Source: Bacteroidetes bacterium HGW-Bacteroidetes-16
Lineage (GTDB): Bacteria > Bacteroidota > Bacteroidia > Bacteroidales > F082
Assembly (NCBI GenBank): GCA_002840975.1
Contig: PHDN01000011.1
Coordinates: 1 to 64,000, forward strand
Length of the DNA stretch: 64,000 bases
Direction: 5' to 3'
Shown here: positions 1 through 64,000 of the stretch, piece after piece
Layout of the letters: the number at the start of each line of letters is the position of its first letter
Position numbering within the stretch: the stretch's first letter is position 1
Translations under genes and position numbers: made by a program
The notes under the pieces: model-generated
The model's input: only the letters and a program-made list of their open reading frames with translations
Told to the model about the DNA's origin: nothing
Databases searched by the model: none

Positions 1-102
1 GCTGTAGAACTGAACACTTCTTCATACGAAGCCGGTGTATATGTAGTACAGATCAACACTGAGAACGGATTAGTTACCAAGAGAGTTGTTATTTCTCAAT
101 AA
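1..102 (+). CDS. C-terminal fragment of a T9SS cargo protein
   Basis: Only the last 33 codons of a gene that begins upstream of the window are visible. The fragment reads through A-G-V-Y-V-V-Q-I and ends in K-R-V-V-I-S-Q followed by TAA. This is the typical last beta strand pair of a type IX secretion type A sorting domain (pattern G-x-Y-x-V plus a basic residue and hydrophobic end). Such domains direct Bacteroidota proteins through the T9SS to the cell surface, where the tail is cleaved. The function of the cargo cannot be told from this piece. It is followed at once by a strong terminator. Confidence 0.8.
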   Translation, partial: AVELNTSSYEAGVYVVQINTENGLVTKRVVISQ

Positions 103-130
103 CCACTTTCAGGGTAGTTAACTACCGATA

Positions 131-170
131 AAAAAAGGGGGCATCCATCGGGTGCCCCCTTTTGTTTTTT
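131..170 (+). terminator. Rho-independent terminator
   Basis: A stem of about 14 bp is formed by AAAAGGGGGCATCC and its complement (one T-G pair) around a three-base loop, followed by TTTTGTTTTTT. It lies about 30 nt after the stop of the T9SS cargo gene and ends that transcript. The A-rich upstream arm would also let it work on the opposite strand. Confidence 0.9.
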
Positions 171-177
171 ACCTTTG
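170..177 (+). promoter_or_regulatory. Bacteroidota -7 element for the ABC-F gene
   Basis: TACCTTTG fits the Bacteroidota housekeeping consensus TAnnTTTG. It sits 9 nt before the ATG at 187, so the leader would be only a few nucleotides. The in-frame TTG at 175 overlaps this box and is therefore unlikely to be the start codon. Confidence 0.6.
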
Positions 178-186
178 CGCACGCTT

Positions 187-2130
187 ATGATAACCATTAA
201 TAATGTAACAAAAGAATTTGGTGGAACTCCTATTTTTACAGGGGTTACCTTCCATATCAACCCGCGGGACCGTATCGGACTGGCGGGCATGAATGGTGCC
301 GGTAAAACAACTTTGCTCAAGATACTAAATGGCCTTATTCAACCTGATAATGGCTCAGTAGCCGTTCCACCTGACCATTCGGCTGGATATTTACCCCAGG
401 AGAAGAAAATATTCAGTCAGCTGAATATAGTTGATGAAACAATGCTGGCTGTTAACTTTATAGCTGAGTTAGAGGCAGAATCGGAGACAATTCAGTTGGA
501 ACTTGGCGCACCCGATTACAATGAGAAAATCTATACCCGGAAACTAAGCAGACTCGAAGAAATAAATGCCACTTTACAGTATTATACACCTGAACGAATC
601 AGGGGAGATGCAGAGCGGTATTTAACTGGCCTGGGCTTTGCACATTCGGAATTTACCCGTCCGATGATGAGTTTTAGTCAGGGTTGGCAGATGCGTGTTG
701 AACTGGCCAAATTGCTGTTGCTGCAACCCTCGTTGCTGTTGCTTGATGAGCCAACCAACCACCTGGACATAGAATCGATTCAATGGTTGGAAGATTTTTT
801 AATCAATTATACAGGAGCGGTAGTAGTCGTGTCGCACGACCGCACATTACTCGACCATGTCACCAATCGCACCATTGAAATTAACAATGGGAAGGTGTTC
901 GATTATGCAGTTTCCTATTCCAAATACATAGAATTAAGAAACGAGAGGGAAGAACAAACCCAGGCCACCTACGACAATCAGCAAAAGCAAATCAAAGAGA
1001 TTGAACGTTTTGTAGAGCGATTCAGATACAAGGCTTCCAAGGCAAAACAGGTGCAGTCGCGGGTGAAGTTGCTTCAGAAAATGGATACCGTTGAACTGGA
1101 GAACCTGGACAAATCGTCTATTTACTTTAAATTTCCGCCTCCTCAGCACAGTGGTAAAATTACCGTAGAAGGCAGCGAGTTGACAAAAAAATATGGTGAT
1201 CATGTGGTGTTGGATCGTATCAACTTTCAAATATTAAGGGGCGAAAAAGTAGCTTTTGTCGGGAGAAACGGCGAAGGCAAATCAACTTTAGCGAAGATGA
1301 TTGCTGACAATCTTCAGTACGAAGGCGCGTTAAAACACGGGCATCAGGTGAAAGTGGGGTATTTTGCCCAGGACCAAAACGAACGCATGAACCAGGAACT
1401 TACCGTTTTCGATACCATTGATCAGGTGGCTGTAGGTGATATCCGGCCGCGAATTAGGGATATCCTGGGTTCGTTTTTATTCCGGGGTGATGATTTGGAC
1501 AAAAAGGTAAAAGTCCTCTCAGGAGGTGAAAAATCCAGATTGTCATTGGTTAGGTTGTTGCTTTCGCCCAATAATTTTTTGTTGCTCGATGAGCCTACCA
1601 ACCACCTTGACATCCAATCGAAGGAAATTCTAAAGGCTGCCATCATGGAGTTCACCGGAACCGTGGTCATTGTATCGCACGACAGGGATTTCCTACAGGG
1701 TTTAACTTCACGCTTGTATGAATTTAAAAATGGAAAAATAAAGGAACATCTGGGCGATATCAGCACCTATCTGGAAAAACGAAAGATTGAAGGCCTCACC
1801 TCGCTCGAATACCGCGATCCATCGGCCACAGCTGTACCAAAGGTTCAGACTGAAAACAAAATCAAGCGTGAATTGAAAAAAGGGCAAGACAAGGAATTGC
1901 GTAAACTTGAGAAGGAAATTAAAATCGTGGAAGATTCAATTCACCAAAAGGAAAAAGAACTGTTACAGGTAAATGAAATGTTATCGAGCCCCACCTTGTA
2001 TCCTCAGGAAATCCAGTCGGGTGAATTGTTTAAAAAGCACGATCGGCTTGAAAATGAGATAGCAAGTCTCATGGAATTATGGGAAAAGCTTCAAAACAAC
2101 CTGGAAGAAATGAAAAATACTGAAGGTTGA
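187..2130 (+). CDS. ABC-F family ATPase (ribosome-associated, Uup/EttA type)
   Basis: A soluble protein of 647 aa with two ABC nucleotide-binding domains and no membrane segment, the hallmark of the ABC-F class that acts on the ribosome E site rather than in transport. The first domain has Walker A GMNGAGKTT (near residue 37), a signature-like SFSQGWQMR and Walker B LLLLDEPTNHLD. The second has GRNGEGKST, the signature LSGGEKSR and FLLLDEPTNHLD. A charged linker of about 80 residues (the P-site tRNA interaction motif region) joins them, and a lysine/glutamate-rich coiled coil forms the C-terminus, as in Uup. Start ATG 187 is preferred over TTG 175, which lies inside the promoter. The exact subfamily (translation factor or antibiotic protection) cannot be decided; no drug-resistance context is visible. 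Confidence 0.93.
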   Translation: MITINNVTKEFGGTPIFTGVTFHINPRDRIGLAGMNGAGKTTLLKILNGLIQPDNGSVAVPPDHSAGYLPQEKKIFSQLNIVDETMLAVNFIAELEAESETIQLELGAPDYNEKIYTRKLSRLEEINATLQYYTPERIRGDAERYLTGLGFAHSEFTRPMMSFSQGWQMRVELAKLLLLQPSLLLLDEPTNHLDIESIQWLEDFLINYTGAVVVVSHDRTLLDHVTNRTIEINNGKVFDYAVSYSKYIELRNEREEQTQATYDNQQKQIKEIERFVERFRYKASKAKQVQSRVKLLQKMDTVELENLDKSSIYFKFPPPQHSGKITVEGSELTKKYGDHVVLDRINFQILRGEKVAFVGRNGEGKSTLAKMIADNLQYEGALKHGHQVKVGYFAQDQNERMNQELTVFDTIDQVAVGDIRPRIRDILGSFLFRGDDLDKKVKVLSGGEKSRLSLVRLLLSPNNFLLLDEPTNHLDIQSKEILKAAIMEFTGTVVIVSHDRDFLQGLTSRLYEFKNGKIKEHLGDISTYLEKRKIEGLTSLEYRDPSATAVPKVQTENKIKRELKKGQDKELRKLEKEIKIVEDSIHQKEKELLQVNEMLSSPTLYPQEIQSGELFKKHDRLENEIASLMELWEKLQNNLEEMKNTEG

Positions 2131-3105
2131 TTACTTATCTCTCTCAACCATCTTTGAGGCCACGTCCCTGAGAATTTCCTTGTTATTTTCGGCTAGTTTA
2201 ACACGATCGAGGTATTCCATGCCCTTGGAATAAAATTTCTCAATTTCATTGGTAGCAATTTTATCGATCCCTAAACGCGTGAAAATGTTTTTAACCTTGT
2301 TTATTTTTGTGATCGATTCGGCCTCTTCGTTGTTATATAAATCAACCAATAGTTGTCGGGTGCTGGCGTCGCTACATTCCAAAGCCTTGATATACAGGAA
2401 GGTTTTTTTATTGGTGATAATATCACCACCTGTTTTTTTTCCAAAGATATTCTCGTCTCCGAAGGTATCCAGGAGATCATCCTTTAATTGAAATCCCAAC
2501 CCGATATTCACACCAAACTCATACAGATTGTCCGCGTCCGAAACGGAAGCACCGCCAATCAGTGCTCCTATCTTCAAACTGGCACCAAACAACACACCTG
2601 TTTTCAATCGGATCATGTTAATATACTCACCAACAGTTACCTGGTTATTGGTTTCGTAGTTTAGATCGAATTGCTGGCCTTCGCATACTTCAATGGCTGT
2701 ACGATTAAACACGCTCAGAATGTTTTGCAATATTTCTTTATCAGCCTGTTGTGCATACTGGTAAGCCAATGCAAACAAGGTGTCGCCTGATAATATGGCA
2801 ATGTTACCGTTCCATTTTCTATAAACTGTTTCCTTTCCCCTTCTGATGGGCGCATTGTCCATGATGTCATCGTGGATGAGGGTGAAGTTGTGAAAAAGTT
2901 CGATGGCAATGGCTTGTGGCAAAGCCAATTCGGCCTTTCCGCAAAACAACTCACAAGCCATCAGGGTTAATACCGGTCGAATGCGTTTGCCACCGTAAAT
3001 TAAAGTGTAGGTAATGGGTTCGTATAGTTCACCAGGTTCGCCACTAAAACTTTGTTTTTCTAATTGTTGTTCAAAATAGCGAATCAGTTGCTCGTAATTC
3101 TTCAT
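2131..3105 (-). CDS. Polyprenyl (geranylgeranyl/octaprenyl-type) diphosphate synthase
   Basis: 324 aa, usual length for trans-isoprenyl diphosphate synthases of the IspA/IspB family, which condense isopentenyl diphosphate units onto an allylic primer. Visible landmarks are GGKRIRP near residue 38 (substrate binding), the first aspartate-rich motif HDDIMDNAPIRRG and the second KDDLLDTFGD, both binding Mg-diphosphate. Chain length cannot be inferred reliably; menaquinone side-chain or C20 synthesis are the likely roles. The stop codon abuts the stop of the convergent ABC-F gene with no intervening base, and the gene lies 6 nt downstream of rfbA, so it is probably the last gene of an RND-rfbA-polyprenyl synthase operon. 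Confidence 0.93.
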   Translation of the reverse strand: MKNYEQLIRYFEQQLEKQSFSGEPGELYEPITYTLIYGGKRIRPVLTLMACELFCGKAELALPQAIAIELFHNFTLIHDDIMDNAPIRRGKETVYRKWNGNIAILSGDTLFALAYQYAQQADKEILQNILSVFNRTAIEVCEGQQFDLNYETNNQVTVGEYINMIRLKTGVLFGASLKIGALIGGASVSDADNLYEFGVNIGLGFQLKDDLLDTFGDENIFGKKTGGDIITNKKTFLYIKALECSDASTRQLLVDLYNNEEAESITKINKVKNIFTRLGIDKIATNEIEKFYSKGMEYLDRVKLAENNKEILRDVASKMVERDK

Positions 3106-3111
3106 CCCGGT

Positions 3112-3975
3112 TTAATTTTTTAATAAACCAATCAGGTATTCTCCATAACCACTTTTAAGCAAAGGTTGTGCGATGGCTTGGAGTTGTTTTGCATTGATGA
3201 ACCCTTTTTTAAAGGCAATTTCTTCAATACATCCAATCTTTAGTCCCTGACGTTCCTGAATCACTTCTACAAATTGAGAAGCCTGGGTCAGCGATGAGAA
3301 AGTCCCTGTATCGAGCCAGGCGGTTCCACGGCTTAGCATGCCCACTTTTAATTTTCCTTCTTTTAAATAATATTTGTTCACATCGGTAATTTCATATTCA
3401 CCTCTCGCGCTTGGCTTTAAATTTTTGGCGACCTCAACTACCGAGTTATCGTAGAAATATAAACCAGGGACGGCATAAGACGATTTTGGTTTTTCAGGTT
3501 TTTCTTCGATGGAAACTGCGTTGTAATGCTCATCAAACTCAACAACACCATAGCGTTCGGGATCAGAAACGTGGTAGGCAAACACGACACCTCCGGTAGG
3601 ATCACTATTTTTTACCAGGATTTCCTGGAGACCGCTCCCATAAAAGATATTGTCACCCAGGATGAGAGAGACCTTGTCGGTACCAATAAACTTCTCACCA
3701 ATCACAAATGCCTGGGCAAGTCCGTTTGGAATCACTTGTTCGGCATATTCAATGGAACAGCCAATCTGACTTCCATCGCCCAATAGCAACTTAAAATTGG
3801 GTAAATCGTGAGGTGTCGATATCAGGAGAATTTCCTTTATCCCCGCCATCATAAGTACGGACAGGGGATAGTAAATCATGGGTTTGTCGTATACAGGCAT
3901 CAGTTGTTTGCTCACGGCAATAGTGAGTGGATGCAGTCGTGTTCCGGCACCTCCGGCCAGGATAATTCCTTTCAT
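3112..3975 (-). CDS. rfbA: Glucose-1-phosphate thymidylyltransferase
   Basis: 287 aa, the normal length of RmlA/RfbA. It makes dTDP-glucose from glucose-1-phosphate and dTTP, the first step of dTDP-L-rhamnose and of other dTDP-6-deoxy sugar pathways. The N-terminus has the nucleotidyltransferase signature [11 protein letters not shown] and [17 protein letters not shown], and [10 protein letters not shown] carries the metal-binding aspartate. No rmlB, C or D lie beside it, so the later steps must be elsewhere. A WecE-type sugar aminotransferase at 57325 would use a dTDP-sugar of this pathway. Spaced 4 nt after the RND exporter gene, suggesting co-transcription. Confidence 0.95.
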
Positions 3976-3979
3976 ATTT

Positions 3980-6391
3980 TTAGGTTTTATTGTTTTCGTC
4001 TTCCGGAGGAAGTTCTTCTATTAATAACTGGTCAAGTTCGATGTCTTCTTCTTCATCAAAAACTTCCATCAAGGGTTCTTTAAACGCTTTGGTAATGAGC
4101 CGCTGATCTAAACTGAGAAGTAAAGATGGCAGTAAGAACAAATTTGACAACAAGGCCACAATCAAGGTAAATGATACCAGGTAGCCCAATGCCTCAGTGC
4201 CACCGAAGGAAGAAAGGGTGAAGATGTAAAACCCAAAAAAGAGGACAATAGCTGAATAAATCATGCTATACCCGGTTTCTTCCAATGCGGCCAATACCGA
4301 CTTTCGAATTTGCCAATTTTGGTACTTGAGTTGTAGCCTGTATCTCGACAAAAAATGAATGGTATTGTCAACGCTTATTCCCAGAGCTATACTGAAAATA
4401 AGGATGGTGGAGGGTTTGATTGAGATATTAAAATATCCCATCATTCCGGCCGTAAGTATCTGTGGGATCAGGTTAGGAACCAACGAAATCATGATCATGC
4501 GGACAGAGGAGAAAATGAGAGCCATCAGAATGGTGATAATGAGCAAAGCGAGCCCCAAACTCATAAACAGGTTGTTAACGAGGTAATTGGTTCCTTTTAA
4601 AAATACCACACTGGTGCCCGTGAGATGTACTTCAAATTGATCGGGAGGGAATATGCTGTCTATTTTTGGTTCCAAATCGGCCAGGATGAGTTCAATATCG
4701 TTGGTACCTATGTTGGCCATTTGAGCTGAGACACGTGTTATTTGTAAGTTGCTGTCGACAAAAGCATTCAGGATGCCTTTTTTACCTACACCCAGGTTGG
4801 GCACATAGGAGAGGATAAAATTCTTTTCCTGGTTATTTGGCAGGGAATACATGGCCGGATTTCCGCGGTAGAAGGCTTGTTTGGCCGATTTTACTACTTC
4901 AACTACGGAGAGTGGTTTGGCAAATTCAGGATAAGTCTCCAGGGTATCCTGAAGTTGATCTATTTTTTGCAGAGTGGATAACCTGAGAATCCCTTTTGGC
5001 TTTTTGGTGTCGATGGTAATTTCCAGGGGCATCACACCCTTGAAATTCTCCTCTAAAAACATCATGTCCTGATATAACTTGTCCTTTTTTGAAATGTCGT
5101 CGACAATATTACCTGTCGTTTTCAACTTTGTGATGCCTATGACGGCTAGGATAAACAATACCGATGTAATGAAGTAGATGAGTTTTCGTTTCGTAATAAT
5201 GATTCTGGTAACTCCGGCAACAACGCGGCTGGTTATCCCTTTTTCAAGATGTTTCATGTGTTTTTGCCTTGGAGCCGGAAAATAGCTGAATAAGATGGGC
5301 AAAAGGAATAGTGAAAGAAGATAGGTGATCAGAATATTGAGGGAGGCCACGATGCCAAACTCCACCAGCAACTCGTTACTGGTGATGATAAACGCGGCAA
5401 ACCCTGCAGCGGTAGTCGCATTGGTTAGCAAATTGGCGTTTCCAATCCTCGTTATCATCCTTGAAAGGGCCTTGATTTTATTTCCATGCGTGCGGAACTC
5501 ACTCAGGTATTTGTTTAAAAGGAAAATCGAATTTTCAACCCCGATAACGATTAACAGCGGAGGAAGAATACCCGTGAGGATGGTAATCTTATAGCCAAGC
5601 AACACGGTCGTTCCCAATACCCAAATCACGGCGATAATCACTACCAACATGGCGAACAGTACCGCTCTCAGCGATCGAAACAAGATAAACAACAGGATAG
5701 AAGCTATTAACAGCGAAAGAAAAACAAAGAGTAGTAGTTCAGTTTGTACTTTTTTCGAAGTCACCGTTCGAATATAGGGTAACCCCGAATAATATACTTC
5801 CAGTTGGTATTCTTCACCATAATGGTCTACCAATTCTTTTATTTGTTCTACCAATCCAACCCTGGCTTTGGAATTGAGAATTTCTTTATCGAGGGTAATC
5901 ATCATCATACTCACATGGGTCTCTTTATTAAAAAGCCGGTTCTCGTATAATGGAAGATTATATACCGTTTGCCTGATGGTATCTACCTGTTCCTGAGTTG
6001 TAGGTCGCGAAGAAACGATGTTGCGAAACTCAAATTTTTTCAAACTGTCGTTTCGTACCAGATTATAAACCCGCGCTGTAGAAACTACTTCTTGTACCCC
6101 GGGTACGTCAAGTACCTTGTAACTTATGTCGTACCATTGATTGAAATGTTCAATGGTATAGAGCTTAGGATCTTTTATCGCTATAAATATGATGCTGCCG
6201 TCCTGTCCGAATTGGGTTTTAAAATGCTCGTATTCTTGCGTGATGGGATCGGATTCGGGAAGCATCCGTGCCATTTCATACGACATTTTAATTTCAGAAC
6301 CTTTCCATGCCATAAATGCCGTTAATAAACCAATGACAATAATAATTGTCAATCGGTTCCTTAATATCAGCCTGACTAAAAATTGCCACAT
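3980..6391 (-). CDS. RND superfamily (MMPL/SSD-type) exporter
   Basis: 803 aa with the RND duplication. One membrane helix (residues about 11-30) is followed by a large periplasmic loop, five further helices including an SSD-like block (residues about 220-370), a second lone helix near 405-425, a second periplasmic loop and another five-helix block (about 620-770). The C-terminus is acidic and cytoplasmic. Family members of this size (MMPL/HpnN/Patched-like, COG1033) move lipids or hydrophobic molecules using the proton gradient. No adaptor (MFP) or outer membrane factor gene is adjacent, which separates it from the HAE-type drug efflux systems. Substrate unknown. First gene of a putative operon with rfbA and a polyprenyl synthase, which could point to a lipid-linked substrate, but this is inference. 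Confidence 0.88.
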
Positions 6392-6472
6392 GAACCAGCG
6401 ATTAGTTTGAAACTAAAGTAGTAAAATTATCGCACTTACAGGAGTAAAAATGATATTTGAGCACTTTCGTTG

Positions 6473-6480
6473 TACTTTTG
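6473..6480 (+). promoter_or_regulatory. -7 promoter element upstream of hydroxyacid dehydrogenase
   Basis: TACTTTTG fits TAnnTTTG. It lies 57 nt upstream of the ATG at 6537 and argues against starting the protein at the in-frame ATG at 6450, which would be upstream of the transcription start. Confidence 0.5.
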
Positions 6481-6536
6481 CCGATAGATTTACACTTTCA
6501 TTACGAATTTGCAGCAAATTTAAGTTATTGTTTACA

Positions 6537-7475
6537 ATGTATAAAGGAAAAGTACTTTTTATCGACACCGCTCATCCCGAACTTACAAGGCTTTTACAGG
6601 AAATGGGCTATGAATGTGATTATTATCCCGATTATCAACGGATTGATTTTCTGAACATCCTCAATAAATATGTGGGAATCATTATCAGGAGCAAAATAAA
6701 GATTGACCGTGAAATCCTGGAGCACGCTCTCCAGCTTCGATTTATAGCCCGGGTGGGTGCCGGCATGGAAAATATTGATGTGGAAGAAGCCGAAAAAAGG
6801 AAAGTCGTTTGTTTGAACGCACCCGAAGGAAATCGCGATGCGGTAGGTGAACAAGCGGTAAGCATGGTCCTTGCTTTGTTTAACCGGCTGTTGATAGCTG
6901 ATCCGGAAGTCAGGCAAGGCCTCTGGTTACGCGAAGAAAACAGAGGGATAGAATTGGGTGGCAAAACTGTCGGTATAGTTGGCTATGGAAATACAGGCAG
7001 TGCTTTTGCCAGGAAATTGATGGGGTTTGATGTAAAAGTGATGGCCTACGATAAATATAAAACCGGTTTTGGGGATGAGTATGTTCAGGAAGCAAGTATG
7101 GATCAGATTTATCAGCAAGCCGATATCGTAAGTTTTCATGTTCCTCTTACTTCTGAAACGTCTTACTTGTTTGATAAGAAAATGATTGCGTATTTTCAAA
7201 AACCCTTTTTTCTCATCAACACATCGCGTGGGAAGGTGGTGAAAACGGCAGATCTGATGGATGCCATGGATGAAGGGAAAGTCAAGGGTGCTTGTCTTGA
7301 TGTGCTTGAATACGAGGGCCTTTCTTTTGAAGCCATACAACAATCACCTGAATTTGCACGGCTCACAGCAATAAAAAATGTAATCCTGACACCGCACATC
7401 GCCGGGTGGACGAATGAATCAAACATTAAAATGGCGCAAATTCTTGCGGCTAAGGTGAGAGAACTAAAGCTTTAG
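6537..7475 (+). CDS. D-isomer-specific 2-hydroxyacid dehydrogenase (phosphoglycerate dehydrogenase-like)
   Basis: 312 aa NAD-dependent oxidoreductase of the D-2-hydroxyacid dehydrogenase family. The dinucleotide-binding GxGxxG is in VGIVGYGNTGSAFA (near residue 145). The catalytic arginine is in NTSRGKVV and the catalytic histidine in LTPHIAGWT. It lacks the ACT domain of long SerA enzymes, as do many Bacteroidota proteins annotated as phosphoglycerate dehydrogenase. Whether it works on 3-phosphoglycerate (serine synthesis) or another 2-hydroxyacid cannot be settled, because serC is not adjacent. Start ATG 6537 (MYKGKVLFID) is chosen since homologues begin here and a promoter lies upstream. 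Single-gene unit, divergent from the RND gene. Confidence 0.88.
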   Translation: MYKGKVLFIDTAHPELTRLLQEMGYECDYYPDYQRIDFLNILNKYVGIIIRSKIKIDREILEHALQLRFIARVGAGMENIDVEEAEKRKVVCLNAPEGNRDAVGEQAVSMVLALFNRLLIADPEVRQGLWLREENRGIELGGKTVGIVGYGNTGSAFARKLMGFDVKVMAYDKYKTGFGDEYVQEASMDQIYQQADIVSFHVPLTSETSYLFDKKMIAYFQKPFFLINTSRGKVVKTADLMDAMDEGKVKGACLDVLEYEGLSFEAIQQSPEFARLTAIKNVILTPHIAGWTNESNIKMAQILAAKVRELKL

Positions 7476-7608
7476 GAAGGAACCAGAATTATACATCTTA
7501 TTATTTGCCTTTACCAACCAAAATCAATTAAAAGACAATCTTTTTAAAAAGTCCTGTAACAAATAGACGACCCTTTGCGTCATACCCTAAAACTTTAAAA
7601 TGTGTATT

Positions 7609-9201
7609 ATGAAAAAAGTAGTCTATATGATTTTTGCAGGGTTGTTCTTTCTGGCAACATCATCCGTTGCTCAGGCTCAGTTGAAAGGCAATGGGGAGGT
7701 TGTGAAACAAGAAAAAACCGTAACTCCCTTTACCTCCATTAAAATTGGAAGTGCCCATAATCTGGTCGTCATTCCCGGCGAGGTATACAGTGTGATCGTG
7801 GAAACCGATTCCAACCTACAGGAGTTTGTAGTTCCGGAGGTTCGTAACGAAACACTACAATTTGAAACCACCAAAGTCATCCGGAAATATACCGAGATGC
7901 GTTTTTATGTCACTGTTCCTACGCTCAAAAGCTTAAGGGTTTCAGGGGCAGCAGAGGTAAAAACCGAAGGAGTCCTGAAGGGCGAAGAATTGGAACTGGT
8001 TGTCAGTGGGGCATCTGAAGTCACTCTCAATCTGGATTATGCTGCCATCAAGGTCAATGCTTCGGGTGCATCTGAAGTTGTTTTGGGAGGTAATGCAACC
8101 GTAAGTACCATCGAGTGCAGCGGGGCTTCGGAAATAAAAGCCAAGTCACTTGTGACGACCAATTCTGTTGTAAGAGCCAGCGGGGCCAGCAATTGCAATG
8201 TAAACGCGACCTCCTCCCTGGCTTACGATGCATCAGGAGCCTCCGATGTAAACTACGTCAAAAACCCTGAGGTTGTTGTCGTTAGAAATGGTAAAAATGC
8301 CACCAGCATAACCATGGTTGGTGAAACACGGGTGACATCGGATCGTCACAATTATTCTGATACCACAAAAGTTTCATTGGGAAACCTGGACTTTGAAGTG
8401 GTGGACGGGGATACCACTGTTGTTGCCCTGGGCAATCACCGGCTCGTTGTTTCGGATGATGGCAATGTGAAATGGGAAAGAAACCGTCCGCGTAAGTTCA
8501 ATGGCAGTTGGGGTGGCGTGGATATAGGTCTGAACGGCTATCTTACTCCTGATTTCAATATGGACCTGGCAAAGGCTGATGAGTATCTCGATCTTCAAAT
8601 GGAAAAATCGATTAATGTGAACCTGAACCTATATGAGCAAAATATTTCTCTTTGCAGGAAGAGTGATAACCTGGGGTTGGTAACAGGATTAGGTTTATCA
8701 TGGAATAACTACAGGTTTAACCATCCTACCTTTTTATCGCCCGACAGCAGTGATATTCAGGGTTTTTATATGGATGGGATTTCAGTGCGCAAAACCAAGC
8801 TCACCTCGTTCTATTTAACTGTCCCCTTGTTTTTAGAGATTCAGTCCAACCAAAACATGCGTTCCCACAGGTTTCATTTCGCCGCAGGAGCCATTGTAAG
8901 TGCCCGGCTTAGCACACATACCAAGGTCTATTTTAACGAACCAAACCAGGAATTTCAATTGAAAGATCCGGTTACAGGACAGGTTGTGCAGAATATGAAA
9001 TCCCCTTCAGGCGGTAGCCGGAACATTGCAAAGGATTTCAATAGTTATCAATTGTCACCCTTTAAATTTGATTTGTCTGTTCGATTGGGTTATGGTATTG
9101 TCAATTTATATGCCACCTATTCGCTTAACACAATGTTTAAAAAAGACAGAGGTCCTGAACTTTATCCCTTTTCAGCAGGCATTTCACTTGTTGGGTGGTA
9201 G
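7609..9201 (+). CDS. GIN-domain (DUF2807) protein with C-terminal outer-membrane barrel-like domain
   Basis: 530 aa with a signal peptide (MKKVVYMIFAGLFFLATSS, cleavage near AQA-Q). Residues about 35-235 are a head-GIN domain (DUF2807, putative auto-transporter adhesin head), a beta-helix whose turns repeat S-G-A-S-E-V variants at least six times (SGAAEV, SGASEV, SGASEI, SGASNC, SGASDV). Residues about 300-530 have alternating hydrophobic/polar strands and end in an aromatic residue, consistent with an outer-membrane beta-barrel of the PorT-like type. The combination suggests a surface-facing or periplasmic adhesin-like domain tethered by a barrel. The precise role is unknown. It is a monocistronic unit between a weak promoter (ACCCTTTG at about 7569) and a clear terminator at 9217. 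Confidence 0.75.
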   Translation: MKKVVYMIFAGLFFLATSSVAQAQLKGNGEVVKQEKTVTPFTSIKIGSAHNLVVIPGEVYSVIVETDSNLQEFVVPEVRNETLQFETTKVIRKYTEMRFYVTVPTLKSLRVSGAAEVKTEGVLKGEELELVVSGASEVTLNLDYAAIKVNASGASEVVLGGNATVSTIECSGASEIKAKSLVTTNSVVRASGASNCNVNATSSLAYDASGASDVNYVKNPEVVVVRNGKNATSITMVGETRVTSDRHNYSDTTKVSLGNLDFEVVDGDTTVVALGNHRLVVSDDGNVKWERNRPRKFNGSWGGVDIGLNGYLTPDFNMDLAKADEYLDLQMEKSINVNLNLYEQNISLCRKSDNLGLVTGLGLSWNNYRFNHPTFLSPDSSDIQGFYMDGISVRKTKLTSFYLTVPLFLEIQSNQNMRSHRFHFAAGAIVSARLSTHTKVYFNEPNQEFQLKDPVTGQVVQNMKSPSGGSRNIAKDFNSYQLSPFKFDLSVRLGYGIVNLYATYSLNTMFKKDRGPELYPFSAGISLVGW

Positions 9202-9216
9202 TCGAGAAATCAGATC

Positions 9217-9251
9217 AAAAAAAACAGCCGCACATGCGGCTGTTTTTTTTT
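9217..9251 (+). terminator. Rho-independent terminator
   Basis: The stem CAGCCGC/GCGGCTG with loop ACAT is flanked by A8 and T9, so it can act on both strands. It lies 15 nt after the stop of the GIN-domain gene. Confidence 0.92.
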
Positions 9252-9423
9252 GATTTAAAACAGGGAGTTGCCCCATTCTGTATTAAATCAACAACTTGAT
9301 AATGAATGTAATAAAATAATATCTCCGCTTAATTAAAATGAACTACCCCCGTTGCAAGCAGAAGGGGTATCAGAAGGAAAATATCTTGTTGTATCATGCG
9401 CGCCAAGGTGCTGAGAATATTAC
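9252..9423. other. Short intergenic stretch, no supported gene
   Basis: 172 nt between the terminator and the end of the convergent lipoprotein gene. A short open stretch from 9338 begins M-N-Y-P-R-C-K-Q-K-G and vaguely recalls the zinc-ribbon start of IS1-type transposases, but it has no second cysteine pair and is too short to call a remnant. Confidence 0.3.
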
Positions 9424-10101
9424 TCATGAGATCTTTCGACTTCGCTCAGGATCAGTTCGAATAATTGATTTAATATTTCCTATCTTTACTTCCCATATTT
9501 CAATCATTTCGGCTCCAAAATATTTTTGAACTTTTGTTAGATAGAAATCAGCCGTTGAATTGAATGGTTCAATTATTAAGGTATCCATTGATTTGTATGC
9601 AATAAAAGACTGTTTAAAATTCAGAGCTCCAAAATAAGTTTTTCCATTAAGCCGAGTTAGGGTTTCAGATAAACTAAGCGAATCAAAATGAAATGTTGAT
9701 TTTATACAATCTCTGCCGAGATCACTTTCCAAAAATTGTTTTACGGTAAGAACCTTATTATTTCTCGTATTTTTTCCAAGCATCACTTCCGCATCCTCAT
9801 TAATAAAAATGTTCAGGATCATTCTGGCAGTTTGCTTTTTAAATGTTGTATCCAAATAGCTTTGATAGTAAATATTCAGGAAATCATTCAGGTCAAGCAA
9901 TTTCTGTTCTGCGGATTTTTGAGCCAAAAACAATGTCTCTTCTGAAAGGAACTCAGTGTCTAATTTATTGATAATGCTATCCCTCGTGGCCATAACCAAT
10001 TCCTCATGCCGACTTTCTTTCAATTCCGAATCAGAGCAGGATTTAGCGCTGAAAAGAATATAAATGAGCAATAAAATAGATATTTTAAATAAATCACGCA
10101 T
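9424..10101 (-). CDS. Hypothetical lipoprotein
   Basis: 225 aa with a hydrophobic N-terminus (residues 5-18) and a lipobox-like A-K-S-C at about residue 22, so it is probably exported and lipidated. The mature part is charged and largely helical with no family I recognise. Its last nine residues (D-P-E-R-S-R-K-I-S) are encoded by a repeat-like element, so the original stop codon may have been lost or moved. It follows the membrane protein at 10110 by 8 nt on the same strand, and the two probably form a small operon. Expression context and function are unknown. Confidence 0.6.
   Translation of the reverse strand: MRDLFKISILLLIYILFSAKSCSDSELKESRHEELVMATRDSIINKLDTEFLSEETLFLAQKSAEQKLLDLNDFLNIYYQSYLDTTFKKQTARMILNIFINEDAEVMLGKNTRNNKVLTVKQFLESDLGRDCIKSTFHFDSLSLSETLTRLNGKTYFGALNFKQSFIAYKSMDTLIIEPFNSTADFYLTKVQKYFGAEMIEIWEVKIGNIKSIIRTDPERSRKIS
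9430..9455. repeat. Single copy of a dispersed-repeat-like motif (CGACTTCGCTCAG)
   Basis: The segment around TTTCGACTTCGCTCAGGATC resembles a motif I recall as a scattered intergenic repeat in Bacteroidota genomes. Here it overlaps the last codons of the lipoprotein at 9424, encoding D-P-E-R-S-R-K. No second copy was noticed in this window, so its repeat nature rests on recall and not on the sequence. Confidence 0.35.
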
Positions 10102-10109
10102 CAGTTTTA

Positions 10110-11033
10110 TTAATTTATCCTGAATTTAAGTAACAATATTTTATCTCCACTAAACTGCGTATCCAATATCTCGATATTCCTTAAACTTCCTGTAGGTATG
10201 GTCATTTTGTCAATAAATTCCCATTTATTGTAAACATCCATTCCCATTACCTGGTGGTTGTTGAAAACCTGGTAAATTATTGCCCGGTCGTCAATTATGT
10301 TATCAAGACTTGATCGTCTTTTTCGCCAGTCATCAACTTTTATCTCTGAAAAATAATGGATCATCAGGGCATATTCGTTGGCATGAAGTCCAATCTTCTC
10401 CTCTTGCTTATATTTATTCAGATACCTAATAATGGTATCTGTCTTATAATAGGGCGTTTTAACTTCCATTTTGATGAAACTTTCATCAGATCTGAATTCA
10501 AAACAACTTTCATTGTCGCATAAAATGCTCATTATAGATTCATCTTTCAGCAACAGATTGACTTCAATTATTTGATTTGATATAGCCTCTCTTGTATCTG
10601 CATCATAAAAACAAAACTTATAATCACGTGTATTGTATAATTTGAACAGTGCAAATAGAATTGCCATCGCGAGCATGACAAGCATCGGAATAATAATAAA
10701 ATAGCGATTTCCTGATTTAACATAAGTTTTCGCAAAAGTTGTTTCTGAATTATGAAAAACAAAATCGTTCCAATCCCTATAGCCGACATATTTGCTCAAT
10801 AAATTAAGAACATCAATGCGAGGTGCGGAAGCATGGTCAGTCTTCATGTGGGTATAAAACCACTTTTCGCTGATGTGCGCATTCACTTTACTGAGCAACT
10901 CCTCCTGGAAATTTACAATATCCTGACCCTTCCACTCTATAATTGTTGAATTAATCCCCGGATAGGATTGTTGCATCTCTAAAACTATCTTTTTTTTCAG
11001 CAACTCAAAATTATTTTTATTCTCAGATTGCAA
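10110..11033 (-). CDS. Bitopic membrane protein with conserved N-terminal cytoplasmic domain, unknown function
   Basis: 307 aa. Residues 1-110 are a soluble helical domain containing SEKWFYTHMKTD and R-I-D-V-L-N-L-L-S-K-Y-V-G-Y-R-D-W-N-D-F. I recall the same block at the N-terminus of uncharacterised Bacteroidota membrane proteins. A single membrane helix follows at about 118-140 (IIPMLVMLAMAILFALF), then a periplasmic region of about 165 residues with beta-strand character. This layout, a cytoplasmic sensor or DNA-binding-like head, one helix and a periplasmic domain, is that of one-component transmembrane regulators or anti-sigma factors. No helix-turn-helix is evident, however. It is the first gene of a two-gene unit with a lipoprotein. 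Confidence 0.6.
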   Translation of the reverse strand: MQSENKNNFELLKKKIVLEMQQSYPGINSTIIEWKGQDIVNFQEELLSKVNAHISEKWFYTHMKTDHASAPRIDVLNLLSKYVGYRDWNDFVFHNSETTFAKTYVKSGNRYFIIIPMLVMLAMAILFALFKLYNTRDYKFCFYDADTREAISNQIIEVNLLLKDESIMSILCDNESCFEFRSDESFIKMEVKTPYYKTDTIIRYLNKYKQEEKIGLHANEYALMIHYFSEIKVDDWRKRRSSLDNIIDDRAIIYQVFNNHQVMGMDVYNKWEFIDKMTIPTGSLRNIEILDTQFSGDKILLLKFRIN

Positions 11034-11181
11034 AGTTGGGATGATTAATTTATACCTGATAATAAAACTCTTGTAAATTATTTTGCAACTAATTTACAAT
11101 AGTATTTCAACAATACACATGTTGCACGTAATTAATTTTACGAGCAAATCAAGTTCAAATTAATAACTAATGCTTTTCACC

Positions 11182-12507
11182 ATGAAAAACCGAACATACC
11201 TCATCTTTTTACTTTTTTACCTTATGCAGAGTAATGGCTTTGCACAGAATTCAACGATCGAACTTACCTTTTCGGCTGATAGCTTGGGTCAGGAAGTTTT
11301 ATTGGATAGTGTTTATGTTAAAAATCTTTACCAGAATTGCGATACCGTGCTATATCCGCCAAACCTAATCCTTGAAATTGATACATTAACAACAGGCATA
11401 AGTTCTGTGATAGTTTCTGAAAACAGTTTGGTTATATACCCGAACTATCCAAATCCTATCATTGACAAATCATTTGTTAAAATTTATGTACCTGAACGGA
11501 TCAGCATCAAAATAAAGGTAAGCAACCTGCTTGGGCAATCAATATTGAATTACTCGGGCCAGCTTAGTAAGGGAACAAGTACTTTTGAATTTACATCAGG
11601 CAGAGAAACTGTTTACTTCTTAACAGTCGAATATAACGGCATATCCAAATCTATCAAGATGATTTCTCCAATAAGCAGCACGAATGAATGCACATTAAGT
11701 TTTAAAACAACAGATGAAGATGATTATTTTAAAACGATTCAAATTGGAAACGAATTTTGCTTTGCTCCCGGGGATCGGTTGTTATTCGCAGGATATTCTT
11801 ACCTGGGTGAATCTGGTTTGCTGGATATTCCTTCAGCTGATAGTAACTATGAATTTCAGTTTGCAACCAATGTTCCGTGCCCAGGACTGGATTCGCTATA
11901 CTATAAAGGAAAATACTATCATACCATTCAAATATTTAGTCAATGCTGGATAAAGGAAAATATGGATGTAGGGATAATGATTCAATCCGCGGAAGCTCAG
12001 ACGAACAACAATATTATCGAAAAATACTGTATGGGAGATTATGAGCCCAGTTGCAATATTTTTGGTGGGTTGTATTTCTGGAATGAAATGATGACCTATA
12101 CCAATGAAACAGGAGGACAAGGCATTTGTCCTGAAGGTTGGCATGTGCCGGAAGATATGGAATGGCAGATACTGGAAGGCGCTGTGGATAGCAATTATCG
12201 AATCGGCGACCCTTTGTGGATGAATAACAGTTTCAGGGGTAGTGATGTCGGTGGTAACCTAAAACAAAAAGGTACAACATTATGGCAGCCACCAAATACA
12301 GGAGCTACCGATGCTTTTGGGTTTATGGCATTACCGGCAGGATATTTTGTGCAAAATGCATTTTGGGGACCTGAATACAAGGCTTATTTATGGACTTCAG
12401 AGTATCCGCAAAAGTATTACCGCAATATGGACTGGAACCAAGCTAAAGTAAGAAGAAATGATGGCGGAAATGAAGCAGCATTTTCAGTTCGGTGCGTTAA
12501 AGATTAA
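11182..12507 (+). CDS. FISUMP-domain secreted protein with an internal T9SS-type sorting-like domain
   Basis: 441 aa with a signal peptide (MKNRTYLIFLLFYLMQSNGFAQ). Residues about 80-165 look like a complete type A sorting domain: Y-P-N-Y-P-N-P start, V-S-N-L-L-G-Q-S middle, G-x-x-x-F-E and V-Y-F-L-T-V-E-Y end. Unlike normal T9SS tails it is not at the C-terminus. The C-terminal half (about 240-441) is a FISUMP domain (Fibrobacter succinogenes major paralogous domain): CPGLDSLYYKGKYYHTIQI, QCWIKENM, ICPEGWHVPEDMEW, FGFMALPAGY and the terminal FSVRCVKD. FISUMP proteins are surface proteins of unknown role. ATG 11182 is used instead of ATG 11170 because the signal peptide starts there; both are possible. 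Confidence 0.8.
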   Translation: MKNRTYLIFLLFYLMQSNGFAQNSTIELTFSADSLGQEVLLDSVYVKNLYQNCDTVLYPPNLILEIDTLTTGISSVIVSENSLVIYPNYPNPIIDKSFVKIYVPERISIKIKVSNLLGQSILNYSGQLSKGTSTFEFTSGRETVYFLTVEYNGISKSIKMISPISSTNECTLSFKTTDEDDYFKTIQIGNEFCFAPGDRLLFAGYSYLGESGLLDIPSADSNYEFQFATNVPCPGLDSLYYKGKYYHTIQIFSQCWIKENMDVGIMIQSAEAQTNNNIIEKYCMGDYEPSCNIFGGLYFWNEMMTYTNETGGQGICPEGWHVPEDMEWQILEGAVDSNYRIGDPLWMNNSFRGSDVGGNLKQKGTTLWQPPNTGATDAFGFMALPAGYFVQNAFWGPEYKAYLWTSEYPQKYYRNMDWNQAKVRRNDGGNEAAFSVRCVKD

Positions 12508-12662
12508 ACATTCAATGTAATAAATCATGAAATAGCCATGATTCAAAAATCACCAACCGAAGATGATATGTTTGTTAATCATGGTGTATTCCATGTGACC
12601 CAGAAAAATAAATAATAACACATGAAAACACCAATCAAAGTGGTTCAATAAAAACTTAAATC

Positions 12663-13779
12663 ATGAAAACAAAAAATAACAATAATCAAAAAATTTGCCT
12701 CATACCAATGGGGATGTTTTTAGCGCTGGTCTTTGTGGGTATCTTCTCTTGCACGGGTCAAAAAAAAAGACAATACAGTAAATGAAGCTTATTCTCTTAG
12801 AATAAACGGACATGCTGATTCGGCAAAAATATTGCTTCGACAAATTACCATCGAAAACCCAAAAAATGCTTTGGCATGGTATGAGCTGTGCCGAACATCT
12901 AAGCAGCTGGGGTTGGCCAATCCGATGGCAATTAAGGAATCGATAGAGGAGGCCTACCGATACATCATTCTGGCCGTTGAAAATGAACCTGAAAACGCCC
13001 TCTACCTTTCGTATAAAGGCAGCATTGAAACCCTGCAATTTTATCTGGCCCTGCAAATGGGCAATGAAAAGGCAGCTGATTATCTTGCACTATTGGAGGA
13101 AACCTACAATTCTGTTTTTCAATTAGATCCAACCTATACTGAAGACAAACTAACCCTGGTTGAATTTTTTGGTGGCTTACCCCCCGATATGGGAGGTGAT
13201 CCTGAAAAAGCGGAAAAATATGCCACCGAACTGGAAGCAGCCGATATGATTACCGGGGCTAAAGCGCGGGAATTGCTCATGCCTGAAGATGCTGATTATG
13301 TTAGTTACTGGAAGGGAATTGTTGAAGAAAATTCTGGCAACGCTGATGCACTGCAGGCATTGGGACGGGTATATTTGTTTATGGATAACATTGACGAAGC
13401 CACCAACTGCTATCAGAAAGCCATCAATATTGATCCTTCAAAAAATGACCTTTACCTTGACTTGGGCAGGTATTATATGATGATGGCCATGCAAAATCCC
13501 GCATTGACCGACTCAGTAGCGCCTTTAGTTGAGAAGGAGTTCAATAAATTTCTAAACTTTAAACCTGAACCCATTGCGCCAATGCAGGCGTGGGCATACG
13601 GCCTGTTATCGATGATAAATCGCCATGCCGGAAACGTTGAAGTAGCCGATAAATTTCTGGCAAAGGCCAATGAATTGGATCCGTTTTTTTCGAAAGCATC
13701 CGGGAAACCAGGTATGGCCAATTACTGTGCTCCTGGTGTTGTATTACATGAGCAGGGTTATTATTTATCGCCGTTTTGA
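12663..13779 (+). CDS. TPR lipoprotein interrupted at a 9-A tract (frameshifted or phase-variable)
   Basis: The reading frame from ATG 12663 encodes a lipoprotein signal (FLALVFVGIFSC, then TGQKK), but runs into TGA at 12783 just after an A9 tract at 12760-12768. Removing one A joins it perfectly to the long downstream frame (K-D-N-T-V-N-E-A-Y-S-L-R) that continues to 13779. As written, that long frame has only a TTG at 12733 as start and no signal peptide. The joined product would be a lipoprotein of about 370 aa with tetratricopeptide-like helical repeats. Examples are A-W-Y-E-L-C-R, A-L-Q-A-L-G-R-V-Y-L-F and A-T-N-C-Y-Q-K-A-I-N-I-D-P. TPR lipoproteins scaffold envelope complexes; partner unknown. 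The tract may be a sequencing error, a genuine mutation or an on/off switch. Confidence 0.65.
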
Positions 13780-13820
13780 TTGATATCTTCTTATCTGTAT
13801 AATCAGTTACATAATGTAAC

Positions 13821-14177
13821 ATGGACAAATCCAGCAATATAATTCATTGGGCTACCCGAATTCTTTGTATCTTAGCCATACTATTTATAAGCCTGTTCGC
13901 GTTGGATTCTTTTAACCCAGAGCTAAGCATTTGGCAGCAATTGAGTGCATTTTTCATCCATCTTATTCCTTCGTATATTTTGTTGACTCTCCTCGTCATA
14001 GCCTGGAAATGGGAATTTATTGGCGGCATCATGTTTAAAGTTATTGGATTAGGATTTCGTCCTGTTATTTTTATTCATAATTATAACATGAACCATTCAA
14101 TTTGGATGAGTCTAAGTATCATTCTTGCTATTACTTTTCCATCCACTGTAAAAATTAAATTCTCAAATTTCAAATAA
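13821..14177 (+). CDS. Small integral membrane protein (DUF7670-like)
   Basis: 118 aa with three to four hydrophobic segments (about 9-28, 38-60, 66-85 and 92-107). The pattern I-H-W-A-T-R-I-L-C-I-L followed by F-I-S-L-F-A-L-D, then F-F-I-H-L-I-P-S-Y and A-W-K-W-E-F-I-G-G-I matches a small membrane family common in Bacteroidota that I recall as DUF7670; its function is unknown. It starts the AT-rich stretch that includes the phospholipid-enzyme cluster, but nothing links it mechanistically to those genes. Confidence 0.6.
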   Translation: MDKSSNIIHWATRILCILAILFISLFALDSFNPELSIWQQLSAFFIHLIPSYILLTLLVIAWKWEFIGGIMFKVIGLGFRPVIFIHNYNMNHSIWMSLSIILAITFPSTVKIKFSNFK

Positions 14178-14244
14178 TTATTAATAACTGTATTCAATTT
14201 TTGTTGTCAAAGTTTCAAGTATTATCGTTATTAACTAGCACACA

Positions 14245-15114
14245 ATGTCTAATTTACTTCACAATACATCATCTCTAGTTTTGCTTGGATTGCTTTTAAT
14301 ACTTACAATAGCGAGTATTATCAAATTAAGCACGGGAAAACGAATTTTTACAGGAAGCTATGTGTACTATATTTGGATACTTCTTCTGATCTTGGTTATT
14401 GGTGATTTATTCCCGTTTCGGGCTGCTACCTGGGGATTTGGAATATTGTCTTTTTATGTATTGCGGGAATATTTTTCTTTGGTAGACCTTCGTGCTCAGG
14501 ATCGTCTGGGTATTTTAGCATCTTATTTTTCCATTCCTTTCATGATGCACTTTGTGCATGCCGATTGGTATAATATGTTTATAATAACCATACCTGTCTA
14601 TAGTTTTTTATTAATTCCTTTCCTTATCTCAATAACTGGGAAAGAGACAGAAGGCGCAATCTATTCCATTGGCACCATCGATTTCGGTTTGTTTTTATTT
14701 GTGTATTGCATTGGCCATTTGGCCTATCTGGCATTTTTTTCCATCTGGATGGCAGCCATGTTAGTATTGAATATTTTTATTTGTGATTTGGTCTGTTTTT
14801 TTATTGAAAAAAGAACATTTACTTTTTGGAAAAAATTGCTGTTGAAGTATTTTATTACAGTTCCATTTACTTGTTTACTTACATATGTGCTTTCTGATTG
14901 GACTACCATTCCCCTACTTCACTCTATAATACTAGGTTTAATGATTCCAGCCATCGTATTAATTGGGAATCATACAATACAGTATTTTTATACTGACCTT
15001 GGTATTATGAAAGAAAAAATGAAACCGGGAAGAGGGATGATCATTGATAACATCAAATCAATTTTATATGCTGCTCCGGTAGTACTGCATTATATTCGTT
15101 ATTTCATCTTTTGA
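14245..15114 (+). CDS. CdsA-like phosphatidate cytidylyltransferase
   Basis: 289 aa polytopic membrane protein with about eight helices. The C-terminal end (L-G-I-M-K-E-K-M-K-P-G-R-G-M-I-I-D-N-I-K-S) aligns with the CdsA signature K-R-x-x-x-I-K-D-x-x-x-x-I-P-G-H-G-G-x-x-D-R-x-D-S, keeping the glycine-rich turn and the metal-binding aspartates in modified form. CdsA makes CDP-diacylglycerol from phosphatidate and CTP at the inner membrane. The next genes encode an acylglycerol-phosphate acyltransferase fusion and a lipid kinase, which supports a lipid role. It is a divergent member and probably not the housekeeping CdsA; the substrate may differ (for example another lipid phosphate). Confidence 0.75.
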   Translation: MSNLLHNTSSLVLLGLLLILTIASIIKLSTGKRIFTGSYVYYIWILLLILVIGDLFPFRAATWGFGILSFYVLREYFSLVDLRAQDRLGILASYFSIPFMMHFVHADWYNMFIITIPVYSFLLIPFLISITGKETEGAIYSIGTIDFGLFLFVYCIGHLAYLAFFSIWMAAMLVLNIFICDLVCFFIEKRTFTFWKKLLLKYFITVPFTCLLTYVLSDWTTIPLLHSIILGLMIPAIVLIGNHTIQYFYTDLGIMKEKMKPGRGMIIDNIKSILYAAPVVLHYIRYFIF

Positions 15115-15127
15115 AGATTAAATATTT

Positions 15128-16567
15128 ATGTTCTCTTTGAAAATACTTTTACATCTTTTCCTTATCAGACCAATTCTGAATATATTATTTGGTGTCAATC
15201 TATTTGGAAAGGAAAATTTAGAAAAACTGAATAACTTCATACTGGTAGCAAATCATAACAGTCATCTTGATATTTTATTGTTATTTTATTTGTTACCAGC
15301 AAATCAGATTCGAGAAACCCATCCTGTAGCAGCACGGGAGTATTTTTCAAAATCAAAGCTTGTTTTCGTTTTAGTTAAATACTTATTCGATCCGGTTTGG
15401 GTCTCACGTAATGATTCGGAAAGTATAAAACAGTTCATGAACCAGGTCAATGACAAACTGGAAAAAGGACACAACCTTATTATTTTTCCAGAAGGAACCA
15501 GGGGCCTGGCTGGTGAAATGCAAACTTTTAAAACAGGCATTGGAAAAATAGCAGAACAATACAAGCACATTCCCATTATTCCGGTTTATTTATCAGGAAC
15601 CGAAAGGTCGTTGCCAAAACGATATTCGATACCGGTTCCTTTATGGCATAATATTGTCATTGGACCACCACAGGTTTTTCAACATACGCATAAAGAATTT
15701 ACCCAATCACTTGAAAACATAATTCGGGAGTTTGCTAACAATGAAATGGCTGCAAGGCATAAAAGAAAGAGTAAAAATTTAAGGCCAGCTAATACCATTG
15801 CTTTTATTGGAATTGATGGCTCTGGAAAAAGCACTTTGTCAAAAAATGTATCAATAAGCCTTTCCGAAAAATCAAAAGTAGCTTTGATTAGTGACATCTT
15901 AAAATTTTATGAAAAAAGTGAAGTTAAGCAAGCACAACCTATTTTAACTGAAAATATTCGTACCAGGGTATCGGATTATGCCAAGAGTGCAAAATCCTTG
16001 AAACAATATAAAATTCCCAAATTAGCAGAGTTACTTCTCAGGGATGTTTTACTTAACGAAGTGAAAAGGTGGTGTCATCCGGCGTATATTGTGTTGGACG
16101 GCTCACCACTTTTAAACCTGACTTCATGGGCAATACTGTATAAAGAAGAATATTTTAATGCCAATGTTTGTTTAAAAGTGATTAAAGTGCTTAGTTCAAA
16201 CGATTCTGATATCGCAAAAGATGACCCGGTCTTTAAACAGTTTTCAGAGCTAAGTATATTGAAAAATGTAAAATTGAACCATCTTAATCTACCCGATGCT
16301 GTTATCTTTCTGGATGTTGATCCTAAAATTGCAATGGAAAGAATTGATAAGCGAGGAAAAGTTAAGCAAGTGCATGAAACTGAAGAAAAGCTAACAAAGC
16401 TACGGGAAGCATATCTTATCACATGCATTGTATTACAGGAAAAATTGCAGGTACCAGTTCTGCTAATCAATGGAAATGATTCTATTCAAAATATTGAAAC
16501 GATGGCCAGAGATTTTATTCATAAAAGTTTAAACAAGAAACAACATCATGAAAAACAAAAGAATTGA
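15128..16567 (+). CDS. Fusion of PlsC-type acyltransferase and thymidylate-kinase-like P-loop kinase
   Basis: 479 aa in two domains. Residues 1-205 are a 1-acyl-glycerol-3-phosphate acyltransferase domain: catalytic H-x4-D in NHNSHLD (H43, D48) and the glycerophosphate-binding motif FPEGTRG (120-126). Residues about 220-470 are a P-loop kinase of the thymidylate-kinase superfamily, with Walker A GIDGSGKST (228-236), VVLDGSPLL-like Walker B (IVLDGSPLL) and a late I-F-L-D-V-D-P plus R-I-D-K-R-G-K lid-like segment. Such fusions are unusual. The kinase might phosphorylate a lipid or nucleoside-like intermediate handled by the same cluster. Starts 13 nt after the CdsA-like gene and overlaps the next gene by 20 nt, so the three are surely one operon. 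Confidence 0.8.
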   Translation: MFSLKILLHLFLIRPILNILFGVNLFGKENLEKLNNFILVANHNSHLDILLLFYLLPANQIRETHPVAAREYFSKSKLVFVLVKYLFDPVWVSRNDSESIKQFMNQVNDKLEKGHNLIIFPEGTRGLAGEMQTFKTGIGKIAEQYKHIPIIPVYLSGTERSLPKRYSIPVPLWHNIVIGPPQVFQHTHKEFTQSLENIIREFANNEMAARHKRKSKNLRPANTIAFIGIDGSGKSTLSKNVSISLSEKSKVALISDILKFYEKSEVKQAQPILTENIRTRVSDYAKSAKSLKQYKIPKLAELLLRDVLLNEVKRWCHPAYIVLDGSPLLNLTSWAILYKEEYFNANVCLKVIKVLSSNDSDIAKDDPVFKQFSELSILKNVKLNHLNLPDAVIFLDVDPKIAMERIDKRGKVKQVHETEEKLTKLREAYLITCIVLQEKLQVPVLLINGNDSIQNIETMARDFIHKSLNKKQHHEKQKN

Positions 16568-17549
16568 TGTTATAGCTACAACTATTTCAGGTTCGATCAA
16601 AGATTGGGGAAAAGTCAGGTACATTGTTCCTCTTTTTAAAAAACATGGATTCACCAACGTTTCTTTGTACGCTGTTGATAACCATAAGGATGTAAGAAAA
16701 AAAGCGACTGAATGTTTATTGGAGGGTAGTAGGATTATAATTTCTGCCGGTGGTTCAGGTACATTCAATGCTGCTCTTGAAGGATGTTGTGATTCTGGTA
16801 TCAATTTAAATGAGATTTCTTTGGGCTTTCTTCGTAAGGGTTCTGCAGATTTAATTGGAAAAGTATTGGGTATGCCTGATGAGATTGAAGAGGCGATTAA
16901 AGTTTTTGCGGATTCCATTAACCAACAAAGGAAAATAAAATGCGATGTAATTCTTGCTAAAAGTAAATCAGGACCTTCTAAACCAAGGCGATTCGTTGGT
17001 TATGGGGGAGCCGAGATATTTGGAGAGATTCCTACCTATACTGAGAATAGGTTCATAAAGTATTATAAAGGTATTTTAAGTCAATTGTTTGGTGATATGG
17101 GGCCTTTTTTTGTTGGAGCTTCCCTGGCTTCATTATCAAAAACATCTAAATCGTTAGTAAAGCCAGCGACAAGCTGGAAAATTTTTGTGGATGGTAATCT
17201 GGTTTTAGAAAATACTTTCCAGGCCATGATCATCGTGAATGGTGATCTGGGGAAAAATTTACCGCTGGCTAAATCCGTTCCACTGGGATCCGGTGATTTT
17301 TACCTGTTTGCATTACAGAATAAAGGGTTGCTAAGATTACCCGGACAATTCAAAAAAACATGGGATGCAAGTATTGTCAATGAAGCAGTAAAATGGGGGT
17401 TTGATAAATTCCGGATTGATAAATCCCTGGTTCTGGAGCCCAATATTGTTGATCAGTTTAAAATAAATATTGATGGTTCAACAATGTTATGTAAGGATTC
17501 TGTCAAATTTGAAATTATTGATCAAATAAATTTAATTTCGAGTAAATGA
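16548..17549 (+). CDS. Diacylglycerol-kinase-catalytic-domain lipid kinase
   Basis: 333 aa of the DAGK/YegS/sphingosine-kinase superfamily. The nucleotide loop is SAGGSGTFNAALEG (near residue 66), a variant of the usual GGDGTINEVVNG with Ser instead of the first Asp. A second conserved block follows (G-F-L-R-K-G-S-A-D-L, instead of the more usual P-x-G-T-x-N-D-F). The C-terminal beta-sandwich region contains N-G-D-L-G-K-N-L-P-L-A and G-S-G-D-F-Y-L. The enzyme should phosphorylate a lipid hydroxyl at the inner membrane using ATP. ATG 16548 lies within the end of the PlsC-kinase gene, so translation is likely coupled. Together with the CdsA-like and PlsC genes it forms a dedicated lipid phosphorylation/activation cassette; substrate unknown. 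Confidence 0.8.
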   Translation: MKNKRIDVIATTISGSIKDWGKVRYIVPLFKKHGFTNVSLYAVDNHKDVRKKATECLLEGSRIIISAGGSGTFNAALEGCCDSGINLNEISLGFLRKGSADLIGKVLGMPDEIEEAIKVFADSINQQRKIKCDVILAKSKSGPSKPRRFVGYGGAEIFGEIPTYTENRFIKYYKGILSQLFGDMGPFFVGASLASLSKTSKSLVKPATSWKIFVDGNLVLENTFQAMIIVNGDLGKNLPLAKSVPLGSGDFYLFALQNKGLLRLPGQFKKTWDASIVNEAVKWGFDKFRIDKSLVLEPNIVDQFKINIDGSTMLCKDSVKFEIIDQINLISSK

Positions 17550-17644
17550 AATGGGATGTCATTTTCAATTTGATATTCTTTTTAACAAAGATCCCAAAGT
17601 TCAACTTAGACATATATACGGTTTCATCTAACAAAAATAATGAG

Positions 17645-17687
17645 TATATTTGATAATATAATCGAAACAATTACTAGTATATATTTG
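17645..17687 (+). promoter_or_regulatory. Two tandem -7 promoter elements in a near-direct repeat
   Basis: TATATTTG occurs at 17645-17652 and again at 17680-17687, each inside a longer near-duplicate (A-G-T-A-T-A-T-T-T-G-A-T-A-A-T-A). Both fit TAnnTTTG and point toward the small membrane protein at 17720. That gene also has an unusually good Shine-Dalgarno GGAGG at 17706-17710. Confidence 0.5.
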
Positions 17688-17719
17688 ATAATAATATCCT
17701 AAAATGGAGGAACCATCCT

Positions 17720-18124
17720 ATGATTGAACATGTTCACAAACACATCACATCGGAGCTTCAGCAAAACACCCGCACCGATATTATTTTTATTCTTACAGCA
17801 ATCCTTCTCAACCTGCTCACCCTCGCGGTGAATTCGGGAATGGCTGAAAATTCAAGGACAGAACAATCTTCATTGATTGTTATGTTTGTTTTTGTCTGTC
17901 TAATTGTGATGGTAAACATTGTTGTTGTTTTCGGATTAATGAAAGGAAAACAAACAAGGGAAAAACTTCTGAATGGCTTGATGACCATGTACAAAGATCA
18001 GGGCGTTGATAAATACTATGATATGTCGTTACTTGGAAATTATAATGTTCGGTACAACCTGTTTATTATGGTCGTAATGTTTACCGGCATTATTGCCGCT
18101 ATTGTGCCTTTTATTTTAAGGTAA
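17720..18124 (+). CDS. Small membrane protein, unknown function
   Basis: 134 aa with three predicted membrane helices (about residues 20-40, 55-75 and 112-132) and a conserved-looking loop G-L-M-K-G-K-Q-T-R-E-K-L-L-N-G-L followed by M-Y-K-D-Q-G-V-D-K-Y-Y-D. I recognise no characterised family. It has its own promoter region and its own terminator, so it is an independent transcript. The strong GGAGG ribosome-binding site is rare among its neighbours. Confidence 0.65.
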   Translation: MIEHVHKHITSELQQNTRTDIIFILTAILLNLLTLAVNSGMAENSRTEQSSLIVMFVFVCLIVMVNIVVVFGLMKGKQTREKLLNGLMTMYKDQGVDKYYDMSLLGNYNVRYNLFIMVVMFTGIIAAIVPFILR

Positions 18125-18188
18125 CAGTCAATAATATATTAATGACTCCAATCAAAAAAAGTACATGTTCATTGGTTTCCAACAACAC

Positions 18189-18234
18189 TAAATAGCCACT
18201 TTTTAAATACAAAAGTGGCTATTTAGACTCTTTT
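18189..18234. terminator. Bidirectional terminator between convergent genes
   Basis: A perfect 15-bp stem TAAATAGCCACTTTT/AAAAGTGGCTATTTA around a 7-nt loop lies between the small membrane protein (+) and ackA (-). T-rich sequence follows on the plus strand (TTTAGACTCTTTTCC) and the complement of the A-rich arm serves the minus strand. Confidence 0.85.
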
Positions 18235-18267
18235 CCTTTATTTCTGATGATTGGGCGATGAGATTGG

Positions 18268-19461
18268 TTATCCAACAATCTCATACGTATCGTTTGCAAT
18301 CATGAGTTCTTCATCGGTGGGCACCACCATGACCTTCACTTTTGACCTTTCAGTGCTGATGATGGTTTCTTTACCTCTGACATTTTCTTTTTCAGGATCG
18401 ATTTCAATACCCAGAAAATCAAGTCCGTGTAAGATATTTTTTCTGGTTTCCACATCATTTTCACCTATACCTCCGGTGAATACAATTAAATCAACGCCTT
18501 CCAGACCTGCGGCGTAGGAACCAATATATTTTTTTGCCCTGTAGGCATACATGTCCAGCGCAACCTGTGCCCTGTGATTTCCCTCCTTTGCCGCTTTTTC
18601 CACGTCGCGCATATCGGACGAAACGCCTGAAATGCCTACCACACCTGAGAATTTGTTTAGTAGTGTACGGGTATATCCAATGCTGGTTTCTTCCTTGTCT
18701 GCAATATGAAGCAATGCGCCGGCATCAATATCACCCGAACGGGTTCCCATCATCATCCCTTCGGTGGGAGTCATTCCCATGGAAGTGTCGAATGATTTGC
18801 CCTCTTTAATCGCCGTTATGGACGCTCCATTTCCCAGGTGGCAGGTAATGATTTTTTGAGTATGTATATCTACTCCTAATATTTCACAGGCACGTAAGGC
18901 TACATACTTATGGCTGGTGCCATGAAAGCCGTATCTCCTGATTTTGTATTTTTCGTACAAAATGTAAGGAACGGCATACAAGTAAACGTGCTCGGGCATG
19001 GTTTGATGGAACGCGGTATCGAATACCCCAACTTGTTTTACGTCGGGGAGTAATTGTTGCATGGCATAGATCCCCTTTAAGTTTGGAGGGTTATGTAATG
19101 GAGCCAATTCGGTTGAGACTTCAAGCGCATGGGTTACCTCTTCCGTAATCAAAACGCTGCCGCTAAATTCTTCAGCTCCGTGAACAACCCGGTGCCCGAC
19201 GGCTTCAATTTCTTCAATTGCGCTGATGGAACCATATTCATTGCTGATCAATATACCAAGCAAATATTCAATTCCTTGTTGGTGGTTTAGTATTTCACCC
19301 TCGATTTTAACCGACGGGCTACCCGTTTTCTCGTGTATAATGGCACTGCCTTTTAATCCTATTTTGTCGACCAAACCTTTGGCAATTACATGTTTGGCGG
19401 GCATTTCAAAGAGTTGGTATTTGATGGATGAACTTCCGCAGTTCAGTACAATAATTTTCAT
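18268..19461 (-). CDS. ackA: Acetate kinase
   Basis: 397 aa, the standard length. It interconverts acetyl-phosphate + ADP with acetate + ATP in the cytoplasm. The start MKIIVLNCGSSSIKYQL is the canonical acetokinase N-terminus. Further signatures are GHRVVHGAEEF, DTAFHQTMPEHVYLYAVP, GFHGTSHKYVA, CHLGNGASI and TGGIGEND near the C-terminus. It is the last gene of a pta/hbd-like/ackA unit and gives substrate-level ATP from acetyl-CoA, typical of fermenting Bacteroidota. The start is 18 nt from the end of the preceding gene. Confidence 0.97.
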   Translation of the reverse strand: MKIIVLNCGSSSIKYQLFEMPAKHVIAKGLVDKIGLKGSAIIHEKTGSPSVKIEGEILNHQQGIEYLLGILISNEYGSISAIEEIEAVGHRVVHGAEEFSGSVLITEEVTHALEVSTELAPLHNPPNLKGIYAMQQLLPDVKQVGVFDTAFHQTMPEHVYLYAVPYILYEKYKIRRYGFHGTSHKYVALRACEILGVDIHTQKIITCHLGNGASITAIKEGKSFDTSMGMTPTEGMMMGTRSGDIDAGALLHIADKEETSIGYTRTLLNKFSGVVGISGVSSDMRDVEKAAKEGNHRAQVALDMYAYRAKKYIGSYAAGLEGVDLIVFTGGIGENDVETRKNILHGLDFLGIEIDPEKENVRGKETIISTERSKVKVMVVPTDEELMIANDTYEIVG

Positions 19462-19479
19462 TTTTGAGCGCTTAATTAT

Positions 19480-20439
19480 TTATTTGATTATTGAGCAGGT
19501 AATGGTATTTCCAACAGGTTTACCACTTTGATAATTATAAAAACCTTTGCCAACATGTCTGCCCAGATAATTGGCCCTGACCAACCTTTTGATAATGGGC
19601 GAGGCCTTGTATTTTTTATCGCCATATTCAGCGTAGAGGTTGTCCATATATTTTAGGATTTTATCTAGTCCAACACGATCGGCCAGTTCAAAAGGTCCCG
19701 AATTATTTCCCGCAGCCTCACGCATGGTTTCGTCAATATCCTGGATTGAGGCAACACCTTCCATGAGCAATTCGCAGGCTTCATTAATCAAAGGAATGAT
19801 CATCCGTGTGCTGATATTTCCGGGTGATTCATGTACCTCAATCACCTTTTTGTTAAGCATGCTGCAAAATCGTGAAGCCGTTTCAAATGACAACTCTGAT
19901 GAATGTCGTCCACGAACAACTTCTACGATTTGAACTTTCTCTATAGGCTCGATAAAGTGCATCCCGATGGCACGGTCGGGTTTTTTTAGGACTTCTGCTA
20001 AGTCCGAAATCATGATCGTACTAATGTTGGACGAAATCAGTGTGTCAGGGCTAACTTCTTTTTCGATCTGCTTAAAAATAGTTTTACGCACTTCAATCAT
20101 GGTCCCCGACTTGCGTGAGGCAATTGTTTCAATCACAATTTCGCACTTCGCCAAACTCGAAAACTCGGTGCTGCCTGTAATTCGCGACAGGATTAACCTT
20201 TTTTCCGATTTGGTAATTCCCCAATGCCTGATGATGTCGTCAAGCTTTACTTCCAACTGTTGAAATATTTCTTTAATCCGGTCTTCGTCCACATCGATAA
20301 ATACCACATCCATACCGGAATTTGTAATCATAATGGTAAGTTCCTGGCCAACCTCCCCGCAACCTACTATTCCAACGGTTTGTATAACGCCTTTAGGTTT
20401 TAGTTTGTCGCCCAGGCTAAATTCAGATAGCTGACTCAT
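19480..20439 (-). CDS. 3-hydroxyacyl-CoA dehydrogenase-like protein with altered active site
   Basis: 319 aa with the HBD/FadB-type fold. The Rossmann motif GIVGCGEVGQEL is at residues 23-34 and a helical 3-hydroxyacyl-CoA dehydrogenase C-terminal domain follows. By comparison with the family, the catalytic serine (S140 in SSNIST), histidine (H161 in GMHFIEP) and glutamate (E173 in IVEVV) are present. The catalytic asparagine of the S-P-G-F-I-x-N-R motif is replaced: the window has S-P-G-N-I-S-T-R, with Thr211 in that place. The usual H-F-F-N-P is H-F-I-E-P. It may therefore reduce a non-standard substrate or work differently from butyrate-pathway HBD. It lies between pta and ackA with short gaps, an unusual placement. 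Confidence 0.8.
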   Translation of the reverse strand: MSQLSEFSLGDKLKPKGVIQTVGIVGCGEVGQELTIMITNSGMDVVFIDVDEDRIKEIFQQLEVKLDDIIRHWGITKSEKRLILSRITGSTEFSSLAKCEIVIETIASRKSGTMIEVRKTIFKQIEKEVSPDTLISSNISTIMISDLAEVLKKPDRAIGMHFIEPIEKVQIVEVVRGRHSSELSFETASRFCSMLNKKVIEVHESPGNISTRMIIPLINEACELLMEGVASIQDIDETMREAAGNNSGPFELADRVGLDKILKYMDNLYAEYGDKKYKASPIIKRLVRANYLGRHVGKGFYNYQSGKPVGNTITCSIIK

Positions 20440-20468
20440 ATTATTGAATAATTAATAAAATTAGTGTT

Positions 20469-21479
20469 CTACTGTTTGTATAATCCATTTGCCTGATTGG
20501 CAGTAATGGCAATCATGTTAATAATATCGTTTACCGAGCATCCCCTCGATAAATCGTTGATGGGGGCAGCCATGCCTTGTAAAACAGGACCAACCGCTTC
20601 GGCTCCGGCCAGGCGTTCAACCAGTTTGTAGGCAATGTTGCCGGTTTCAAGTGAAGGAAAAACCAGAACATTCGCATGGCCGGCAATTTCGGAACCGGGT
20701 GCCTTTTTTTGACCTATTATTCTCACGATGGCTGCATCTGCCTGCAATTCGCCATCAATTTTCAACTCCGGGGCCATTAACCTGGCCAATTTGGTGGCTT
20801 CGACCACTTTGTCTACTTTCGGATGTTTCGCGCTGCCCTTTGTTGAAAAACTAAGCATGGCCACACGGGGTTCAATGCCGGCAATGTTTTTGGCTGTCCG
20901 GGCAGTTTCAACAGCAATTTCTGCCAGCTCCTGTACTGTGGGATCCGGGTTTACCGCACAATCAGCAAAAACCAGGATTCCGTTGTCGGTGTATTCCGTG
21001 TTATTCAATAACATAATAAATGCACCCGAAACGGCAGATACTCCGGGTAGGGTTTTAATTATCTGAAAAGCGGGTCGTAGCACATCGCCGGTGGAATTGT
21101 TGGCCCCGGCCACTTCGCCATCCGCCTTGTTGTCCTTAATAATTAAAGTAGCGAGATATAAAGGGTCTTCTGTCAATCGAGTTGCCTGTTCGAGAGTCAC
21201 CCCTTTGCCCTTTCTTAATTCCCACAACATGTTGGCATATCGCGCTTTATTGGCATGATTCAGCGGGTCGATCACAGTTGCATGGTTGAGATTGGCCAAC
21301 TGTAATTTTTTTGCTTTACTTTGGATTTCCTCTTCGTTTCCCAACAAAATAATTTTGGCGAGACCATGTTTAAGAACATAGTCTGCCGCTTGAAGCGTGC
21401 GTTCTTCTAATCCTTCAGGAAGCACAATCGTCTTATTGGCTTTTTTGGCTTCTTCGTGAATGTGTTTAATTAATTCCAT
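20469..21479 (-). CDS. pta: Phosphate acetyltransferase
   Basis: 336 aa, the short single-domain Pta. It converts acetyl-CoA + phosphate to acetyl-phosphate + CoA. Signatures are [14 protein letters not shown] at the N-terminus, [31 protein letters not shown] and [12 protein letters not shown]. It is first in the pta/hbd-like/ackA transcription unit. A -7 element in the correct orientation lies about 25 nt upstream. Confidence 0.97.
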
Positions 21480-21503
21480 GGTACGGTTGCAATTTTAAGG
21501 ACG

Positions 21504-21511
21504 CAAAATTA
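21504..21511 (-). promoter_or_regulatory. -7 element for pta operon
   Basis: On the minus strand the sequence reads TAATTTTG, matching TAnnTTTG, 25 nt upstream of the pta ATG. Further upstream an interrupted inverted repeat TGTGAA/TTCACA (about 21541-21568) could be an operator; the binding factor is unknown. Confidence 0.5.
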
Positions 21512-21626
21512 GTACTATTTTTCGTATTCACGGGCTTAATTGTGAATTATTTAACAATTCTTTCACATTGCTAATAATCATGAATTCAATTAATTAAATG
21601 TTTATTTGAATTCAATATTTATAAGA

Positions 21627-22532
21627 ATGTTGATCCGGGGAAATGATCAGGAAGAAAAAGTGATTCCAATTCAATTATCAATGTTTGGATTATCTTTGCT
21701 CGCCGAAGCACAACCAACTGAAATGAATGATTCGCTGAACATATTTGAACAATTGAACCCATGGGTAATTCAATGCGATACCACTATTTCGGTTTCAGAT
21801 AGCCTATCAAATGGAGTGCCGATTGAATTTTTTACATTTTTACAGACAGCACCAATAGAAATAGTTCCGAAAGAAAATTTGAACAATCATTTCGGAATAC
21901 TCATTTATATCTTATTTTTTCTTTTGGCAGGTATTTCAATTTTACGTTGGTATATGCCCGATCGTTTTTATTACGAGTTCTCGGTAGGCGACCGGTTTTC
22001 GTTTTCAAGAGGCAAAGGAAATGTTGTAAACGCACCGGGAATAATTGTAGATATGTTTTTCTGGCTCAACTTTCTTATAACGCATGCCCTACTGGCATTT
22101 TTTTTACTTGAAGAATACACTCCCTATTTCTTTTTGACAGAATTCAATTACAAGTTGTTCCTTTTTATTTTTCTGGCCATTGCATCTTTTTGGTTTTATC
22201 GGCGAATGGTAATTAAAATCATATCATTTATTTTTCAAGCCGGTGTCTTATCTGAGAGGCAGTTAAAACTGGATCGTAACGTTGAAAATGCCCTGGGGGT
22301 TGTTTTGCTCCCATTGTTGATACTCTCGATCTTTTCATTTCATACTTTTTTTTTAATTTTGGCCTTGTTGATTGCATTGGGTATGCAGGTTTTTAGGTGG
22401 GCCCAAACAGTGGGTATCGGAATTTCGAGCACAAGATTCACAATGCTTCATTTTATTTTATACCTTTGCAGCCTCGAGTTGATACCATTGTTCATTGTTT
22501 TTAAACTCCTTTATCTTGGTAGTTTATCATAA
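21627..22532 (+). CDS. DUF4271 family membrane protein
   Basis: About 301 aa. A polar N-terminal part of about 90 residues precedes a membrane domain with six to seven helices from about residue 95. It includes G-D-R-F-S-F-S-R-G-K-G-N and an aromatic F-Y-R-R-M-V segment. Proteins of this family (DUF4271) are found in Bacteroidota immediately upstream of the uroporphyrinogen-III synthase gene, exactly as here, but their function is unknown. The TTG at 21606 lies in a promoter-like TTATTTG, so the ATG at 21627 is preferred. A TACCTTTG at 22461 near the end of the gene might give hemD a promoter of its own. Confidence 0.75.
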   Translation: MLIRGNDQEEKVIPIQLSMFGLSLLAEAQPTEMNDSLNIFEQLNPWVIQCDTTISVSDSLSNGVPIEFFTFLQTAPIEIVPKENLNNHFGILIYILFFLLAGISILRWYMPDRFYYEFSVGDRFSFSRGKGNVVNAPGIIVDMFFWLNFLITHALLAFFLLEEYTPYFFLTEFNYKLFLFIFLAIASFWFYRRMVIKIISFIFQAGVLSERQLKLDRNVENALGVVLLPLLILSIFSFHTFFLILALLIALGMQVFRWAQTVGIGISSTRFTMLHFILYLCSLELIPLFIVFKLLYLGSLS

Positions 22533-22590
22533 CATTCGGTATTGATTTTTAGGAGTAAACTCTATTTAGGAACCATAAGATTGAAGTAAA

Positions 22591-23361
22591 TTGAAGATAA
22601 AAAACATTCTGGTTTCTCAGCCGCAACCCCCCGATCTGGAAAAATCCCCTTACGGGGAACTGAGTGCCAAATTCAACGTCAACATTGTATTCGAGAAATT
22701 TATCAAAGTCGAAGGTGTCACAGCACAGGACTTTAGACGGGCGAAGGGTTCTTTTACCGATCACACAGCGGTTATTTTGACCAGTCGTCATGCCGTTGAT
22801 CACTTTTTCCGGATGGCAAAAGAATTAAGATTCGACATCCCTGATTCGATGAAATATTTTTGTATTTCTGAATCTATCGCATATTATCTTCAAAAGTACG
22901 TTCAGTATCGCAAGCGTAAAATATTTTATGGGAAGCAAAATTTCCCCGATCTGGTAGAAGTTATCCTTAAACATTCTGAAGAAAAGTTCCTGCTTCCTAA
23001 TTCGGATATTCACAAACGATCGATGTTGGACTTGCTTGATAATGCAAAAATTAATTATACCAACGCCATTATTTATCGCACAGTAGCAGCCGATCTTTCG
23101 CACATCGACCTGGGAAAATTCGATCTGATTATTTTCTTTAGTCCCGCAGGTATAAAATCGCTGCAAAGTAATTTCCCGGGTTTTAATCAAAACAGCCAAC
23201 TTTTCGCTGCTTTTGGTTCTACAACTGCCTCAGCGTTAAACGAGGCAGGCTTTAGGCTTGACATTCCGGCTCCGACCCAAACGGCACCAAGTATGACCAT
23301 GGCGATAGAAGAATACCTGACAGAAAAGGAAAAGGAAAGACGTAGGAACAGCCGAAAGTAA
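22591..23361 (+). CDS. hemD: Uroporphyrinogen-III synthase
   Basis: 256 aa, HemD family. It closes hydroxymethylbilane with inversion of ring D to give uroporphyrinogen III, the branch point to haem, sirohaem and cobalamin. The sequence MKIKNILVSQPQP, a central VILTSRHAVDHF and late FFSPAGIKSL plus FAAFGSTTASALNEAGF are characteristic. Sequence conservation starts at a TTG codon (22591) and no ATG lies in frame nearby, so a TTG start is proposed. It is paired with DUF4271 upstream, the usual Bacteroidota arrangement. Haem supply is relevant because a 12-haem cytochrome is encoded at 41361. Confidence 0.88.
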   Translation: MKIKNILVSQPQPPDLEKSPYGELSAKFNVNIVFEKFIKVEGVTAQDFRRAKGSFTDHTAVILTSRHAVDHFFRMAKELRFDIPDSMKYFCISESIAYYLQKYVQYRKRKIFYGKQNFPDLVEVILKHSEEKFLLPNSDIHKRSMLDLLDNAKINYTNAIIYRTVAADLSHIDLGKFDLIIFFSPAGIKSLQSNFPGFNQNSQLFAAFGSTTASALNEAGFRLDIPAPTQTAPSMTMAIEEYLTEKEKERRRNSRK

Positions 23362-23372
23362 TTGCTCGCATG

Positions 23373-23825
23373 TTATTCTTTACTCTTAGTGTCAATAATG
23401 ATGGTTACGGGTCCACTGTTTACCAATTCTAACTCCATCATGGCACCAAATTCACCTGATTTAATGGGTTTCCTATGTTTCAATTCAAGTGAATTGAGAA
23501 AATCACCATACAGTTTTTTAGCAAATTCAGGTGCTGCTGCACGTATATAGGAGGGGCGGTTTCCTTTTTTTGTGCTGGCATGTAGCGTGAACTGGCTTAC
23601 CACGATGAGATCACCGGCAATCTCTGAGACACATTTGTTCATTACGCCTGTTTCATCATCAAATACCCTGAGCCTGACAATTTTTCCTGTAAGCCAATCA
23701 ATATCAGCTTCGCCGTCAGTCGATTCAATACCTAAAAGGATTACTAAACCGTGTTGGATACTTGATTTTATTTTTTTATCTATACTTACTGATGCCCGGG
23801 AAACCCTTTGAATAACAACCCTCAT
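23373..23825 (-). CDS. dtd: D-aminoacyl-tRNA deacylase
   Basis: 150 aa, full length. It hydrolyses D-amino acids (and glycine mis-charged on tRNA-Ala) off tRNA. The family's cross-subunit active-site motifs are both intact: SQFTL (residues about 78-82) and N-S-G-P-V-T (about 137-142). The start MRVVIQRVSRASVSI is canonical. Transcribed divergently from pdxJ out of a shared palindromic promoter. Confidence 0.96.
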   Translation of the reverse strand: MRVVIQRVSRASVSIDKKIKSSIQHGLVILLGIESTDGEADIDWLTGKIVRLRVFDDETGVMNKCVSEIAGDLIVVSQFTLHASTKKGNRPSYIRAAAPEFAKKLYGDFLNSLELKHRKPIKSGEFGAMMELELVNSGPVTIIIDTKSKE

Positions 23826-23851
23826 AGTTCTCTGTTTTGGTCAGCAATTTA

Positions 23852-23871
23852 TTAATTTTGTGCAAAATTAA
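23852..23871. promoter_or_regulatory. Palindromic bidirectional promoter for dtd and pdxJ
   Basis: TTAATTTTGTGCAAAATTAA is a perfect 9-bp inverted repeat around TG. Read on either strand it contains TAATTTTG, the Bacteroidota -7 element (23853-23860 on plus, 23863-23870 on minus). The plus copy is 16 nt from the pdxJ ATG and the minus copy 38 nt from the dtd ATG. Confidence 0.65.
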
Positions 23872-23875
23872 CAAC

Positions 23876-24589
23876 ATGACCAGGTTAAGTGTAAATGTAA
23901 ACAAAATTGCTACGCTTCGCAATGCGCGTGGTGGCAATCAGCCCGACTTAGTTGCGTTTGTGGCAAATTGTGAACGATATGGTGCCCAGGGAATTACCGT
24001 GCATCCCCGCCCAGACGAACGGCATATCCGTTATTCAGATGTTGAGATATTGCGACCGTTGATAAAAACAGAGTTTAATATCGAAGGCAACCCAACTCCT
24101 CAGTTTATTGAACTGGTGTTAAAGTTTAAGCCCGACCAGGTAACCCTGGTTCCTGATGACCCATATCAGTTGACATCTGATCATGGATGGGATACCATCG
24201 CCAATCATGCTTTTTTGTTTGAAGTGATTGACCGTTTTAAAAGGGAGGGCATACGGACTTCTGTTTTTGTCGATCCGATTGAGAAATATATTGTTGGTGC
24301 ACAGGCTGTTGGAGCCGACCGCGTTGAGCTGTATACCGAAAGTTATGCGGCACATTATTCCTTAAACAGGGAAAATGCCATCGCACCCTTTCTGGATGCA
24401 GCCAGGATAGCTCATGAGTTAAAAATCGGCCTAAATGCGGGCCATGACCTGAGCCTTGAAAATTTAAAATACTTTTGTCAGCAGATTCCATTTATCGAAG
24501 AGGTTTCCATTGGCCATGCCCTGATCAGCGATGCCTTGTATTATGGATTGGAAAATACCATTCAATTGTATTTGAGACAACTTGCTTAA
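23876..24589 (+). CDS. pdxJ: Pyridoxine 5'-phosphate synthase
   Basis: 237 aa, normal for PdxJ, which condenses 1-deoxyxylulose-5-phosphate with 3-amino-2-oxopropyl phosphate to pyridoxine 5'-phosphate (DXP-dependent vitamin B6 route). Landmarks are LSVNVNKIATLRNARGG, GITVHPRPDERHI (active-site histidine and arginines), VTLVPD and GLNAGHDL, with phosphate-binding residues near EVSIGHALISDAL at the C-terminus. Start ATG 23876 fits the family and lies just after the promoter; the longer frame from 23837 would begin upstream of the -7 box. Confidence 0.96.
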   Translation: MTRLSVNVNKIATLRNARGGNQPDLVAFVANCERYGAQGITVHPRPDERHIRYSDVEILRPLIKTEFNIEGNPTPQFIELVLKFKPDQVTLVPDDPYQLTSDHGWDTIANHAFLFEVIDRFKREGIRTSVFVDPIEKYIVGAQAVGADRVELYTESYAAHYSLNRENAIAPFLDAARIAHELKIGLNAGHDLSLENLKYFCQQIPFIEEVSIGHALISDALYYGLENTIQLYLRQLA

Positions 24590-24621
24590 CATGACTGAAA
24601 AATTCTAACTTTAGCCTGAAT

Positions 24622-25317
24622 ATGGAGCCCAAAAAACGCCGTCAGGCTGAGACTATTTTTTTAATTCTGGCCAGTTTGTTTATTACATCGCTGGTAACCA
24701 GTAACCTGATATTTCAGAAATTCTTCAATTGGAACCCATTCGGTTGGTATCACTTTGAATTGTCGGTAGGTATTATAGCTTACCCCATTACTTTTTTAAT
24801 TACGGATATCATCTCAGAAATTTACGGTTCCAAACGTGCTAACTCGGTGGTAATAGCCGGGATATTTGCCAGTTTTTTTGCCTTGCTGATTGTTGTTGTA
24901 TCAACCGAAGCTCAAGCCACCACTTGGTCACCCATTGGGAATGTGGTTTTTAAAAAGGTCTTTGGCTTTACTTACATCGCGGTTGGTGCTTCTCTGGCAG
25001 CCTATCTGTTTGCACAGTTTCTGGATGTAAGAGTCTTCCATTTCTGGAAGCGGGTAACCCATGGCAAACACCTTTGGATTAGGAACAATTTCTCGACAAT
25101 TACCTCTCAGCTTGTTGATACAATAACAGTCCTGTTATTGCTTTGTGGTTTTGGAGTGATTGAGTGGGAGTTATTTTGGAAATTGATGTTAAACGGATAT
25201 CTTTTTAAGGTGATGTTCGCACTCTGCGATACACCAATCATTTATATGATGGTGCATTTTATAAGAAAGCATTTCAAGATGGTGGATGTAAATAAACACC
25301 TTCTTGAAGATAATTGA
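24622..25317 (+). CDS. Queuosine precursor transporter (YhhQ family)
   Basis: 231 aa with six or so membrane helices. The conserved core is G-I-I-A-Y-P-I-T-F-L-I-T-D-I-I-S-E-I-Y-G, the signature of the YhhQ/QPTR (COG1738) family. These import queuosine precursors such as 7-cyano-7-deazaguanine for tRNA modification. Later L-V-D-T-I-T-V and K-V-M-F-A-L-C-D-T-P also fit. No queuosine biosynthesis gene is adjacent, consistent with salvage. It follows pdxJ by 32 nt and may be co-transcribed. Confidence 0.88.
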   Translation: MEPKKRRQAETIFLILASLFITSLVTSNLIFQKFFNWNPFGWYHFELSVGIIAYPITFLITDIISEIYGSKRANSVVIAGIFASFFALLIVVVSTEAQATTWSPIGNVVFKKVFGFTYIAVGASLAAYLFAQFLDVRVFHFWKRVTHGKHLWIRNNFSTITSQLVDTITVLLLLCGFGVIEWELFWKLMLNGYLFKVMFALCDTPIIYMMVHFIRKHFKMVDVNKHLLEDN

Positions 25318-25345
25318 AAAATAAAATACTGAAAACAAGATAGAT

Positions 25346-26164
25346 ATGCAATTGTTTTACAGGCGATACGGAGAGGAACTTAACCATCCAATCATCATTT
25401 TGCATGGGTTGTTTGGCGTTTCCGACAACTGGGTTACATTTGCCCGACGCCTGGCCATGGAAGGGTTTGAAGTTTGGGCCCCGGATCAAAGAAATCACGG
25501 ACAATCCCCTCACAGTCCAAATTTTAATTACCTGGCTTTGACAGATGATTTATTTGATTTTATTGATGAACATGGAATTGAAAATCCCATCATCATTGGT
25601 CATTCGCTGGGAGGGAAAGTAGCCATGCGTTTTGCTTTGGAAAATCCGCATCTTGTAAAAAAGCTCCTGATCGTCGATATTACTTTAAAGGCATACGGCC
25701 CACGTGAGAATCATAAATCCATTATAAAAGCCATGAAGGAGGTGAATTTTAATCTTGTAGAAAATCGGCAGGAGGTGGAGGATCAAATCCGAACATACAT
25801 TCCGGAAACGCGCATCAGACAGTTTGTTATGAAAAACCTTCGCAGGTCAGATGGGAATCATTTCAACTGGCAAACCTACATCGAAGGCATTGAACCAAAT
25901 CTTGACCAGATGTTTGATGGGATTGACACCATTAATAAGTTTGAGAAACCTACGCTGTTTATTCGTGGCGGAGCCTCCGATTATATCCTTCCGGAAGATT
26001 ATGGTCAGATTCGTTATAACTTTCCCCATGCTGAAATTGTGACCATCGAAGGTGCTTCGCACTGGGTACACGTGGAGGCTGCTGAGAAGTTTTACACGCT
26101 TTCGTTCGGATTTGTATCCGGAAGTCCCAGTTGGTATCGTCCGGTTGAATCAGGAACTAAATAA
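25346..26164 (+). CDS. Alpha/beta hydrolase (YbfF-like esterase)
   Basis: 272 aa. It has an alpha/beta-hydrolase fold with oxyanion region ILHGLFGVSDNW, D-Q-R-N-H-G-Q-S (typical of the YbfF/ABHD11 group), nucleophile elbow GHSLGGKVA (serine about residue 93), and the acid and histidine expected in R-G-G-A-S-D-Y and A-S-H-W-V-H. YbfF enzymes hydrolyse acyl esters/thioesters of short and medium chain; the physiological substrate is unknown. The last 20 residues beyond the family end (G-S-P-S-W-Y-R-P) look like a non-conserved tail. Follows the transporter gene by 28 nt. Confidence 0.87.
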   Translation: MQLFYRRYGEELNHPIIILHGLFGVSDNWVTFARRLAMEGFEVWAPDQRNHGQSPHSPNFNYLALTDDLFDFIDEHGIENPIIIGHSLGGKVAMRFALENPHLVKKLLIVDITLKAYGPRENHKSIIKAMKEVNFNLVENRQEVEDQIRTYIPETRIRQFVMKNLRRSDGNHFNWQTYIEGIEPNLDQMFDGIDTINKFEKPTLFIRGGASDYILPEDYGQIRYNFPHAEIVTIEGASHWVHVEAAEKFYTLSFGFVSGSPSWYRPVESGTK

Positions 26165-26185
26165 ACGAGCGGTGTTTGTTTTTGA

Positions 26186-27019
26186 TTAATCAATAGCCTC
26201 GTGATTTTTTTTCTCGACACTTTTCGCCACGGCAATGGATAATTCATACAACCCAATCAAAGGGATCACCACCAGAATTTGACTAAATACATCAGGAGGA
26301 GTGATGATCGCGGCCACAATGAGCAAAATGACATACATGTATTTTCGTTTATTAATCATAAAGCTGGAAGTAAGAATTCCAATTTTAGTCAGAAAAAAAA
26401 CAAGTATTGGCAATTCGAAGGCTATTCCAACAGCAAATGTAACCGAAACCACCGTGCTGATGTAGGAAGTAAGTGAGATTTGGTTGAGGACACGTTCGCT
26501 CACCTGATAGGTCCCCAGAAAATTTACTGTCAAAGGAACGATTAAAAAATAGCTGAATAGTACACCAAGGAGGAATAAAAAAGAACTGATGATTACACCC
26601 CCGGTAGAATATTTTCGCTCATTTTCGTGCATCGCCGGTCTGATGAACCGCCATGTTTCCCAAAGTACATAAGGAAATGCCAAAATAAAACCCGCAACCA
26701 TCGAAATATACATGTGGGTAAGAAACTGCCCCGACATGCTAATATTGATGATTTGCAACTTCATGTCTTTTATACACAAGGCATCTATATTTAGCCATTG
26801 TCCGGCCATACATAACATGCGATTTGTAATAAAATCGGAAGTGCTCGGCCCGAGAATAACATAATCGAAAATAAATACCCGGTTCGAAAAAGCGACAACT
26901 GCGATGATAACTACCGCGATGAGTGACCGAAGAATATGCCAACGCAACTCCTCCAAATGATCCCAAAAGGTCATTACTTTTTCCTTTTTAACCTTCTTTT
27001 TTGATTTTACTTCTTCCAT
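26186..27019 (-). CDS. tatC: Twin-arginine translocase subunit TatC
   Basis: 277 aa with six membrane helices. The TatC signature F-W-D-H-L-E-E-L-R-W-H-I appears near the N-terminus after a lysine-rich stretch, and F-P-Y-V-L-W-E-T-W-R-F and F-A-V-G-I-A-F-E-L-P lie further on. TatC recognises twin-arginine signal peptides and exports folded cofactor proteins. A plausible client in this window is the molybdoenzyme at 31889 (R-R-E-F-I-K); the Rieske protein at 40969 (R-R-L-F-I-K) may be another. tatA is not seen here. The start at 27019 follows a minus-strand promoter, and the longer frame to 27112 passes through it. Confidence 0.95.
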   Translation of the reverse strand: MEEVKSKKKVKKEKVMTFWDHLEELRWHILRSLIAVVIIAVVAFSNRVFIFDYVILGPSTSDFITNRMLCMAGQWLNIDALCIKDMKLQIINISMSGQFLTHMYISMVAGFILAFPYVLWETWRFIRPAMHENERKYSTGGVIISSFLFLLGVLFSYFLIVPLTVNFLGTYQVSERVLNQISLTSYISTVVSVTFAVGIAFELPILVFFLTKIGILTSSFMINKRKYMYVILLIVAAIITPPDVFSQILVVIPLIGLYELSIAVAKSVEKKNHEAID

Positions 27020-27034
27020 CTTTAAATAAAAATC

Positions 27035-27042
27035 CAAAATTA
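27035..27042 (-). promoter_or_regulatory. -7 element for tatC
   Basis: Minus strand TAATTTTG (TAnnTTTG) lies 16 nt before the tatC ATG. Confidence 0.5.
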
Positions 27043-27143
27043 GCAAAACCTGGGAATGAATGAGCCTCAAAAATAAATGTTTGCAAACAGCTTCTTTTTT
27101 TTCAACTGCCACTTGTCGATTCCATTGGCAAAATCAAAATTGT

Positions 27144-27172
27144 TGTTTAGTATGAAAAAATGCATACTTTTG
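27144..27172 (+). promoter_or_regulatory. Promoter for Crp/Fnr regulator 1
   Basis: TTG at 27144-27146 and TACTTTTG at 27165-27172 are separated by 18 nt, close to the Bacteroidota -33/-7 arrangement. The ATG at 27228 is 56 nt downstream. Confidence 0.5.
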
Positions 27173-27227
27173 ACATGCCACAACATAAAATTAAGTTTTG
27201 TCTACTTTAAAGGAATTGACCAAGGCC

Positions 27228-27923
27228 ATGAAAAGAATAAGTGAAATTGAATCGTGTAGTACATGTATTTATAGAAAACTTTTATTTGATAAGCTATCTG
27301 AGGTTGAGCACAAAATAGTAAATGATTCGAGAATCGAGTATCTGTGCGCCAAGGGTGAGATATTAAAAAAAGAAGGTCAGAAGATCCAGTCGTTTATGTA
27401 TTTGCGAAAGGGCCTTGTGAAGATTTACAAAACAGATAAATATGGGAAAGACCACATCCTCGGGATTAGTCGTCCTGGTGAGTTTATTAATTTATTAAGT
27501 GTTTTTTCTGGTAGTTTGTACAATTATTCTGTAGCCGCTATAGAGGAAACCCAGGTGTGCGAAATCAAGCTGACCGCCATGAAAAGTGTGATCAAATCAA
27601 ATCACCAGTTTTCACTTCGGTTATTGAATAGAATAAGCAAAATGTCAGAAGAGATGATCGCCATTCAGTTCGATCTCAACCAAAAACAAGTGCGCGGCAG
27701 AGTTGCTTATGTTTTACTCATGTTGGCCGACAGGATATTTAAGAGTTATGAATTCAAGATGCCAATTACCCGGCGCGAAGTAGGTGAAATGATCTCCATG
27801 ACAACGGAAAATACCATCCGCACATTATCCGAATTTCGTAAGGATGGCATCATCGATATTACCGGAAAAAATATTCGGATTCGTGATTACCAGCGATTGG
27901 TAACAGTTTCAAAAAACGGATAA
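27228..27923 (+). CDS. Crp/Fnr family transcriptional regulator (copy 1)
   Basis: 231 aa. A cyclic-nucleotide-binding-like beta-roll (residues about 30-150, with G-E-I-L-K-K-E-G and L-R-K-G-L-V-K-I) is followed by a dimer helix and a winged helix-turn-helix (M-P-I-T-R-R-E-V-G-E-M-I-S-M-T-T-E-N-T-I-R-T-L). The N-terminus carries a Cys pair in E-S-C-S-T-C, recalling FNR-type sensors, though further cluster ligands are not evident. The start ATG 27228 is preferred to TTG 27198, which sits in a promoter-like TTTTG. It ends 14 nt from the convergent end of the psr operon. Three relatives lie further on, so a role in controlling sulfur respiration is likely but inferred. Confidence 0.87.
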   Translation: MKRISEIESCSTCIYRKLLFDKLSEVEHKIVNDSRIEYLCAKGEILKKEGQKIQSFMYLRKGLVKIYKTDKYGKDHILGISRPGEFINLLSVFSGSLYNYSVAAIEETQVCEIKLTAMKSVIKSNHQFSLRLLNRISKMSEEMIAIQFDLNQKQVRGRVAYVLLMLADRIFKSYEFKMPITRREVGEMISMTTENTIRTLSEFRKDGIIDITGKNIRIRDYQRLVTVSKNG

Positions 27924-27937
27924 TCAGAAGTAAGTAG

Positions 27938-28582
27938 TTAACAACCACCTTCTACAGCCTTGTTTTTTTTCTTGCGCTCAACAGCAACATTAGCCTTTGG
28001 TTCGGGAGTATCATTGTCATTGTTTGAAACAGAGCTGCCTTTAGCCACTTCAGCATAGTCGTATTGAGCATTGCCAATAAAATACGAATCATCGCTGTAG
28101 GAGTCACCCAGCTTATCTTTCCATACATTGTAATAAGAATATCCTCCCATGAGGACCTTTACATTATCGAAACCAATTTGACGCAATAACATATAGGGTC
28201 CGTTGGCTTCCACCAGGTTATTGCCATATATAAGCACTACCTGACCGGCATCTTTAAGTGCTTCCAGCCTCTTGATGTTTTCTTTGGAGATTAATTCTAC
28301 TGCTGAAATATTTTCGGCTCCCGGAATATGACCCCTGCCAAACTGGAATGTATTGCGGATGTCGACCAGAACAATGGTATCGATGGTTTTATTCAGGATA
28401 TCCTCCAGCTCGTATGGATAGAAGAAACCTTCTTCCGAACCGGCTAACATGACTGTTTCTTCGGGAGTGATTGCGTAATTCAATCGTGGTTTGGAAAGGG
28501 TAACCAAACCAATTATAATAACGATGACAAAGATGATCATGGTGACCATCGTCTTCTTTGGATTTAATTCGTGTACGTGCAT
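27938..28582 (-). CDS. Membrane-anchored rhodanese-fold protein lacking the active-site Cys, with C-terminal Gly-Gly-Cys tail (copy 1)
   Basis: 214 aa. One N-terminal membrane helix (residues about 11-30) is followed by a periplasmic rhodanese domain (about 55-160) with V-L-V-D-I-R-N, G-H-I-P-G-A and the active-site loop V-L-I-Y-G-N-N-L. The catalytic cysteine that should follow I-Y is Gly120, so normal sulfurtransferase chemistry is impossible there. After an acidic linker the protein ends E-R-K-K-K-N-K-A-V-E-G-G-C. The last residue is its only cysteine. The tail matches the next protein and one at 36116. Last gene of the psr operon, 20 nt after its paralogue. I infer a sulfur-carrying flexible arm; no such family is known to me. 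Confidence 0.85.
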   Translation of the reverse strand: MHVHELNPKKTMVTMIIFVIVIIIGLVTLSKPRLNYAITPEETVMLAGSEEGFFYPYELEDILNKTIDTIVLVDIRNTFQFGRGHIPGAENISAVELISKENIKRLEALKDAGQVVLIYGNNLVEANGPYMLLRQIGFDNVKVLMGGYSYYNVWKDKLGDSYSDDSYFIGNAQYDYAEVAKGSSVSNNDNDTPEPKANVAVERKKKNKAVEGGC

Positions 28583-28602
28583 GATTTCATTTATTTGAAT
28601 GA

Positions 28603-29214
28603 TTAACAACCCCCTTCAGCTGCCTTGGCTTTTTTCTTTCTGGATACAACTACTTCCGCTTGCGGACTTTTATCAATGCTGATCGATCCACCAGTAAAGT
28701 ACTGGCTGGCTCCCTGGCGGAAAGCATACAGGTTAAACTCGGCTTCGGAGGCAGTTTCTGCAGGTGCTTCGGGCTGAATAATGGTTTGTATCCAACGGTT
28801 TAAACCACCTTTGAGCACATAAATATTCTTCAACCCCAATCGTTTGGCAATCACCCACGCCTGATCCGATTTCAGGTCATCGTTTGAGTAGAAAACAAGA
28901 TTTCGTTTATTAAAAGTCAATGCAGATCTTGCGTCATCCAAAGCCAGACTGTCGAGGGGGAAATTAATGGCATTGGTTAATGAAAATAACTGAAAATCTT
29001 CTGCCGATCTCACATCAACCATCATCAGCAACGGATCGTGTTCGATGATCATCTTGGCTACCTCGTCGGTAGAAACGTAACGTGTAGGTTGAACAATGTC
29101 CCACATCAGCACTTCAGGATCCAGCTGTTTGGAGTTGTTCTTTAAGGGCAATACCAGCAATCCGGCTGCGAGCAGAATGAGGATTCCCATCAGGATAATA
29201 TAATTTTTATTCAT
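28603..29214 (-). CDS. Membrane-anchored rhodanese-fold protein lacking the active-site Cys, with C-terminal Gly-Gly-Cys tail (copy 2)
   Basis: 203 aa. The N-terminal membrane helix spans about residues 5-24 and there is no lipobox, so the protein is anchored by the helix with the rest in the periplasm. The rhodanese domain (about 45-145) has M-V-D-V-R-S-A-E-D-F and L-K-G-G-L-N-R-W. The loop residue expected to be the catalytic cysteine is Ser110 (V-F-Y-S-N-D-D). It ends S-R-K-K-K-A-K-A-A-E-G-G-C. As in the neighbouring paralogue the final cysteine is the only one in the protein. It lies 4 nt downstream of the YeeE/YedE gene, in the same operon as the PsrABC-like complex, which would face the same side of the membrane. 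Confidence 0.86.
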   Translation of the reverse strand: MNKNYIILMGILILLAAGLLVLPLKNNSKQLDPEVLMWDIVQPTRYVSTDEVAKMIIEHDPLLMMVDVRSAEDFQLFSLTNAINFPLDSLALDDARSALTFNKRNLVFYSNDDLKSDQAWVIAKRLGLKNIYVLKGGLNRWIQTIIQPEAPAETASEAEFNLYAFRQGASQYFTGGSISIDKSPQAEVVVSRKKKAKAAEGGC

Positions 29215-29218
29215 CGAA

Positions 29219-29821
29219 TTAGAATTTATACTGAATCATGTTTTTCCTTACCCTGAGTTCAATGCGCCAGGTTATGTAAAAGGCAACTACTGCAATAACA
29301 ACAAAAATGAGGGTAACCAGGTTATTCGAAATTCCGAAGAATTCTCCGATGGTGATGCTGCCCATATTACCTGAATAGTAGAACTGCTCAAAAAACGGGA
29401 AAAATTCAGAAAACAGAAATATTCCTAAAAACAAACCGCCCGTAAATACCATGGCGTCGATTTTGCCAATGGCGATGGCAGTATAACTTGTCCCGGGACA
29501 AAATCCGCCCAAAACAAATCCAACGCCCATAATAATGGCTCCCACAATCATGGGGCTTAAGAAGGTTGGAAGCACATAAATCTGATTCAGGTCGATCCAT
29601 CCGAAATAATCAAAGTACTGAAGGCCAATCATGGCCACCACAACGGCGGTAAAAAATACACGCAGAACGACAAAGTTATACCCGTAAAATACGCCTGTAA
29701 TGTTTCGTGAGGAGGAAAATCCGGAGGCTTCCAATACAAACCCAAAAGCGATGCCTATTAACAGAGCGATCACAAAATCCCAACCCATTGGTATTATTCC
29801 CTGTGGTATTAAAGGTCCCAT
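29219..29821 (-). CDS. YeeE/YedE family sulfur transporter, half-size subunit B
   Basis: 200 aa, about half of full-length TsuA/YeeE, with five or six membrane helices. The conserved cysteine motif of the family is present as G-G-F-C-P-G-T-S-Y (cysteine near residue 103). In characterised YeeE (thiosulfate uptake) such buried cysteines pass thiosulfate through the channel. It contains F-V-L-E-A-S-G-F-S-S-S-R-N, also typical. Paired with a second half-size gene 22 nt upstream, so the two halves presumably assemble to a complete transporter. In this locus it could move thiosulfate or a related sulfur species across the inner membrane. Confidence 0.87.
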   Translation of the reverse strand: MGPLIPQGIIPMGWDFVIALLIGIAFGFVLEASGFSSSRNITGVFYGYNFVVLRVFFTAVVVAMIGLQYFDYFGWIDLNQIYVLPTFLSPMIVGAIIMGVGFVLGGFCPGTSYTAIAIGKIDAMVFTGGLFLGIFLFSEFFPFFEQFYYSGNMGSITIGEFFGISNNLVTLIFVVIAVVAFYITWRIELRVRKNMIQYKF

Positions 29822-29843
29822 AGTTTTATCTTTTTTTAAATGA

Positions 29844-30386
29844 CTAAATCCATAATTTTCTGAAAAAGTAAGCTACCACGTAGCCGGTGCCAAACATCAA
29901 GAGCATCACCAGCAATCCACCAAAAGAGGACGATGCCGTTCCACTGAGTGCGGCTCCGCTGGAGCAACCTCTTCCAAACTGGCTTCCGATACCAAACAAA
30001 ATGCCTCCGATACCGGCTGCAAACAGCCTTGTTTTATTGGTAATGTTGGGCGATTTTTCGATGCGCAGTTTTTTAATTCTGCCAAAGAGAGCTCCCGAAA
30101 GTAAACCTCCGATAAAAATACCAAACGACTCAAAAACCAACCAGTTGAACATGGGAGAATGGTCATCGGTAATAAAGGCTTTCATGTAAGTATTTTGCTC
30201 AGCATGGTCAGGTGCTACTTTATCAACTGTAGTCACTACTGCACTTTTAACAGCGCCGCTGGCGCCCAATCCTCTTCCTGTGATATAAAAAGTGATTAAT
30301 AGCACCAGTCCGAGCAGTACCCCACCAAAATACGGATTGATGTATTTTGGTCGATCTTGAATATCTATTTCTTGATTCATGTTCAA
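29844..30386 (-). CDS. YeeE/YedE family sulfur transporter, half-size subunit A
   Basis: 180 aa with four or five membrane helices. Family motifs are G-R-G-L-G-A-S-G-A near residue 33 and F-G-R-G-C-S-S-G-A-A-L-S-G near residue 138, the latter carrying the transport cysteine. A periplasmic loop lies in between. It is the partner of the gene at 29219, and together they equal one full-length YeeE/YedE. Position directly after the NrfD-like gene (12 nt) ties sulfur-compound transport to the molybdoenzyme complex. The substrate (thiosulfate, sulfide or other) is inferred from the family only. Confidence 0.87.
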   Translation of the reverse strand: MNMNQEIDIQDRPKYINPYFGGVLLGLVLLITFYITGRGLGASGAVKSAVVTTVDKVAPDHAEQNTYMKAFITDDHSPMFNWLVFESFGIFIGGLLSGALFGRIKKLRIEKSPNITNKTRLFAAGIGGILFGIGSQFGRGCSSGAALSGTASSSFGGLLVMLLMFGTGYVVAYFFRKLWI

Positions 30387-30398
30387 AAACTTTTAAAA

Positions 30399-31340
30399 TT
30401 AATACAGATAACGCGTAATTTGTCCTGCTTCAACCATAACAAACCTAAATACAAGGCCGCCAAAAAGAATGAGCAAGGCAGGAATCCAGATAGGGATATG
30501 AAATCCCCTCAGTTCAAGTATTTCTAGAACTGCCGGGAATGCAAGTCCAAGGATGACGACAAAAACCCAAAAAGTTACCGTGAACTGACCTCCAAGAAAT
30601 AACTCCGCCGCTTCCACTTGTACCGCAGTAGCTGAAAGGAAACCCATGAACAAATGCACGATTAAAAACAACTCAACTGCAATAAGGACGATGTCAATCT
30701 GACTCATAATCCTTCTTTCTGTTTTGTTTTTCGACATCCAGATGATTGTGGCCAGTCCGGTCGACAAGCCGGAAACCAGAAACAAAGGTCCTAAAATAGA
30801 AGTGTTCCATAAGGGACGTGCATTGAACGCAGAAAGTAATATGCCTGTGTAAACGCCCAGTACAACAGCTAAAAACATCATGATCCAAGCCATTTCTCTC
30901 CGTTTTTTGGCAAAAAAGTCGATGGTTTGTTCTATCAATTTAGATTTCCAATTCCAGTTTGGAACGGCCTCTTTAAGGTAAGTAGCAGACCATATCATCG
31001 AAAGAGGTGTCACAAGCATCAGTGTCCAGGCTCCCCACGACATGGGTGATCCCATTCGTACGGTAGTATAAAGTCGCCAAAAATACATCTCATGTTTTAA
31101 GTCGAGAAAAAGAGCAAAAAGCCCAAGGACTAAGGCTATAGGCACTAAAAATGGTGCCCATTTAACTGTTGTTGCCATTTCTTTTTCCTTACCCATAATG
31201 GTAAATAATCCTGCAAAAAACATGATGCCGGCGGCAATGCCTCCCAGGTAAAGATAGAGTGGGATTTGCCAGTGCCATATATTTAGAAAAGGGTCTATGT
31301 TCGGGATATCGCGTCCACTAATAAATAATTCTTCTTTCAT
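30399..31340 (-). CDS. NrfD/PsrC-type membrane subunit of polysulfide/thiosulfate reductase
   Basis: 313 aa with eight or nine membrane helices, of the NrfD/PsrC family. These subunits anchor a molybdoenzyme and its ferredoxin to the membrane and oxidise menaquinol without haem. Typical features are W-H-W-Q-I-P-L-Y-L-Y-L-G-G at helix 1 and F-L-D-L-K-H-E-M-Y-F-W-R between helices 2 and 3. S-P-M-S-W-G-A-W and the C-terminal R-F-V-M-V-E-A-G-Q follow. It lies 18 nt after the ferredoxin gene. It should donate electrons from the quinol pool to the periplasmic subunits. Confidence 0.92.
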   Translation of the reverse strand: MKEELFISGRDIPNIDPFLNIWHWQIPLYLYLGGIAAGIMFFAGLFTIMGKEKEMATTVKWAPFLVPIALVLGLFALFLDLKHEMYFWRLYTTVRMGSPMSWGAWTLMLVTPLSMIWSATYLKEAVPNWNWKSKLIEQTIDFFAKKRREMAWIMMFLAVVLGVYTGILLSAFNARPLWNTSILGPLFLVSGLSTGLATIIWMSKNKTERRIMSQIDIVLIAVELFLIVHLFMGFLSATAVQVEAAELFLGGQFTVTFWVFVVILGLAFPAVLEILELRGFHIPIWIPALLILFGGLVFRFVMVEAGQITRYLY

Positions 31341-31358
31341 TCTTGTGCGCTTTAGTAT

Positions 31359-31892
31359 TTATGTAAGAAAATATAACTGTGGTTTGGTACCTGCCTCAGG
31401 TGCTAACACTTTCCATGATCTGTTTTTAAGTGCCAGAGAGACATCACTGTAGGGATCTTCGATGTCGCCAAAATGTAAACATTTTGTTGGGCATACATCC
31501 ACACAAGCAGTGTTTTGGCCCTTTTCCAGGCGGTGCTGACAAAATGTACATTTATCCACATATCCATCCGGATGTGAATACCGTGCATCGTAAGGACATG
31601 ATTGAATACAAGCACCACAACCTATACACTCATCGTGGGTAACCATCACAATTCCGCCTTCAACAGTATGACTTGCTCCTGTCGGGCAGCAGCGCACACA
31701 GGGTGCATTTTCACAATGATTGCATCGCTCAGAACGGAGTTCAATTTCTACAATTGGATAGGCTCCGCTTACATTTTCAACAATCCAGTCACGGCAATAG
31801 CCATGAGGAACATTATTCTCAGTTTGACAGGCTACAACACAGTCGCTGCACCCGACACATTTTTTTGTGTCAATTGCCATTGCGTATCTCAT
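31359..31892 (-). CDS. PsrB-type four-cluster ferredoxin subunit
   Basis: 177 aa, the size of DmsB/PsrB/NrfC electron-transfer subunits. Four cysteine clusters for [4Fe-4S] binding are visible: C-V-G-C-S-D-C-V-V-A-C near residue 12, C-N-H-C-E-N-A-P-C-V-R-C-C-P, C-I-G-C-G-A-C-I-Q-S-C-P and C-T-F-C-Q-H plus a later C-V-D-V-C-P-T-K-C. No signal peptide is present; such subunits are exported together with the Tat-signal catalytic subunit. Its start overlaps the end of the molybdoenzyme gene by 4 nt (ATGA), so translation is coupled. Confidence 0.94.
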   Translation of the reverse strand: MRYAMAIDTKKCVGCSDCVVACQTENNVPHGYCRDWIVENVSGAYPIVEIELRSERCNHCENAPCVRCCPTGASHTVEGGIVMVTHDECIGCGACIQSCPYDARYSHPDGYVDKCTFCQHRLEKGQNTACVDVCPTKCLHFGDIEDPYSDVSLALKNRSWKVLAPEAGTKPQLYFLT

Positions 31893-34135
31893 GCTTCAGC
31901 CTCCTTTCCAGGTTTTTCTGTAATGAAGGTCACAAAATTCCCCCTCATTCCGGTTCCTCCCATCATTGGATCCACCATAACGTTTGTAATTAATTGTGTA
32001 TCACTTGCACCCCTTCCAAAGGTGCGTGTAAGTTTTTTATTGTCGTGTCCGAAACCATGAACCATATAGACTGAGTCCCATCTGATTCGCTCCGTCACTC
32101 GTACTTTAATCGGAAATGTAGATACAATTCCATCCTGGTTTTGAAGCCATATTTTTTGACCGGTTTTCAGATCCCACAATTCTGCAACTTTAGGATTGAT
32201 CCAAACGGAATTTTCATTCATCAAATCAAACAAATTGTGGTTGTTGGAGGTACGTGAAAAGGTATGCATGGGTGCCCGGCCATATATTAACCGGTAGAAA
32301 CCGTCTTCAGGTTCCGGATGCTTGGTGAATTTTGGCATGGGATCGAATCCTAATTCGGCAAATTCGGTTGAATAAAGTTCTATTTTTCCACTGTTTGTAT
32401 TAAAATGGTATTCTTCGCCATCAGCAAGATAGAGTGGTCCTGACTTTCGGTTGAACATCTTAATGCCAATCTTTTTCATCTCATCCAGTGAAGTACCCAT
32501 TTTTTTTAATTGCCAATCAAGAACTTCTGAGAAATCATCGTAGTCAAAAAAATCGCCTAATCCCAGGCGCTCGCCCAGTTGTTTTGCTATCCACCACGAT
32601 GGTTTTGTTTCGTATTTTGGTTCCACTGCCGGCATACGGATTGCAATGTTTGGTTCCCGATGTGGCGCTGCTCTTAGTGTGTCGTAGCGTTCCAGGTAGG
32701 TACATTCAGGGAGAACAACATCCGCATACCCGGTGATGTCCATGGGCATGGTATCTACAACTACAATAAATTCAACCGCTTCTGCAGCTGTTTTAAATAG
32801 CTCTTTGTTCGGTATCGTCAATGGGAGATTTGTTCCGGCCACCATCCAAGCTTTTATTTGATGCTTATATCCAAACTCAGGAATAGAGGCTGCTAAAAGC
32901 TCGGTTGTAATAGCCATAGAGGAAAGGGGATACTTTCCGTCCAGGTTATCTTTCCAGCTCCATTCGGTATGAGGATATTGTGGGTGCGGATATTTTGGGA
33001 CAGAGATGGCTTCTTTAAAATAGAATCCGCCTCTTTTCCCCCATGAACCCAGGAGGGCATTTAAAATGGCAATGGCACGTTCGCGCTGGCTGTCGTCACC
33101 ATACCAAACTACGTGGCGTCCTGGATGTACAATAACAGCTGGTGCTGCATTGGCCATTTCACGGGCTGTTTTTCTGATAATGGAAGGTTCTATGGTTGTA
33201 ATACCATAGGCCCATTCGGGTGTCATGTCTTTTACGTGCTCCTTTAGCTGTTCGAAGCCCATGGTGTACTGCTCTACATAATCTTTGTTAAACAGGCCTT
33301 CATATATTAACACATGAATCCATGAAAGCAACAGTGCCAGGTCGGTAGCTGGTTTAATCGGCAGCCAGTATTTTGATTTGCTGGCCACAGTACTTAATCG
33401 GGGATCAACTGTAATGATTGTTGCATTTCTACCAATGATATCTGCTACTTCCTGAACCTGACCATTGTGCATGTTTTCGCCAATATGCGAACCAATTAAT
33501 ACAAGACAGTTTGTGTCGCGAATGTCGGTTGGCTCCGGGGACCCAATCCAGCTCCCGAAGGTAGCCGAAAACCCAACTTCACGGGGACCGCGACATTGTG
33601 CCCAGGCAGGCTCGCCTTCATTTTCACTTCCGTAAGCGTGCAACAGATGTTTAAAATGTTCTCCAGGTGCTCCATGATTAAATAAGGCAAAGGATTCAGG
33701 TCCATATTTGTCAGCCACGTCTTTCATTTTCGAAGCTACCAAATCCAGTGCTTCTTTCCAGGAGGCTTTTCTAAAAACCTGTTCTCCATTTACAGTCTCA
33801 CGGATGAGTGGGGTTTTTAACCGATCTTCATCAGTGTACATACCCACGCCACCGGTGCCTCTTGGGCAAAGGCGGCCATTACAGTGCGGATCCTCTTTGT
33901 TGCCTATGATCTTGCGGATGTTTTTATGTTTGTCAACATAAGTCCATCCGGCGCATTTCCAAAAGCACACTTCGCAATAGGTTGGAAAGGACGTCATTTC
34001 TTCGTCGCTTACCGCCGTTTGATCGATGGCAGCATTGGCCAGTTTAAGCCCTGCAATATTGATAGTGCTAAGGCCAATTGCCGCTGCACCGGCACCTACA
34101 GCTGATATTTTTATAAACTCTCTTCTTGTTTTCAT
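31889..34135 (-). CDS. Molybdopterin oxidoreductase of the PsrA/PhsA (polysulfide/thiosulfate reductase) type
   Basis: 748 aa from the ATG at 34135. The Tat signal R-R-E-F-I-K followed by an alanine/glycine hydrophobic stretch directs folded export. A [4Fe-4S] site is formed by C-E-V-C-F-W-K-C (C54, C57, C61) with C90 in R-L-C-P-R-G. C181, in A-W-A-Q-C-R-G-P, sits where PsrA/PhsA enzymes have the cysteine ligand of molybdenum. Molybdopterin-guanine dinucleotide binding is spread over the rest, ending with the C-terminal beta-barrel domain. The family reduces polysulfide, thiosulfate or tetrathionate and some members act oxidatively. The rhodanese and YeeE genes favour a zero-valent sulfur or thiosulfate substrate. 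First gene of the seven-gene operon. Confidence 0.92.
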   Translation of the reverse strand: MKTRREFIKISAVGAGAAAIGLSTINIAGLKLANAAIDQTAVSDEEMTSFPTYCEVCFWKCAGWTYVDKHKNIRKIIGNKEDPHCNGRLCPRGTGGVGMYTDEDRLKTPLIRETVNGEQVFRKASWKEALDLVASKMKDVADKYGPESFALFNHGAPGEHFKHLLHAYGSENEGEPAWAQCRGPREVGFSATFGSWIGSPEPTDIRDTNCLVLIGSHIGENMHNGQVQEVADIIGRNATIITVDPRLSTVASKSKYWLPIKPATDLALLLSWIHVLIYEGLFNKDYVEQYTMGFEQLKEHVKDMTPEWAYGITTIEPSIIRKTAREMANAAPAVIVHPGRHVVWYGDDSQRERAIAILNALLGSWGKRGGFYFKEAISVPKYPHPQYPHTEWSWKDNLDGKYPLSSMAITTELLAASIPEFGYKHQIKAWMVAGTNLPLTIPNKELFKTAAEAVEFIVVVDTMPMDITGYADVVLPECTYLERYDTLRAAPHREPNIAIRMPAVEPKYETKPSWWIAKQLGERLGLGDFFDYDDFSEVLDWQLKKMGTSLDEMKKIGIKMFNRKSGPLYLADGEEYHFNTNSGKIELYSTEFAELGFDPMPKFTKHPEPEDGFYRLIYGRAPMHTFSRTSNNHNLFDLMNENSVWINPKVAELWDLKTGQKIWLQNQDGIVSTFPIKVRVTERIRWDSVYMVHGFGHDNKKLTRTFGRGASDTQLITNVMVDPMMGGTGMRGNFVTFITEKPGKEAEA

Positions 34136-34156
34136 TCTACCCGAATTAATTCGCAA

Positions 34157-34304
34157 TGAGTATAATATATCATGTATCTAAAAAGATCAATATATATTAA
34201 TTTGCAAAAATATACTCAATTGTTTAATAAAGCCAATTTGCTCAAAATGAGATAACATAACCCCTAGAGCCTTGTTATCAATCAGATGGGTGACGCGTAA
34301 AAAT
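34157..34304. promoter_or_regulatory. psr operon upstream region
   Basis: On the minus strand a TATATTTTTG lies about 75 nt upstream of psrA, with a TTG 19 nt before it, a plausible -33/-7 promoter. An 8-bp inverted repeat TGAGTATA/TATACTCA (34157-34164 and 34211-34218) and an imperfect palindrome ATCAATATATATTAAT (34186-34201) overlap the leader. A GATAACA/TGTTATC repeat (34251-34257 and 34273-34279) lies further upstream. These are candidates for regulator binding. Confidence 0.4.
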
Positions 34305-34320
34305 TGTGATATATATCAGA
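34305..34320. promoter_or_regulatory. Crp/Fnr operator-like palindrome
   Basis: TGTGATATATATCAGA contains the perfect 12-bp palindrome TGATATATATCA (34307-34318). It matches the Crp pattern TGTGA-N6-TCACA at nine of ten positions and resembles FNR TTGAT-N4-ATCAA. It lies about 170 nt upstream of the molybdoenzyme start and between genes for it and a Crp/Fnr regulator. Confidence 0.5.
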
Positions 34321-34492
34321 AAAGAAGTAACGTGCACATAAACAGCCTGTAGTGTTAATTATTTAGAAATTGGATAAATAATCATTCACCAGAGCAGAGC
34401 TATTGTATGTGTCATAATATCAGCTGAATAGTATTGTTTTAACTGGTTCTAAATTAATATGGAGCTTTCTGTATTCGTTTGTAAATATAAGA

Positions 34493-34522
34493 ACCTGACC
34501 GCAACATACAATGCGATCAGGT
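34493..34522 (-). terminator. Hairpin, possible terminator of the small minus-strand gene
   Basis: ACCTGACCGCA and TGCGATCAGGT form an 11-bp stem with one mismatch around an 8-nt loop. On the minus strand it follows the stop of the small gene at 34576 by about 55 nt and is followed by TCTTATATTTAC, a weak T-run. It could also be a structured RNA; evidence is thin. Confidence 0.35.
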
Positions 34523-34575
34523 AAGGTAGCATCAGAAAACCAAACAACCTCCTTCATGGGTTGGGTTAATTGCGG

Positions 34576-34878
34576 TTAACTTTTGTTCAATTGACTTTTT
34601 TTATAACAGTTGTTATACAAACAAATACCAAAAGTATGCACTCCGCCTACAAGAATGATCATCACAATTTTGTGATACAAAAAAGTCGATAATCCTGCAC
34701 AGCATCCAAAAAAGCCAGCGATAATAATAATTAAGTATGAAACGAACCCAATCAGCCCAAACATAAGTGCTGAATTCTCGAAAATTTTAAACCAGCTTTC
34801 ATAATTATATAGTTTTAATGTGTTTACATAAATACTATCTGATAACAAATGTACAAATATGCATATTACAATATTCAC
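34576..34878 (-). CDS. Small membrane protein, hypothetical
   Basis: Up to 100 aa from a GTG at 34878, or 62 aa from an internal ATG at 34761. Two hydrophobic helices (about residues 38-62 and 68-85) are visible, and cysteines occur in F-G-C-C-A-G-L, G-I-C-L and N-N-C-Y. I recognise no family. It lies alone in the 0.9-kb gap between the psr operon and the second Crp/Fnr gene. The cysteines and position hint at a role in the sulfur locus but that is speculation. Codon use and start are uncertain and it may be spurious. Confidence 0.35.
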   Translation of the reverse strand: MNIVICIFVHLLSDSIYVNTLKLYNYESWFKIFENSALMFGLIGFVSYLIIIIAGFFGCCAGLSTFLYHKIVMIILVGGVHTFGICLYNNCYKKSQLNKS

Positions 34879-35020
34879 TTATTAACGTGATAATTAGTTT
34901 GTTATGATGCCGTTTTTGATATGTTTTCCCGGTATGATTGTCTCATCCATATGAGCTATATCATCATTAGCAATGATACATAAATCACATTTTAAACACA
35001 GTGACAATGCAAACTATGTT

Positions 35021-35028
35021 TAACTTTG
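35021..35028 (+). promoter_or_regulatory. -7 element for Crp/Fnr regulator 2
   Basis: TAACTTTG (TAnnTTTG) ends 5 nt before the ATG at 35034, so the transcript would be almost leaderless. An inverted repeat ATCATT-AGC-AATGAT lies upstream at 34963-34977 and could be an operator. Confidence 0.5.
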
Positions 35029-35033
35029 CTAAA

Positions 35034-35709
35034 ATGGGAAACTGTAGTATATGTGCGATCAGGTCGAAGGCTGTGGATGCGCTAAATCCAACAGAGGTTG
35101 AGTATTTGCAGGGGAATTGTGCTGAAGTCGACATGAAACCAGGAGAAAGCATTATTAAAGAAGACTCTCTTTCTTCACATACTGCATACCTTAAAACGGG
35201 ACTTGCCACGATTCATAAAATGGGTAAAAGGAACTGATCAGATATTAAAAATATTACAACCAGGTTGTTACATTGGCATGCAGACAGTATTATCAAATAA
35301 AATTCACCACTATTCTGCTTCAGCCGTCGAGGACTCTACAATTTGTTATATCGACATTGCCTCATTTAAGGATTTGATTTCGCGAAATGCACAATTTGCC
35401 AATGAGCTTATTTTGTATTTATGCCGGGACAAACTCTCTTATTTTGCCCGGTATGTAAATGTACACCAAAAGCAAGTAGATGGCAGGTTGGCCGATACCA
35501 TCCTGTTCTTTTCGGATAAAGTTAAAAAATCCAGGAGTTTTCAGATTCCATTATCACGCAATGATATTGCTGCCCTGATTTGTGCAACTCGTGAGAGCGT
35601 TACCCGATCCATCAAGGATTTATCAGACATAGGGAGTATCCGTGTAAAAAGAAAATCGTTTGAAATACTGAATTATGATTTGCTAAAAATAATTAACGAA
35701 AAGGGATAA
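35034..35709 (+). pseudogene. Crp/Fnr family regulator (copy 2), interrupted by a frameshift
   Basis: From ATG 35034 the frame encodes M-G-N-C-S-I-C-A-I-R-S-K and the first half of the sensor domain. After M-G-K it shifts and stops at TGA 35235-35237. The next frame continues without loss (K-G-T-D-Q-I-L-K-I-L-Q-P-G) to a full helix-turn-helix (L-S-R-N-D-I-A-A-L-I-C-A-T-R-E-S-V-T-R-S) and stops at 35709. Removing one A of the AAAA at about 35225-35228 restores a protein of about 224 aa. This is either a recent inactivating mutation or a sequencing error. The N-terminal CxxC is shared with copy 1. If truly broken, the locus has three working copies. Confidence 0.75.
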
Positions 35710-35710
35710 A

Positions 35711-35740
35711 AAAAAGCTGCATTTTTAAATTGCAGCTTTT
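35711..35740 (+). terminator. Terminator after Crp/Fnr copy 2
   Basis: AAAAGCTGCA and TGCAGCTTTT form a 10-bp stem around a loop of about 9 nt, just past the stop codon. The following T-run is only part of the stem, so it may be a weak or bidirectional terminator between convergent genes. Confidence 0.55.
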
Positions 35741-35762
35741 CCAATATTCAAAATGAGAAAAA

Positions 35763-36038
35763 TTAATTGAATTTTCTTTTTACCAATAGTTCCTGAATCT
35801 GTTCCCATAACAGAGGGTATTCTTCCGCTACTTTCTCTTTGGACGACAACCGGGTTTTTACGATTTTTGATGAATTGGCAGCATACCAAAGTTCAACCAG
35901 CAAGTTCTCCAGACAATACAAATGTATAGCGAATCCTTTTTCGTGACGAATGAGTAATTCTTCTCCGGACCGGATAACCATAATCACTTGTTCCGTTTTG
36001 GTCAGGCTCAAAAACGCGGTTGAATCTTGTTGTTCCAT
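35763..36038 (-). CDS. Conserved small protein, unknown function
   Basis: 91 aa from the ATG at 36038; a longer frame goes to 36086. The sequence I-H-L-Y-C-L-E-N-L-L-V-E-L-W-Y preceded by G-E-E-L-L-I-R-H-E-K-G matches a small soluble protein I recall from many Bacteroidota genomes, without assigned function. There is no signal peptide or membrane segment. It lies convergent to Crp/Fnr copy 2 and about 80 nt downstream of the double rhodanese at 36116 on the same strand. It may be the last gene of that operon or independent. Confidence 0.6.
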   Translation of the reverse strand: MEQQDSTAFLSLTKTEQVIMVIRSGEELLIRHEKGFAIHLYCLENLLVELWYAANSSKIVKTRLSSKEKVAEEYPLLWEQIQELLVKRKFN

Positions 36039-36115
36039 TGGGTTGCAAGTGAGTATTGAAGCTCTTAACAGTGATTTTGGTATCATTTTTATTCAAATCT
36101 GAATCTGAAAATGAA

Positions 36116-37021
36116 TTAGCACCCTCCGTCAGAAGCGGATTCTTTCATTTTTTTTGTCGGTGCAACAGATGCTTTTGTATCAAGCCGATTGCCTTTTACT
36201 TCCCATTCCTTATATGCACCATCGTAAACCTTTACATTAGTCCACCCCATTTCATTTGTAAGGGCTGTATAGATGACTGCCGCAATAATTCCGGTATTGC
36301 AATAGATAACAATAGGTTGGTTAGGGGTTAATTTGTATTGAGCAATCAGGGATTCGAGCTCCGATTTGGATTTAAATGCCTCTGAAGGTGTTAGTACTTC
36401 TTTGTAGTTGATGTTGATGGCTCCGGGAATATGGCCTTTGCTTTTCTCTGAAGCACCGGTAAATTCTTCTGAAGTTCTGGCATCAATGATCAATGCTTTA
36501 CCCTCTTTTACATAAGCCATGTCGGCAATTATTGCATCGTTTACTTTTGAAGTAAAGGTAGTTGCTGCTCTTTTCACTGGCATTTTCGTGATAGGCACCC
36601 TTACTTTTCTCCAATTGTCCATGTCTTTTTGGAGAATTTTTACATTTGGCGCTCCTAAATATTTCAGTATCCAATATACCCTCGACGAGTATTTCTGAGT
36701 TCCTCCATCATACACAACAATGGTATTGTTATCATTTACCCCTTTTGATGCGAAGATCGCTGCCAATTCAGCGGGACTATTAATTAGTCCCTCAATTTCG
36801 CCCTCTTTTTCCAAAGATTTATAAGGAACATTTACTGCATCTTTTATATGAGCAAGTGTGTAATCCTTTTCTTTGCTGGCATCAATAATAACAACATTTT
36901 TATCTGTTTTGATTAGTTGCATGAACTGTTCAGCTGTGATAATATCCCCCTGTGCCAATGCCGGCATAGCGTAAGCAACAACCATCAGACTAGTTGCAAG
37001 TAAATAGTTAAGCATTTTCAT
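36116..37021 (-). CDS. Periplasmic double-rhodanese sulfurtransferase with C-terminal Gly-Gly-Cys tail
   Basis: 301 aa with a cleavable signal peptide (residues 1-24, ending P-A-L-A-Q). Two rhodanese domains follow, the layout of thiosulfate/3-mercaptopyruvate sulfurtransferases. The first (about 27-140) has Asp105 where the catalytic cysteine should be (V-V-Y-D-G-G). The second (about 160-275) has it, C241, in I-Y-C-N-T-G-I-I-A-A. The protein ends A-P-T-K-K-M-K-E-S-A-S-D-G-G-C; the only two cysteines are C241 and the last residue, C301. A persulfide on C241 could be passed to the tail cysteine. The tail resembles those of the two psr-operon proteins. It is the third gene after a rhodanese lipoprotein and a porin. 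Confidence 0.88.
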   Translation of the reverse strand: MKMLNYLLATSLMVVAYAMPALAQGDIITAEQFMQLIKTDKNVVIIDASKEKDYTLAHIKDAVNVPYKSLEKEGEIEGLINSPAELAAIFASKGVNDNNTIVVYDGGTQKYSSRVYWILKYLGAPNVKILQKDMDNWRKVRVPITKMPVKRAATTFTSKVNDAIIADMAYVKEGKALIIDARTSEEFTGASEKSKGHIPGAININYKEVLTPSEAFKSKSELESLIAQYKLTPNQPIVIYCNTGIIAAVIYTALTNEMGWTNVKVYDGAYKEWEVKGNRLDTKASVAPTKKMKESASDGGC

Positions 37022-37045
37022 TGAATTATTTATTTAGTTTTTGAG

Positions 37046-38149
37046 TTAAAATTTTACCTGGAATTGGATCATAAAAGCGTCATTGTCATACTCATTAACA
37101 ATACCATTGCTTTTGCCTTCTATATTATATACGTAGTTTGCCTGAATCCGTGTCCAATCATTCAGGAAATAATTTACGCCCATGGTTAATGTATTTAGGG
37201 TGTAATTTTGCCCGACTCCCTGGTAGGAATAGGTGGTTCCGTCAGGGTCGTACGCTTCATACTTTACGATGGGTTGTAAATTAATGGGAAACATATATAT
37301 TGCGGCTACCCAAAAGCCGGAGGCTTTGAATACCGGCTCGGTAACAAGAGTAGATTTGCCACCACAACCACCACCGGTTGCAACTTCACCCACTGTAATG
37401 CCATAAATATATTCTCCCTGAAATTTGAAGCTTTTGTAATCAAGAGTCAAGTCGCCGGCATAACGGGTAACACTTTTAACTGTTCCATCTGCGTCAAGAA
37501 TCTTACCAATAAGACCTGTCCGTCCGCTTGCTCCAATATTTATCCACTCATAAGGAGAGTAAACAACGCGACCTGCAATTTCTTTATTGGCATTGTCATC
37601 AAGTACATTGATTCCGGTACCATTTAAAACGGCTACTTTATATGAAATAATGTCTCTGTCTTTTCCGAATGCACCCAGCACCATCAATCCCATATCTCTG
37701 AAAGGAGAGGCGAGGTTATTTACAACCGTTGATCTGTTGATCGTGTTTAGCGCATAACATGGAGTGTTTAACTCCAGTGAAAAAGGTGATTTAAATTGTC
37801 CAATGGAAATCTTCATGTATTTTCCGATGGGTGCGTATGAGATATAGGCGTCAAGTAATTGAGGGCCTCCTGAAACAGGACTTAATTCTGCCATTACATA
37901 ATAGCTTATGTCATATGGTATTGATCCGACAACACCAAAGCGGGCGCGAAGGAATTCAAATGTACTTGGTTTGATTGCGTTTCCATTGGCATCATCACCA
38001 AAATAATAGTAATTAAATTGGGGTTGAATGTATCCAACCAGTTGAGGCCCGTCTGAGGAAGTAGTTTCAACGCATCCTTGAGCTGTTGACAAATTGCTAT
38101 AGGTTAGCGACATCAGAAATAAACCTGCTATGAGGAGAACTTTTTTCAT
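37046..38149 (-). CDS. OprP/OprO-like outer-membrane porin
   Basis: 367 aa with a signal peptide (MKKVLLIAGLFLMSLTYSN, cleavage after S-T-A-Q). The mature protein is built of amphipathic beta strands. An early F-E-F-L-R-A-R-F-G-V-V-G and G-Q-F-K-S-P-F-S-L-E plus a C-terminal F-Q-V-K-F place it with the phosphate-selective porin O/P group. In Bacteroidota this group includes general anion channels. A loop with the unusual hexapeptide G-G-G-C-G-G (C262) is encoded at 37358-37375. Position between two rhodanese genes suggests it admits thiosulfate or another sulfur oxyanion. Start ATG 38149 chosen over an upstream GTG/ATG frame because the signal peptide begins there. Confidence 0.85.
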   Translation of the reverse strand: MKKVLLIAGLFLMSLTYSNLSTAQGCVETTSSDGPQLVGYIQPQFNYYYFGDDANGNAIKPSTFEFLRARFGVVGSIPYDISYYVMAELSPVSGGPQLLDAYISYAPIGKYMKISIGQFKSPFSLELNTPCYALNTINRSTVVNNLASPFRDMGLMVLGAFGKDRDIISYKVAVLNGTGINVLDDNANKEIAGRVVYSPYEWINIGASGRTGLIGKILDADGTVKSVTRYAGDLTLDYKSFKFQGEYIYGITVGEVATGGGCGGKSTLVTEPVFKASGFWVAAIYMFPINLQPIVKYEAYDPDGTTYSYQGVGQNYTLNTLTMGVNYFLNDWTRIQANYVYNIEGKSNGIVNEYDNDAFMIQFQVKF

Positions 38150-38188
38150 TTTAGTTGTAGATTTTATTGTCAGTAAACAAGATAAACA

Positions 38189-38213
38189 GGCTGACGGTAT
38201 CAATCCGTCAGCC
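38189..38213 (-). terminator. Intercistronic hairpin between rhodanese lipoprotein and porin
   Basis: A perfect 9-bp stem GGCTGACGG/CCGTCAGCC around TATCAAT lies between the stop of the lipoprotein gene (38224) and the porin start (38149). On the minus strand it is followed by TGTTTATCTTGTTT. It could be a partial terminator that lowers downstream expression or an mRNA processing/stability element. Confidence 0.5.
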
Positions 38214-38223
38214 CGGTGATCAT

Positions 38224-39219
38224 TTATTTTGCAAGTGTTCCTTCAAAAGGGAAGCTGTGGTAAGGGAAATGCCAGTTGTTTTTTGAATCGGTTGTTAAGG
38301 CATCATGCATGAGTGCGTTTACACCAAAACTTATGCTTTTTACATTGTATCCCAATACATTCAACCAAGCGGTGGTGATTGAAGAGGTTTGTCCTGTATA
38401 GCAATAAACCAGGTTATTGTTGTCTGGATTAAGTGCATTTGCTGTTGCAAATGAAATAGTTGTATACTGATAAGCACCTGAATAGTGACCATATTTTAAA
38501 TAGTCAGCTTCACCCCAATAGTTATAGATTGAATAATCAACCGGAGCAGCTAAAGCTTCAGCAGCTGTAACATTCCATCCGGAAGCAGTTAGCATTACCT
38601 GTACACGTTCAGCTAAAATGGTGGCTCCATCCGTAGAGGTGGAAGTCCAGGTCGGGTTCAGGTTGACAGGTAAAGTAGCCGAAGCATTGGTATTCCAGTT
38701 GGGGCTGCCAACTGCAATGTTACCCACTTTACTCGTCCAGCTATCGAAGGCTGCATTGTTAGTCCAGGCAGAAAACCCAAACTTAGCTACTTTGGCGCTA
38801 TAGCCAGAGAGACGCAAAGCCATAACAGCGCGGCCTGCTGTTTGTCCGGTATAACAGAAAACCAGGATTGGTTTGTCTTTTCCTACTTCAGCTGCTTTTG
38901 TGAGTACGTTAGCAAGTTCGACATTAATAGCCCCTTTAACATGTCCTTTTTCAAAGTCCGCAGCACTTCTTATATCAAATACATGGTAAGTAGGAATCGT
39001 TCCATCGGGCTCAACAAAGCCACCATCAGCCACGTATTTTGCATCAGTAACCCAGCCATCAAGTAAATCAGGCAGGTCCATGGTATTGGTTGTCATGTAA
39101 GCCTTTAAATCATCGTAGGTGCCAACTACAACAGGATCATCATTCTTGTCTTTACAACTTGTTAAAAACAATGCCGGAATAATCATGGCAATAAATAAAT
39201 AACTAAATAATTTTTTCAT
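38224..39219 (-). CDS. Double-rhodanese lipoprotein
   Basis: 331 aa. Lipobox F-L-T-S-C places the lipidated cysteine at residue 22, so the protein sits on the periplasmic or outer face of the envelope. Two rhodanese domains each keep the catalytic cysteine: C122 in F-C-Y-T-G-Q-T-A-G-R and C273 in Y-C-Y-T-G-Q-T-S-S. The near-identical loops point to an internal duplication. It has no Gly-Gly-Cys tail, unlike three other rhodanese proteins of the locus. A likely role is taking sulfane sulfur from thiosulfate or polysulfide and handing it on. First gene of the operon that also contains the porin and the soluble double rhodanese. Confidence 0.88.
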   Translation of the reverse strand: MKKLFSYLFIAMIIPALFLTSCKDKNDDPVVVGTYDDLKAYMTTNTMDLPDLLDGWVTDAKYVADGGFVEPDGTIPTYHVFDIRSAADFEKGHVKGAINVELANVLTKAAEVGKDKPILVFCYTGQTAGRAVMALRLSGYSAKVAKFGFSAWTNNAAFDSWTSKVGNIAVGSPNWNTNASATLPVNLNPTWTSTSTDGATILAERVQVMLTASGWNVTAAEALAAPVDYSIYNYWGEADYLKYGHYSGAYQYTTISFATANALNPDNNNLVYCYTGQTSSITTAWLNVLGYNVKSISFGVNALMHDALTTDSKNNWHFPYHSFPFEGTLAK

Positions 39220-39272
39220 TTGGTAAAATTTTTAATTAGTAATGGTTCTTTTTTTATTAAAATTCATGTCGC

Positions 39273-39280
39273 CAAAATTA
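39273..39280 (-). promoter_or_regulatory. -7 element for the rhodanese-porin operon
   Basis: Minus strand TAATTTTG (TAnnTTTG) lies 54 nt upstream of the lipoprotein ATG. Confidence 0.5.
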
Positions 39281-39288
39281 GGGAGCTG

Positions 39289-39347
39289 CTTGATGTGAAC
39301 TCAGAAAATCAAGGTGTAATAGGGCGGGTCAAAAACTGTAATTTGAC
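39289..39347. promoter_or_regulatory. Two inverted repeats between divergent genes, candidate Crp/Fnr operators
   Basis: CTTGAT-N13-ATCAAG (39289-39313) and GTCAAA-N8-TTTGAC (39328-39347) are perfect 6-bp inverted repeats. They lie between the minus-strand -7 box at 39273 and the plus-strand -7 box at 39388, where a regulator could control both the rhodanese operon and the Crp/Fnr gene. Confidence 0.45.
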
Positions 39348-39387
39348 AGAAAATAAACTGACGCGGAAACGATTCTTGAAATAATGC

Positions 39388-39395
39388 TACTTTTG
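39388..39395 (+). promoter_or_regulatory. -7 element for Crp/Fnr regulator 3
   Basis: TACTTTTG (TAnnTTTG) lies 24 nt before the ATG at 39419. Confidence 0.5.
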
Positions 39396-39418
39396 TCACG
39401 AAATATAAATATGTAAAT

Positions 39419-40114
39419 ATGAGCATGCCTGGTTCCTCAAATAGCTGTGTTGTTGAAAATAAACATATGGAGTGTTTTGATGTGTTGACAGAAGCGGAAA
39501 AGGAGTACTTAGAAAAAAATACCATCAGAATTGTTTATAAGAAAGGGGAGGTGATTGCCAAACAAGGTTCGTTTGCATCTCACGTCATATTTTTGGAGAA
39601 AGGGCTGGTGAAAGTATTTATTGGCGGAACTTCAAAAGATTTGATTTTAAAGATTATACCGGCCAGTCACTTTATTGGATTATCCAGCATTTATGAGGGC
39701 AACAATGCATTTATCTATTCCGCATCCACCTATATTGATTCTGAAGCCAGACTGATTGATTTAAGTGTGTTTAAACAACTGCTCATGTCGAATCCTGAGT
39801 TTGCATTCAAAATGTTTAACATACAAAACGAAAATGCAGCCCAGGTTTACGGTCGGTTTTATTGTTTAACACGAAAACAGTCGGCAGGCCTGGTAGCCGA
39901 TTTATTGATTTGTTTATCTGACCGGGTATTTAAAACAAAGAGTTTTTTATTGCCTATTAGCCGCAATGATTTGGCCGATCTTACAGGCTTGTCGGTGGAA
40001 AGCGTTATGCGTATTATGAAAGATTTTAAAGATGATGGAATAATCAGTACCAAAGGGAAGCAGATCAGTGTACTGGAGCCGGATTTGCTCCTTAAAATCA
40101 GTAAGTTCGGATAA
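39419..40114 (+). CDS. Crp/Fnr family transcriptional regulator (copy 3)
   Basis: 231 aa. The sensor beta-roll has K-K-G-E-V-I-A-K-Q-G and F-L-E-K-G-L-V-K-V. A long dimer helix and a helix-turn-helix follow (L-P-I-S-R-N-D-L-A-D-L-T-G-L-S-V-E-S-V-M-R). N-terminal cysteines are C10 and, in H-M-E-C-F, C19. Close in sequence to copy 4 directly downstream (48 nt) and to copy 2. It is divergent from the rhodanese-porin operon, so it probably regulates it. The signal sensed is unknown; persulfide or oxygen sensing through the N-terminal cysteines is a guess. Confidence 0.88.
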   Translation: MSMPGSSNSCVVENKHMECFDVLTEAEKEYLEKNTIRIVYKKGEVIAKQGSFASHVIFLEKGLVKVFIGGTSKDLILKIIPASHFIGLSSIYEGNNAFIYSASTYIDSEARLIDLSVFKQLLMSNPEFAFKMFNIQNENAAQVYGRFYCLTRKQSAGLVADLLICLSDRVFKTKSFLLPISRNDLADLTGLSVESVMRIMKDFKDDGIISTKGKQISVLEPDLLLKISKFG

Positions 40115-40162
40115 GTACGGGGTTCGAGATCAGATAAAAACAAACCGAAATACCAGTAAACC

Positions 40163-40864
40163 TTGAATAACATAGTCGATCGCATAAAAGCCAGTTGTAC
40201 AGTTCGCAACCTTAGCTGCAGTTGTTTTGAACACCTCACCGATGAGCAAAAAGAGCTCGTTGAAAAAAATAAGGTGTTGGTTTCATATAAAAAAGGTGAA
40301 ACCATCGTTAAAAAGGGAACCTATGCAAGTCATATTATATTGGTTACCGAAGGTCTGGCGAAGGTTTATTACGAAGAAGGTGATTATAGCATCATTTTGC
40401 GTATTGCTGCGCCCAACAGCCTGATCGGATTAACTTCCTTGCCACTTTACCAAAACACCTTTCAATATACTGCTACGGCTTATGTAAAAACTTCTGTTAA
40501 ACTCATCGATATCAATATTATCAGGCAATTAATTTTGGAAAATGGTCGGTTTGCTACTGCCATTATTGATCTTCTGTGCGAAGGAACTATCCAAAAGAAT
40601 GGTCGTTTTTTTTGCCTGAATCACCGACAGGCGCATGGTAAACTGGCAGATATCATCCTATGCCTTGCCGGAAATATCTATAAACAGAATAAATTCGAGT
40701 TGTTGCTTAGTCGTAAAGAAATGGCCGAACTTTCCGGGATTTCTACCGAAAGTGTAACCCGAATATTGAAGGATTTTCAGGATGATGGACTGATTATAAC
40801 AAGGGGTAAAATATTTGAAGTAGTTGATCCTGACGGATTAATGAAGCTGTGTAAACTTGATTAA
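40163..40864 (+). CDS. Crp/Fnr family transcriptional regulator (copy 4)
   Basis: 233 aa from a TTG start; no ATG is in frame nearby and the N-terminal residues M-N-N-I-V-D-R resemble a usual beginning. It has the beta-roll (Y-K-K-G-E-T-I-V-K-K-G-T-Y-A-S-H) and helix-turn-helix (L-S-R-K-E-M-A-E-L-S-G-I-S-T-E-S-V-T-R). Three cysteines cluster at the N-terminus (C-T-V-R-N-L-S-C-S-C-F) and further cysteines lie in the core. Tandem with copy 3 and likely co-transcribed. Clearly a paralogue, suggesting duplication in the locus. Confidence 0.87.
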   Translation: MNNIVDRIKASCTVRNLSCSCFEHLTDEQKELVEKNKVLVSYKKGETIVKKGTYASHIILVTEGLAKVYYEEGDYSIILRIAAPNSLIGLTSLPLYQNTFQYTATAYVKTSVKLIDINIIRQLILENGRFATAIIDLLCEGTIQKNGRFFCLNHRQAHGKLADIILCLAGNIYKQNKFELLLSRKEMAELSGISTESVTRILKDFQDDGLIITRGKIFEVVDPDGLMKLCKLD

Positions 40865-40935
40865 CGATTTCGTTTTTCAACACATAATCCCTTGATCTTG
40901 GATTCCTCTGATTTTTTTGAAAACATCTTCACATT

Positions 40936-40943
40936 AAATTTGG
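40936..40943 (+). promoter_or_regulatory. -7 element for the Rieske-cytochrome operon
   Basis: TAAATTTG (TAnnTTTG) lies 25 nt before the Rieske ATG at 40969. Confidence 0.45.
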
Positions 40944-40968
40944 TAGTTTAGCCACATAATTATTTGCC

Positions 40969-41364
40969 ATGAAGCAAAAATACAACCGACGTCTTTTTAT
41001 AAAATTCATCGCCGCTTTTATGGGATTGTTGTTTCTTGGTTTATGGCAACGAATGGTGGACAGCAAATCGAAAAATGAAATTAAAAAACCGGTGGTGGTG
41101 CCATTGGCCGGTTTAACGGGTGTGAATTTTTTTGAAAAATTTATTGTGATTAAAAAGGATGACCAATTTGAGGTGTTGTCGTCCAAATGTACCCATCTGG
41201 GTTGTAGAATCAATCAGCAGTCGCAGGATAAACTGATGTGCCCGTGCCATGGATCGTCGTATACACTGAATGGTCAGGTGGTTACCGGACCTGCCATAAA
41301 ACCCTTGCCTCAGTTGGCCTACCAGATTAATACCGATCAACAAACCCTGACCGTGGAACTATGA
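40969..41364 (+). CDS. Rieske [2Fe-2S] iron-sulfur protein
   Basis: 131 aa. An N-terminal R-R-L-F-I-K followed by a hydrophobic helix (about 10-26) is a Tat-like signal anchor. The Rieske domain has both cluster-binding boxes, C-T-H-L-G-C and C-P-C-H-G-S, giving a high-potential [2Fe-2S] centre. No third cysteine pair beyond this is needed. It should take an electron from quinol at the Qo site of the cytochrome b encoded next, whose start overlaps this gene by 4 nt (ATGA). The pair is a bc1/b6f-like quinol oxidase module. Confidence 0.94.
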   Translation: MKQKYNRRLFIKFIAAFMGLLFLGLWQRMVDSKSKNEIKKPVVVPLAGLTGVNFFEKFIVIKKDDQFEVLSSKCTHLGCRINQQSQDKLMCPCHGSSYTLNGQVVTGPAIKPLPQLAYQINTDQQTLTVEL

Positions 41365-44084
41365 TTAAGCCACTTCATAAACTAATTACCAAAACCACTT
41401 TCGGTCAATTAAGTCTGGCTTTGTTGATTATTTGTGTTGTCTCCGGAATTTTTCTGGTAGTACCCTATAATGTCAACGATGCCTATGGTTCCATCAGTTT
41501 CCTGATGCTAACCAATCCGGCGGCTTCGCTTTTTCGAAACATACACTACTGGAGTGCCCAGTTTTTTCTGCTTTTCACTGTGATCCATTTATACGATCAT
41601 CTTACCCGTAAAAAAGCCATCAAACTCAATATGGCGCTGTGGTTCCGGCTTATCATCGGAGTGCTGATAATCTTTCTGGCCATGATCACCGGCTTTATAT
41701 TAAAAGGAGACGCCGATGCCGGTCAGGCCCAAAGGATTTTCTCAGGTTTGATTACCCGAATTCCATTGATTGGAGAAATGATCCGCCAGACATTTCTTGG
41801 AGATGGCGAAAGCCTTCAGCTCATTTATGTTCACCACATAGCCACCTTCACCATTTTTATCATTATTGTTGTGATGGAGCATGCCCCGACCATCTGGCCC
41901 CGGTTGCGCGATTTTGTAATAACCATGACATCCATTTTGATATTGAGTGTTTTGCTGATGGCTCCACTACATGATGGGTTAAGCCTGGTGGTAAAAGGGC
42001 CCTGGTATTTTGTTGGATTTCAGGAAATCCTGCATTTGATTACACATCCGGGCTATTCCTTGATCATCGTATTGTTGTTGCTGTTTCTGCTATTTATGGT
42101 ACCGCTTTCGCGGAATAAAGGATGGCTGCCCAAACGGTTATTGCTCTTTTTCACTTTGGTTTATTTGTTTCTTACAATAATCGGTTATTTTTTCAGGGGA
42201 GCCAACTGGCAGTGGCAATGGCCTTGGAAATCAAATGAAATAAGTGCAGTATATAATCCTGTTGAAACAGCTGACTGGCAGGTTTTGGGTTTGTTTTCAA
42301 AGGCTTCTGACACCTTGCCGGAGGTTATTTTAGGCAGAAACGAAAGTTGTTTGATTTGTCACCAGGGAATGACCGGATTTTCAAAATCGCATAACCCTCA
42401 GGCCGTTGGGTGCTATTCTTGTCATGGAGGCAATCCGTTTTCACCGGAAAAGAAGGCTTCACACCAGGGGATGAGGTTGATACCCGGAAATCTGGCGGAT
42501 GCCGGCCAATCATGTGGAACCACACAATGTCATCATCAAATCACTTCCCGCATCAATAATGGATTGATGGCCAATTTAAGTGGCATGATCAGTGTCGACA
42601 GATTTGTGTTTGACGAAATTGCATCTCCTGACGAGCTTACATCGGTGGATGAATTACACCATTCCCCGGCCGATGAACATCTGAAAAATTTGTGTGTAAC
42701 CTGTCATTTGGGAAACCCAAAAACGGAAACAGGCCCCATTACCAACGAAAGCAGGGGAGGAGGTTGCCTGGCCTGTCATCTCAATTACAATGAAGCAGAT
42801 AGCAGCCAAGCACATCTTGCCATTGACCGCAAAAACCATCCCGATTACCTGAAAATCCATCCGTCCATCGATTTAAAAGTCAGCAACAACCATTGTTTTG
42901 GTTGCCATAACCGATCGGGAAGGATTTCGACCAATTATGAAGGCTGGCACGAAACGCTGTTGAACCCGGATGAATTAGTCACCAATCATTCCTATCGCAT
43001 CATTGACCAAACCAGGGTTTTTACCTACATTCAGGAAGATGTACACCATAAATTGAAAATGGATTGCATCGACTGTCATAATTCCTATGAGTTGATGGGT
43101 GATAATACGCGTTATGCCCATCAGGAACAGCAGGTGGATATTGCTTGTGCGGATTGTCACCGGACCAAAGCAGATCATACGGTTACTTATGCTCAATTGG
43201 ATCAGGAGTCGGCACTCATCGCAGGACTCAGATATTCCGATATTTCAAATAGGGTGTTTTTAACCACCGAAAAGCGAAACAAGGCGCTTATTAATACCGA
43301 ATTCAGGAACGATACCATGTGGATGCATGGAAAAAACCGGGATACAGTGTATGCATTGCGTCCTCCGAATGCAGTTTGTACGTATGGACAAGCCCATGAT
43401 GAGGTAAGTTGCAATGCCTGCCATTCGGCCTGGGCACCGAGCTGCATAGGCTGCCACAATGCCTACGATGAAAATGAACCAGGCTACGACATGGTTAAAA
43501 ACCTTGAAAAACAAGGGAGTTGGGTAGAATATGTTGGCGAATACAATGCCGGATTGCCTGCACTGGGAATCAGAAAAACCGCTTCCGGTCAGGAAATAAT
43601 TCCGGTGGTGCCGGGCATGGTGTTGACCATCGACCTGACCAGCTACACCAAAGATCAACACGATTCGTTGCTCTTCAAGCGGTTGTTTACTCCTGCAGCA
43701 CCCCATACCACAGCCGCCAAAGGCCGTTCATGTGTTTCATGTCACAACAATCCCGAAGCTTTGGGCTACGGAAAGGGAACGCTTACCTACGTGATCGATG
43801 ATGGTAAGGGCTTTTGGAAATTTAATTCTCATTATAAGAACAACTCCCATGATGGTTTGCCCGAAGATGCCTGGGTGGGATTTCTGAATGATAGAAAAGG
43901 ACAGGTGGTTTCTACGCGCGCCGACGTGTTCCCATTTTCGGTCGATCAGCAAAAGGCCATCCTCACCCTTGGGGCTTGCTTAACCTGCCATGACGAAAAA
44001 AGTACTATCATGGTACAAAGTGTGGTGAATTTCGATTCTTTGGTGAAAACCGTTTCGCCAAAATGCATTCTGCCTGTTTGGTAA
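41361..44084 (+). CDS. Cytochrome b fused to a 12-haem cytochrome c
   Basis: 907 aa. Residues 1-290 are a cytochrome b6/subunit-IV-like membrane part. Haem b ligands are H62/H76 on helix B and H159/H174 on helix D (15 apart, as in b6-type). A Qo-like motif G-P-W-Y-F is present. From about residue 329 to 876 a periplasmic domain carries twelve haem c sites: C-L-I-C-H, C-Y-S-C-H, C-G-T-T-Q-C-H (four-residue spacing), C-V-T-C-H, C-L-A-C-H, C-F-G-C-H, C-I-D-C-H, C-A-D-C-H, C-N-A-C-H, C-I-G-C-H, C-V-S-C-H and C-L-T-C-H. It should pass electrons from menaquinol, with the Rieske protein, along a haem wire to a periplasmic or extracellular acceptor. The acceptor is unknown; a link to the sulfur enzymes is inferred from proximity. 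Confidence 0.9.
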   Translation: MIKPLHKLITKTTFGQLSLALLIICVVSGIFLVVPYNVNDAYGSISFLMLTNPAASLFRNIHYWSAQFFLLFTVIHLYDHLTRKKAIKLNMALWFRLIIGVLIIFLAMITGFILKGDADAGQAQRIFSGLITRIPLIGEMIRQTFLGDGESLQLIYVHHIATFTIFIIIVVMEHAPTIWPRLRDFVITMTSILILSVLLMAPLHDGLSLVVKGPWYFVGFQEILHLITHPGYSLIIVLLLLFLLFMVPLSRNKGWLPKRLLLFFTLVYLFLTIIGYFFRGANWQWQWPWKSNEISAVYNPVETADWQVLGLFSKASDTLPEVILGRNESCLICHQGMTGFSKSHNPQAVGCYSCHGGNPFSPEKKASHQGMRLIPGNLADAGQSCGTTQCHHQITSRINNGLMANLSGMISVDRFVFDEIASPDELTSVDELHHSPADEHLKNLCVTCHLGNPKTETGPITNESRGGGCLACHLNYNEADSSQAHLAIDRKNHPDYLKIHPSIDLKVSNNHCFGCHNRSGRISTNYEGWHETLLNPDELVTNHSYRIIDQTRVFTYIQEDVHHKLKMDCIDCHNSYELMGDNTRYAHQEQQVDIACADCHRTKADHTVTYAQLDQESALIAGLRYSDISNRVFLTTEKRNKALINTEFRNDTMWMHGKNRDTVYALRPPNAVCTYGQAHDEVSCNACHSAWAPSCIGCHNAYDENEPGYDMVKNLEKQGSWVEYVGEYNAGLPALGIRKTASGQEIIPVVPGMVLTIDLTSYTKDQHDSLLFKRLFTPAAPHTTAAKGRSCVSCHNNPEALGYGKGTLTYVIDDGKGFWKFNSHYKNNSHDGLPEDAWVGFLNDRKGQVVSTRADVFPFSVDQQKAILTLGACLTCHDEKSTIMVQSVVNFDSLVKTVSPKCILPVW

Positions 44085-44189
44085 AACAATGGCTATTTTT
44101 TGATTGTAGGTAATCTGCTTAGACAATTTCATTTTTTTTAAGACTTGTTTCTTTGAACTTTAGCTTATTTTCGCAGAAAATTTTCATGA

Positions 44190-44936
44190 ATGAAAAGTGA
44201 TAGCCTGGTTATTATACCAACGTATAACGAGAAAGAAAACATAGAACGCATTGTTCGCAAGGTGTTTAGTCTGGAACAAGTGTTTGATGTGCTGATTGTT
44301 GAAGACAATAGCCCGGATGGAACGGCAGAAATTGTCAGGCTTTTGATGAGCGAATTTCCCGAACGGCTTTTCATACACGAACGAAAAGGAAAACTTGGGT
44401 TGGGAACGGCCTACATTGCCGGATTTAAATGGGGTCTGGAACGCGAATATGATTATTTATTCGAGATGGATGCCGATTTTTCGCATAACCCCGAAGATTT
44501 ATCACGGTTATATTTGGCAGCCAGCAAGGTTGAAAATGACGCTGCTATTGGTTCACGTTATATTACCGGAGTAAACGTGGTGAATTGGCCAATGGGCCGG
44601 GTGTTAATGTCATATTATGCCTCTGCTTATGTACGTGCCGTTACAGGGTTGAAAATTATGGATACAACCGCGGGTTTTATGTGCTGGACCAGGCGTTTGC
44701 TGGAAACGGTGAACCTCGACAGAGTAAAATTTGTTGGCTACGCCTTTCAGATAGAAATGAAGTTTACCGCAGTTAAACTTGGGTTTAAGGTAGTTGAAGT
44801 CCCCATTATTTTTACCGATCGTACCGAAGGAACTTCCAAGATGAATAAAAGCATTTTTCGTGAGGCCATTTTTGGTGTCATCGATTTGCGGATACGCAGT
44901 ATATTGGGAAAAATTAAACCGGTTAAAACAATCTAA
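44190..44936 (+). CDS. Polyprenol-phosphate mannose synthase-like glycosyltransferase (GT2)
   Basis: 248 aa, DPM1-like. V-I-I-P-T-Y-N-E-K-E-N at the start, the D-N-S-P-D-G-T nucleotide site, the M-D-A-D-F-S-H-N metal-binding DxD and the G-S-R-Y-I-T-G-V motif are diagnostic. There is no C-terminal membrane domain, so it is the soluble bacterial form that transfers a hexose (often mannose) from a nucleotide sugar to polyprenyl phosphate at the inner membrane. The next gene (dihydroorotase) starts 5 nt after its stop, so they are one operon. Confidence 0.9.
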   Translation: MKSDSLVIIPTYNEKENIERIVRKVFSLEQVFDVLIVEDNSPDGTAEIVRLLMSEFPERLFIHERKGKLGLGTAYIAGFKWGLEREYDYLFEMDADFSHNPEDLSRLYLAASKVENDAAIGSRYITGVNVVNWPMGRVLMSYYASAYVRAVTGLKIMDTTAGFMCWTRRLLETVNLDRVKFVGYAFQIEMKFTAVKLGFKVVEVPIIFTDRTEGTSKMNKSIFREAIFGVIDLRIRSILGKIKPVKTI

Positions 44937-44941
44937 ACTAA

Positions 44942-46300
44942 ATGAATTCACCTAAAAAAGCCATTGTAGGGGCTTCCATTGTAAACGAGAACAAAACATT
45001 TTTCGGCTGGGTCACCATTGAAAATGGATTGATATCCTCCGTGAATGAAGGATCGCCCGATGCGCATCAGGATTTTTCAGGTTTTGAGTTGATAGATGCC
45101 ACTGGGCTTACCCTGCTTCCCGGTGTGATTGACGATCAGGTTCACTTTCGTGATCCGGGTCTTACCCACAAAGGCGATCTGATAACTGAAAGCCGGGCCG
45201 CTGTGGCCGGAGGTGTTACCAGTTTTATGGACATGCCCAACACGGTTCCCAATTGTCTGACCCAGAAATTGTTGGAAGAAAAATATAAGCACGCGGCTGA
45301 GGTTTCGTCAGCCAATTTTAGTTTCTATATGGGTGCTTCAAACGACAATCTGGATGAGGTGATAAAAACCAATCCTGCAAATGTTTGTGGAATCAAGGTC
45401 TTCATGGGTTCGTCTACCGGAAATATGCTGGTAGATAATGAGCAAACCTTGTCGGGGATATTTAAATCGGCACCCACCTTGGTAGCGGTTCATTGCGAGG
45501 ATGAAGCGACTATTTTAAAAAATTACGCAGAATTTACCAAAAAATATGGTGAAGATGCTCCAACCGGCATCCATCCCGAAATACGTTCTGAAGAAGCTTG
45601 TTATTTGTCATCCGCGAAAGCGGTAAAACTGGCCAAAGAAAACGGAACCCGATTGCACATCCTCCATTTATCGACAGCCCGCGAAATGGATCTTTTTGAT
45701 AATAAACTACCACTTTCAGAGAAAAAGATAACTGCAGAAGTTTGTGTTCATCACCTTTGGTTTTCCGATGCAGATTATGATGTAAAAGGCAACATGATCA
45801 AATGGAACCCTGCCATTAAAAAGGCATCTGACCGTGATGCGCTTCTGCAGGCCGTGTTGGATAACAAAATTGATGTGATTGCCACCGATCATGCCCCTCA
45901 TACCCTGGAAGAAAAACAAAGACCATATTTTAAAGCGCCATCAGGTGGTCCTATGGTACAGCATTCGCTGGTGGCTATGTTGGAACTGGCCCGTCAGGGA
46001 AAGATGTCCATCGAAAAAGTGGTGACCATGATGTGCCATCATCCGGCTGAACTTTTCCGGGTTCAAAAAAGGGGTTTCATCCGCAAAGGCTACGCCGCCG
46101 ATCTGGTGTTGGTTGACCTGAATAGCCCATGGACAGTTGATAAAAGCAATGTACTGTACAAATGTGGCTGGTCACCTATGGAAAGAATTGAGTTTCATTC
46201 TAAGGTGATTTCAACTTTCGTAAACGGACAGCTAACTTATAAAAAAGGCGTGGTTAACGAAGCCGTAAGAGGCGAGCGTTTGTTGTTTCACCGCTCATAA
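44942..46300 (+). CDS. pyrC: Dihydroorotase
   Basis: 452 aa amidohydrolase of the class I dihydroorotase/allantoinase type, making dihydroorotate from carbamoyl-aspartate in pyrimidine synthesis. Metal ligands are suggested by D-D-Q-V-H-F-R-D-P-G, a lysine (K-V-F-M-G-S), and histidines in V-A-V-H-C-E and L-H-I-L-H-L-S-T-A. The conserved ATDHAPHT is present. In the first motif the usual D-x-H-V-H is D-D-Q-V-H, as in other Bacteroidota homologues I recall. Allantoinase or another cyclic amidohydrolase is less likely but not excluded. Confidence 0.88.
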   Translation: MNSPKKAIVGASIVNENKTFFGWVTIENGLISSVNEGSPDAHQDFSGFELIDATGLTLLPGVIDDQVHFRDPGLTHKGDLITESRAAVAGGVTSFMDMPNTVPNCLTQKLLEEKYKHAAEVSSANFSFYMGASNDNLDEVIKTNPANVCGIKVFMGSSTGNMLVDNEQTLSGIFKSAPTLVAVHCEDEATILKNYAEFTKKYGEDAPTGIHPEIRSEEACYLSSAKAVKLAKENGTRLHILHLSTAREMDLFDNKLPLSEKKITAEVCVHHLWFSDADYDVKGNMIKWNPAIKKASDRDALLQAVLDNKIDVIATDHAPHTLEEKQRPYFKAPSGGPMVQHSLVAMLELARQGKMSIEKVVTMMCHHPAELFRVQKRGFIRKGYAADLVLVDLNSPWTVDKSNVLYKCGWSPMERIEFHSKVISTFVNGQLTYKKGVVNEAVRGERLLFHRS

Positions 46301-46314
46301 AAAATCGGGATTAC

Positions 46315-46755
46315 ATGAGAAAGATACCAGGTTTGTTTGTTGTTTTACTTTGGCTGGTTGGATGCCAGAATAACTCCATGCCCGGGCAGGGCCTTGAAGT
46401 AGTGACTACGTTTCCTGATGGTTCAGTAAAGGTAGATCGCATGTATCACACACCAGAAGGAGTTAAGACGGCTTATTATGAGCGGGAGTACTATCCTGAT
46501 GGACAGCTTTTTAAAGAAGGGCCATTAAAAAATAACAAACCCGACGGATTATGGAAATCCTATTTTCAGAACAGCACCCTGTGGAGCGAAGGGGAATTTA
46601 ATGAGGGCGTCAGAAATGGTTTGACCCGAACATACCACGACAATGGCAACCTCTATTATGAAGGTTATTATACCTTGGGTGTAAAAGACAGCCTCTGGAA
46701 ATTTTGGAATGCTCAAGGTACCTTGATCAAGGAGGTTGATTTTAGCAAGAAGTAA
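46315..46755 (+). CDS. MORN-repeat lipoprotein
   Basis: 146 aa with a lipobox L-V-G-C (cysteine near residue 17). The rest is three or four MORN-2-type repeats (Y-P-D-G-Q-L-F-K-E-G, K-P-D-G-L-W-K-S-Y, W-S-E-G-E-F-N-E-G, Y-Y-E-G-Y-Y). These are the short beta-hairpin repeats often labelled YwqK-family antitoxin, though no toxin is adjacent and a toxin-antitoxin role is not supported. Probably an outer-membrane-associated lipoprotein of unknown function. It follows dihydroorotase by 14 nt. Confidence 0.75.
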   Translation: MRKIPGLFVVLLWLVGCQNNSMPGQGLEVVTTFPDGSVKVDRMYHTPEGVKTAYYEREYYPDGQLFKEGPLKNNKPDGLWKSYFQNSTLWSEGEFNEGVRNGLTRTYHDNGNLYYEGYYTLGVKDSLWKFWNAQGTLIKEVDFSKK

Positions 46756-46771
46756 TGGTTTCTACAACAGG

Positions 46772-47797
46772 TTACTTAGTCGTCATCTCCAAATAAACGG
46801 GCAGATGGTCACTGAATCCACCGAAATATTTTTTGCCTGAAGCAGTTCTGTTGGGCCGCGGCTCACCATTTTTAGGTTTAAACAAGAGATAATCGTGTTT
46901 AATTACGGTCTGCTTGTCAGCAGCAACCTTCATTCCACCGGCTCCGGTCAGCATGGCAGTCGACACGATGATCTGATCAAACATATCCCACGATTTATAG
47001 TAAAGTGATCCTTCGCCGTTTTTGTAGATTGTCAGCGACAGGTTATATAAAGTTTTTGGAGCCGGATTTGGAACCACTTCTTTGGCCTGCAGCTGATTTG
47101 TCATTGATGGATCAGTTGGATTGTCGTTTAGGTCACCCGCTATCAATATATTGGCATCGGGGTTTGTTTGCATGATGGAGTCGGTAATGGTTTTAATTAA
47201 ACCTGCAATGTACTGACGGGCAGGTTCGGTTTTTTCTTGTCCTCCCCAGCGGCTAACCCAATGATTGATAAAGAGATGAAGGGTGTCGTGTCCGCTGACC
47301 AGACCTTTGCTATATAAAATATCCCGGGTGCTATTGTCAGGGTTTTCAGGAAGGGTGATGCGAATAAACCTGTTTTGCAATGGTTGGTATACAGAAGGCT
47401 GGTATAACAAAGCAACATCAATTCCGCGTTCATCCGGGCTGTCTTTATGGATGATCTGATAGCCTGATTTTTGCAAGGCAGGATGGTTGATGAGTTGCTC
47501 AACCACCAACTTATTTTCAACTTCACATAGGCCAAAAATGCTTGGGAAGCCTGATTTGTCGATGTCGTTCATCACCTTGCTCAGCTGATCGAGTTTGTGG
47601 TTGTACCGTTCTGTATTCCATGGGTTTTCGCTTTCAGGAAGAAAATCTTCATCGTTGATTGTCGGGTCGTTGATGGTATCGAACAGGTTTTCGACGTTGT
47701 AGAAAGCAAAACTGAGGTTGGTTGCTTTGCGCGAACAGTTGGTAAATGTGAACAAAACAGAGGCCACCAATACCAATAAGATACTTTTTGATTTCAT
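46772..47797 (-). CDS. Endonuclease/exonuclease/phosphatase-family lipoprotein
   Basis: 341 aa with a lipobox F-T-N-C (cysteine at about residue 21), so it is surface or periplasm facing. The EEP fold is shown by S-F-A-F-Y-N-V-E-N-L-F-D, L-C-E-V-E-N metal glutamate, F-I-N-H-W-V-S-R-W-G-G (His), I-A-G-D-L-N-D-N-P-T-D and a final S-D-H-L-P. This group, common in Bacteroidota, hydrolyses phosphodiesters; a secreted nuclease or phosphatase for nutrient scavenging is likely. The genes on both sides are in other units. Confidence 0.85.
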   Translation of the reverse strand: MKSKSILLVLVASVLFTFTNCSRKATNLSFAFYNVENLFDTINDPTINDEDFLPESENPWNTERYNHKLDQLSKVMNDIDKSGFPSIFGLCEVENKLVVEQLINHPALQKSGYQIIHKDSPDERGIDVALLYQPSVYQPLQNRFIRITLPENPDNSTRDILYSKGLVSGHDTLHLFINHWVSRWGGQEKTEPARQYIAGLIKTITDSIMQTNPDANILIAGDLNDNPTDPSMTNQLQAKEVVPNPAPKTLYNLSLTIYKNGEGSLYYKSWDMFDQIIVSTAMLTGAGGMKVAADKQTVIKHDYLLFKPKNGEPRPNRTASGKKYFGGFSDHLPVYLEMTTK

Positions 47798-47833
47798 GTT
47801 TTATTTTGCTAAAGATGAATATTTTTTCCTTTT

Positions 47834-48211
47834 TTATTGATCGTTTTTAATTTTGCCAAGTTCCCTTCTGTCTTTTTTCGTAGGCCGTCCTGTGCCCCGG
47901 TCGCGGTGCTCTGATTTCATTTGATGCATAAACTCCAGGCGTTCGTATTCTTCCGGAGGGGTTAAATCTTTTATAAAATCAGCAACTATTTTTGCTGCAA
48001 CGCGGTTCTTGATAGGTTGAAGAACCTCTACCGTTTTCTTGATTCCGGTTAGGTGGACTTCGATGATTTCCCCGGCCTTCACTTCGCGTGATGGTTTGGC
48101 ATTTTGCCCGTTTATTTTCACTTTGCCCCCACTGCAGGCATCGCCGGCAAGCGATCTTGTCTTATACAACCTGACGGCCCAAAGCCATTTATCTATTCTA
48201 ACTGCATCCAT
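47834..48211 (-). CDS. hslR: S4-domain RNA-binding protein (Hsp15-like)
   Basis: 125 aa. It begins M-D-A-V-R-I-D-K-W-L-W-A-V-R, the hallmark of Hsp15/HslR S4 proteins, followed by the S4 core G-G-K-V-K-I-N-G. The C-terminal part is rich in lysine, arginine and glutamate. In E. coli Hsp15 binds free 50S subunits carrying a nascent chain. The start at 48211 is 7 nt downstream of the der stop, so it is the second gene of a der-hslR unit. A longer frame to 48289 overlaps der and is not used. Confidence 0.88.
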   Translation of the reverse strand: MDAVRIDKWLWAVRLYKTRSLAGDACSGGKVKINGQNAKPSREVKAGEIIEVHLTGIKKTVEVLQPIKNRVAAKIVADFIKDLTPPEEYERLEFMHQMKSEHRDRGTGRPTKKDRRELGKIKNDQ

Positions 48212-48218
48212 TGAAGGA

Positions 48219-49529
48219 TTATTTCTTTCTAAAATACAACTGTATGGGAACTCCGGTGAAGTTATAATGAGCGCGCAATTGATTTTCAAGAAACCGCCTG
48301 TAGCTGTCTTTCATGTCCTCCGGAAGGTTACAGAAAAACACAAATTGAGGCGTAGCTGTTTTAAGTTGCATAATAAATTTAATCTTGAGGTACCTGCCCC
48401 GGCTTCCCATGGGAGGTGGGTTATTTTCGATGATGGGCAACAACAGGTCGTTGAGTTTTGAGGTGGGGATTTGTTGTTTTCTGCGTTCATGAACATCTTT
48501 TGCCAGTTCCAGCACTTTGAAGATGCGTTGTTTTTCAATAACGGAAGTAAAAACGATGGGCACATCGGTAAAAGGGGCGATTTTGGCCTTGATGTCCTGT
48601 TCAAACTTGAGATGGGTATTGGTGTTTTTTTCAACCAAATCCCATTTGTTTATCACCAATACGATGCCTTTTTTATTTTTTTCTGCCAGATGAAAAATAT
48701 TGATGTCCTGTCGTTCAATTCCATTTTCCGCATCAATCATCACCACGCAAACATCCGAGTTTTCAATGGCACGAATAGAACGTAGTGTAGAATAGAATTC
48801 AATGTTTTCGAAAACTTTTCCTTTTTTACGCAATCCGGCAGTATCAACCAACATGAAATCATGTCCGAAAGCTTTGTAACGCGTATAGATAGAGTCGCGG
48901 GTAGTGCCGGCAATGGGAGTGACAATGTTGCGCTCATCCCCCAATAAGGTATTTACCAGAGAGGATTTACCCACATTTGGACGGCCAACAAAGGCAATAC
49001 GCGGAAGATCAGTATCCACGTCTTCCATCTTCATGTTTTCAAACACTTTTACCACATCATCCAATAAGTCGCCGGTTCCACTTCCGTTGGAAGATGAAAT
49101 GGGATAAATATCTCCCAGTCCGAGTGAGTAAAACTCGCTGGTATTACCGGTTTGATTGGGTTCGTCTATTTTATTCACGACAAGAAAAATGTTCTTTTTG
49201 GATTTGCGCAACAAGTTGGCCACATCTTCATCCAGCGGGGTAAGGCCTTCGCGGCCATCCACAACGAAGGCAATTCCCTGGGCTTCTTCGATGGCAAAGA
49301 TGACTTGTTTTCGAATCTCGCCCTCGAATGTGTCATCCGATCCATGCACATACCCACCGGTATCGATCACCGAGAATTCATACCCATTCCAGTCGCTTTT
49401 GCCATAAAGGCGATCGCGTGTAACGCCACTTTCTGATTCAACAATCGCTTCCCGGCTTTGGATCAATCGGTTGAAAAGAGTGGATTTGCCTACATTGGGT
49501 CTGCCTACTATGGCCAAAATATTACTCAT
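48219..49529 (-). CDS. der: Ribosome-biogenesis GTPase Der (EngA)
   Basis: 436 aa with two tandem GTPase domains and a C-terminal KH-like domain, the defining layout of Der, which acts in 50S assembly. P-loops are G-R-P-N-V-G-K-S-T (residue about 8) and G-R-P-N-V-G-K-S-S (near 180). Other G motifs are D-T-G-G-Y, N-K-I-D and V-N-K-W-D. Located 38 nt downstream of era on the same strand, a common pairing. Confidence 0.97.
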   Translation of the reverse strand: MSNILAIVGRPNVGKSTLFNRLIQSREAIVESESGVTRDRLYGKSDWNGYEFSVIDTGGYVHGSDDTFEGEIRKQVIFAIEEAQGIAFVVDGREGLTPLDEDVANLLRKSKKNIFLVVNKIDEPNQTGNTSEFYSLGLGDIYPISSSNGSGTGDLLDDVVKVFENMKMEDVDTDLPRIAFVGRPNVGKSSLVNTLLGDERNIVTPIAGTTRDSIYTRYKAFGHDFMLVDTAGLRKKGKVFENIEFYSTLRSIRAIENSDVCVVMIDAENGIERQDINIFHLAEKNKKGIVLVINKWDLVEKNTNTHLKFEQDIKAKIAPFTDVPIVFTSVIEKQRIFKVLELAKDVHERRKQQIPTSKLNDLLLPIIENNPPPMGSRGRYLKIKFIMQLKTATPQFVFFCNLPEDMKDSYRRFLENQLRAHYNFTGVPIQLYFRKK

Positions 49530-49567
49530 TATTTACAGGGTATTTACAGGTTATCAAAGGTATAAAA

Positions 49568-50449
49568 TTAGTGATCGTAACCGAAACGTGAAAGGGCATT
49601 GTCATCATCGCGCCAATCCTTATTTATCTTTACAGAAAGCTCAAGATAGACTTTCTTTTCGATGAATTTCTCAATATCAATACGTGCCATGGTTCCTAAT
49701 TTTTTTATTGCAGCACCCTGATGGCCAAGAATAATGGCTTTCTGGGATTCACGGCTGACAAAAATTGTGGCATAGATGCGGTCTATTTTTGTGTCTTCCT
49801 TATACTCATCAATCACGATCTCAACTGAATATGGGATTTCTTTCTTGAAATTTAACAATATTTTTTCACGTATAATTTCCGAAACGAAAAACCTGGCCGA
49901 CCGGTCGGTGAGTTCATCTTTGGGATAATACGGTTCGTGTATGGGAAGCTTAGACTGTATTGAATCCAGTACCTTTTCGAGATTGAAATTATTTAATGCC
50001 GAGATGGGGATGATTTCTGCTGTAGGCAAAGCGGTTTTCCAGCCTTCCATTTGTGCCACCACTTTTTCCTGATCCGATAAATCAATCTTGTTGATAAGCA
50101 CCAGCACCGGGATAGAGAATTTTTTTAATTTCTCAATGATTTCCATTTGTTCGAATGGCTGGTTCACCTCGGTCATAAGTAAAATAACGTCAGCATCTTT
50201 CAGTGCCGAGTGAATATATTGGTTCATGTACTCATGCATTTTGTACGAAGGATTTCGCACAATTCCGGGAGTATCCGAGTAAACAATCTGGAAATCTTCG
50301 CCATTTACCATGCCTAAAATCCTGTGACGGGTGGTTTGAGCCTTCGAAGTGATGATGGAAAGCTTCTCGCCCACCAGCGCGTTCATTAACGTCGATTTGC
50401 CAACGTTCGGGTAACCAATGATGTTGACGAATCCGGCCCTGTGTTCCAT
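49568..50449 (-). CDS. era: GTPase Era
   Basis: 293 aa. GTPase domain with G-Y-P-N-V-G-K-S-T and D-T-P-G-I and L-I-N-K-I-D, then a KH domain including G-x-x-G in I-I-L-G-H-Q-G-A-A-I-K-K. Era binds 16S rRNA 3' end in 30S maturation. The start M-E-H-R-A-G-F-V is at 50449. A longer frame to 50614 reads across the antisense strand of the initiator tRNA and is spurious. Confidence 0.96.
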   Translation of the reverse strand: MEHRAGFVNIIGYPNVGKSTLMNALVGEKLSIITSKAQTTRHRILGMVNGEDFQIVYSDTPGIVRNPSYKMHEYMNQYIHSALKDADVILLMTEVNQPFEQMEIIEKLKKFSIPVLVLINKIDLSDQEKVVAQMEGWKTALPTAEIIPISALNNFNLEKVLDSIQSKLPIHEPYYPKDELTDRSARFFVSEIIREKILLNFKKEIPYSVEIVIDEYKEDTKIDRIYATIFVSRESQKAIILGHQGAAIKKLGTMARIDIEKFIEKKVYLELSVKINKDWRDDDNALSRFGYDH

Positions 50450-50470
50450 AAAGAATATTAAAGAAAAGTT

Positions 50471-50501
50471 TGTTTTGCAAAGAAACAAAATATATCTTTG
50501 C
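50471..50501 (+). promoter_or_regulatory. Promoter of tRNA-fMet
   Basis: TTG at 50471-50473 and TATCTTTG at 50494-50501, separated by 20 nt. The tRNA begins 21 nt past the -7 box. It lies in the upstream region of the divergent era gene. Confidence 0.6.
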
Positions 50502-50522
50502 ACCCGCAAATGCAAACCATAT

Positions 50523-50594
<72 letters not shown>

Positions 50595-50600
50595 CAAAGG

Positions 50601-50630
50601 AAAAAGATCGTCAATAGTCGGTCTTTTTTT
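50601..50630 (+). terminator. Terminator of tRNA-fMet
   Basis: AAAAAGATCG and CGGTCTTTTT pair (one G-T) around an 8-nt loop, ending in seven T residues. Confidence 0.8.
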
Positions 50631-50777
50631 GTTAATTAAAATTATAAAGCTGCGAATTACCCGAAGGGAACCATTAAAAATCCATCCCAATTAATGTGAA
50701 TTTGGATGAAAAATGAGTAGCTGTATCAATCTGACCTCCTCCATCAACCAGCTTCCGCCACCATCAAAATAGATGGA

Positions 50778-50808
50778 TTGTATTATTCGAATATAACCAG
50801 TATTTTTG
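50778..50808 (+). promoter_or_regulatory. Promoter of the ACP-KAS III operon
   Basis: TTG (50778-50780), 20 nt spacer, TATTTTTG (50801-50808); the ACP ATG is 15 nt further. Confidence 0.6.
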
Positions 50809-50823
50809 CACAAAATGATAACA

Positions 50824-51066
50824 ATGAACATTAGTGACTTTATTGCTAAAGTAGAAGCCGAGTTTGAAGATGTAGAACCCGGCACACTTACTCCGAGTAC
50901 CATACTAAAAGAAGCCTTCACCTGGGATTCGGTGAACGCGTTGATTTTTTTAGCTCACGTAAATGTAGAATATGATGTGGAAATCAGTGCCAACGAGCTG
51001 ATTGAGGCTGTATCGATAAACGATTTATACGAACTGGTAGAATCAAAATTGATTAAAATAGCGTAA
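50824..51066 (+). CDS. Acyl carrier protein
   Basis: 80 aa, acidic, with the phosphopantetheine attachment serine in F-T-W-D-S-V-N-A-L-I (Ser near 40). The sequence differs from the housekeeping ACP (which has D-S-L-D), so it is a dedicated carrier for this cluster. Start M-N-I-S-D-F at 50824 follows a promoter; the in-frame ATGs before it are too close to the -7 element. The stop is immediately followed by the KAS III ATG. Confidence 0.85.
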   Translation: MNISDFIAKVEAEFEDVEPGTLTPSTILKEAFTWDSVNALIFLAHVNVEYDVEISANELIEAVSINDLYELVESKLIKIA

Positions 51067-52134
51067 ATGGCCCTCTTTTCGGTTCCGGATATAAAAATTT
51101 CAGGAATAGCAGCCTGCGTGCCCGAGGATGTGTACCATAACTGTGAGTACGATTGGGTGGAGGAAAAAGAACGCGCTACCCTCATCAGAACCATCGGTGT
51201 AGAACAAAAACGCCATGCCCGAAAAGGCACCACTACCGCGGACCTGTGTTATGATGCTGCCGAAAAATTACTGGAATTGCTTCGCTGGGAACGAAAAGAC
51301 ATCGAGTTGGTCATCTTCGTTTCACAATCACGTGATTATATTATTCCCGCAACAGCGGGATTGTTGCAGGACCGGTTGAGATTGTCTCACGCTACCATGG
51401 CGTTCGATATCGGACTGGGTTGTTCGGGCTATGTATATGGACTTTCTGTAATTGGAAGCCTGATGTCCACAGGCCGGATAAAAAAAGCCTTGCTGTTTAC
51501 CGGTGATATTTCAACCCTCAACACATCCTTCCGCGACAAAAGCGCTTTTCCTCTTTTTGGTGATGCAGGAACGGCCACAGCCCTCGAATACAGTCCGGGC
51601 GCCAAGCCAATGGTGTTCAACTTACAAACCGATGGATCAGGATACGATGCCATTCTCATTCCCGATGGGGGCATCCGGAATTTTGCCGACAAAGAAACCT
51701 CGTTTGAGTACCATAAAATAAGCGAAGGCATTTATCGAAATGGTTTCAACATCGCACTGGATGGTATTCAGGTGTTCAATTTTTCGCTGCGCGAAGTGAA
51801 ACGAAATGTAAACCGGTTGATGGAGTTTGCCGGGACTTCCCTGGATGAGGTGGACTACCTGGTGCTTCATCAGGCCAATAAGTTGATGAACGAGACCATC
51901 CGTAAACAACTAAAATTATCACCCGTGAAAGTACCGCTTTCGCTGAAAGAATACGGAAACACCAGCTCGGCTTCCATTCCTTTAACGATGGTCACCCAGA
52001 TCAGGGAAGAGCTGGAGGCAGGTACATCGCGGCTGTTGCTTTCGGGCTTTGGCGTTGGCCTTTCGTGGGGATCGGTGTTACTGGAAACCGACCACCTCCA
52101 ATGTCCTGTTATATTGGTACATCCTAATCCATAA
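51067..52134 (+). CDS. 3-oxoacyl-ACP synthase III-like ketosynthase
   Basis: 355 aa. The thiolase-fold Cys-His-Asn triad is visible: C119 in G-L-G-C-S-G-Y-V-Y-G, H about 268 in V-L-H-Q-A-N-K and N about 298 in Y-G-N-T-S-S-A-S. KAS III enzymes start acyl chains by condensing an acyl-CoA with malonyl-ACP. The neighbouring ACP and FabG-like SDR suggest a short 3-hydroxyacyl-ACP product rather than full fatty acid synthesis. Directly follows the ACP gene with no gap. Confidence 0.9.
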   Translation: MALFSVPDIKISGIAACVPEDVYHNCEYDWVEEKERATLIRTIGVEQKRHARKGTTTADLCYDAAEKLLELLRWERKDIELVIFVSQSRDYIIPATAGLLQDRLRLSHATMAFDIGLGCSGYVYGLSVIGSLMSTGRIKKALLFTGDISTLNTSFRDKSAFPLFGDAGTATALEYSPGAKPMVFNLQTDGSGYDAILIPDGGIRNFADKETSFEYHKISEGIYRNGFNIALDGIQVFNFSLREVKRNVNRLMEFAGTSLDEVDYLVLHQANKLMNETIRKQLKLSPVKVPLSLKEYGNTSSASIPLTMVTQIREELEAGTSRLLLSGFGVGLSWGSVLLETDHLQCPVILVHPNP

Positions 52135-52138
52135 CGCC

Positions 52139-52888
52139 ATGAACTTTTGTAACCTTACCGGAAAAACCATCCTGATCACCGGAGCCTCCTCTGGTATTGG
52201 CAGGCAAACAGCCATCCTGGTTTCGCAAGTAGGAGCCAAAGTGATTATTGCCGGACGCGATGAAGCTCGTCTGAAGGAAACCCTTTCCATGATGACTGGC
52301 TCTGAACACCAGCTATTTATTGGCGACCTCACAGAAGAATCATCCATTTTTGAATTGGCAAAAACGGTGCCTGAAATCGATGGGTTGGTTCATGGAGCGG
52401 GAATCGTTGGTCCGACACCCACCAAGTTTATCCGTCAAACAGACATCGACCACTTGTTGCGCATTAACTTTGAAACCCCGGTATTGTTGACATCACGCTT
52501 GTTGTTGCAAAAAAAACTGCGCAACAAGGGTTCCGTTGTCTTTATCTCCACCATCGCCACGCGATCACCCTATTTTGGAGGTGCTTTATATACTTGTGCT
52601 AAAGCGGGATTGGAAGCCTATTCACGTTCGTTGGCTCTCGAACTCGTGAAAAGGGGAATCCGTTCCAACTGTCTGCAACCCGGATTGGTCAACACACCAC
52701 TCATTAGCCAACCGGCCAGCGAAGGTCAGATAGAGATGGTGGAAGAATCGCTGCAACGCTATTTACAAAAATATCCAATGGGTGTAGGAGAAGCAATCGA
52801 TGTAGCCAATGTTATTTTGTTTTTGCTTTCCGATGAATCTGGATGGGTTTCAGGCATATCCATCCCGATGGGTAGTGTAATGCAGTAG
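52139..52888 (+). CDS. Short-chain dehydrogenase/reductase (FabG-like)
   Basis: 249 aa classical SDR. NAD(P) motif T-G-A-S-S-G-I-G, N-x-x-x region R-I-N-F-E, catalytic Ser in F-I-S-T-I-A and Y-T-C-A-K (Tyr/Lys). It could reduce a 3-oxoacyl-ACP to 3-hydroxyacyl-ACP, in step with the preceding KAS III and ACP genes. A sugar-nucleotide reductase is also possible. Start ATG 52139 is 4 nt after the KAS stop; the longer frame overlaps it. Confidence 0.87.
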   Translation: MNFCNLTGKTILITGASSGIGRQTAILVSQVGAKVIIAGRDEARLKETLSMMTGSEHQLFIGDLTEESSIFELAKTVPEIDGLVHGAGIVGPTPTKFIRQTDIDHLLRINFETPVLLTSRLLLQKKLRNKGSVVFISTIATRSPYFGGALYTCAKAGLEAYSRSLALELVKRGIRSNCLQPGLVNTPLISQPASEGQIEMVEESLQRYLQKYPMGVGEAIDVANVILFLLSDESGWVSGISIPMGSVMQ

Positions 52889-52927
52889 TTAGAAATCGTT
52901 TACTTTAGCCGTTAAAACCATGCTGCC

Positions 52928-53848
52928 ATGACCAAAGATTTTTCAGTAGTTGTACCCGTGTTTAACAGCGCCGACTCGCTTACCGAATTATTTACCCGTT
53001 TAAAGGCTTTTTTTGAAGGACAAAAGAAAAGTTTTGAAGTGATTTTTGTGGAAGATGGGGGAGATGATGGCAGTTGGGAAGTGCTGGGAAAGCTCAAAGA
53101 AAATTTTCCGGACTTGATTAAAGCCATCAAACTCGACCGCAACTTTGGTCAGCACAACGCGACCTTGTGTGGATTCGGTTTTGCCAAAGGAAACCAAATT
53201 GTCACCATCGATGACGACCTGCAACATCCTCCGGAGGAAATCATAAAACTGATTCATCAGGCTGAAAAGGAACAAAGTGTTATCACCTATGGGATTTATT
53301 CCAAAAAGCAACACTCATTTGCACGCAACATACTGAGTAAAAGTGTTAAAACCTCGTCTAAGCTTTTTCATAACGGGGCTGAAAACGGTTCTTCTTTTCG
53401 ACTGATCGACAGGAAAATAGTCCAAAAAGTGCTTGATCATCAGGTAAGTTTCGTCTTTATCGATGAAATCATCTATTGGTATACCGATAAGATTGCCTTC
53501 GTGGAAGTGAACCATGTGAAACGCGAACATAACCAATCGGGGTACAATCCGATGCGGTTATTTATGATGGCCGCCAACCTCACCTATTTTTACACCAATA
53601 TCCCACTTAAAATTATGGTCTACAGTGGATTTATCATTTCCTTCTTTTCTTTTATAACAGCCATCAAATTCATTATTCAGAAAATATTTTTTAATGTACC
53701 GCTTGGGTATACTTCGGTGATTGTCACCATATTATTTTCAACCAGCATCATTGTTTTTAGCCTGGGAGTGATTGGTGGATATTTAAGCAGGATACAAACC
53801 GTTCAAAATAAGAAGCCACCTTATCATATCAGCAAGGTTCTGGATTGA
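52928..53848 (+). CDS. GT2 glycosyltransferase with C-terminal membrane helices (GtrB/ArnC-like)
   Basis: 306 aa. The GT-A domain has V-V-V-P-V-F-N-S and T-I-D-D-D-L-Q-H-P (DxD metal site). Two membrane helices follow at about 225-250 and 265-290. This is the ArnC/GtrB layout, which transfers a sugar from a nucleotide donor to undecaprenyl phosphate. It fits with the sugar-modifying enzymes around it. Located 39 nt after the SDR; probably same operon. Confidence 0.85.
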   Translation: MTKDFSVVVPVFNSADSLTELFTRLKAFFEGQKKSFEVIFVEDGGDDGSWEVLGKLKENFPDLIKAIKLDRNFGQHNATLCGFGFAKGNQIVTIDDDLQHPPEEIIKLIHQAEKEQSVITYGIYSKKQHSFARNILSKSVKTSSKLFHNGAENGSSFRLIDRKIVQKVLDHQVSFVFIDEIIYWYTDKIAFVEVNHVKREHNQSGYNPMRLFMMAANLTYFYTNIPLKIMVYSGFIISFFSFITAIKFIIQKIFFNVPLGYTSVIVTILFSTSIIVFSLGVIGGYLSRIQTVQNKKPPYHISKVLD

Positions 53849-53910
53849 CGGGGCGATTTTTCAATGGTTGAGTCGACTCGGTAAGATGCCTTTAGAATGG
53901 CAAAAGATAC

Positions 53911-54978
53911 TTACAAATCGCTAAATCCGGTTAGTTTTTTTGGATTGAAAATTTTAAGATACGTTTTTGCCAACATCAATGGCCAACGGCTCAGGATGCG
54001 CTCTCGCAAGGTATAGGGAAAATGATCAACTATTTTTGTCAGCAACCTCAACTTCCATGCAATGACAATACCCGGGAAAGCCAGTAAGTAAACCCATAGA
54101 CCGGGATGCTTGTATTCACGCTGATATCCGGCCAGTTCGGCATACTTTCCCGCGGCAGCATCCGCAATTTTAATTTGCCTTGTGGTTAGCTCTTTTTTGT
54201 ATACGCCAATTTTATCGGGATTGATTTTTTTAAACAAACCGGAATGGAATTTCCGGAAAACTTCTGATTTTGATATTTCATTATCCAAATCGGCTTGTTT
54301 GTAAAAGTCGAATATCTGCGGATCGAATGGAACTCCGGTAAATTCACATAAGCGTTTCATCTCCTTTTCAGGATGCATGACCAGGTCTTCATATTTAATT
54401 TCGATGTGTGTACCGGGGTGTTTTTTCACCATTTCACGAAAGTGCTTTACAAACAAACGCCATTTAAATACCACGAGCGAAATCATGGGCAGTTCAAAAT
54501 CCACATTGCGCACCGAGACAAAATGGTCGCGATAATCGCGGGTAATATGGATGAATTTGGCGTTGGGAAAAATGTTAGCCAATCGCTCGGTATAAATAGT
54601 ATAGCCCGGGTTTTTATCCCCAAAAAACAGGATATCGCCCTTGGGGTAAATGGATTGATATTGCATGTAAACCACCTTGCAGATATCACCATAGGTATGG
54701 TTTCCCACGAAGGGAAGCAAAGCCTTTCTTAACGCTTCAGGCGAGATATTCCAGGTCGAGAACAGCCATTGTTTCTGAACATCCGCAGCAAAAGCATCTA
54801 TCAGGTCCATGGTCCAGTTGGTGACCTTTCCGTAGCGGGAATACAGGTTTACAACAAATTGTGATTCAGGTGGTATCACCACATGCGCGTTGGCATCAAA
54901 CAAAGTCCGAAGCAACGTGGTTCCTGAACGAGGTCGTCCGACAATGAAGAAAAAAGGGAGGTCGTGTGAAGTGGTCAT
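53911..54978 (-). CDS. Sulfotransferase family protein
   Basis: 355 aa. The PAPS 5'-phosphosulfate loop is G-R-P-R-S-G-T-T-L-L (residues about 14-23), and the 3'-phosphate site resembles I-T-R-D-Y-R-D-H-F-V-S. Basic C-terminus with a possible amphipathic helix. Family members sulfate glycans, lipids or tyrosine using PAPS in the cytoplasm. Located convergent to the GT2 gene and 23 nt downstream of the radical SAM gene on the same strand. No PAPS synthesis genes seen in the window. Confidence 0.82.
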   Translation of the reverse strand: MTTSHDLPFFFIVGRPRSGTTLLRTLFDANAHVVIPPESQFVVNLYSRYGKVTNWTMDLIDAFAADVQKQWLFSTWNISPEALRKALLPFVGNHTYGDICKVVYMQYQSIYPKGDILFFGDKNPGYTIYTERLANIFPNAKFIHITRDYRDHFVSVRNVDFELPMISLVVFKWRLFVKHFREMVKKHPGTHIEIKYEDLVMHPEKEMKRLCEFTGVPFDPQIFDFYKQADLDNEISKSEVFRKFHSGLFKKINPDKIGVYKKELTTRQIKIADAAAGKYAELAGYQREYKHPGLWVYLLAFPGIVIAWKLRLLTKIVDHFPYTLRERILSRWPLMLAKTYLKIFNPKKLTGFSDL

Positions 54979-55001
54979 AAGTTAGTTTAGAATATGCCTT
55001 T

Positions 55002-56384
55002 TTACCTGTTTAATGGCAGCCCATTCAGCATGTTGTTGATATCCAAAGGAGACTTTTTATTTCCAAAAGCCGTATTGTGCCGTTCCATATTCGAAGTAAA
55101 AGCCCAGGTGGCAGCCTTGGCACTCTTGGTGGCCTTGAGGGTTTTCAGCATCTTTTTATACAAGGTTTTTTCATTCCACATCATGCTCCAGCATGCGTGC
55201 ATGGTTTCCATTAACTCTTCAGGCGACATCAGTTTGGGTTGATGGATCACCTCTAAAAAATGATAATGCTTCCAGTCTTCAGGAAAATTAGTGAAGAGCA
55301 ATCTGTTTTCTTTTTCCAACCTTTCAAACAAACGCGTTCCCGGCAAAGGCGTGATAATGGTGGCCTGCATGGCATCAATCCCTGATTGGATGGCATAATT
55401 GGCCCTGTTTTCAAGATCCTGTATCGTATCAGAATCCAGACCAAAAACCAAGGCGCCCAGCACGCTGATGCCATGTGAATGAATTTTTTTAAACGCCTCT
55501 TCATAATGTTCGACGCCAATTTTCAGGTTCATCTTTTTATTGGTTTCCTGAAGCTGTTCTACTTTTTCGGATTCGATGCCAATCAAAATCATTTTACATC
55601 CGCTTTCAGCGGCATACTTCAGCACCTCATCTTGGTCGGCTATGTTGAGTGAAGCCTGACAATACCAATCCTTTTTAATGCCACGGGCAATCATGCCCTT
55701 AAAAAGCTGAAGAGCCCTTTCGGCAGAAGCCTTGTTGTAACCAATGATGTTGTCATCTACAAAAAACAAATGCTCGCTGGTGATGGTCTCGAGTTCGTCC
55801 AGCACATCCCCTATCGGGCGTGCCCGATAGTGATTGCCATTAAAGGTGTGCACAGAACAAAAATCGCAATTCATCGGACAGCCTCTTGTAGTCTGAATAT
55901 TTGAATAAGCATAACCCGGATTAAACAGGTCCCTGCGTGGCCATACGGCATTTTCCAATGGAAGCTGATCGCCATAATAACGCTTTTTCAGCTTATCTTC
56001 CTTGAAATCGGTGAGCACTTTTGCCCAGACGGCTTCAGCTTCTCCCACCACGACGGAATCGGCATATTGTACAGCTTCATCAGGCCTCATACTCACATGT
56101 ATCCCGCCAAGAACCGTTTTTATGCCTTTCGATCTGTAAATTTCAGAAATCTGATAGGCCCGATTGGCAGCTGATGTAAGGGCGGTTATCCCGACAAAAT
56201 CGGCAGGCGTATATTGAAACTCCCCGAAGTTTTCGTCCAGAATTTCTATGTCCCATTCATCCGGGGTGAGCCCTGCAATAAGTCCTAAACCCAGTGGAGG
56301 CGAAATAGTGCTGGTGTCGAACAATGCATCCCGCTTATACGGGTTCAGTGGATTGATCAGTAATAATTTCTTTTTCTTTTTCAA
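55002..56384 (-). CDS. B12-binding-domain radical SAM protein
   Basis: About 460 aa. An N-terminal cobalamin-binding Rossmann domain (A-D-F-V-G-I-T-A-L-T, then L-G-G-I-H-V-S) precedes a radical SAM core with [4Fe-4S] motif C-P-M-N-C-D-F-C (near residue 175) and G-I-E-S in the barrel. Class B proteins of this type methylate or rearrange unactivated carbons in lipids, hopanoids, antibiotics or sugars. The substrate cannot be told. A minus-strand -7 element at 56407-56414 lies inside the longest frame, so a start downstream is needed; a TTG at 56384 (M-K-K-K-K-K-L-L-L-I-N-P) fits family beginnings. Confidence 0.85.
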   Translation of the reverse strand: MKKKKKLLLINPLNPYKRDALFDTSTISPPLGLGLIAGLTPDEWDIEILDENFGEFQYTPADFVGITALTSAANRAYQISEIYRSKGIKTVLGGIHVSMRPDEAVQYADSVVVGEAEAVWAKVLTDFKEDKLKKRYYGDQLPLENAVWPRRDLFNPGYAYSNIQTTRGCPMNCDFCSVHTFNGNHYRARPIGDVLDELETITSEHLFFVDDNIIGYNKASAERALQLFKGMIARGIKKDWYCQASLNIADQDEVLKYAAESGCKMILIGIESEKVEQLQETNKKMNLKIGVEHYEEAFKKIHSHGISVLGALVFGLDSDTIQDLENRANYAIQSGIDAMQATIITPLPGTRLFERLEKENRLLFTNFPEDWKHYHFLEVIHQPKLMSPEELMETMHACWSMMWNEKTLYKKMLKTLKATKSAKAATWAFTSNMERHNTAFGNKKSPLDINNMLNGLPLNR

Positions 56385-56406
56385 ATTTCGACTTTTGATA
56401 CCTGCA

Positions 56407-56414
56407 CAAAAGTA
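56407..56414 (-). promoter_or_regulatory. -7 element of the radical SAM gene
   Basis: Minus strand TACTTTTG (TAnnTTTG), 22 nt upstream of the proposed TTG start. Confidence 0.45.
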
Positions 56415-56552
56415 ATATTTTTTGTGAACAGGTTTGGCTTTCAGCACCCGGGTGAGCCTCCCGGCCTGTCTCTGTTATGCGTGAGAAATGAGTATGACAA
56501 CTGCCAACAAAAGGGATATTGCTAATTCAATACAAGGTAAACAGGAAAAATC

Positions 56553-56560
56553 TATTTTTG
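56553..56560 (+). promoter_or_regulatory. -7 element of the GNAT gene
   Basis: TATTTTTG lies 45 nt before the ATG at 56606. Confidence 0.45.
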
Positions 56561-56605
56561 CGATCGCTAAGGATATTTTCAAACTTCGGCTTTGAGCCAC
56601 ATGCT

Positions 56606-57280
56606 ATGATTTTGACTAAAGGAAATATTTCATTCAGAAGGTTAACCATCGATGATATCGAGCTGGTTAGAAACTGGAGAAACTCACAGCAGATTAATCA
56701 ATACATGGCATTTCGTGATTATATTACCCCTGAAATGCAAGTGGCATGGTTTCATTCCATCAACAACATGAATAACCTCTATTTTATCATAGAATATAAA
56801 AATGAAAAAGTAGGAGTTTTTAATGGAAAGGACATTAATTGGGAACAAGGAACCATGGAAACGGGTATCTTCATTGCCGAGGAAAAACATGTGAACACCG
56901 AACTGCCCTTATTAGCCGTATTATCGTTTGGGGAAATCGGGTTAAGCATTTTTAATATGACCAGTTATGCCCACATGTTAAAATCGAACAAACGCGCTAT
57001 CCGATACAACAAAATGTTGGGTTTTGAATTGTGCGAGGGTCAGGAAGAATTTGAAAATCAACTATACGTGTTAAACAGGGAACGTTTTTTTCAACGGACA
57101 AAGTTGCTTAAAAAAGCCCTTTTTAAAATTATGGGAGTGACAGAAACCATACTGGTTTTCGAAAGAGAAGATATGGAAAGCGGCCTCAAGGATTTTCTCA
57201 TGGAGCAAGTAAATCCCTCCATGATTGGAGAGGTTGTTGAAACCAAGGATTCTGTTATCCTTCGTTTTCGCACCATGTAG
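56606..57280 (+). CDS. PseH/RimJ-like GNAT N-acyltransferase
   Basis: 224 aa. The acetyltransferase fold begins with R-R-L-T-I-D-D-I-E-L-V-R-N-W-R-N and I-T-P-E-M-Q-V-A-W-F, a pattern seen in PseH-type amino-sugar N-acetyltransferases. The acetyl-CoA loop region (M-L-K-S-N-K-R-A-I-R-Y-N-K-M-L-G-F) is a recognisable GNAT motif. The protein has an extra C-terminal 70 residues. Next gene is a WecE-type aminotransferase, so it may acylate the amino sugar made there. Start at 56606; upstream ATGs lie before or at the promoter. Confidence 0.78.
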   Translation: MILTKGNISFRRLTIDDIELVRNWRNSQQINQYMAFRDYITPEMQVAWFHSINNMNNLYFIIEYKNEKVGVFNGKDINWEQGTMETGIFIAEEKHVNTELPLLAVLSFGEIGLSIFNMTSYAHMLKSNKRAIRYNKMLGFELCEGQEEFENQLYVLNRERFFQRTKLLKKALFKIMGVTETILVFEREDMESGLKDFLMEQVNPSMIGEVVETKDSVILRFRTM

Positions 57281-57295
57281 GTACGACGAAAAATT

Positions 57296-57303
57296 TATCT
57301 TTG
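57296..57303 (+). promoter_or_regulatory. -7 element of the aminotransferase gene
   Basis: TATCTTTG overlaps a TTG at 57301, arguing against that codon as a start; the ATG at 57325 is 22 nt downstream. Confidence 0.55.
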
Positions 57304-57324
57304 CCACGGATTTCAACCCGTTTT

Positions 57325-58476
57325 ATGAAAATACCATTTAACAAGCCCTATTGTCAGGGCAAGGAACTTGAGTACATTAAGTCAGCAATGGATTTTGGCC
57401 ACATTTCGGGCAATGGTATTTTTACACAAAAAGTGCATGCGTTTTTCGAGCAGCGTTATGGCTACAAAAAGACATTTATGACCACCTCGTGTACCGATGC
57501 CTTCGAGATGGCGGTCATGCTAATGGACCTCAAACCAGGCGATGAGGTCATTATGCCTTCTTTCACCTTTGTTTCCACCACGAACCCGTTTATTTTAAAG
57601 GGTGCACGCATCGTGTTTGCCGATACCCTGCCCAATCATCCCAACATCGATTTGGATGAAGCAGAAAAGCTCATCACCAGGAAAACCAGGGTGTTGGTTG
57701 TGATGCATTACGGCGGGGTAGCTGTCGACATGGACAAAGCCGTTGCGTTGGCAAAAAAATACAATCTGGTTCTTATTGAAGACGTAGCCCATGCCATCGA
57801 TTCGTATTACAAGGGAATACCATTGGGTAGTTTTGGCCATTTTGCCGCCTTTTCGTTTCACGAAACTAAGAATATCAGTTGTGGTGAAGGTGGCTTATTG
57901 ATTATTAATGATGAAAAATACATCGCCAGGGCTGAGATTGTGTGGGAAAAAGGAACCAACCGAAGTGCGTTTTCAAGGGGTGAAGTAAGTAAATACGAAT
58001 GGGTGGACGTTGGCTCATCATTTGTCCCATCAGAGATAATTGCTGCCGTATTGTGTGCTCAGATCAACATGATTGACGAAATCCAGCAACAGCGAATTCT
58101 GCTTTGGGAGAGGTACTTTACTAACCTGGCTCCACTCGCTAAAAAAGGGTACATTGCCCTGGACGATCTACCTGATTATGCCACCAACAATGGCCACCTG
58201 TTCTATTTTCTGATGAAGGATCAGCAATCAAGAAACCACCTGTTGCAATTCCTGAATGATCATGCTGTTCATGCAGTTTTTCATTATCTGCCGCTACACA
58301 AGAGCCCGTATTATGCCGACAAGCACGATGGACGTATGTTGCCAAACACCCAAAAATATACCGACACTCTCATACGCCTGCCTATGTTCTTCGAGTTGAC
58401 TCCCGATGCAGTGGATTTTATTTGCGGAATTGTAGGTCAGTTTTTTGAAGAAAAACCAGCCGGCTACTTCTCGTAA
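57325..58476 (+). CDS. wecE: WecE/RffA-type dTDP-4-oxo-6-deoxyhexose aminotransferase
   Basis: 383 aa DegT/DnrJ/EryC1 sugar aminotransferase. PLP lysine in F-S-F-H-E-T-K-N-I-S-C-G-E-G-G, and N-terminal K-I-P-F-N-K-P as in WecE. WecE converts dTDP-4-keto-6-deoxy-glucose to dTDP-4-amino-4,6-dideoxy-galactose (Fuc4N). With rfbA at 3112 (but no rfbB here) and the GNAT upstream, this fits an N-acyl-Fuc4N pathway. The last 13 nt overlap the convergent nadD gene. Confidence 0.88.
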   Translation: MKIPFNKPYCQGKELEYIKSAMDFGHISGNGIFTQKVHAFFEQRYGYKKTFMTTSCTDAFEMAVMLMDLKPGDEVIMPSFTFVSTTNPFILKGARIVFADTLPNHPNIDLDEAEKLITRKTRVLVVMHYGGVAVDMDKAVALAKKYNLVLIEDVAHAIDSYYKGIPLGSFGHFAAFSFHETKNISCGEGGLLIINDEKYIARAEIVWEKGTNRSAFSRGEVSKYEWVDVGSSFVPSEIIAAVLCAQINMIDEIQQQRILLWERYFTNLAPLAKKGYIALDDLPDYATNNGHLFYFLMKDQQSRNHLLQFLNDHAVHAVFHYLPLHKSPYYADKHDGRMLPNTQKYTDTLIRLPMFFELTPDAVDFICGIVGQFFEEKPAGYFS

Positions 58477-59051
58477 AAATGCATCTCCAGGATGTATTGA
58501 TAAACTTTTTCCGGAAGCCAAAAACTCATGTCTTTTTTTTGATGGATGGCTTTACGGATAAAACTGGAAGAAATTTCCATTTGAGGAGCTTTAAAAAGGG
58601 CAATTGACGGGTGATTTGCGTAATCACCCAAAGCGTATCCGGGACGGGGATAAACATAAAATCGGGTTTGACTTAACAACACCTGAAAGTTCTTCCATTT
58701 GTGGAATTTTTCGAAAATATCACTACCACTGATGAGAATAAATTCCCGGTTTGGATATTTTTCCTGAATATAGGTTAGCGTGTCGATGGTATAGGAAGGA
58801 ACAGGCATTTTAAATTCAATATCGGTCACTCCCAACTTCGGGTGATCCTCTATGGCCAGTCGAACCAAAGCAAGACGGTGATAATCAGCCAGCAATGTTT
58901 TTTTGTCTTTTAAAGGATTTTGGGGCGAAACTACAAACCATACCTCATCCAGGTCGGTAAACTCCGCCATGTAGTTGGCTAAAACAAGGTGTCCAACATG
59001 AATGGGATTAAATGACCCAAATAATAATCCGGTTTTTTTAACTTCCTTCAA
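58464..59051 (-). CDS. nadD: Nicotinate-nucleotide adenylyltransferase
   Basis: 195 aa. HxGH-type nucleotidyltransferase: G-S-F-N-P-I-H-V-G-H-L at the N-terminus and I-S-S-S-F-I-R near the C-terminus. Makes deamido-NAD from nicotinate mononucleotide and ATP. Last gene of a yicC-gmk-(reductase)-nadD run. Its 3' end overlaps the end of wecE by 13 nt. Confidence 0.95.
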   Translation of the reverse strand: MKEVKKTGLLFGSFNPIHVGHLVLANYMAEFTDLDEVWFVVSPQNPLKDKKTLLADYHRLALVRLAIEDHPKLGVTDIEFKMPVPSYTIDTLTYIQEKYPNREFILISGSDIFEKFHKWKNFQVLLSQTRFYVYPRPGYALGDYANHPSIALFKAPQMEISSSFIRKAIHQKKDMSFWLPEKVYQYILEMHFYEK

Positions 59052-59116
59052 AGTGTATGTTTTAAAACTTCATAGATTCATCTTTTTAAAATTCCCAACT
59101 TTGGCAACATATGTTT

Positions 59117-60139
59117 TTACACTTCATCACTTGATGGTTTAAAAAGCACTTTTCCGTCACTCATATTGCCCAGATAGCTTTTCAAACCGTTCACTACCTC
59201 ATCCAATGCAATCATGCGCTGTATTCGTGTCTTCCAGGCACCTTTGATAAACTGTTCTTGCAGCAAATAAGAAATATGCTCAAATTTATCCTGATCCAGT
59301 TCCTGTCGCCACGACGACAGGTTAAAGCCCGAAATGAGTTTATCCCGAAAAATGAGTTCCATAACGCTGATGTCAGTTATGGGTTTGTTCGATAAACCAC
59401 CATAGACCACCAGTTCAGAATCGGGTGGCATGGCATTGAACAACATACCTGAATGAGCACCACCAACGGCATCAAAAGCAACTGTAGCATCCAGTTGACG
59501 AGCAAGTTCGTGCAGGACTCTTTCAAATTCCTCATCGGTTTCATTCAGGACATATTTTTCACCTGCCTCAACCAAACGTTTTGCCGTCTCGGTATTCCTC
59601 ACGATATTAATCACTTCTACCTTGTGTTGGGCAGCGAGGTTTCTGATAAAAGCCGGAACCTGTCCTCCGGCGGCATTTACGATCACCGCGCTGGAACTCC
59701 TTTTTATGGCAATATTAAACAGGCCGAAAGCTGTGAAGGGATTAATTGCAAAACAGGCCGCCTGATCCATATCCATGTTGTCACGAAGCTGGATGAGGTC
59801 GCCTTTTTTCAGCGTTATATATTCGGACCAGCTTCCGTGACCATCGTTTTGAGCGAAAAAACTGACTTTTTTCCCAAGTAAATTCACCAATTCGGTGCCA
59901 GCTTCAACCACCGTCCCTGAACCTTCAAAACCCGGAACTACGGGTAAAGTTTTCACCACGTTGTATGATCCCTGAATAAAGGCAATATCCGAAGGATTGG
60001 CAGGTGCGGCATGAACTTTAATCACTACTTCATCAGCATCTGGTACATTCCTCTCAATATGTTCTACTTTCAGGCTTAAGAGCGCCCTGAGTACGTTTCG
60101 GTTATATTGATGCAAAACGATGGATTTCATCATATTCAT
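59117..60139 (-). CDS. Zinc-binding/quinone oxidoreductase-type medium-chain dehydrogenase (MDR)
   Basis: 340 aa, MDR fold with an N-terminal GroES-like domain (V-I-K-V-H-A-A-P-A-N-P-S-D-I) and an NADPH Rossmann domain (V-I-V-N-A-A-G-G-Q-V-P-A). Glycine-rich V-P-G-F-E-G-S-G-T-V is typical of quinone oxidoreductases (QOR/crotonyl-type). Catalytic zinc ligands are not evident. Substrate unknown. It is inserted between gmk and nadD, which are neighbours in many Bacteroidota genomes. Confidence 0.8.
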   Translation of the reverse strand: MNMMKSIVLHQYNRNVLRALLSLKVEHIERNVPDADEVVIKVHAAPANPSDIAFIQGSYNVVKTLPVVPGFEGSGTVVEAGTELVNLLGKKVSFFAQNDGHGSWSEYITLKKGDLIQLRDNMDMDQAACFAINPFTAFGLFNIAIKRSSSAVIVNAAGGQVPAFIRNLAAQHKVEVINIVRNTETAKRLVEAGEKYVLNETDEEFERVLHELARQLDATVAFDAVGGAHSGMLFNAMPPDSELVVYGGLSNKPITDISVMELIFRDKLISGFNLSSWRQELDQDKFEHISYLLQEQFIKGAWKTRIQRMIALDEVVNGLKSYLGNMSDGKVLFKPSSDEV

Positions 60140-60155
60140 TTTAAACGCTTAAATT

Positions 60156-60725
60156 TTATTCAGATAAAAACTCTGTAACCAGTGTCACCACTTCATTTAT
60201 GGCTTTATCCAACCGATCGTTAACCACCACTACGTCAAAATGTTCGGCAAAAGTCAACTCAAACTCCGCCTTTTCAACGCGGATGTCAATGTCTTCTTTT
60301 GAATCGCTGCCTCTTTGTTCGAGCCGCAGCCTCAGTTCCTGAACAGAAGGAGGCTGTATAAACACTGATAGGGCTTTCATTCCGAAAACGGCTTTGATAT
60401 TCATACCACCCATTACATCCACATCGAACAATACGTGGGTACCCTGGTTACGTAACCGTTCTACCTCTGAAACCAGCGTCCCATACAGCCGATCTTTGTA
60501 CACCTCTTCCCACTCCACAAACGCATGTTCTTCGATTTTTTTCTTGAATTCTTCCACCGAAAAGAAATAGTAATCCTTCCCATTTACCTCTCCATCGCGG
60601 GGAGGACGACTACATGCGGAAACCGAAAAGGCCAGGTTGGGCACCTGTTTCATCAGTTCTTTAACAATTGTTGTTTTTCCCGATCCCGATGGAGCCGAGA
60701 AAATAATCAGCTTACCTTTTTTCAT
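60156..60725 (-). CDS. gmk: Guanylate kinase
   Basis: 189 aa. P-loop G-K-L-I-I-F-S-A-P-S-G-S-G-K-T-T, GMP-binding region S-A-C-S-R-P-P-R-D-G-E-V-N-G-K-D-Y-Y-F and C-terminal R-x-x-K-A region. Phosphorylates GMP to GDP with ATP. Follows yicC by 18 nt. Confidence 0.97.
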   Translation of the reverse strand: MKKGKLIIFSAPSGSGKTTIVKELMKQVPNLAFSVSACSRPPRDGEVNGKDYYFFSVEEFKKKIEEHAFVEWEEVYKDRLYGTLVSEVERLRNQGTHVLFDVDVMGGMNIKAVFGMKALSVFIQPPSVQELRLRLEQRGSDSKEDIDIRVEKAEFELTFAEHFDVVVVNDRLDKAINEVVTLVTEFLSE

Positions 60726-60743
60726 ATATGAAGGAAAGAAATG

Positions 60744-61619
60744 TTACAAAATATTAAACAATTGCTCTTTAATCTTTTCCAATTCGTCTTTCATCAGCAC
60801 CACAATACGCTGAAGTTGAGAGTCGTTTGCCTTTGAACCCAGTGTGTTTACCTCGCGTCCTATTTCCTGGCTTATAAAACCAAGCTTTTTGCCCGAAGAA
60901 GTTTCTTCGTCGAGGGTATCCAGAAAATAATCGCAGTTATTTTTCAGTCTGACTTTTTCTTCGGTAATATCTAGTTTTTCGATGTAGTAAATCAACTCCT
61001 GCTCCAGGCGATTTTTATCTACCTGCAAGTCATACGACTGATTATTTAATGATGCTAAAATCCGTTCGCGAATGCGGGTAAGTCGTTCCTGTTCAAATGG
61101 CTCCACCTCGGTAAGCAATTGTATAATTTTTTCCACACGAGTGATAAATTCTTTTTTTAATAAAGCACCTTCCTGAATTCTGAATTGGTCGACAGCCGCA
61201 ATGGCATCAGAAAACCCTTGTGAAACAATCACCCACTCCTCTTTGTCGGCATCCTCATCACCTGAAATCAAAACATCGGGCATCTTAACAACGATAGAAA
61301 GAACATCTTGCGGCAAAGGTTCGAGGGTTGCCTCTGACAGTTGCTTCATCAGCTTATAATACTGAAGTGCTACCGGCATATTTAACTTTAGGGAACCTCC
61401 TTCGGCCTTCTCCTCAACGGTAAGTAAAATATCTACTTTTCCCCTGTCGAGCCCTTTTGCGAGTAAATTTCTTATTTCCAGTTCACGGTCTTTTAAGCTT
61501 CCGGGAACCCGTAAATTTACATCCAGCGTTTTACTGTTTAGCGTTCTTATTTCAATAGAATATTTACGTCGGGCAGATTCAGTAACCTGTTTACCGTACC
61601 CGGTCATGGATTTAATCAT
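60744..61619 (-). CDS. yicC: YicC family endoribonuclease-associated protein
   Basis: 291 aa, full-length YicC: M-I-K-S-M-T-G-Y-G at the start and N-C-D-Y-F-L-D-T-L and G-K-K-L-G-F-I-S-Q-E-I-G-R-E near the end. YicC proteins are linked to stress RNA turnover and recently to endoribonuclease activity. First gene of the yicC-gmk unit, with a promoter just upstream. Confidence 0.95.
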   Translation of the reverse strand: MIKSMTGYGKQVTESARRKYSIEIRTLNSKTLDVNLRVPGSLKDRELEIRNLLAKGLDRGKVDILLTVEEKAEGGSLKLNMPVALQYYKLMKQLSEATLEPLPQDVLSIVVKMPDVLISGDEDADKEEWVIVSQGFSDAIAAVDQFRIQEGALLKKEFITRVEKIIQLLTEVEPFEQERLTRIRERILASLNNQSYDLQVDKNRLEQELIYYIEKLDITEEKVRLKNNCDYFLDTLDEETSSGKKLGFISQEIGREVNTLGSKANDSQLQRIVVLMKDELEKIKEQLFNIL

Positions 61620-61640
61620 TGTAAGGTAATTTTAGTGGTA

Positions 61641-61648
61641 CAAAGATA
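61641..61648 (-). promoter_or_regulatory. -7 element of the yicC-gmk operon
   Basis: Minus strand TATCTTTG (TAnnTTTG), 21 nt upstream of the yicC ATG. Confidence 0.6.
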
Positions 61649-61685
61649 GAAAAGTTACACTGGCGAAAAAGAGAACACTTTTGGT

Positions 61686-61693
61686 TATATTTG
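61686..61693 (+). promoter_or_regulatory. -7 element of the TPR gene
   Basis: TATATTTG, 4 nt before the ATG at 61698, so the mRNA would be nearly leaderless. Confidence 0.5.
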
Positions 61694-61697
61694 CGTC

Positions 61698-63095
61698 ATG
61701 AGCGCAAAGTACTACTTATTGGTTCTTCTATTGCCTGTTTCTCTATCCATTTTCCCCAATCCCTACGATGAAAAGGATAGTGTTGAAGCAAAGCTGTCCC
61801 AATTGAAGGGGGTCGAGCATATAAAAGCGCTATTGGTTTTGTCGGAATCATATCGAAATACTGCTTTTAACGATTGCCTCAAATATGGTATAAAAGCAGC
61901 TCAATTGGCCAACAGGGAAAATGAAAACGATCTGGAAGCGCAAGTTTATAAATCACTGGGTAACAGTTGCTATTTTCATGGAGAGCTTGATATGGGCAAC
62001 GACTATTACCGAAAAGGGTTGTATGGCTTTCAAGGTACCAATAATTTACAAGGGCAAGCCAACTGTTTGAATAACATCGGGCTCATTTTTGAGGAAACTT
62101 CCCGCTTCGATTCTGCCCAGTATTATTATCAAAAATCGCTGGATATTGAGAGCCAGATCGGTAATAAAAGGGGCATTGGGATTTCATTGTTGCAGTTGGG
62201 AAACCTAAGCTATTACCGCGATGAACTCCAAAATGCACTCGACAATTACTATCGTGCCATGCTGATTTTCAAGGATGAAAACGACAGCACCAGTTTGGCC
62301 TTGTCATACAATAGCATGGGCATTATCTATCGTGAATGGAGCTTGTTTGATAAAGCCCTTGGTTACTATCAACTTGCCATTCCTATTTTAGAACAAACTG
62401 GCGATGATAGAAGTTTGTCGCAAGTATTGACCAACATGGGGGAGATTTTTAATTTTGAATTGAAAGATTATCAAAAAGCCAGACAATTCTATGATCAATC
62501 GCTCAGACTAAAACATAAAATGAACGACAAAATTGGTATCGCCCTCCTAAATAACAACCTGGGAACTTTGTATGCTAACATGAAGGATACATCCAATGCA
62601 CTTAGGCATTTTAAGATAAGCAAACGGTTGTATGAAGAGTTTCAAGGTGAAACGGGACTTATAATGGTCTTGTACAATATGGGATCACTATTTCTGGATA
62701 ATCATCAGTACGACAGAGCCTTGCCATATTTTCTGCAGAGCCTGAAAATGGCAGAAGACTTTAAATATGTGGAATTCATTCGCTTGAATCAGGTAGCATT
62801 AATGAATAGTTATGCCGCTCTTGGAAAATATGAGCTATACCAAAACTATTTTAAGCTGTTGGCCCTTGATAAAGATTCGCTTATTGAGAGACTAAACGTG
62901 TTACAAAGCCGGGAATCAGAAGGTAAATTCAGAACCGAAGAAGTGTTGGAAGAAGCAGAAAAACTACAAATATCAAATGAATTAAAGGAAGCCGAAATCA
63001 GAAAATACAAATTGATGTTAGCAGGAATCAGCGCACTCTTTTTTTTCACACTGATGGGTTATGCGTTATATACCAAATTAAAAAAACATCCATGA
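61698..63095 (+). CDS. TPR-repeat membrane protein lacking an attached kinase
   Basis: 465 aa. Signal peptide (residues 1-18), then about eight tetratricopeptide repeats (pattern A-x-x-Y-Y-x-K-S-L and N-N-I-G-x-I) to residue 390, a coiled coil rich in E, K and L, and one membrane helix (about 443-461) with a short basic end. This is the sensor half of Bacteroidota TPR histidine kinases or LuxR proteins, but the protein stops after the helix. Its stop overlaps the next ATG (ATGA). Nearly leaderless promoter. Confidence 0.82.
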   Translation: MSAKYYLLVLLLPVSLSIFPNPYDEKDSVEAKLSQLKGVEHIKALLVLSESYRNTAFNDCLKYGIKAAQLANRENENDLEAQVYKSLGNSCYFHGELDMGNDYYRKGLYGFQGTNNLQGQANCLNNIGLIFEETSRFDSAQYYYQKSLDIESQIGNKRGIGISLLQLGNLSYYRDELQNALDNYYRAMLIFKDENDSTSLALSYNSMGIIYREWSLFDKALGYYQLAIPILEQTGDDRSLSQVLTNMGEIFNFELKDYQKARQFYDQSLRLKHKMNDKIGIALLNNNLGTLYANMKDTSNALRHFKISKRLYEEFQGETGLIMVLYNMGSLFLDNHQYDRALPYFLQSLKMAEDFKYVEFIRLNQVALMNSYAALGKYELYQNYFKLLALDKDSLIERLNVLQSRESEGKFRTEEVLEEAEKLQISNELKEAEIRKYKLMLAGISALFFFTLMGYALYTKLKKHP

Positions 63096-64000
63096 TTATA
63101 CAGGAGCCTTATCATCTTTTTGCCGAGCCACTCAGGTACTATCAATCTATGATTGAAGATATTGAGTCTGCCGAGCGATATATTTACCTCCAGACTTTCA
63201 GGGTCGGCAAAGATGTGATTGGGGATAGGTTTAGAAGAGCCCTGACTAAAAAAGCCAAGCAAGGTGTGGAAATAAAGATATTGATTGATTACTGGGGAGC
63301 AGGACCGATCAATTCTGAATATTTTAAAGAGTTAATCCAATATAAAGGAGAGGTGCGTTTTTTTCAAAAAATCAAATACAATACAGATATATTTACCAAA
63401 AGCCACAAACGTAACCACCGTAAATTATTGCTCATCGATGATAAAATCAGCTATATTGGTTCGTCAAATATTACCGGTTATAACCTTAACTGGCGCGAAT
63501 CGGTTTTGCGTATACAGAGTAACCTGACGCCTGTTTTTGTTAAATTATTTAAACAAGATTTCAAAAACTTTAATAAATATAACATCAATACCCATAGCAG
63601 GACATCTACCATTAAATTCAACGGTTTTGAAATAATTCGCGACGCGCCATCAATAACTTTTAAAAAGATTAACAATAAATTTATCCGACTCATCAAAAAT
63701 GCAGAACATCAGGTTGTTATTGAGACCCCCTATTTTCTCCCGGGATACTTTCTGCGAAAAGCACTCACCGATGCAGCTCAGAGAGGGGTGAAGGTTAATG
63801 TGTTGCTGCCTAAACAATCGGATGTTACCCTGATTGATATCTTGAGAAACAAATACCTGGGTCCTCTTAACAAGAAAGGAGTTAACTTTTTATTTTATCA
63901 ACTAAATAACCTGCATGCCAAGTTGTTGCTTATTGATAACTCATATTTTGCCATTGGCTCATCAAATTTCGATTACCGCAGCTTTCGGTATATGTATGAA
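63092..64000 (+). CDS. Phospholipase D / cardiolipin synthase-like protein (3' truncated by window edge)
   Basis: 303 codons are visible and the frame runs off the window. Two HKD motifs are seen: H-R-K-L-L-L-I-D-D with G-S-S-N-I near residue 113, and H-A-K-L-L-L-I-D-N with G-S-S-N-F-D near residue 278. There is no N-terminal membrane helix, unlike classical cardiolipin synthase A. It could be cardiolipin synthase type or another PLD superfamily enzyme. It starts 4 nt before the end of the TPR gene, so translation is coupled. Confidence 0.85.
   Translation, partial: MIIQEPYHLFAEPLRYYQSMIEDIESAERYIYLQTFRVGKDVIGDRFRRALTKKAKQGVEIKILIDYWGAGPINSEYFKELIQYKGEVRFFQKIKYNTDIFTKSHKRNHRKLLLIDDKISYIGSSNITGYNLNWRESVLRIQSNLTPVFVKLFKQDFKNFNKYNINTHSRTSTIKFNGFEIIRDAPSITFKKINNKFIRLIKNAEHQVVIETPYFLPGYFLRKALTDAAQRGVKVNVLLPKQSDVTLIDILRNKYLGPLNKKGVNFLFYQLNNLHAKLLLIDNSYFAIGSSNFDYRSFRYMYE

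What the first reader, a model, noticed from the sequence alone, without database searches (positions are those of the whole stretch)
27938..29214. Two paralogous rhodanese-fold proteins have lost the catalytic cysteine and keep only one cysteine, the last residue
In the 214-aa protein the loop residue is Gly120 and in the 203-aa protein Ser110, where rhodaneses have Cys. Each protein contains exactly one cysteine, at its C-terminus. Loss of the internal nucleophile with retention of a single terminal thiol in both argues for a carrier or docking role, not sulfurtransferase activity. Both are anchored by an N-terminal helix next to the NrfD/PsrC subunit genes, so both would face the periplasmic catalytic subunit.
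Basis: seen in the sequence. Interest (0 to 1): 0.88.

Follow-up and report, generated by a model that had tools for sequence, protein, structure and literature searches.

The report
Dead rhodaneses with sulfur-carrying tail cysteine
Two membrane-anchored proteins with the rhodanese fold have lost the usual catalytic cysteine but carry a cysteine at the tip of a long floppy tail, a pattern kept across at least five bacterial phyla next to one type of sulfur channel; it looks like a so far undescribed kind of periplasmic sulfur-carrying arm that works with thiosulfate/tetrathionate-type reductases.

Summary
Both window proteins are rhodanese-fold, with Ser110 or Gly120 at the catalytic position and one cysteine, the last residue. 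Among rhodaneses adjacent or fused to a half-size YeeE/YedE (PmpA/PmpB-like) sulfur channel, 147 of 152 full-length copies end in Cys, usually GGC or EGC. This holds in Bacteroidota, Ignavibacteria, Acidobacteria, Verrucomicrobia and Gemmatimonadota. The catalytic loop is Cys in only 5 of 186 tail-bearing copies. The partner needs correcting: the constant neighbour is the YedE1/YedE2 pair, with direct fusions, while the reductase is either PsrABC (98 loci) or an octaheme tetrathionate-reductase-family cytochrome (39 loci). A basic stretch before the GC goes with PsrABC (99/124 tails, against 5/61 with the octaheme enzyme). Tails of the two paralogues match within a genome at protein level, while synonymous codons are at chance. 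Related lipoprotein rhodaneses in other genomes end in GGCGG, the SoxY sulfur-binding motif. Best reading: a SoxY/DsrC-like swinging thiol arm on a dead rhodanese, carrying sulfane sulfur between a periplasmic reductase and the YedE channel. The sulfur chemistry itself is untested.

The parts
27938..28582 (-). R214: 214-aa membrane-anchored rhodanese-fold protein, loop Gly120, only Cys is terminal Cys214
27941..27976 (-). R214 tail RKKKNKAVEGGC
28223..28225 (-). R214 codon 120 (Gly) at the position of the rhodanese catalytic Cys
28603..29214 (-). R203: 203-aa membrane-anchored rhodanese-fold protein, loop Ser110, only Cys is terminal Cys203
28606..28641 (-). R203 tail RKKKAKAAEGGC
28885..28887 (-). 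R203 codon 110 (Ser) at the catalytic position, Ser in 37/37 orthologues
29219..29821 (-). YedE2: half-size YeeE/YedE channel subunit matching the N-terminal half of Sulf_transp (PmpB-like), Cys in GGFCPGT; fused to the rhodanese in other lineages
29844..30386 (-). YedE1: half-size YeeE/YedE channel subunit matching the C-terminal half of Sulf_transp (PmpA-like), Cys in RGCSSG
30399..31340 (-). NrfD/PsrC-type membrane quinone subunit
31359..31892 (-). PsrB-type 4Fe-4S subunit
31889..34132 (-). PsrA/PhsA-type molybdopterin catalytic subunit with Tat signal; best NCBIfam match is thiosulfate reductase PhsA, below that model's cut-off
36116..37021 (-). Periplasmic two-domain rhodanese with loop Cys241 and a third GGC tail (...KKMKESASDGGC); candidate active sulfurtransferase
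38224..39219 (-). Lipoprotein-like rhodanese with two CYTGQ loops, no tail; homologues beside YedE carry GGC tails
37046..38149 (-). ExtI-like porin between the two rhodanese genes above

Best explanation
R203 and R214 are non-enzymatic rhodanese-fold carriers anchored in the inner membrane and facing the periplasm. The fold serves as scaffold; the working part is the disordered, Lys-rich tail ending in Gly-Gly-Cys. The terminal thiol takes up sulfane sulfur (as a persulfide, polysulfide or thiosulfonate) and swings between two stations: the reductase active site (PsrA here, an octaheme tetrathionate-reductase-type cytochrome in other lineages) and the periplasmic mouth of the YedE1/YedE2 (PmpA/PmpB-like) sulfur channel, whose own conserved cysteines pass sulfur on. 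The two-domain rhodanese with a real catalytic Cys (36116-37021) could load the arms. Shown by sequence: loss of the loop Cys, invariant tail Cys, disorder of the tail in the model, adjacency and fusion to YedE, two alternative reductases, link between tail charge and reductase type, tail matching within genomes. Inferred: periplasmic side, sulfur loading, swinging, partners touched, direction of flow.
For: Terminal Cys in 147/152 full-length YedE2-adjacent or fused rhodaneses; of the 5 exceptions one reads into Ns and two have the Cys tail in frame behind a premature stop. Loop Cys in only 5/186 tail-bearing single-domain copies. Found in Bacteroidota, Ignavibacteria, Kapabacteria, Acidobacteria, Opitutaceae, Calditrichota and Gemmatimonadota records. 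YedE2-rhodanese fusions. Channel cysteines kept: GCxSG in 155/155 YedE1, GGxCPGT in 156/157 YedE2. Both alternative reductases are sulfur-compound reductase types: PhsA-like, TIGR04315 tetrathionate reductase family at 578 bits with a PhsC-like cytochrome b. Basic triplet in 99/124 Psr tails against 5/61 octaheme tails, seen both within the order (47/63 vs 0/42) and beyond it (52/61 vs 5/19). Paralogue tails match within a genome (73% vs 44% identity in the last 8 residues before Cys; 0 of 20000 shuffles), while the linker further upstream shows nothing. Synonymous codons of matching residues are at chance (47% vs 48%), so recent gene conversion is not the general cause. Sister lipoprotein rhodaneses end in GGCGG, the SoxY sulfur-binding motif (PMC6067878). 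A YeeE-like channel fed by SoxYZ has been proposed (PMC11582611).
Against: No biochemistry. No complex prediction could be run, so neither contact with PsrA nor with YedE is shown. Five R214-type copies keep a loop Cys, so loss is not absolute in that branch. One YedE2-linked rhodanese (L187) has no Cys at all and another (L240) has no tail, although it lies in a cluster with another tailed copy. The link of tail charge with reductase type could partly follow phylogeny, although it repeats in two separate sets of genomes.
Confidence: 0.6

Rival explanations
1. Docking only: the dead rhodanese and its basic tail tether the reductase to the channel or membrane (as TROL docks a flavoenzyme); the Cys has no sulfur-carrying role.
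For: The basic stretch follows the presence of PsrABC; paralogue tails match within a genome as if read by one partner; TROL is a rhodanese-like membrane protein that docks FNR (PMC12295754, abstract).
Against: The Cys is the invariant part and the basic stretch the variable one. Docking does not need a thiol, nor a GGC/GGCGG tip.
Confidence: 0.17
2. Redox role: the terminal thiols form reversible disulfides with each other or with a partner, passing electrons or gating the channel, without carrying sulfur.
For: Two tail-bearing paralogues per cluster in the window and many relatives; a periplasmic single thiol can form mixed disulfides.
Against: Most loci have only one tail-bearing rhodanese (73 of 98 Psr loci, 27 of 39 octaheme loci), so a heterodisulfide is not the rule. 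Neighbours are sulfur enzymes and channels.
Confidence: 0.12
3. Sorting, lipidation or metal-site signal at the C-terminus, unrelated to sulfur chemistry.
For: A short conserved C-terminal motif shared by several proteins of one compartment.
Against: No hydrophobic stretch precedes the GGC, unlike GlyGly-CTERM signals (own knowledge); one or two residues can follow the Cys (GGCS, GGCG, GGCGG); in this genome it is confined to rhodaneses of the sulfur region.
Confidence: 0.06
4. The loops remain catalytic in another way (Ser or a second Cys), and the tail is a passive extra.
For: Ser110 is invariant in the 203-aa family; some R214 copies have a CGAC motif in the loop.
Against: R214 loops drift between G, A, C, Y, S and H while the tail does not; Ser cannot form a persulfide.
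Confidence: 0.05

Closest known systems
SoxY of SoxYZ
   Same: Periplasmic carrier with a Cys in a C-terminal Gly-rich arm (GGCGG); sister rhodaneses here end in the same letters; a YeeE-type channel is proposed as its outlet (PMC6067878, PMC11582611)
   Different: Different fold, no SoxY Pfam hit, partners are PsrABC or an octaheme reductase instead of SoxAX/B/CD; here the Cys is usually the very last residue
Sud protein of Wolinella succinogenes
   Same: Periplasmic rhodanese with a single Cys that hands polysulfide sulfur to polysulfide reductase (cited in PMC2754497)
   Different: From own knowledge, Sud's Cys is in the rhodanese loop; here the loop is Ser or Gly and the thiol sits on a tail; these proteins are membrane-anchored and YedE-linked
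DsrC/TusE
   Same: Sulfur carried on a penultimate Cys of a flexible C-terminal arm that enters a reductase (PMC3397948)
   Different: Cytoplasmic, other fold, no homology
PmpA/PmpB and TsuA (YeeE/YedE family)
   Same: YedE1 and YedE2 match the two halves of the family and keep one Cys each, as described for PmpA/PmpB (PMC11582611)
   Different: Accompanied by a tailed rhodanese, no TusA-like TsuB gene in the window cluster
psrABC - two Sulf_transp - rhodanese neighbourhood of Ca. Thermonerobacter
   Same: Same gene neighbourhood, already reported as sulfur-related, with psrABC closest to that of Melioribacter and Ignavibacterium (PMC6338057)
   Different: Tail Cys, loop loss, fusions and the octaheme variant are not mentioned in the passages found there

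Membership tests
Rhodanese (PF00581) fold | Sequence profile over curated cut-off and rhodanese fold | tested here: met
Rhodanese sulfurtransferase (enzyme) | Catalytic Cys in the active-site loop | tested here: not met
   Ser110 / Gly120; loop Cys in only 5 of 186 relatives
SoxY carrier | Homology to SoxY | tested here: not met
   Pfam scan at E<=0.1 lists only Rhodanese (plus one spurious viral hit)
SoxY carrier | Cys in a Gly-rich C-terminal arm | tested here: met
   GGC in R203/R214; GGCGG in sister lipoprotein rhodaneses
Thiol-arm sulfur carrier (functional class) | Sulfur bound covalently to the arm Cys | not testable with these tools
   needs mass spectrometry
Sud | Single Cys located in the rhodanese loop | tested here: not met
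PmpA/PmpB-type half YeeE (YedE1, YedE2) | Match to one half of Sulf_transp with one conserved Cys | tested here: met
   profile positions 2-157 and 175-309 of 310; Cys conserved
TsuA thiosulfate transporter | NCBIfam equivalog cut-off | tested here: not met
   28 and 34 bits against a cut-off of 400
PhsABC/PsrABC | Molybdopterin + FeS + NrfD subunits | tested here: met
   exact substrate not inferable

The most novel reading that the evidence does not exclude
A widespread, undescribed class of periplasmic sulfur carriers in which a dead rhodanese presents a C-terminal thiol arm to a split YeeE-type channel, with the arm's charge code selecting the reductase (PsrABC or octaheme cytochrome), independently converging on the SoxY GGCGG solution.
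Probability: 0.5. Interest if true: 0.85.

Novelty: new variant of a known kind. Interest (0 to 1): 0.74.

Why it matters
How sulfane sulfur is handed between periplasmic reductases and YeeE/YedE-type channels is an open question, and PmpA/PmpB have no agreed substrate. A dedicated carrier, conserved across phyla and identifiable by a three-letter tail, would link these channels to thiosulfate/polysulfide and tetrathionate-type reductases. It would also make the question testable with single-residue mutants. It warns too that many proteins annotated as rhodanese sulfurtransferases cannot do that chemistry at the loop.

Tried and rejected
Selenocysteine at the tail: the loci without an apparent GGC end turned out to carry GGCE, GGCD, GGCS or GGCG, with Cys codons. 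Gene conversion as the general cause of matching tails: synonymous codons are at chance level, except one recent case, L017. A tail Cys used only for pairing the two paralogues: most loci have one copy. An alignment of 37 orthologues was too diverse for the contig scan, so YedE2 was used as bait. The fold of the natural YedE2-rhodanese fusion had low confidence in the channel half (pLDDT 67 overall) and says nothing on contacts. The plasmid search gave one relative, in Gemmatirosa, with Ser in the loop and an RRRGC tail. No paper describing the tail was found in the open-access library; subscription papers were not searchable.

Full report
What is there. On the minus strand the window carries psrA (31889-34132), psrB (31359-31892), an nrfD/psrC gene (30399-31340), two half-size YeeE/YedE genes called YedE1 (29844-30386) and YedE2 (29219-29821), and two rhodanese-fold genes, R203 (28603-29214) and R214 (27938-28582). 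Both rhodaneses pass the Pfam cut-off; each has one Cys, the last residue; the loop positions are Ser110 and Gly120.

Chance. The 12-base pattern for Gly-Gly-Cys-stop occurs 61 times in the 3.94 Mb genome, as often as its reversed control (59), so the DNA pattern itself is not enriched. Reading every site, only these three rhodaneses and one short unrelated 105-aa ORF end in GGC. The other rhodanese ORFs whose ends were read in this genome do not.

Orthologues. In 37 orthologues of R203, Ser110, Gly202 and Cys203 are invariant. In 33 R214-type proteins the terminal Cys is invariant while the loop position is G, A, C, Y, S or H. Around YedE2 in 160 loci from many genomes, 147 of 152 full-length YedE2-adjacent or YedE2-fused rhodaneses end in Cys. 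Of the five others, one reads into Ns and two have the tail in frame behind a premature stop; one (L187) lacks any Cys and one (L240) lacks the tail. Across 186 tail-bearing single-domain copies the loop is Cys in only five. The rule extends to Ignavibacteria, Kapabacteria, Acidobacteria, Opitutaceae, Calditrichota and a Gemmatirosa plasmid.

Partners. The rhodanese is fused to YedE2 in many lineages. The reductase changes: 98 loci have PsrABC; 39 have, in its place, an octaheme cytochrome of the tetrathionate reductase family (TIGR04315, 578 bits against a cut-off of 375) with a PhsC-like cytochrome b; one has both; 15 have neither, several of them cut by contig ends. So YedE is the constant partner and the reductase is a plug-in. 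The GC tip is common to both kinds, but the basic stretch in front of it is not: 99 of 124 tails beside Psr and 5 of 61 beside the octaheme enzyme hold three basic residues in a row, and this repeats within the order (47/63 vs 0/42) and outside it (52/61 vs 5/19). The YedE halves match the two halves of the Sulf_transp profile and keep one Cys each, as described for PmpB and PmpA (PMC11582611).

Tails as a matched set. In 28 genomes holding both paralogues, the eight residues before the Cys agree at 73% within a genome and 44% between genomes, with no shuffle of 20000 reaching the observed value; the linker 24-40 residues upstream shows no such effect. The rhodanese domains also show a weaker same-genome effect, as expected from shared ancestry. 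At matching tail residues the codons agree no more often than codon usage predicts (47% vs 48%), so recent gene conversion is not the general explanation and selection on the amino-acid sequence is. This points to one partner, or one set of partners, reading both tails.

Structure and side of the membrane. The R203 model (mean pLDDT 90) has a helix at 3-20, the rhodanese domain, a helix at 157-174 and then a low-confidence tail; solved rhodaneses are its best matches. 127 of 134 unfused R203/R214-type copies have a hydrophobic N-terminal segment. Two R214-type orthologues start as lipoproteins, and related small rhodaneses in the porin cluster have clear lipoprotein signals, so the periplasmic side is the likely one, by inference.

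Link to SoxY. In other genomes the cluster that corresponds to window 36116-39219 (porin, two-domain rhodanese, lipoprotein rhodanese) also holds one or two small lipoprotein rhodaneses ending in SGGCGG, EGGCGG or GGCGD. Some keep a loop Cys and some have Ser in its place. GGCGG is the documented sulfur-binding end of SoxY (PMC6067878), and SoxYZ has been proposed to hand its sulfur to a YeeE-like channel (PMC11582611).

Mechanism. I commit to a sulfur-carrying thiol arm on a dead rhodanese that serves a reductase and a split YeeE-type channel. Shown by sequence: loop loss, tail conservation, YedE linkage and fusion, two reductase contexts, charge difference, tail matching. Inferred: sulfur loading, side of the membrane, contacts, direction. 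The 29 residues between the last helix and Cys203 could span up to about 100 Angstrom if extended (arithmetic, not a measurement).

What is known. The operon neighbourhood was noted as sulfur-related in Ca. Thermonerobacter, whose psrABC is closest to that of Melioribacter and Ignavibacterium (PMC6338057). Sud of Wolinella is the nearest functional precedent (periplasmic rhodanese, single Cys, feeds polysulfide reductase; cited in PMC2754497). DsrC is the precedent for a penultimate-Cys arm (PMC3397948). I found no description of the loop-to-tail move. The proteins fail the enzymatic definition of a rhodanese and are not SoxY homologues; they are a new variant of the thiol-arm carrier.

Noticed in passing
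window 36116-39219; L277-L287: Porin (ExtI-like), two-domain rhodanese and lipoprotein rhodanese form a second cluster; in other genomes it includes small lipoprotein rhodaneses ending in GGCGG, some with a loop Cys and some with Ser instead.
   Followed up: partly
L100-L102, L213-L250: YedE1 plus a YedE2-rhodanese fusion next to an octaheme tetrathionate-reductase-family cytochrome and a PhsC-like cytochrome b, without PsrABC.
   Followed up: yes
L016, L020, L026 (R214-type): The rhodanese loop has become YSDxCGACGPW, a CxxC-like motif, in some R214 orthologues.
   Followed up: no
L168, L183, L187, L200, L202, L205: A third context: two- or three-domain mercaptopyruvate-type rhodanese + YedE1 + YedE2 + rhodanese with tails REVC, RYEC, RDGC or REGC; L187 has no Cys at all.
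   Followed up: partly
window 26186-27112: tatC lies beside this cluster here and in several relatives (L064, L065, L085, L090, L091, L095), fitting a Tat-exported PsrA.
   Followed up: partly
window 27198-27923, 35203-35709, 39419-40114, 40163-40864: Four Crp/Fnr-type regulator genes surround the sulfur genes.
   Followed up: no
window 40969-44084: Rieske protein and a cytochrome b fused to a multihaem cytochrome; homologues lie directly next to the psr cluster in L064, L071, L072, L077 and L080.
   Followed up: no
L133, L184: Rhodanese reading frames with a premature in-frame stop before the conserved KKKKxEGC tail; sequencing error or decay not distinguished.
   Followed up: no

Follow-up and report, generated by a model that had tools for sequence, protein, structure and literature searches.

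Sud, the polysulfide-sulfur transferase of Wolinella succinogenes, is a rhodanese of the periplasm, presumed to supply PsrABC with sulfur from polysulfide; it has a single rhodanese domain and, to our knowledge, no GGC-type tail. The arm of SoxY is C-terminal and ends GGCGG. In the available text of PMC11237559, the sulfur-binding cysteine of SoxY is described as lying on a 'swinging arm' that contains a GGC motif. For the Psr operon of Desulfurivibrio dismutans, the available section of PMC12142623 describes a secreted three-rhodanese lipoprotein, a porin and YeeE/YedE that are proposed to feed PsrABC; this section makes no mention of GGC tails or dead carriers, and the likeness to the locus studied here is one of description. 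The ext cluster of Geobacter has a rhodanese (ExtH) and a porin (ExtI), and the present locus likewise has a rhodanese beside an ExtI-like porin. Little is known about the periplasmic delivery of zero-valent sulfur, solid or dissolved, to polysulfide reductase. No report of GGC-tailed rhodaneses was found in the open literature, which omits most subscription papers, and the available portions of PMC13047784, PMC13188914 and PMC11073785 make no mention of such tails.

We analysed a stretch of 64,000 nucleotides (the window) from Bacteroidetes bacterium HGW-Bacteroidetes-16, which carries a gene for a double-domain rhodanese, dblRhod (36116..37021). The ORF lies on the minus strand, with ATG at 37021 and TAA at 36116-36118; the preliminary description of the gene had given no strand. 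The 301-aa product is predicted to be secreted, with a signal peptide, judged by eye, at residues 1-23 (36953..37021; ending ..AMPALA and followed by Q). The rhodanese domain PF00581 was found twice (E 4.4e-37) and was the sole Pfam match; a SoxY domain was not found in the protein. Only two cysteines are present, as the preliminary description had stated: C241 in the active-site loop of domain 2, Y-C-N-T-G-I-I-A (codon 36299..36301), and C301 as the last residue (GGAGGGTGCTAA; codon 36119..36121), the latter recovered both by the alignment and by a genome scan for Gly-Gly-Cys-stop. In E. coli 3-mercaptopyruvate sulfurtransferase (1urh), the residue aligned with C241 is the cysteine of the SCGSGVT loop, and C241 was invariant in 42/42 aligned orthologue rows. 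The catalytic place of the dead first domain is occupied by D105 (codon 36707..36709), which pairs with an Asp in the first domain of 1urh. The earlier placing of an aspartate there was correct, yet because D105 was present in 42/42 orthologue rows and also in E. coli SseA, one live site with Asp in domain 1 is, judged from the alignment, the ordinary state of the double-rhodanese family and nothing special. The SseA model NF008557 (NCBIfam) gave dblRhod 119.8 bits, below its curated cut-off of 250. The C-N-T-G-I-I loop has no basic residue at position 246, where 34 of the 42 rows have one; six of the eight rows without it bear the C-terminal tail. An anionic thiosulfate donor would thus be less likely, and the sulfur donor of dblRhod may be other than thiosulfate or mercaptopyruvate, for example polysulfide.

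dblRhod is the last gene of a conserved cassette, lipoRhod (38224..39219), porin (37046..38203) and dblRhod, which lies about 2 kb from a psrABC-like operon, all on the minus strand. lipoRhod is a lipoprotein rhodanese with two CYTGQ loops and no tail in this genome (Pfam), and the porin is an outer-membrane protein of the Porin_O_P/ExtI kind (Pfam and NCBIfam). The Geobacter ExtH model (NF040901) scored dblRhod at 65 bits, far below its cut-off of 200, and a second match to an ext-cluster model in this ExtH/ExtI comparison reached 45.1 bits, far below its cut-off of 150. The operon encodes a PsrA/PhsA-like molybdopterin catalytic subunit (31889..34156; Pfam, with PhsA as the best NCBIfam match, below its cut-off), a PsrB-like 4Fe-4S subunit (31359..31892) and a PsrC/NrfD-like membrane subunit (30399..31340), both assigned by Pfam and NCBIfam. 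It also holds a YeeE/YedE-type sulfur transporter divided into two genes (29219-30386), with the N-terminal half in YedE1 (29219..29821) and the C-terminal half in YedE2 (29844..30386), each assigned by Pfam and each with one invariant Cys in 63/63 genomes. At 40969-44084, the window carries a Rieske protein and, after it, a fusion of cytochrome b with a multihaem cytochrome, an arrangement that recurs beside the cassette in relatives.

Searches for dblRhod orthologues, each including the source genome, returned matches in 2/395 genomes of the phylum (E 1e-30), 55/393 of the order (E 1e-12) and 24/61 relatives. No dblRhod relative was found in viral contigs, and plasmids gave 280 records with double rhodaneses, at identity under 60%. 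The alignment comprised 42 rows from 40 fetched stretches and the window (closed ORFs of 260-340 aa, E below 1e-40). Eight of these rows, from four genera, carried an extra stretch of about 20 residues of the form K..V...KK...GGC, with GGC exactly at the end every time, and the other 34 ended sooner. In the window this tail covers residues 279-301 (36119..36187) and ends S-D-G-G-C. The tailed rows came from four genomes of the window's genus (the window included), G815 and G791 (one genus), G799 and G795, and their tails read KASVAPTKKMKESASDGGC, KAGVSAVKKSKSISSDGGC, NKAGVLTTKKVGGSGGGC, KAGVSVQKKQKNAASGGGC and TKSGVSVSKKSGTASGGC. K, V, KK and GGC were retained across the four genera, between which protein identity was 55-67%, and the linker was variable. 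The mature protein contained exactly C241 and the terminal Cys in 8/8 tailed rows, since Cys 11 of three congeners lies inside the signal peptide. In an unrooted tree built without the tail columns, all tailed rows fell within one strongly supported 14-row clade. The tail state required at least two changes on this tree (one change in 17% of bootstrap trees), compared with a mean of 7.4 for shuffled tail labels, and 0/500 shuffles were as low as the observed value. The history of the tail fits a gain in the 14-row clade, or a gain and one loss. Because 34/42 rows are tail-less, the lipoRhod-porin-dblRhod cassette as such, judging by these orthologues, does not need the tail.

We then considered GGC endings across the whole genome. 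Gly-Gly-Cys-stop occurred at 47 places (24 TAR, 23 TGA), and the real genes ending in this way were only three (36116, 28603 and 27938), all rhodaneses within 9 kb. A 115-codon open frame ending in GGC (L075) was taken as spurious by eye and was not counted as a gene. In the corresponding regions of 40 relatives (560 closed ORFs; same-genus near-copies counted), 44/44 GGC-ending ORFs of at least 150 aa belonged to the rhodanese family. With the constant GGC end of the eight tailed dblRhod rows, these counts mark the tail as special and beyond chance. Outside the order, no ORF ending in GGC was present in the 30 loci examined, drawn from 42/395 phylum genomes with a match resembling lipoRhod2, a separate, single-domain lipoprotein. 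Other cysteine-containing endings were also observed. At L104, two small rhodanese lipoproteins (2427-2915 and 2950-3444) end S-G-C-G-G and G-G-C-G-G, near the ending of SoxY, and near the cassette in G788 a 341-aa ORF (L122:7963-8988) ends C-G-C-G-C-C.

The other two GGC-ending genes of the window, psrRhodA (28603..29214) and psrRhodB (27938..28609), lie on the minus strand in the psr operon and encode dead rhodaneses predicted to be membrane-anchored, in which a hydrophobic helix at the N-terminus precedes a rhodanese domain and, mostly, a lysine-rich GGC tail. The sole Cys of each is terminal, C203 in psrRhodA (tail RKKKAKAAEGGC) and C223 in psrRhodB (tail RKKKNKAVEGGC); the true start of psrRhodB is probably the ATG at 28582. 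A psrRhodA match was found in 136/393 genomes of the order, and the loci examined (30 loci and 60 further stretches) cover part of these. The results showed that the catalytic place of psrRhodA held Cys in 0/92 rows and Ser in 87, whereas the tail Cys was present in 92/92, so that the carrier-like tails earlier ascribed to the psr-operon proteins were borne out. The 92 rows ended in GGC (63), GGC plus one residue (27) or EGC (2), and in 55 of them the tail Cys was the sole Cys. For psrRhodB, the catalytic Cys was kept in 5/65 rows, which had been picked for a terminal Cys; before row removal, a Cys lay within the last four residues in 96/96 psrRhodA and 69/75 psrRhodB picks. These counts omit L108-L110, which are near-copies from the same genus, and L191, also a near-copy, and those for psrRhodB also omit L177, where the ORF stops ahead of the tail, and L237, L238, L241, L248 and L251, where the ORF picked was a different, untailed lipoprotein. 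In these last five loci, the untailed protein is rhodanese-like, about 205 aa long with the end D-E-[ED]-C-P-D-L-N, and is adjoined by a tailed rhodanese of 375-390 codons. L277, L278 and L279 (G798, G805, G810) contain, next to a tailed frame of 209-234 codons, open frames 412-433 codons long that end KGGC or QGGC and are perhaps longer or fused psr rhodaneses.

The tail was present in 23/23 copies of lipoRhod2, and the loop was live, with C-K-K-G or C-R-K-G, in 20/23. With 92/92 vs 0/92 in psrRhodA and 5/65 catalytic cysteines in psrRhodB, the terminal Cys is therefore the better kept thiol. A live rhodanese combined with a GGC tail occurred on three rhodanese types, namely dblRhod, lipoRhod2 and tailed lipoRhod. 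A search of the source genome gave only weak cross-matches to lipoRhod2 (E 8.6e-5 and 9.3e-4), and the tailed single-domain gene is missing at 40114-40163 of the window, where congeners have it between two Crp-type regulators. Replacement of lipoRhod2 by the dblRhod tail was rejected as a rule, since lipoRhod2 accompanies tailed dblRhod in L104, L107 and L108-L110.

The tails of psrRhodA and psrRhodB were compared in 65 operons over residues -10 to -3 relative to the terminal Cys. Tail identity was 71% within the same genome and 29% between genomes, and 0/10,000 permutations reached the observed value (highest 0.365). Body identity was 26% for pairs from one genome and 25% for pairs from different genomes; this slight excess was reached in 1/10,000 permutations. 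Orthologous psr tails compared with the nearest genome (mean body identity 60%) showed 49% identity, and the same-genome paralogue tail was the better match than the nearest-genome orthologue in 50 of the 65 operons, equal in 7 and worse in 8. Codons at identical tail residues were shared no more than expected from the same genes (0.52 vs 0.48), and recent gene conversion is therefore an unlikely cause of the matched tails; old gene conversion with later silent change could still account for them. A third GGC-tailed protein, a lipoRhod-like double rhodanese of 363-399 codons, was encoded in 21 other psr operons (L206-L260). Pfam runs covered four of these proteins, and lipoRhod was the best window match in 21/21. 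The tail of this third protein was 76% identical to that of psrRhodA in the same genome vs 34%, with 0/10,000 permutations as high. The simplest reading of the matched psr tails would be selection for one arm sequence fitting a common acceptor. When tail distances were set against those of YedE1 and YedE2 in 63 genomes, the correlation was nil after correction for the psrRhodA body (0.004 and 0.013), and this distance correlation neither supports nor contradicts YedE as the acceptor of the psr arms. More generally, a pattern of matching tails on unlike bodies within an operon offers a handle for finding common docking partners.

In build (V..., KK, GGC), the dblRhod tail is like the psr tails encoded in the source genome, but the letters differ. 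In the four genomes with both, its identity to psr tails was 0.225 in the same genome and 0.233 in other genomes, while psrRhodA and psrRhodB tails in these four genomes reached 0.70 vs 0.525. The link that the preliminary description drew between this tail and the psr carrier tails consequently holds for the GGC-arm design, which dblRhod has in common with the two psr rhodaneses, and fails for the tail sequence, which does not track the psr tails. Because this matching is absent, the dblRhod tail is probably a like arm with a docking place other than that of the psr tails, and dblRhod may hand sulfur to the psr arms rather than compete with them.

We propose that dblRhod, a double-domain rhodanese, acts as a secreted sulfurtransferase to which evolution has added a cysteine arm, and we put the whole account, from C241 through C301 to a partner, just short of an even chance. 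C241 would take sulfane sulfur from a periplasmic donor, likelier polysulfide or persulfide than thiosulfate, and form a persulfide. On its flexible tail, some 23 residues long, C301 would then be able to take the sulfur from C241 and, behind the Gly-Gly hinge, would offer it to a partner. The natural partners would be psrRhodA and psrRhodB, membrane-anchored and dead, with the GGC arm as sole thiol; their genes share an operon with those of the PsrABC-like reductase and the split YedE, and their arms would receive the sulfur at the reductase. We infer from the sequences the periplasmic site, the persulfide on C241 or C301, the direction of transfer and the identity of donor and acceptor. AlphaFold2 models, built on only four near-identical sequences each, had a mean pLDDT of 46.3 for dblRhod and 45.9 for psrRhodA, too low to be of use for a C241-C301 distance or a fold search. 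The tail is suggestive of a swinging arm moving sulfur from one protein to another. A hand-off from C241 to C301 is plausible, and it could take place between two molecules just as well as within one. The cysteine-arm account is favoured by the invariance of C241, by the two-cysteine mature protein of every tailed row and by the confinement of the tail to one clade. It also draws support from the retention of K, V, KK and GGC beside a variable linker, from the restriction of GGC tails to rhodaneses in these loci, from the terminal Cys outlasting the catalytic one, from the three rhodanese types that combine a live site with a tail and from the SoxY-like endings at L104. Against it stand the 34 rows without a tail, the lack of covariation with the psr tails of the same genome, and G799, an incomplete genome (91%) that has the dblRhod tail and no psrRhodA match. 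The observation made in the preliminary description was confirmed, and its interpretation is partly supported.

C301 may instead trade sulfur with other proteins, such as the live lipoprotein rhodaneses, while C241 serves a different step and no hand-off occurs within the protein. We consider this possible, if rather unlikely. It agrees with the GGC arm being kept in dead psr rhodaneses that have no catalytic Cys of their own, with the 3/23 lipoRhod2 rows that lack the catalytic Cys and keep the tail, and with the likeness of psr tails on different proteins within a genome, which a shared partner would predict; however, if the catalytic and tail cysteines had no contact, the recurrence of a live site plus a tail on three types of rhodanese would have to be put down to chance. 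As a resolving Cys, C301 would attack the C241 persulfide and release sulfide, and the resulting C241-C301 disulfide would be re-reduced by a partner, making dblRhod a persulfide reductase and not a carrier. The presence of exactly two cysteines in all eight tailed mature proteins and the reductive sulfur setting of the locus speak for such a role, but tails on single-Cys proteins, as in 55/92 psrRhodA rows, cannot make an in-chain disulfide, and we judge it improbable. Terminal cysteines can undergo modification in other systems, and a sorting, anchoring or metal-binding signal unrelated to sulfane sulfur would be conceivable on that ground; it is very unlikely here, given that only three rhodanese genes use the ending among 47 Gly-Gly-Cys-stop places, and that the psr rhodaneses already have N-terminal membrane helices and many lipoRhods have lipoboxes. 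We give equally little credence to an ordinary sulfurtransferase with a neutral extension of one clade, which the absence of the tail in 34/42 rows would allow, because GGC and KK were kept over four genera while the linker drifted, and the tail resembles those of the other GGC-tailed rhodaneses of the locus.

Returning to the cysteine-arm account, we regard it as about evenly balanced whether the psr operons of this one order hold a class of sulfur carriers, in which GGC arms on several rhodaneses are kept nearly identical per operon by selection, since all would dock at one acceptor. As part of that same reading, the proposed members would be dead carriers anchored in the membrane together with live lipoproteins, joined in the window's clade by the soluble double rhodanese. 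Dead rhodaneses that keep the terminal Cys alone, with arms matched per operon, point to dedicated thiol arms. An arm of this kind predicts a persulfide on the terminal Cys, arms that are interchangeable within a species, and a shared acceptor.

Compared with known enzymes, dblRhod is like E. coli SseA (1urh) and bovine rhodanese in its two rhodanese domains and its catalytic Cys in domain 2, and SseA also has Asp at the place of D105. It differs from them in being predicted to be secreted, in its C-N-T-G-I-I loop without a basic residue at 246, and in a GGC tail that extends beyond the aligned part of the structures. Like Sud, dblRhod would be a periplasmic rhodanese near a psr-like operon, about 2 kb away on the same strand, and feeding of PsrA by dblRhod is putative. 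Its GGC end recalls the GGC motif of SoxY, in which the sulfur-binding Cys lies on a swinging arm; sulfur binding by C301 is putative. Unlike SoxY, dblRhod has a rhodanese fold and no SoxY domain, its arm stops at the Cys, and its locus is of the reductive psr/YedE type and not sox. The best reading of these likenesses and differences would be that a cysteine arm like that of SoxY has arisen anew on rhodanese folds.
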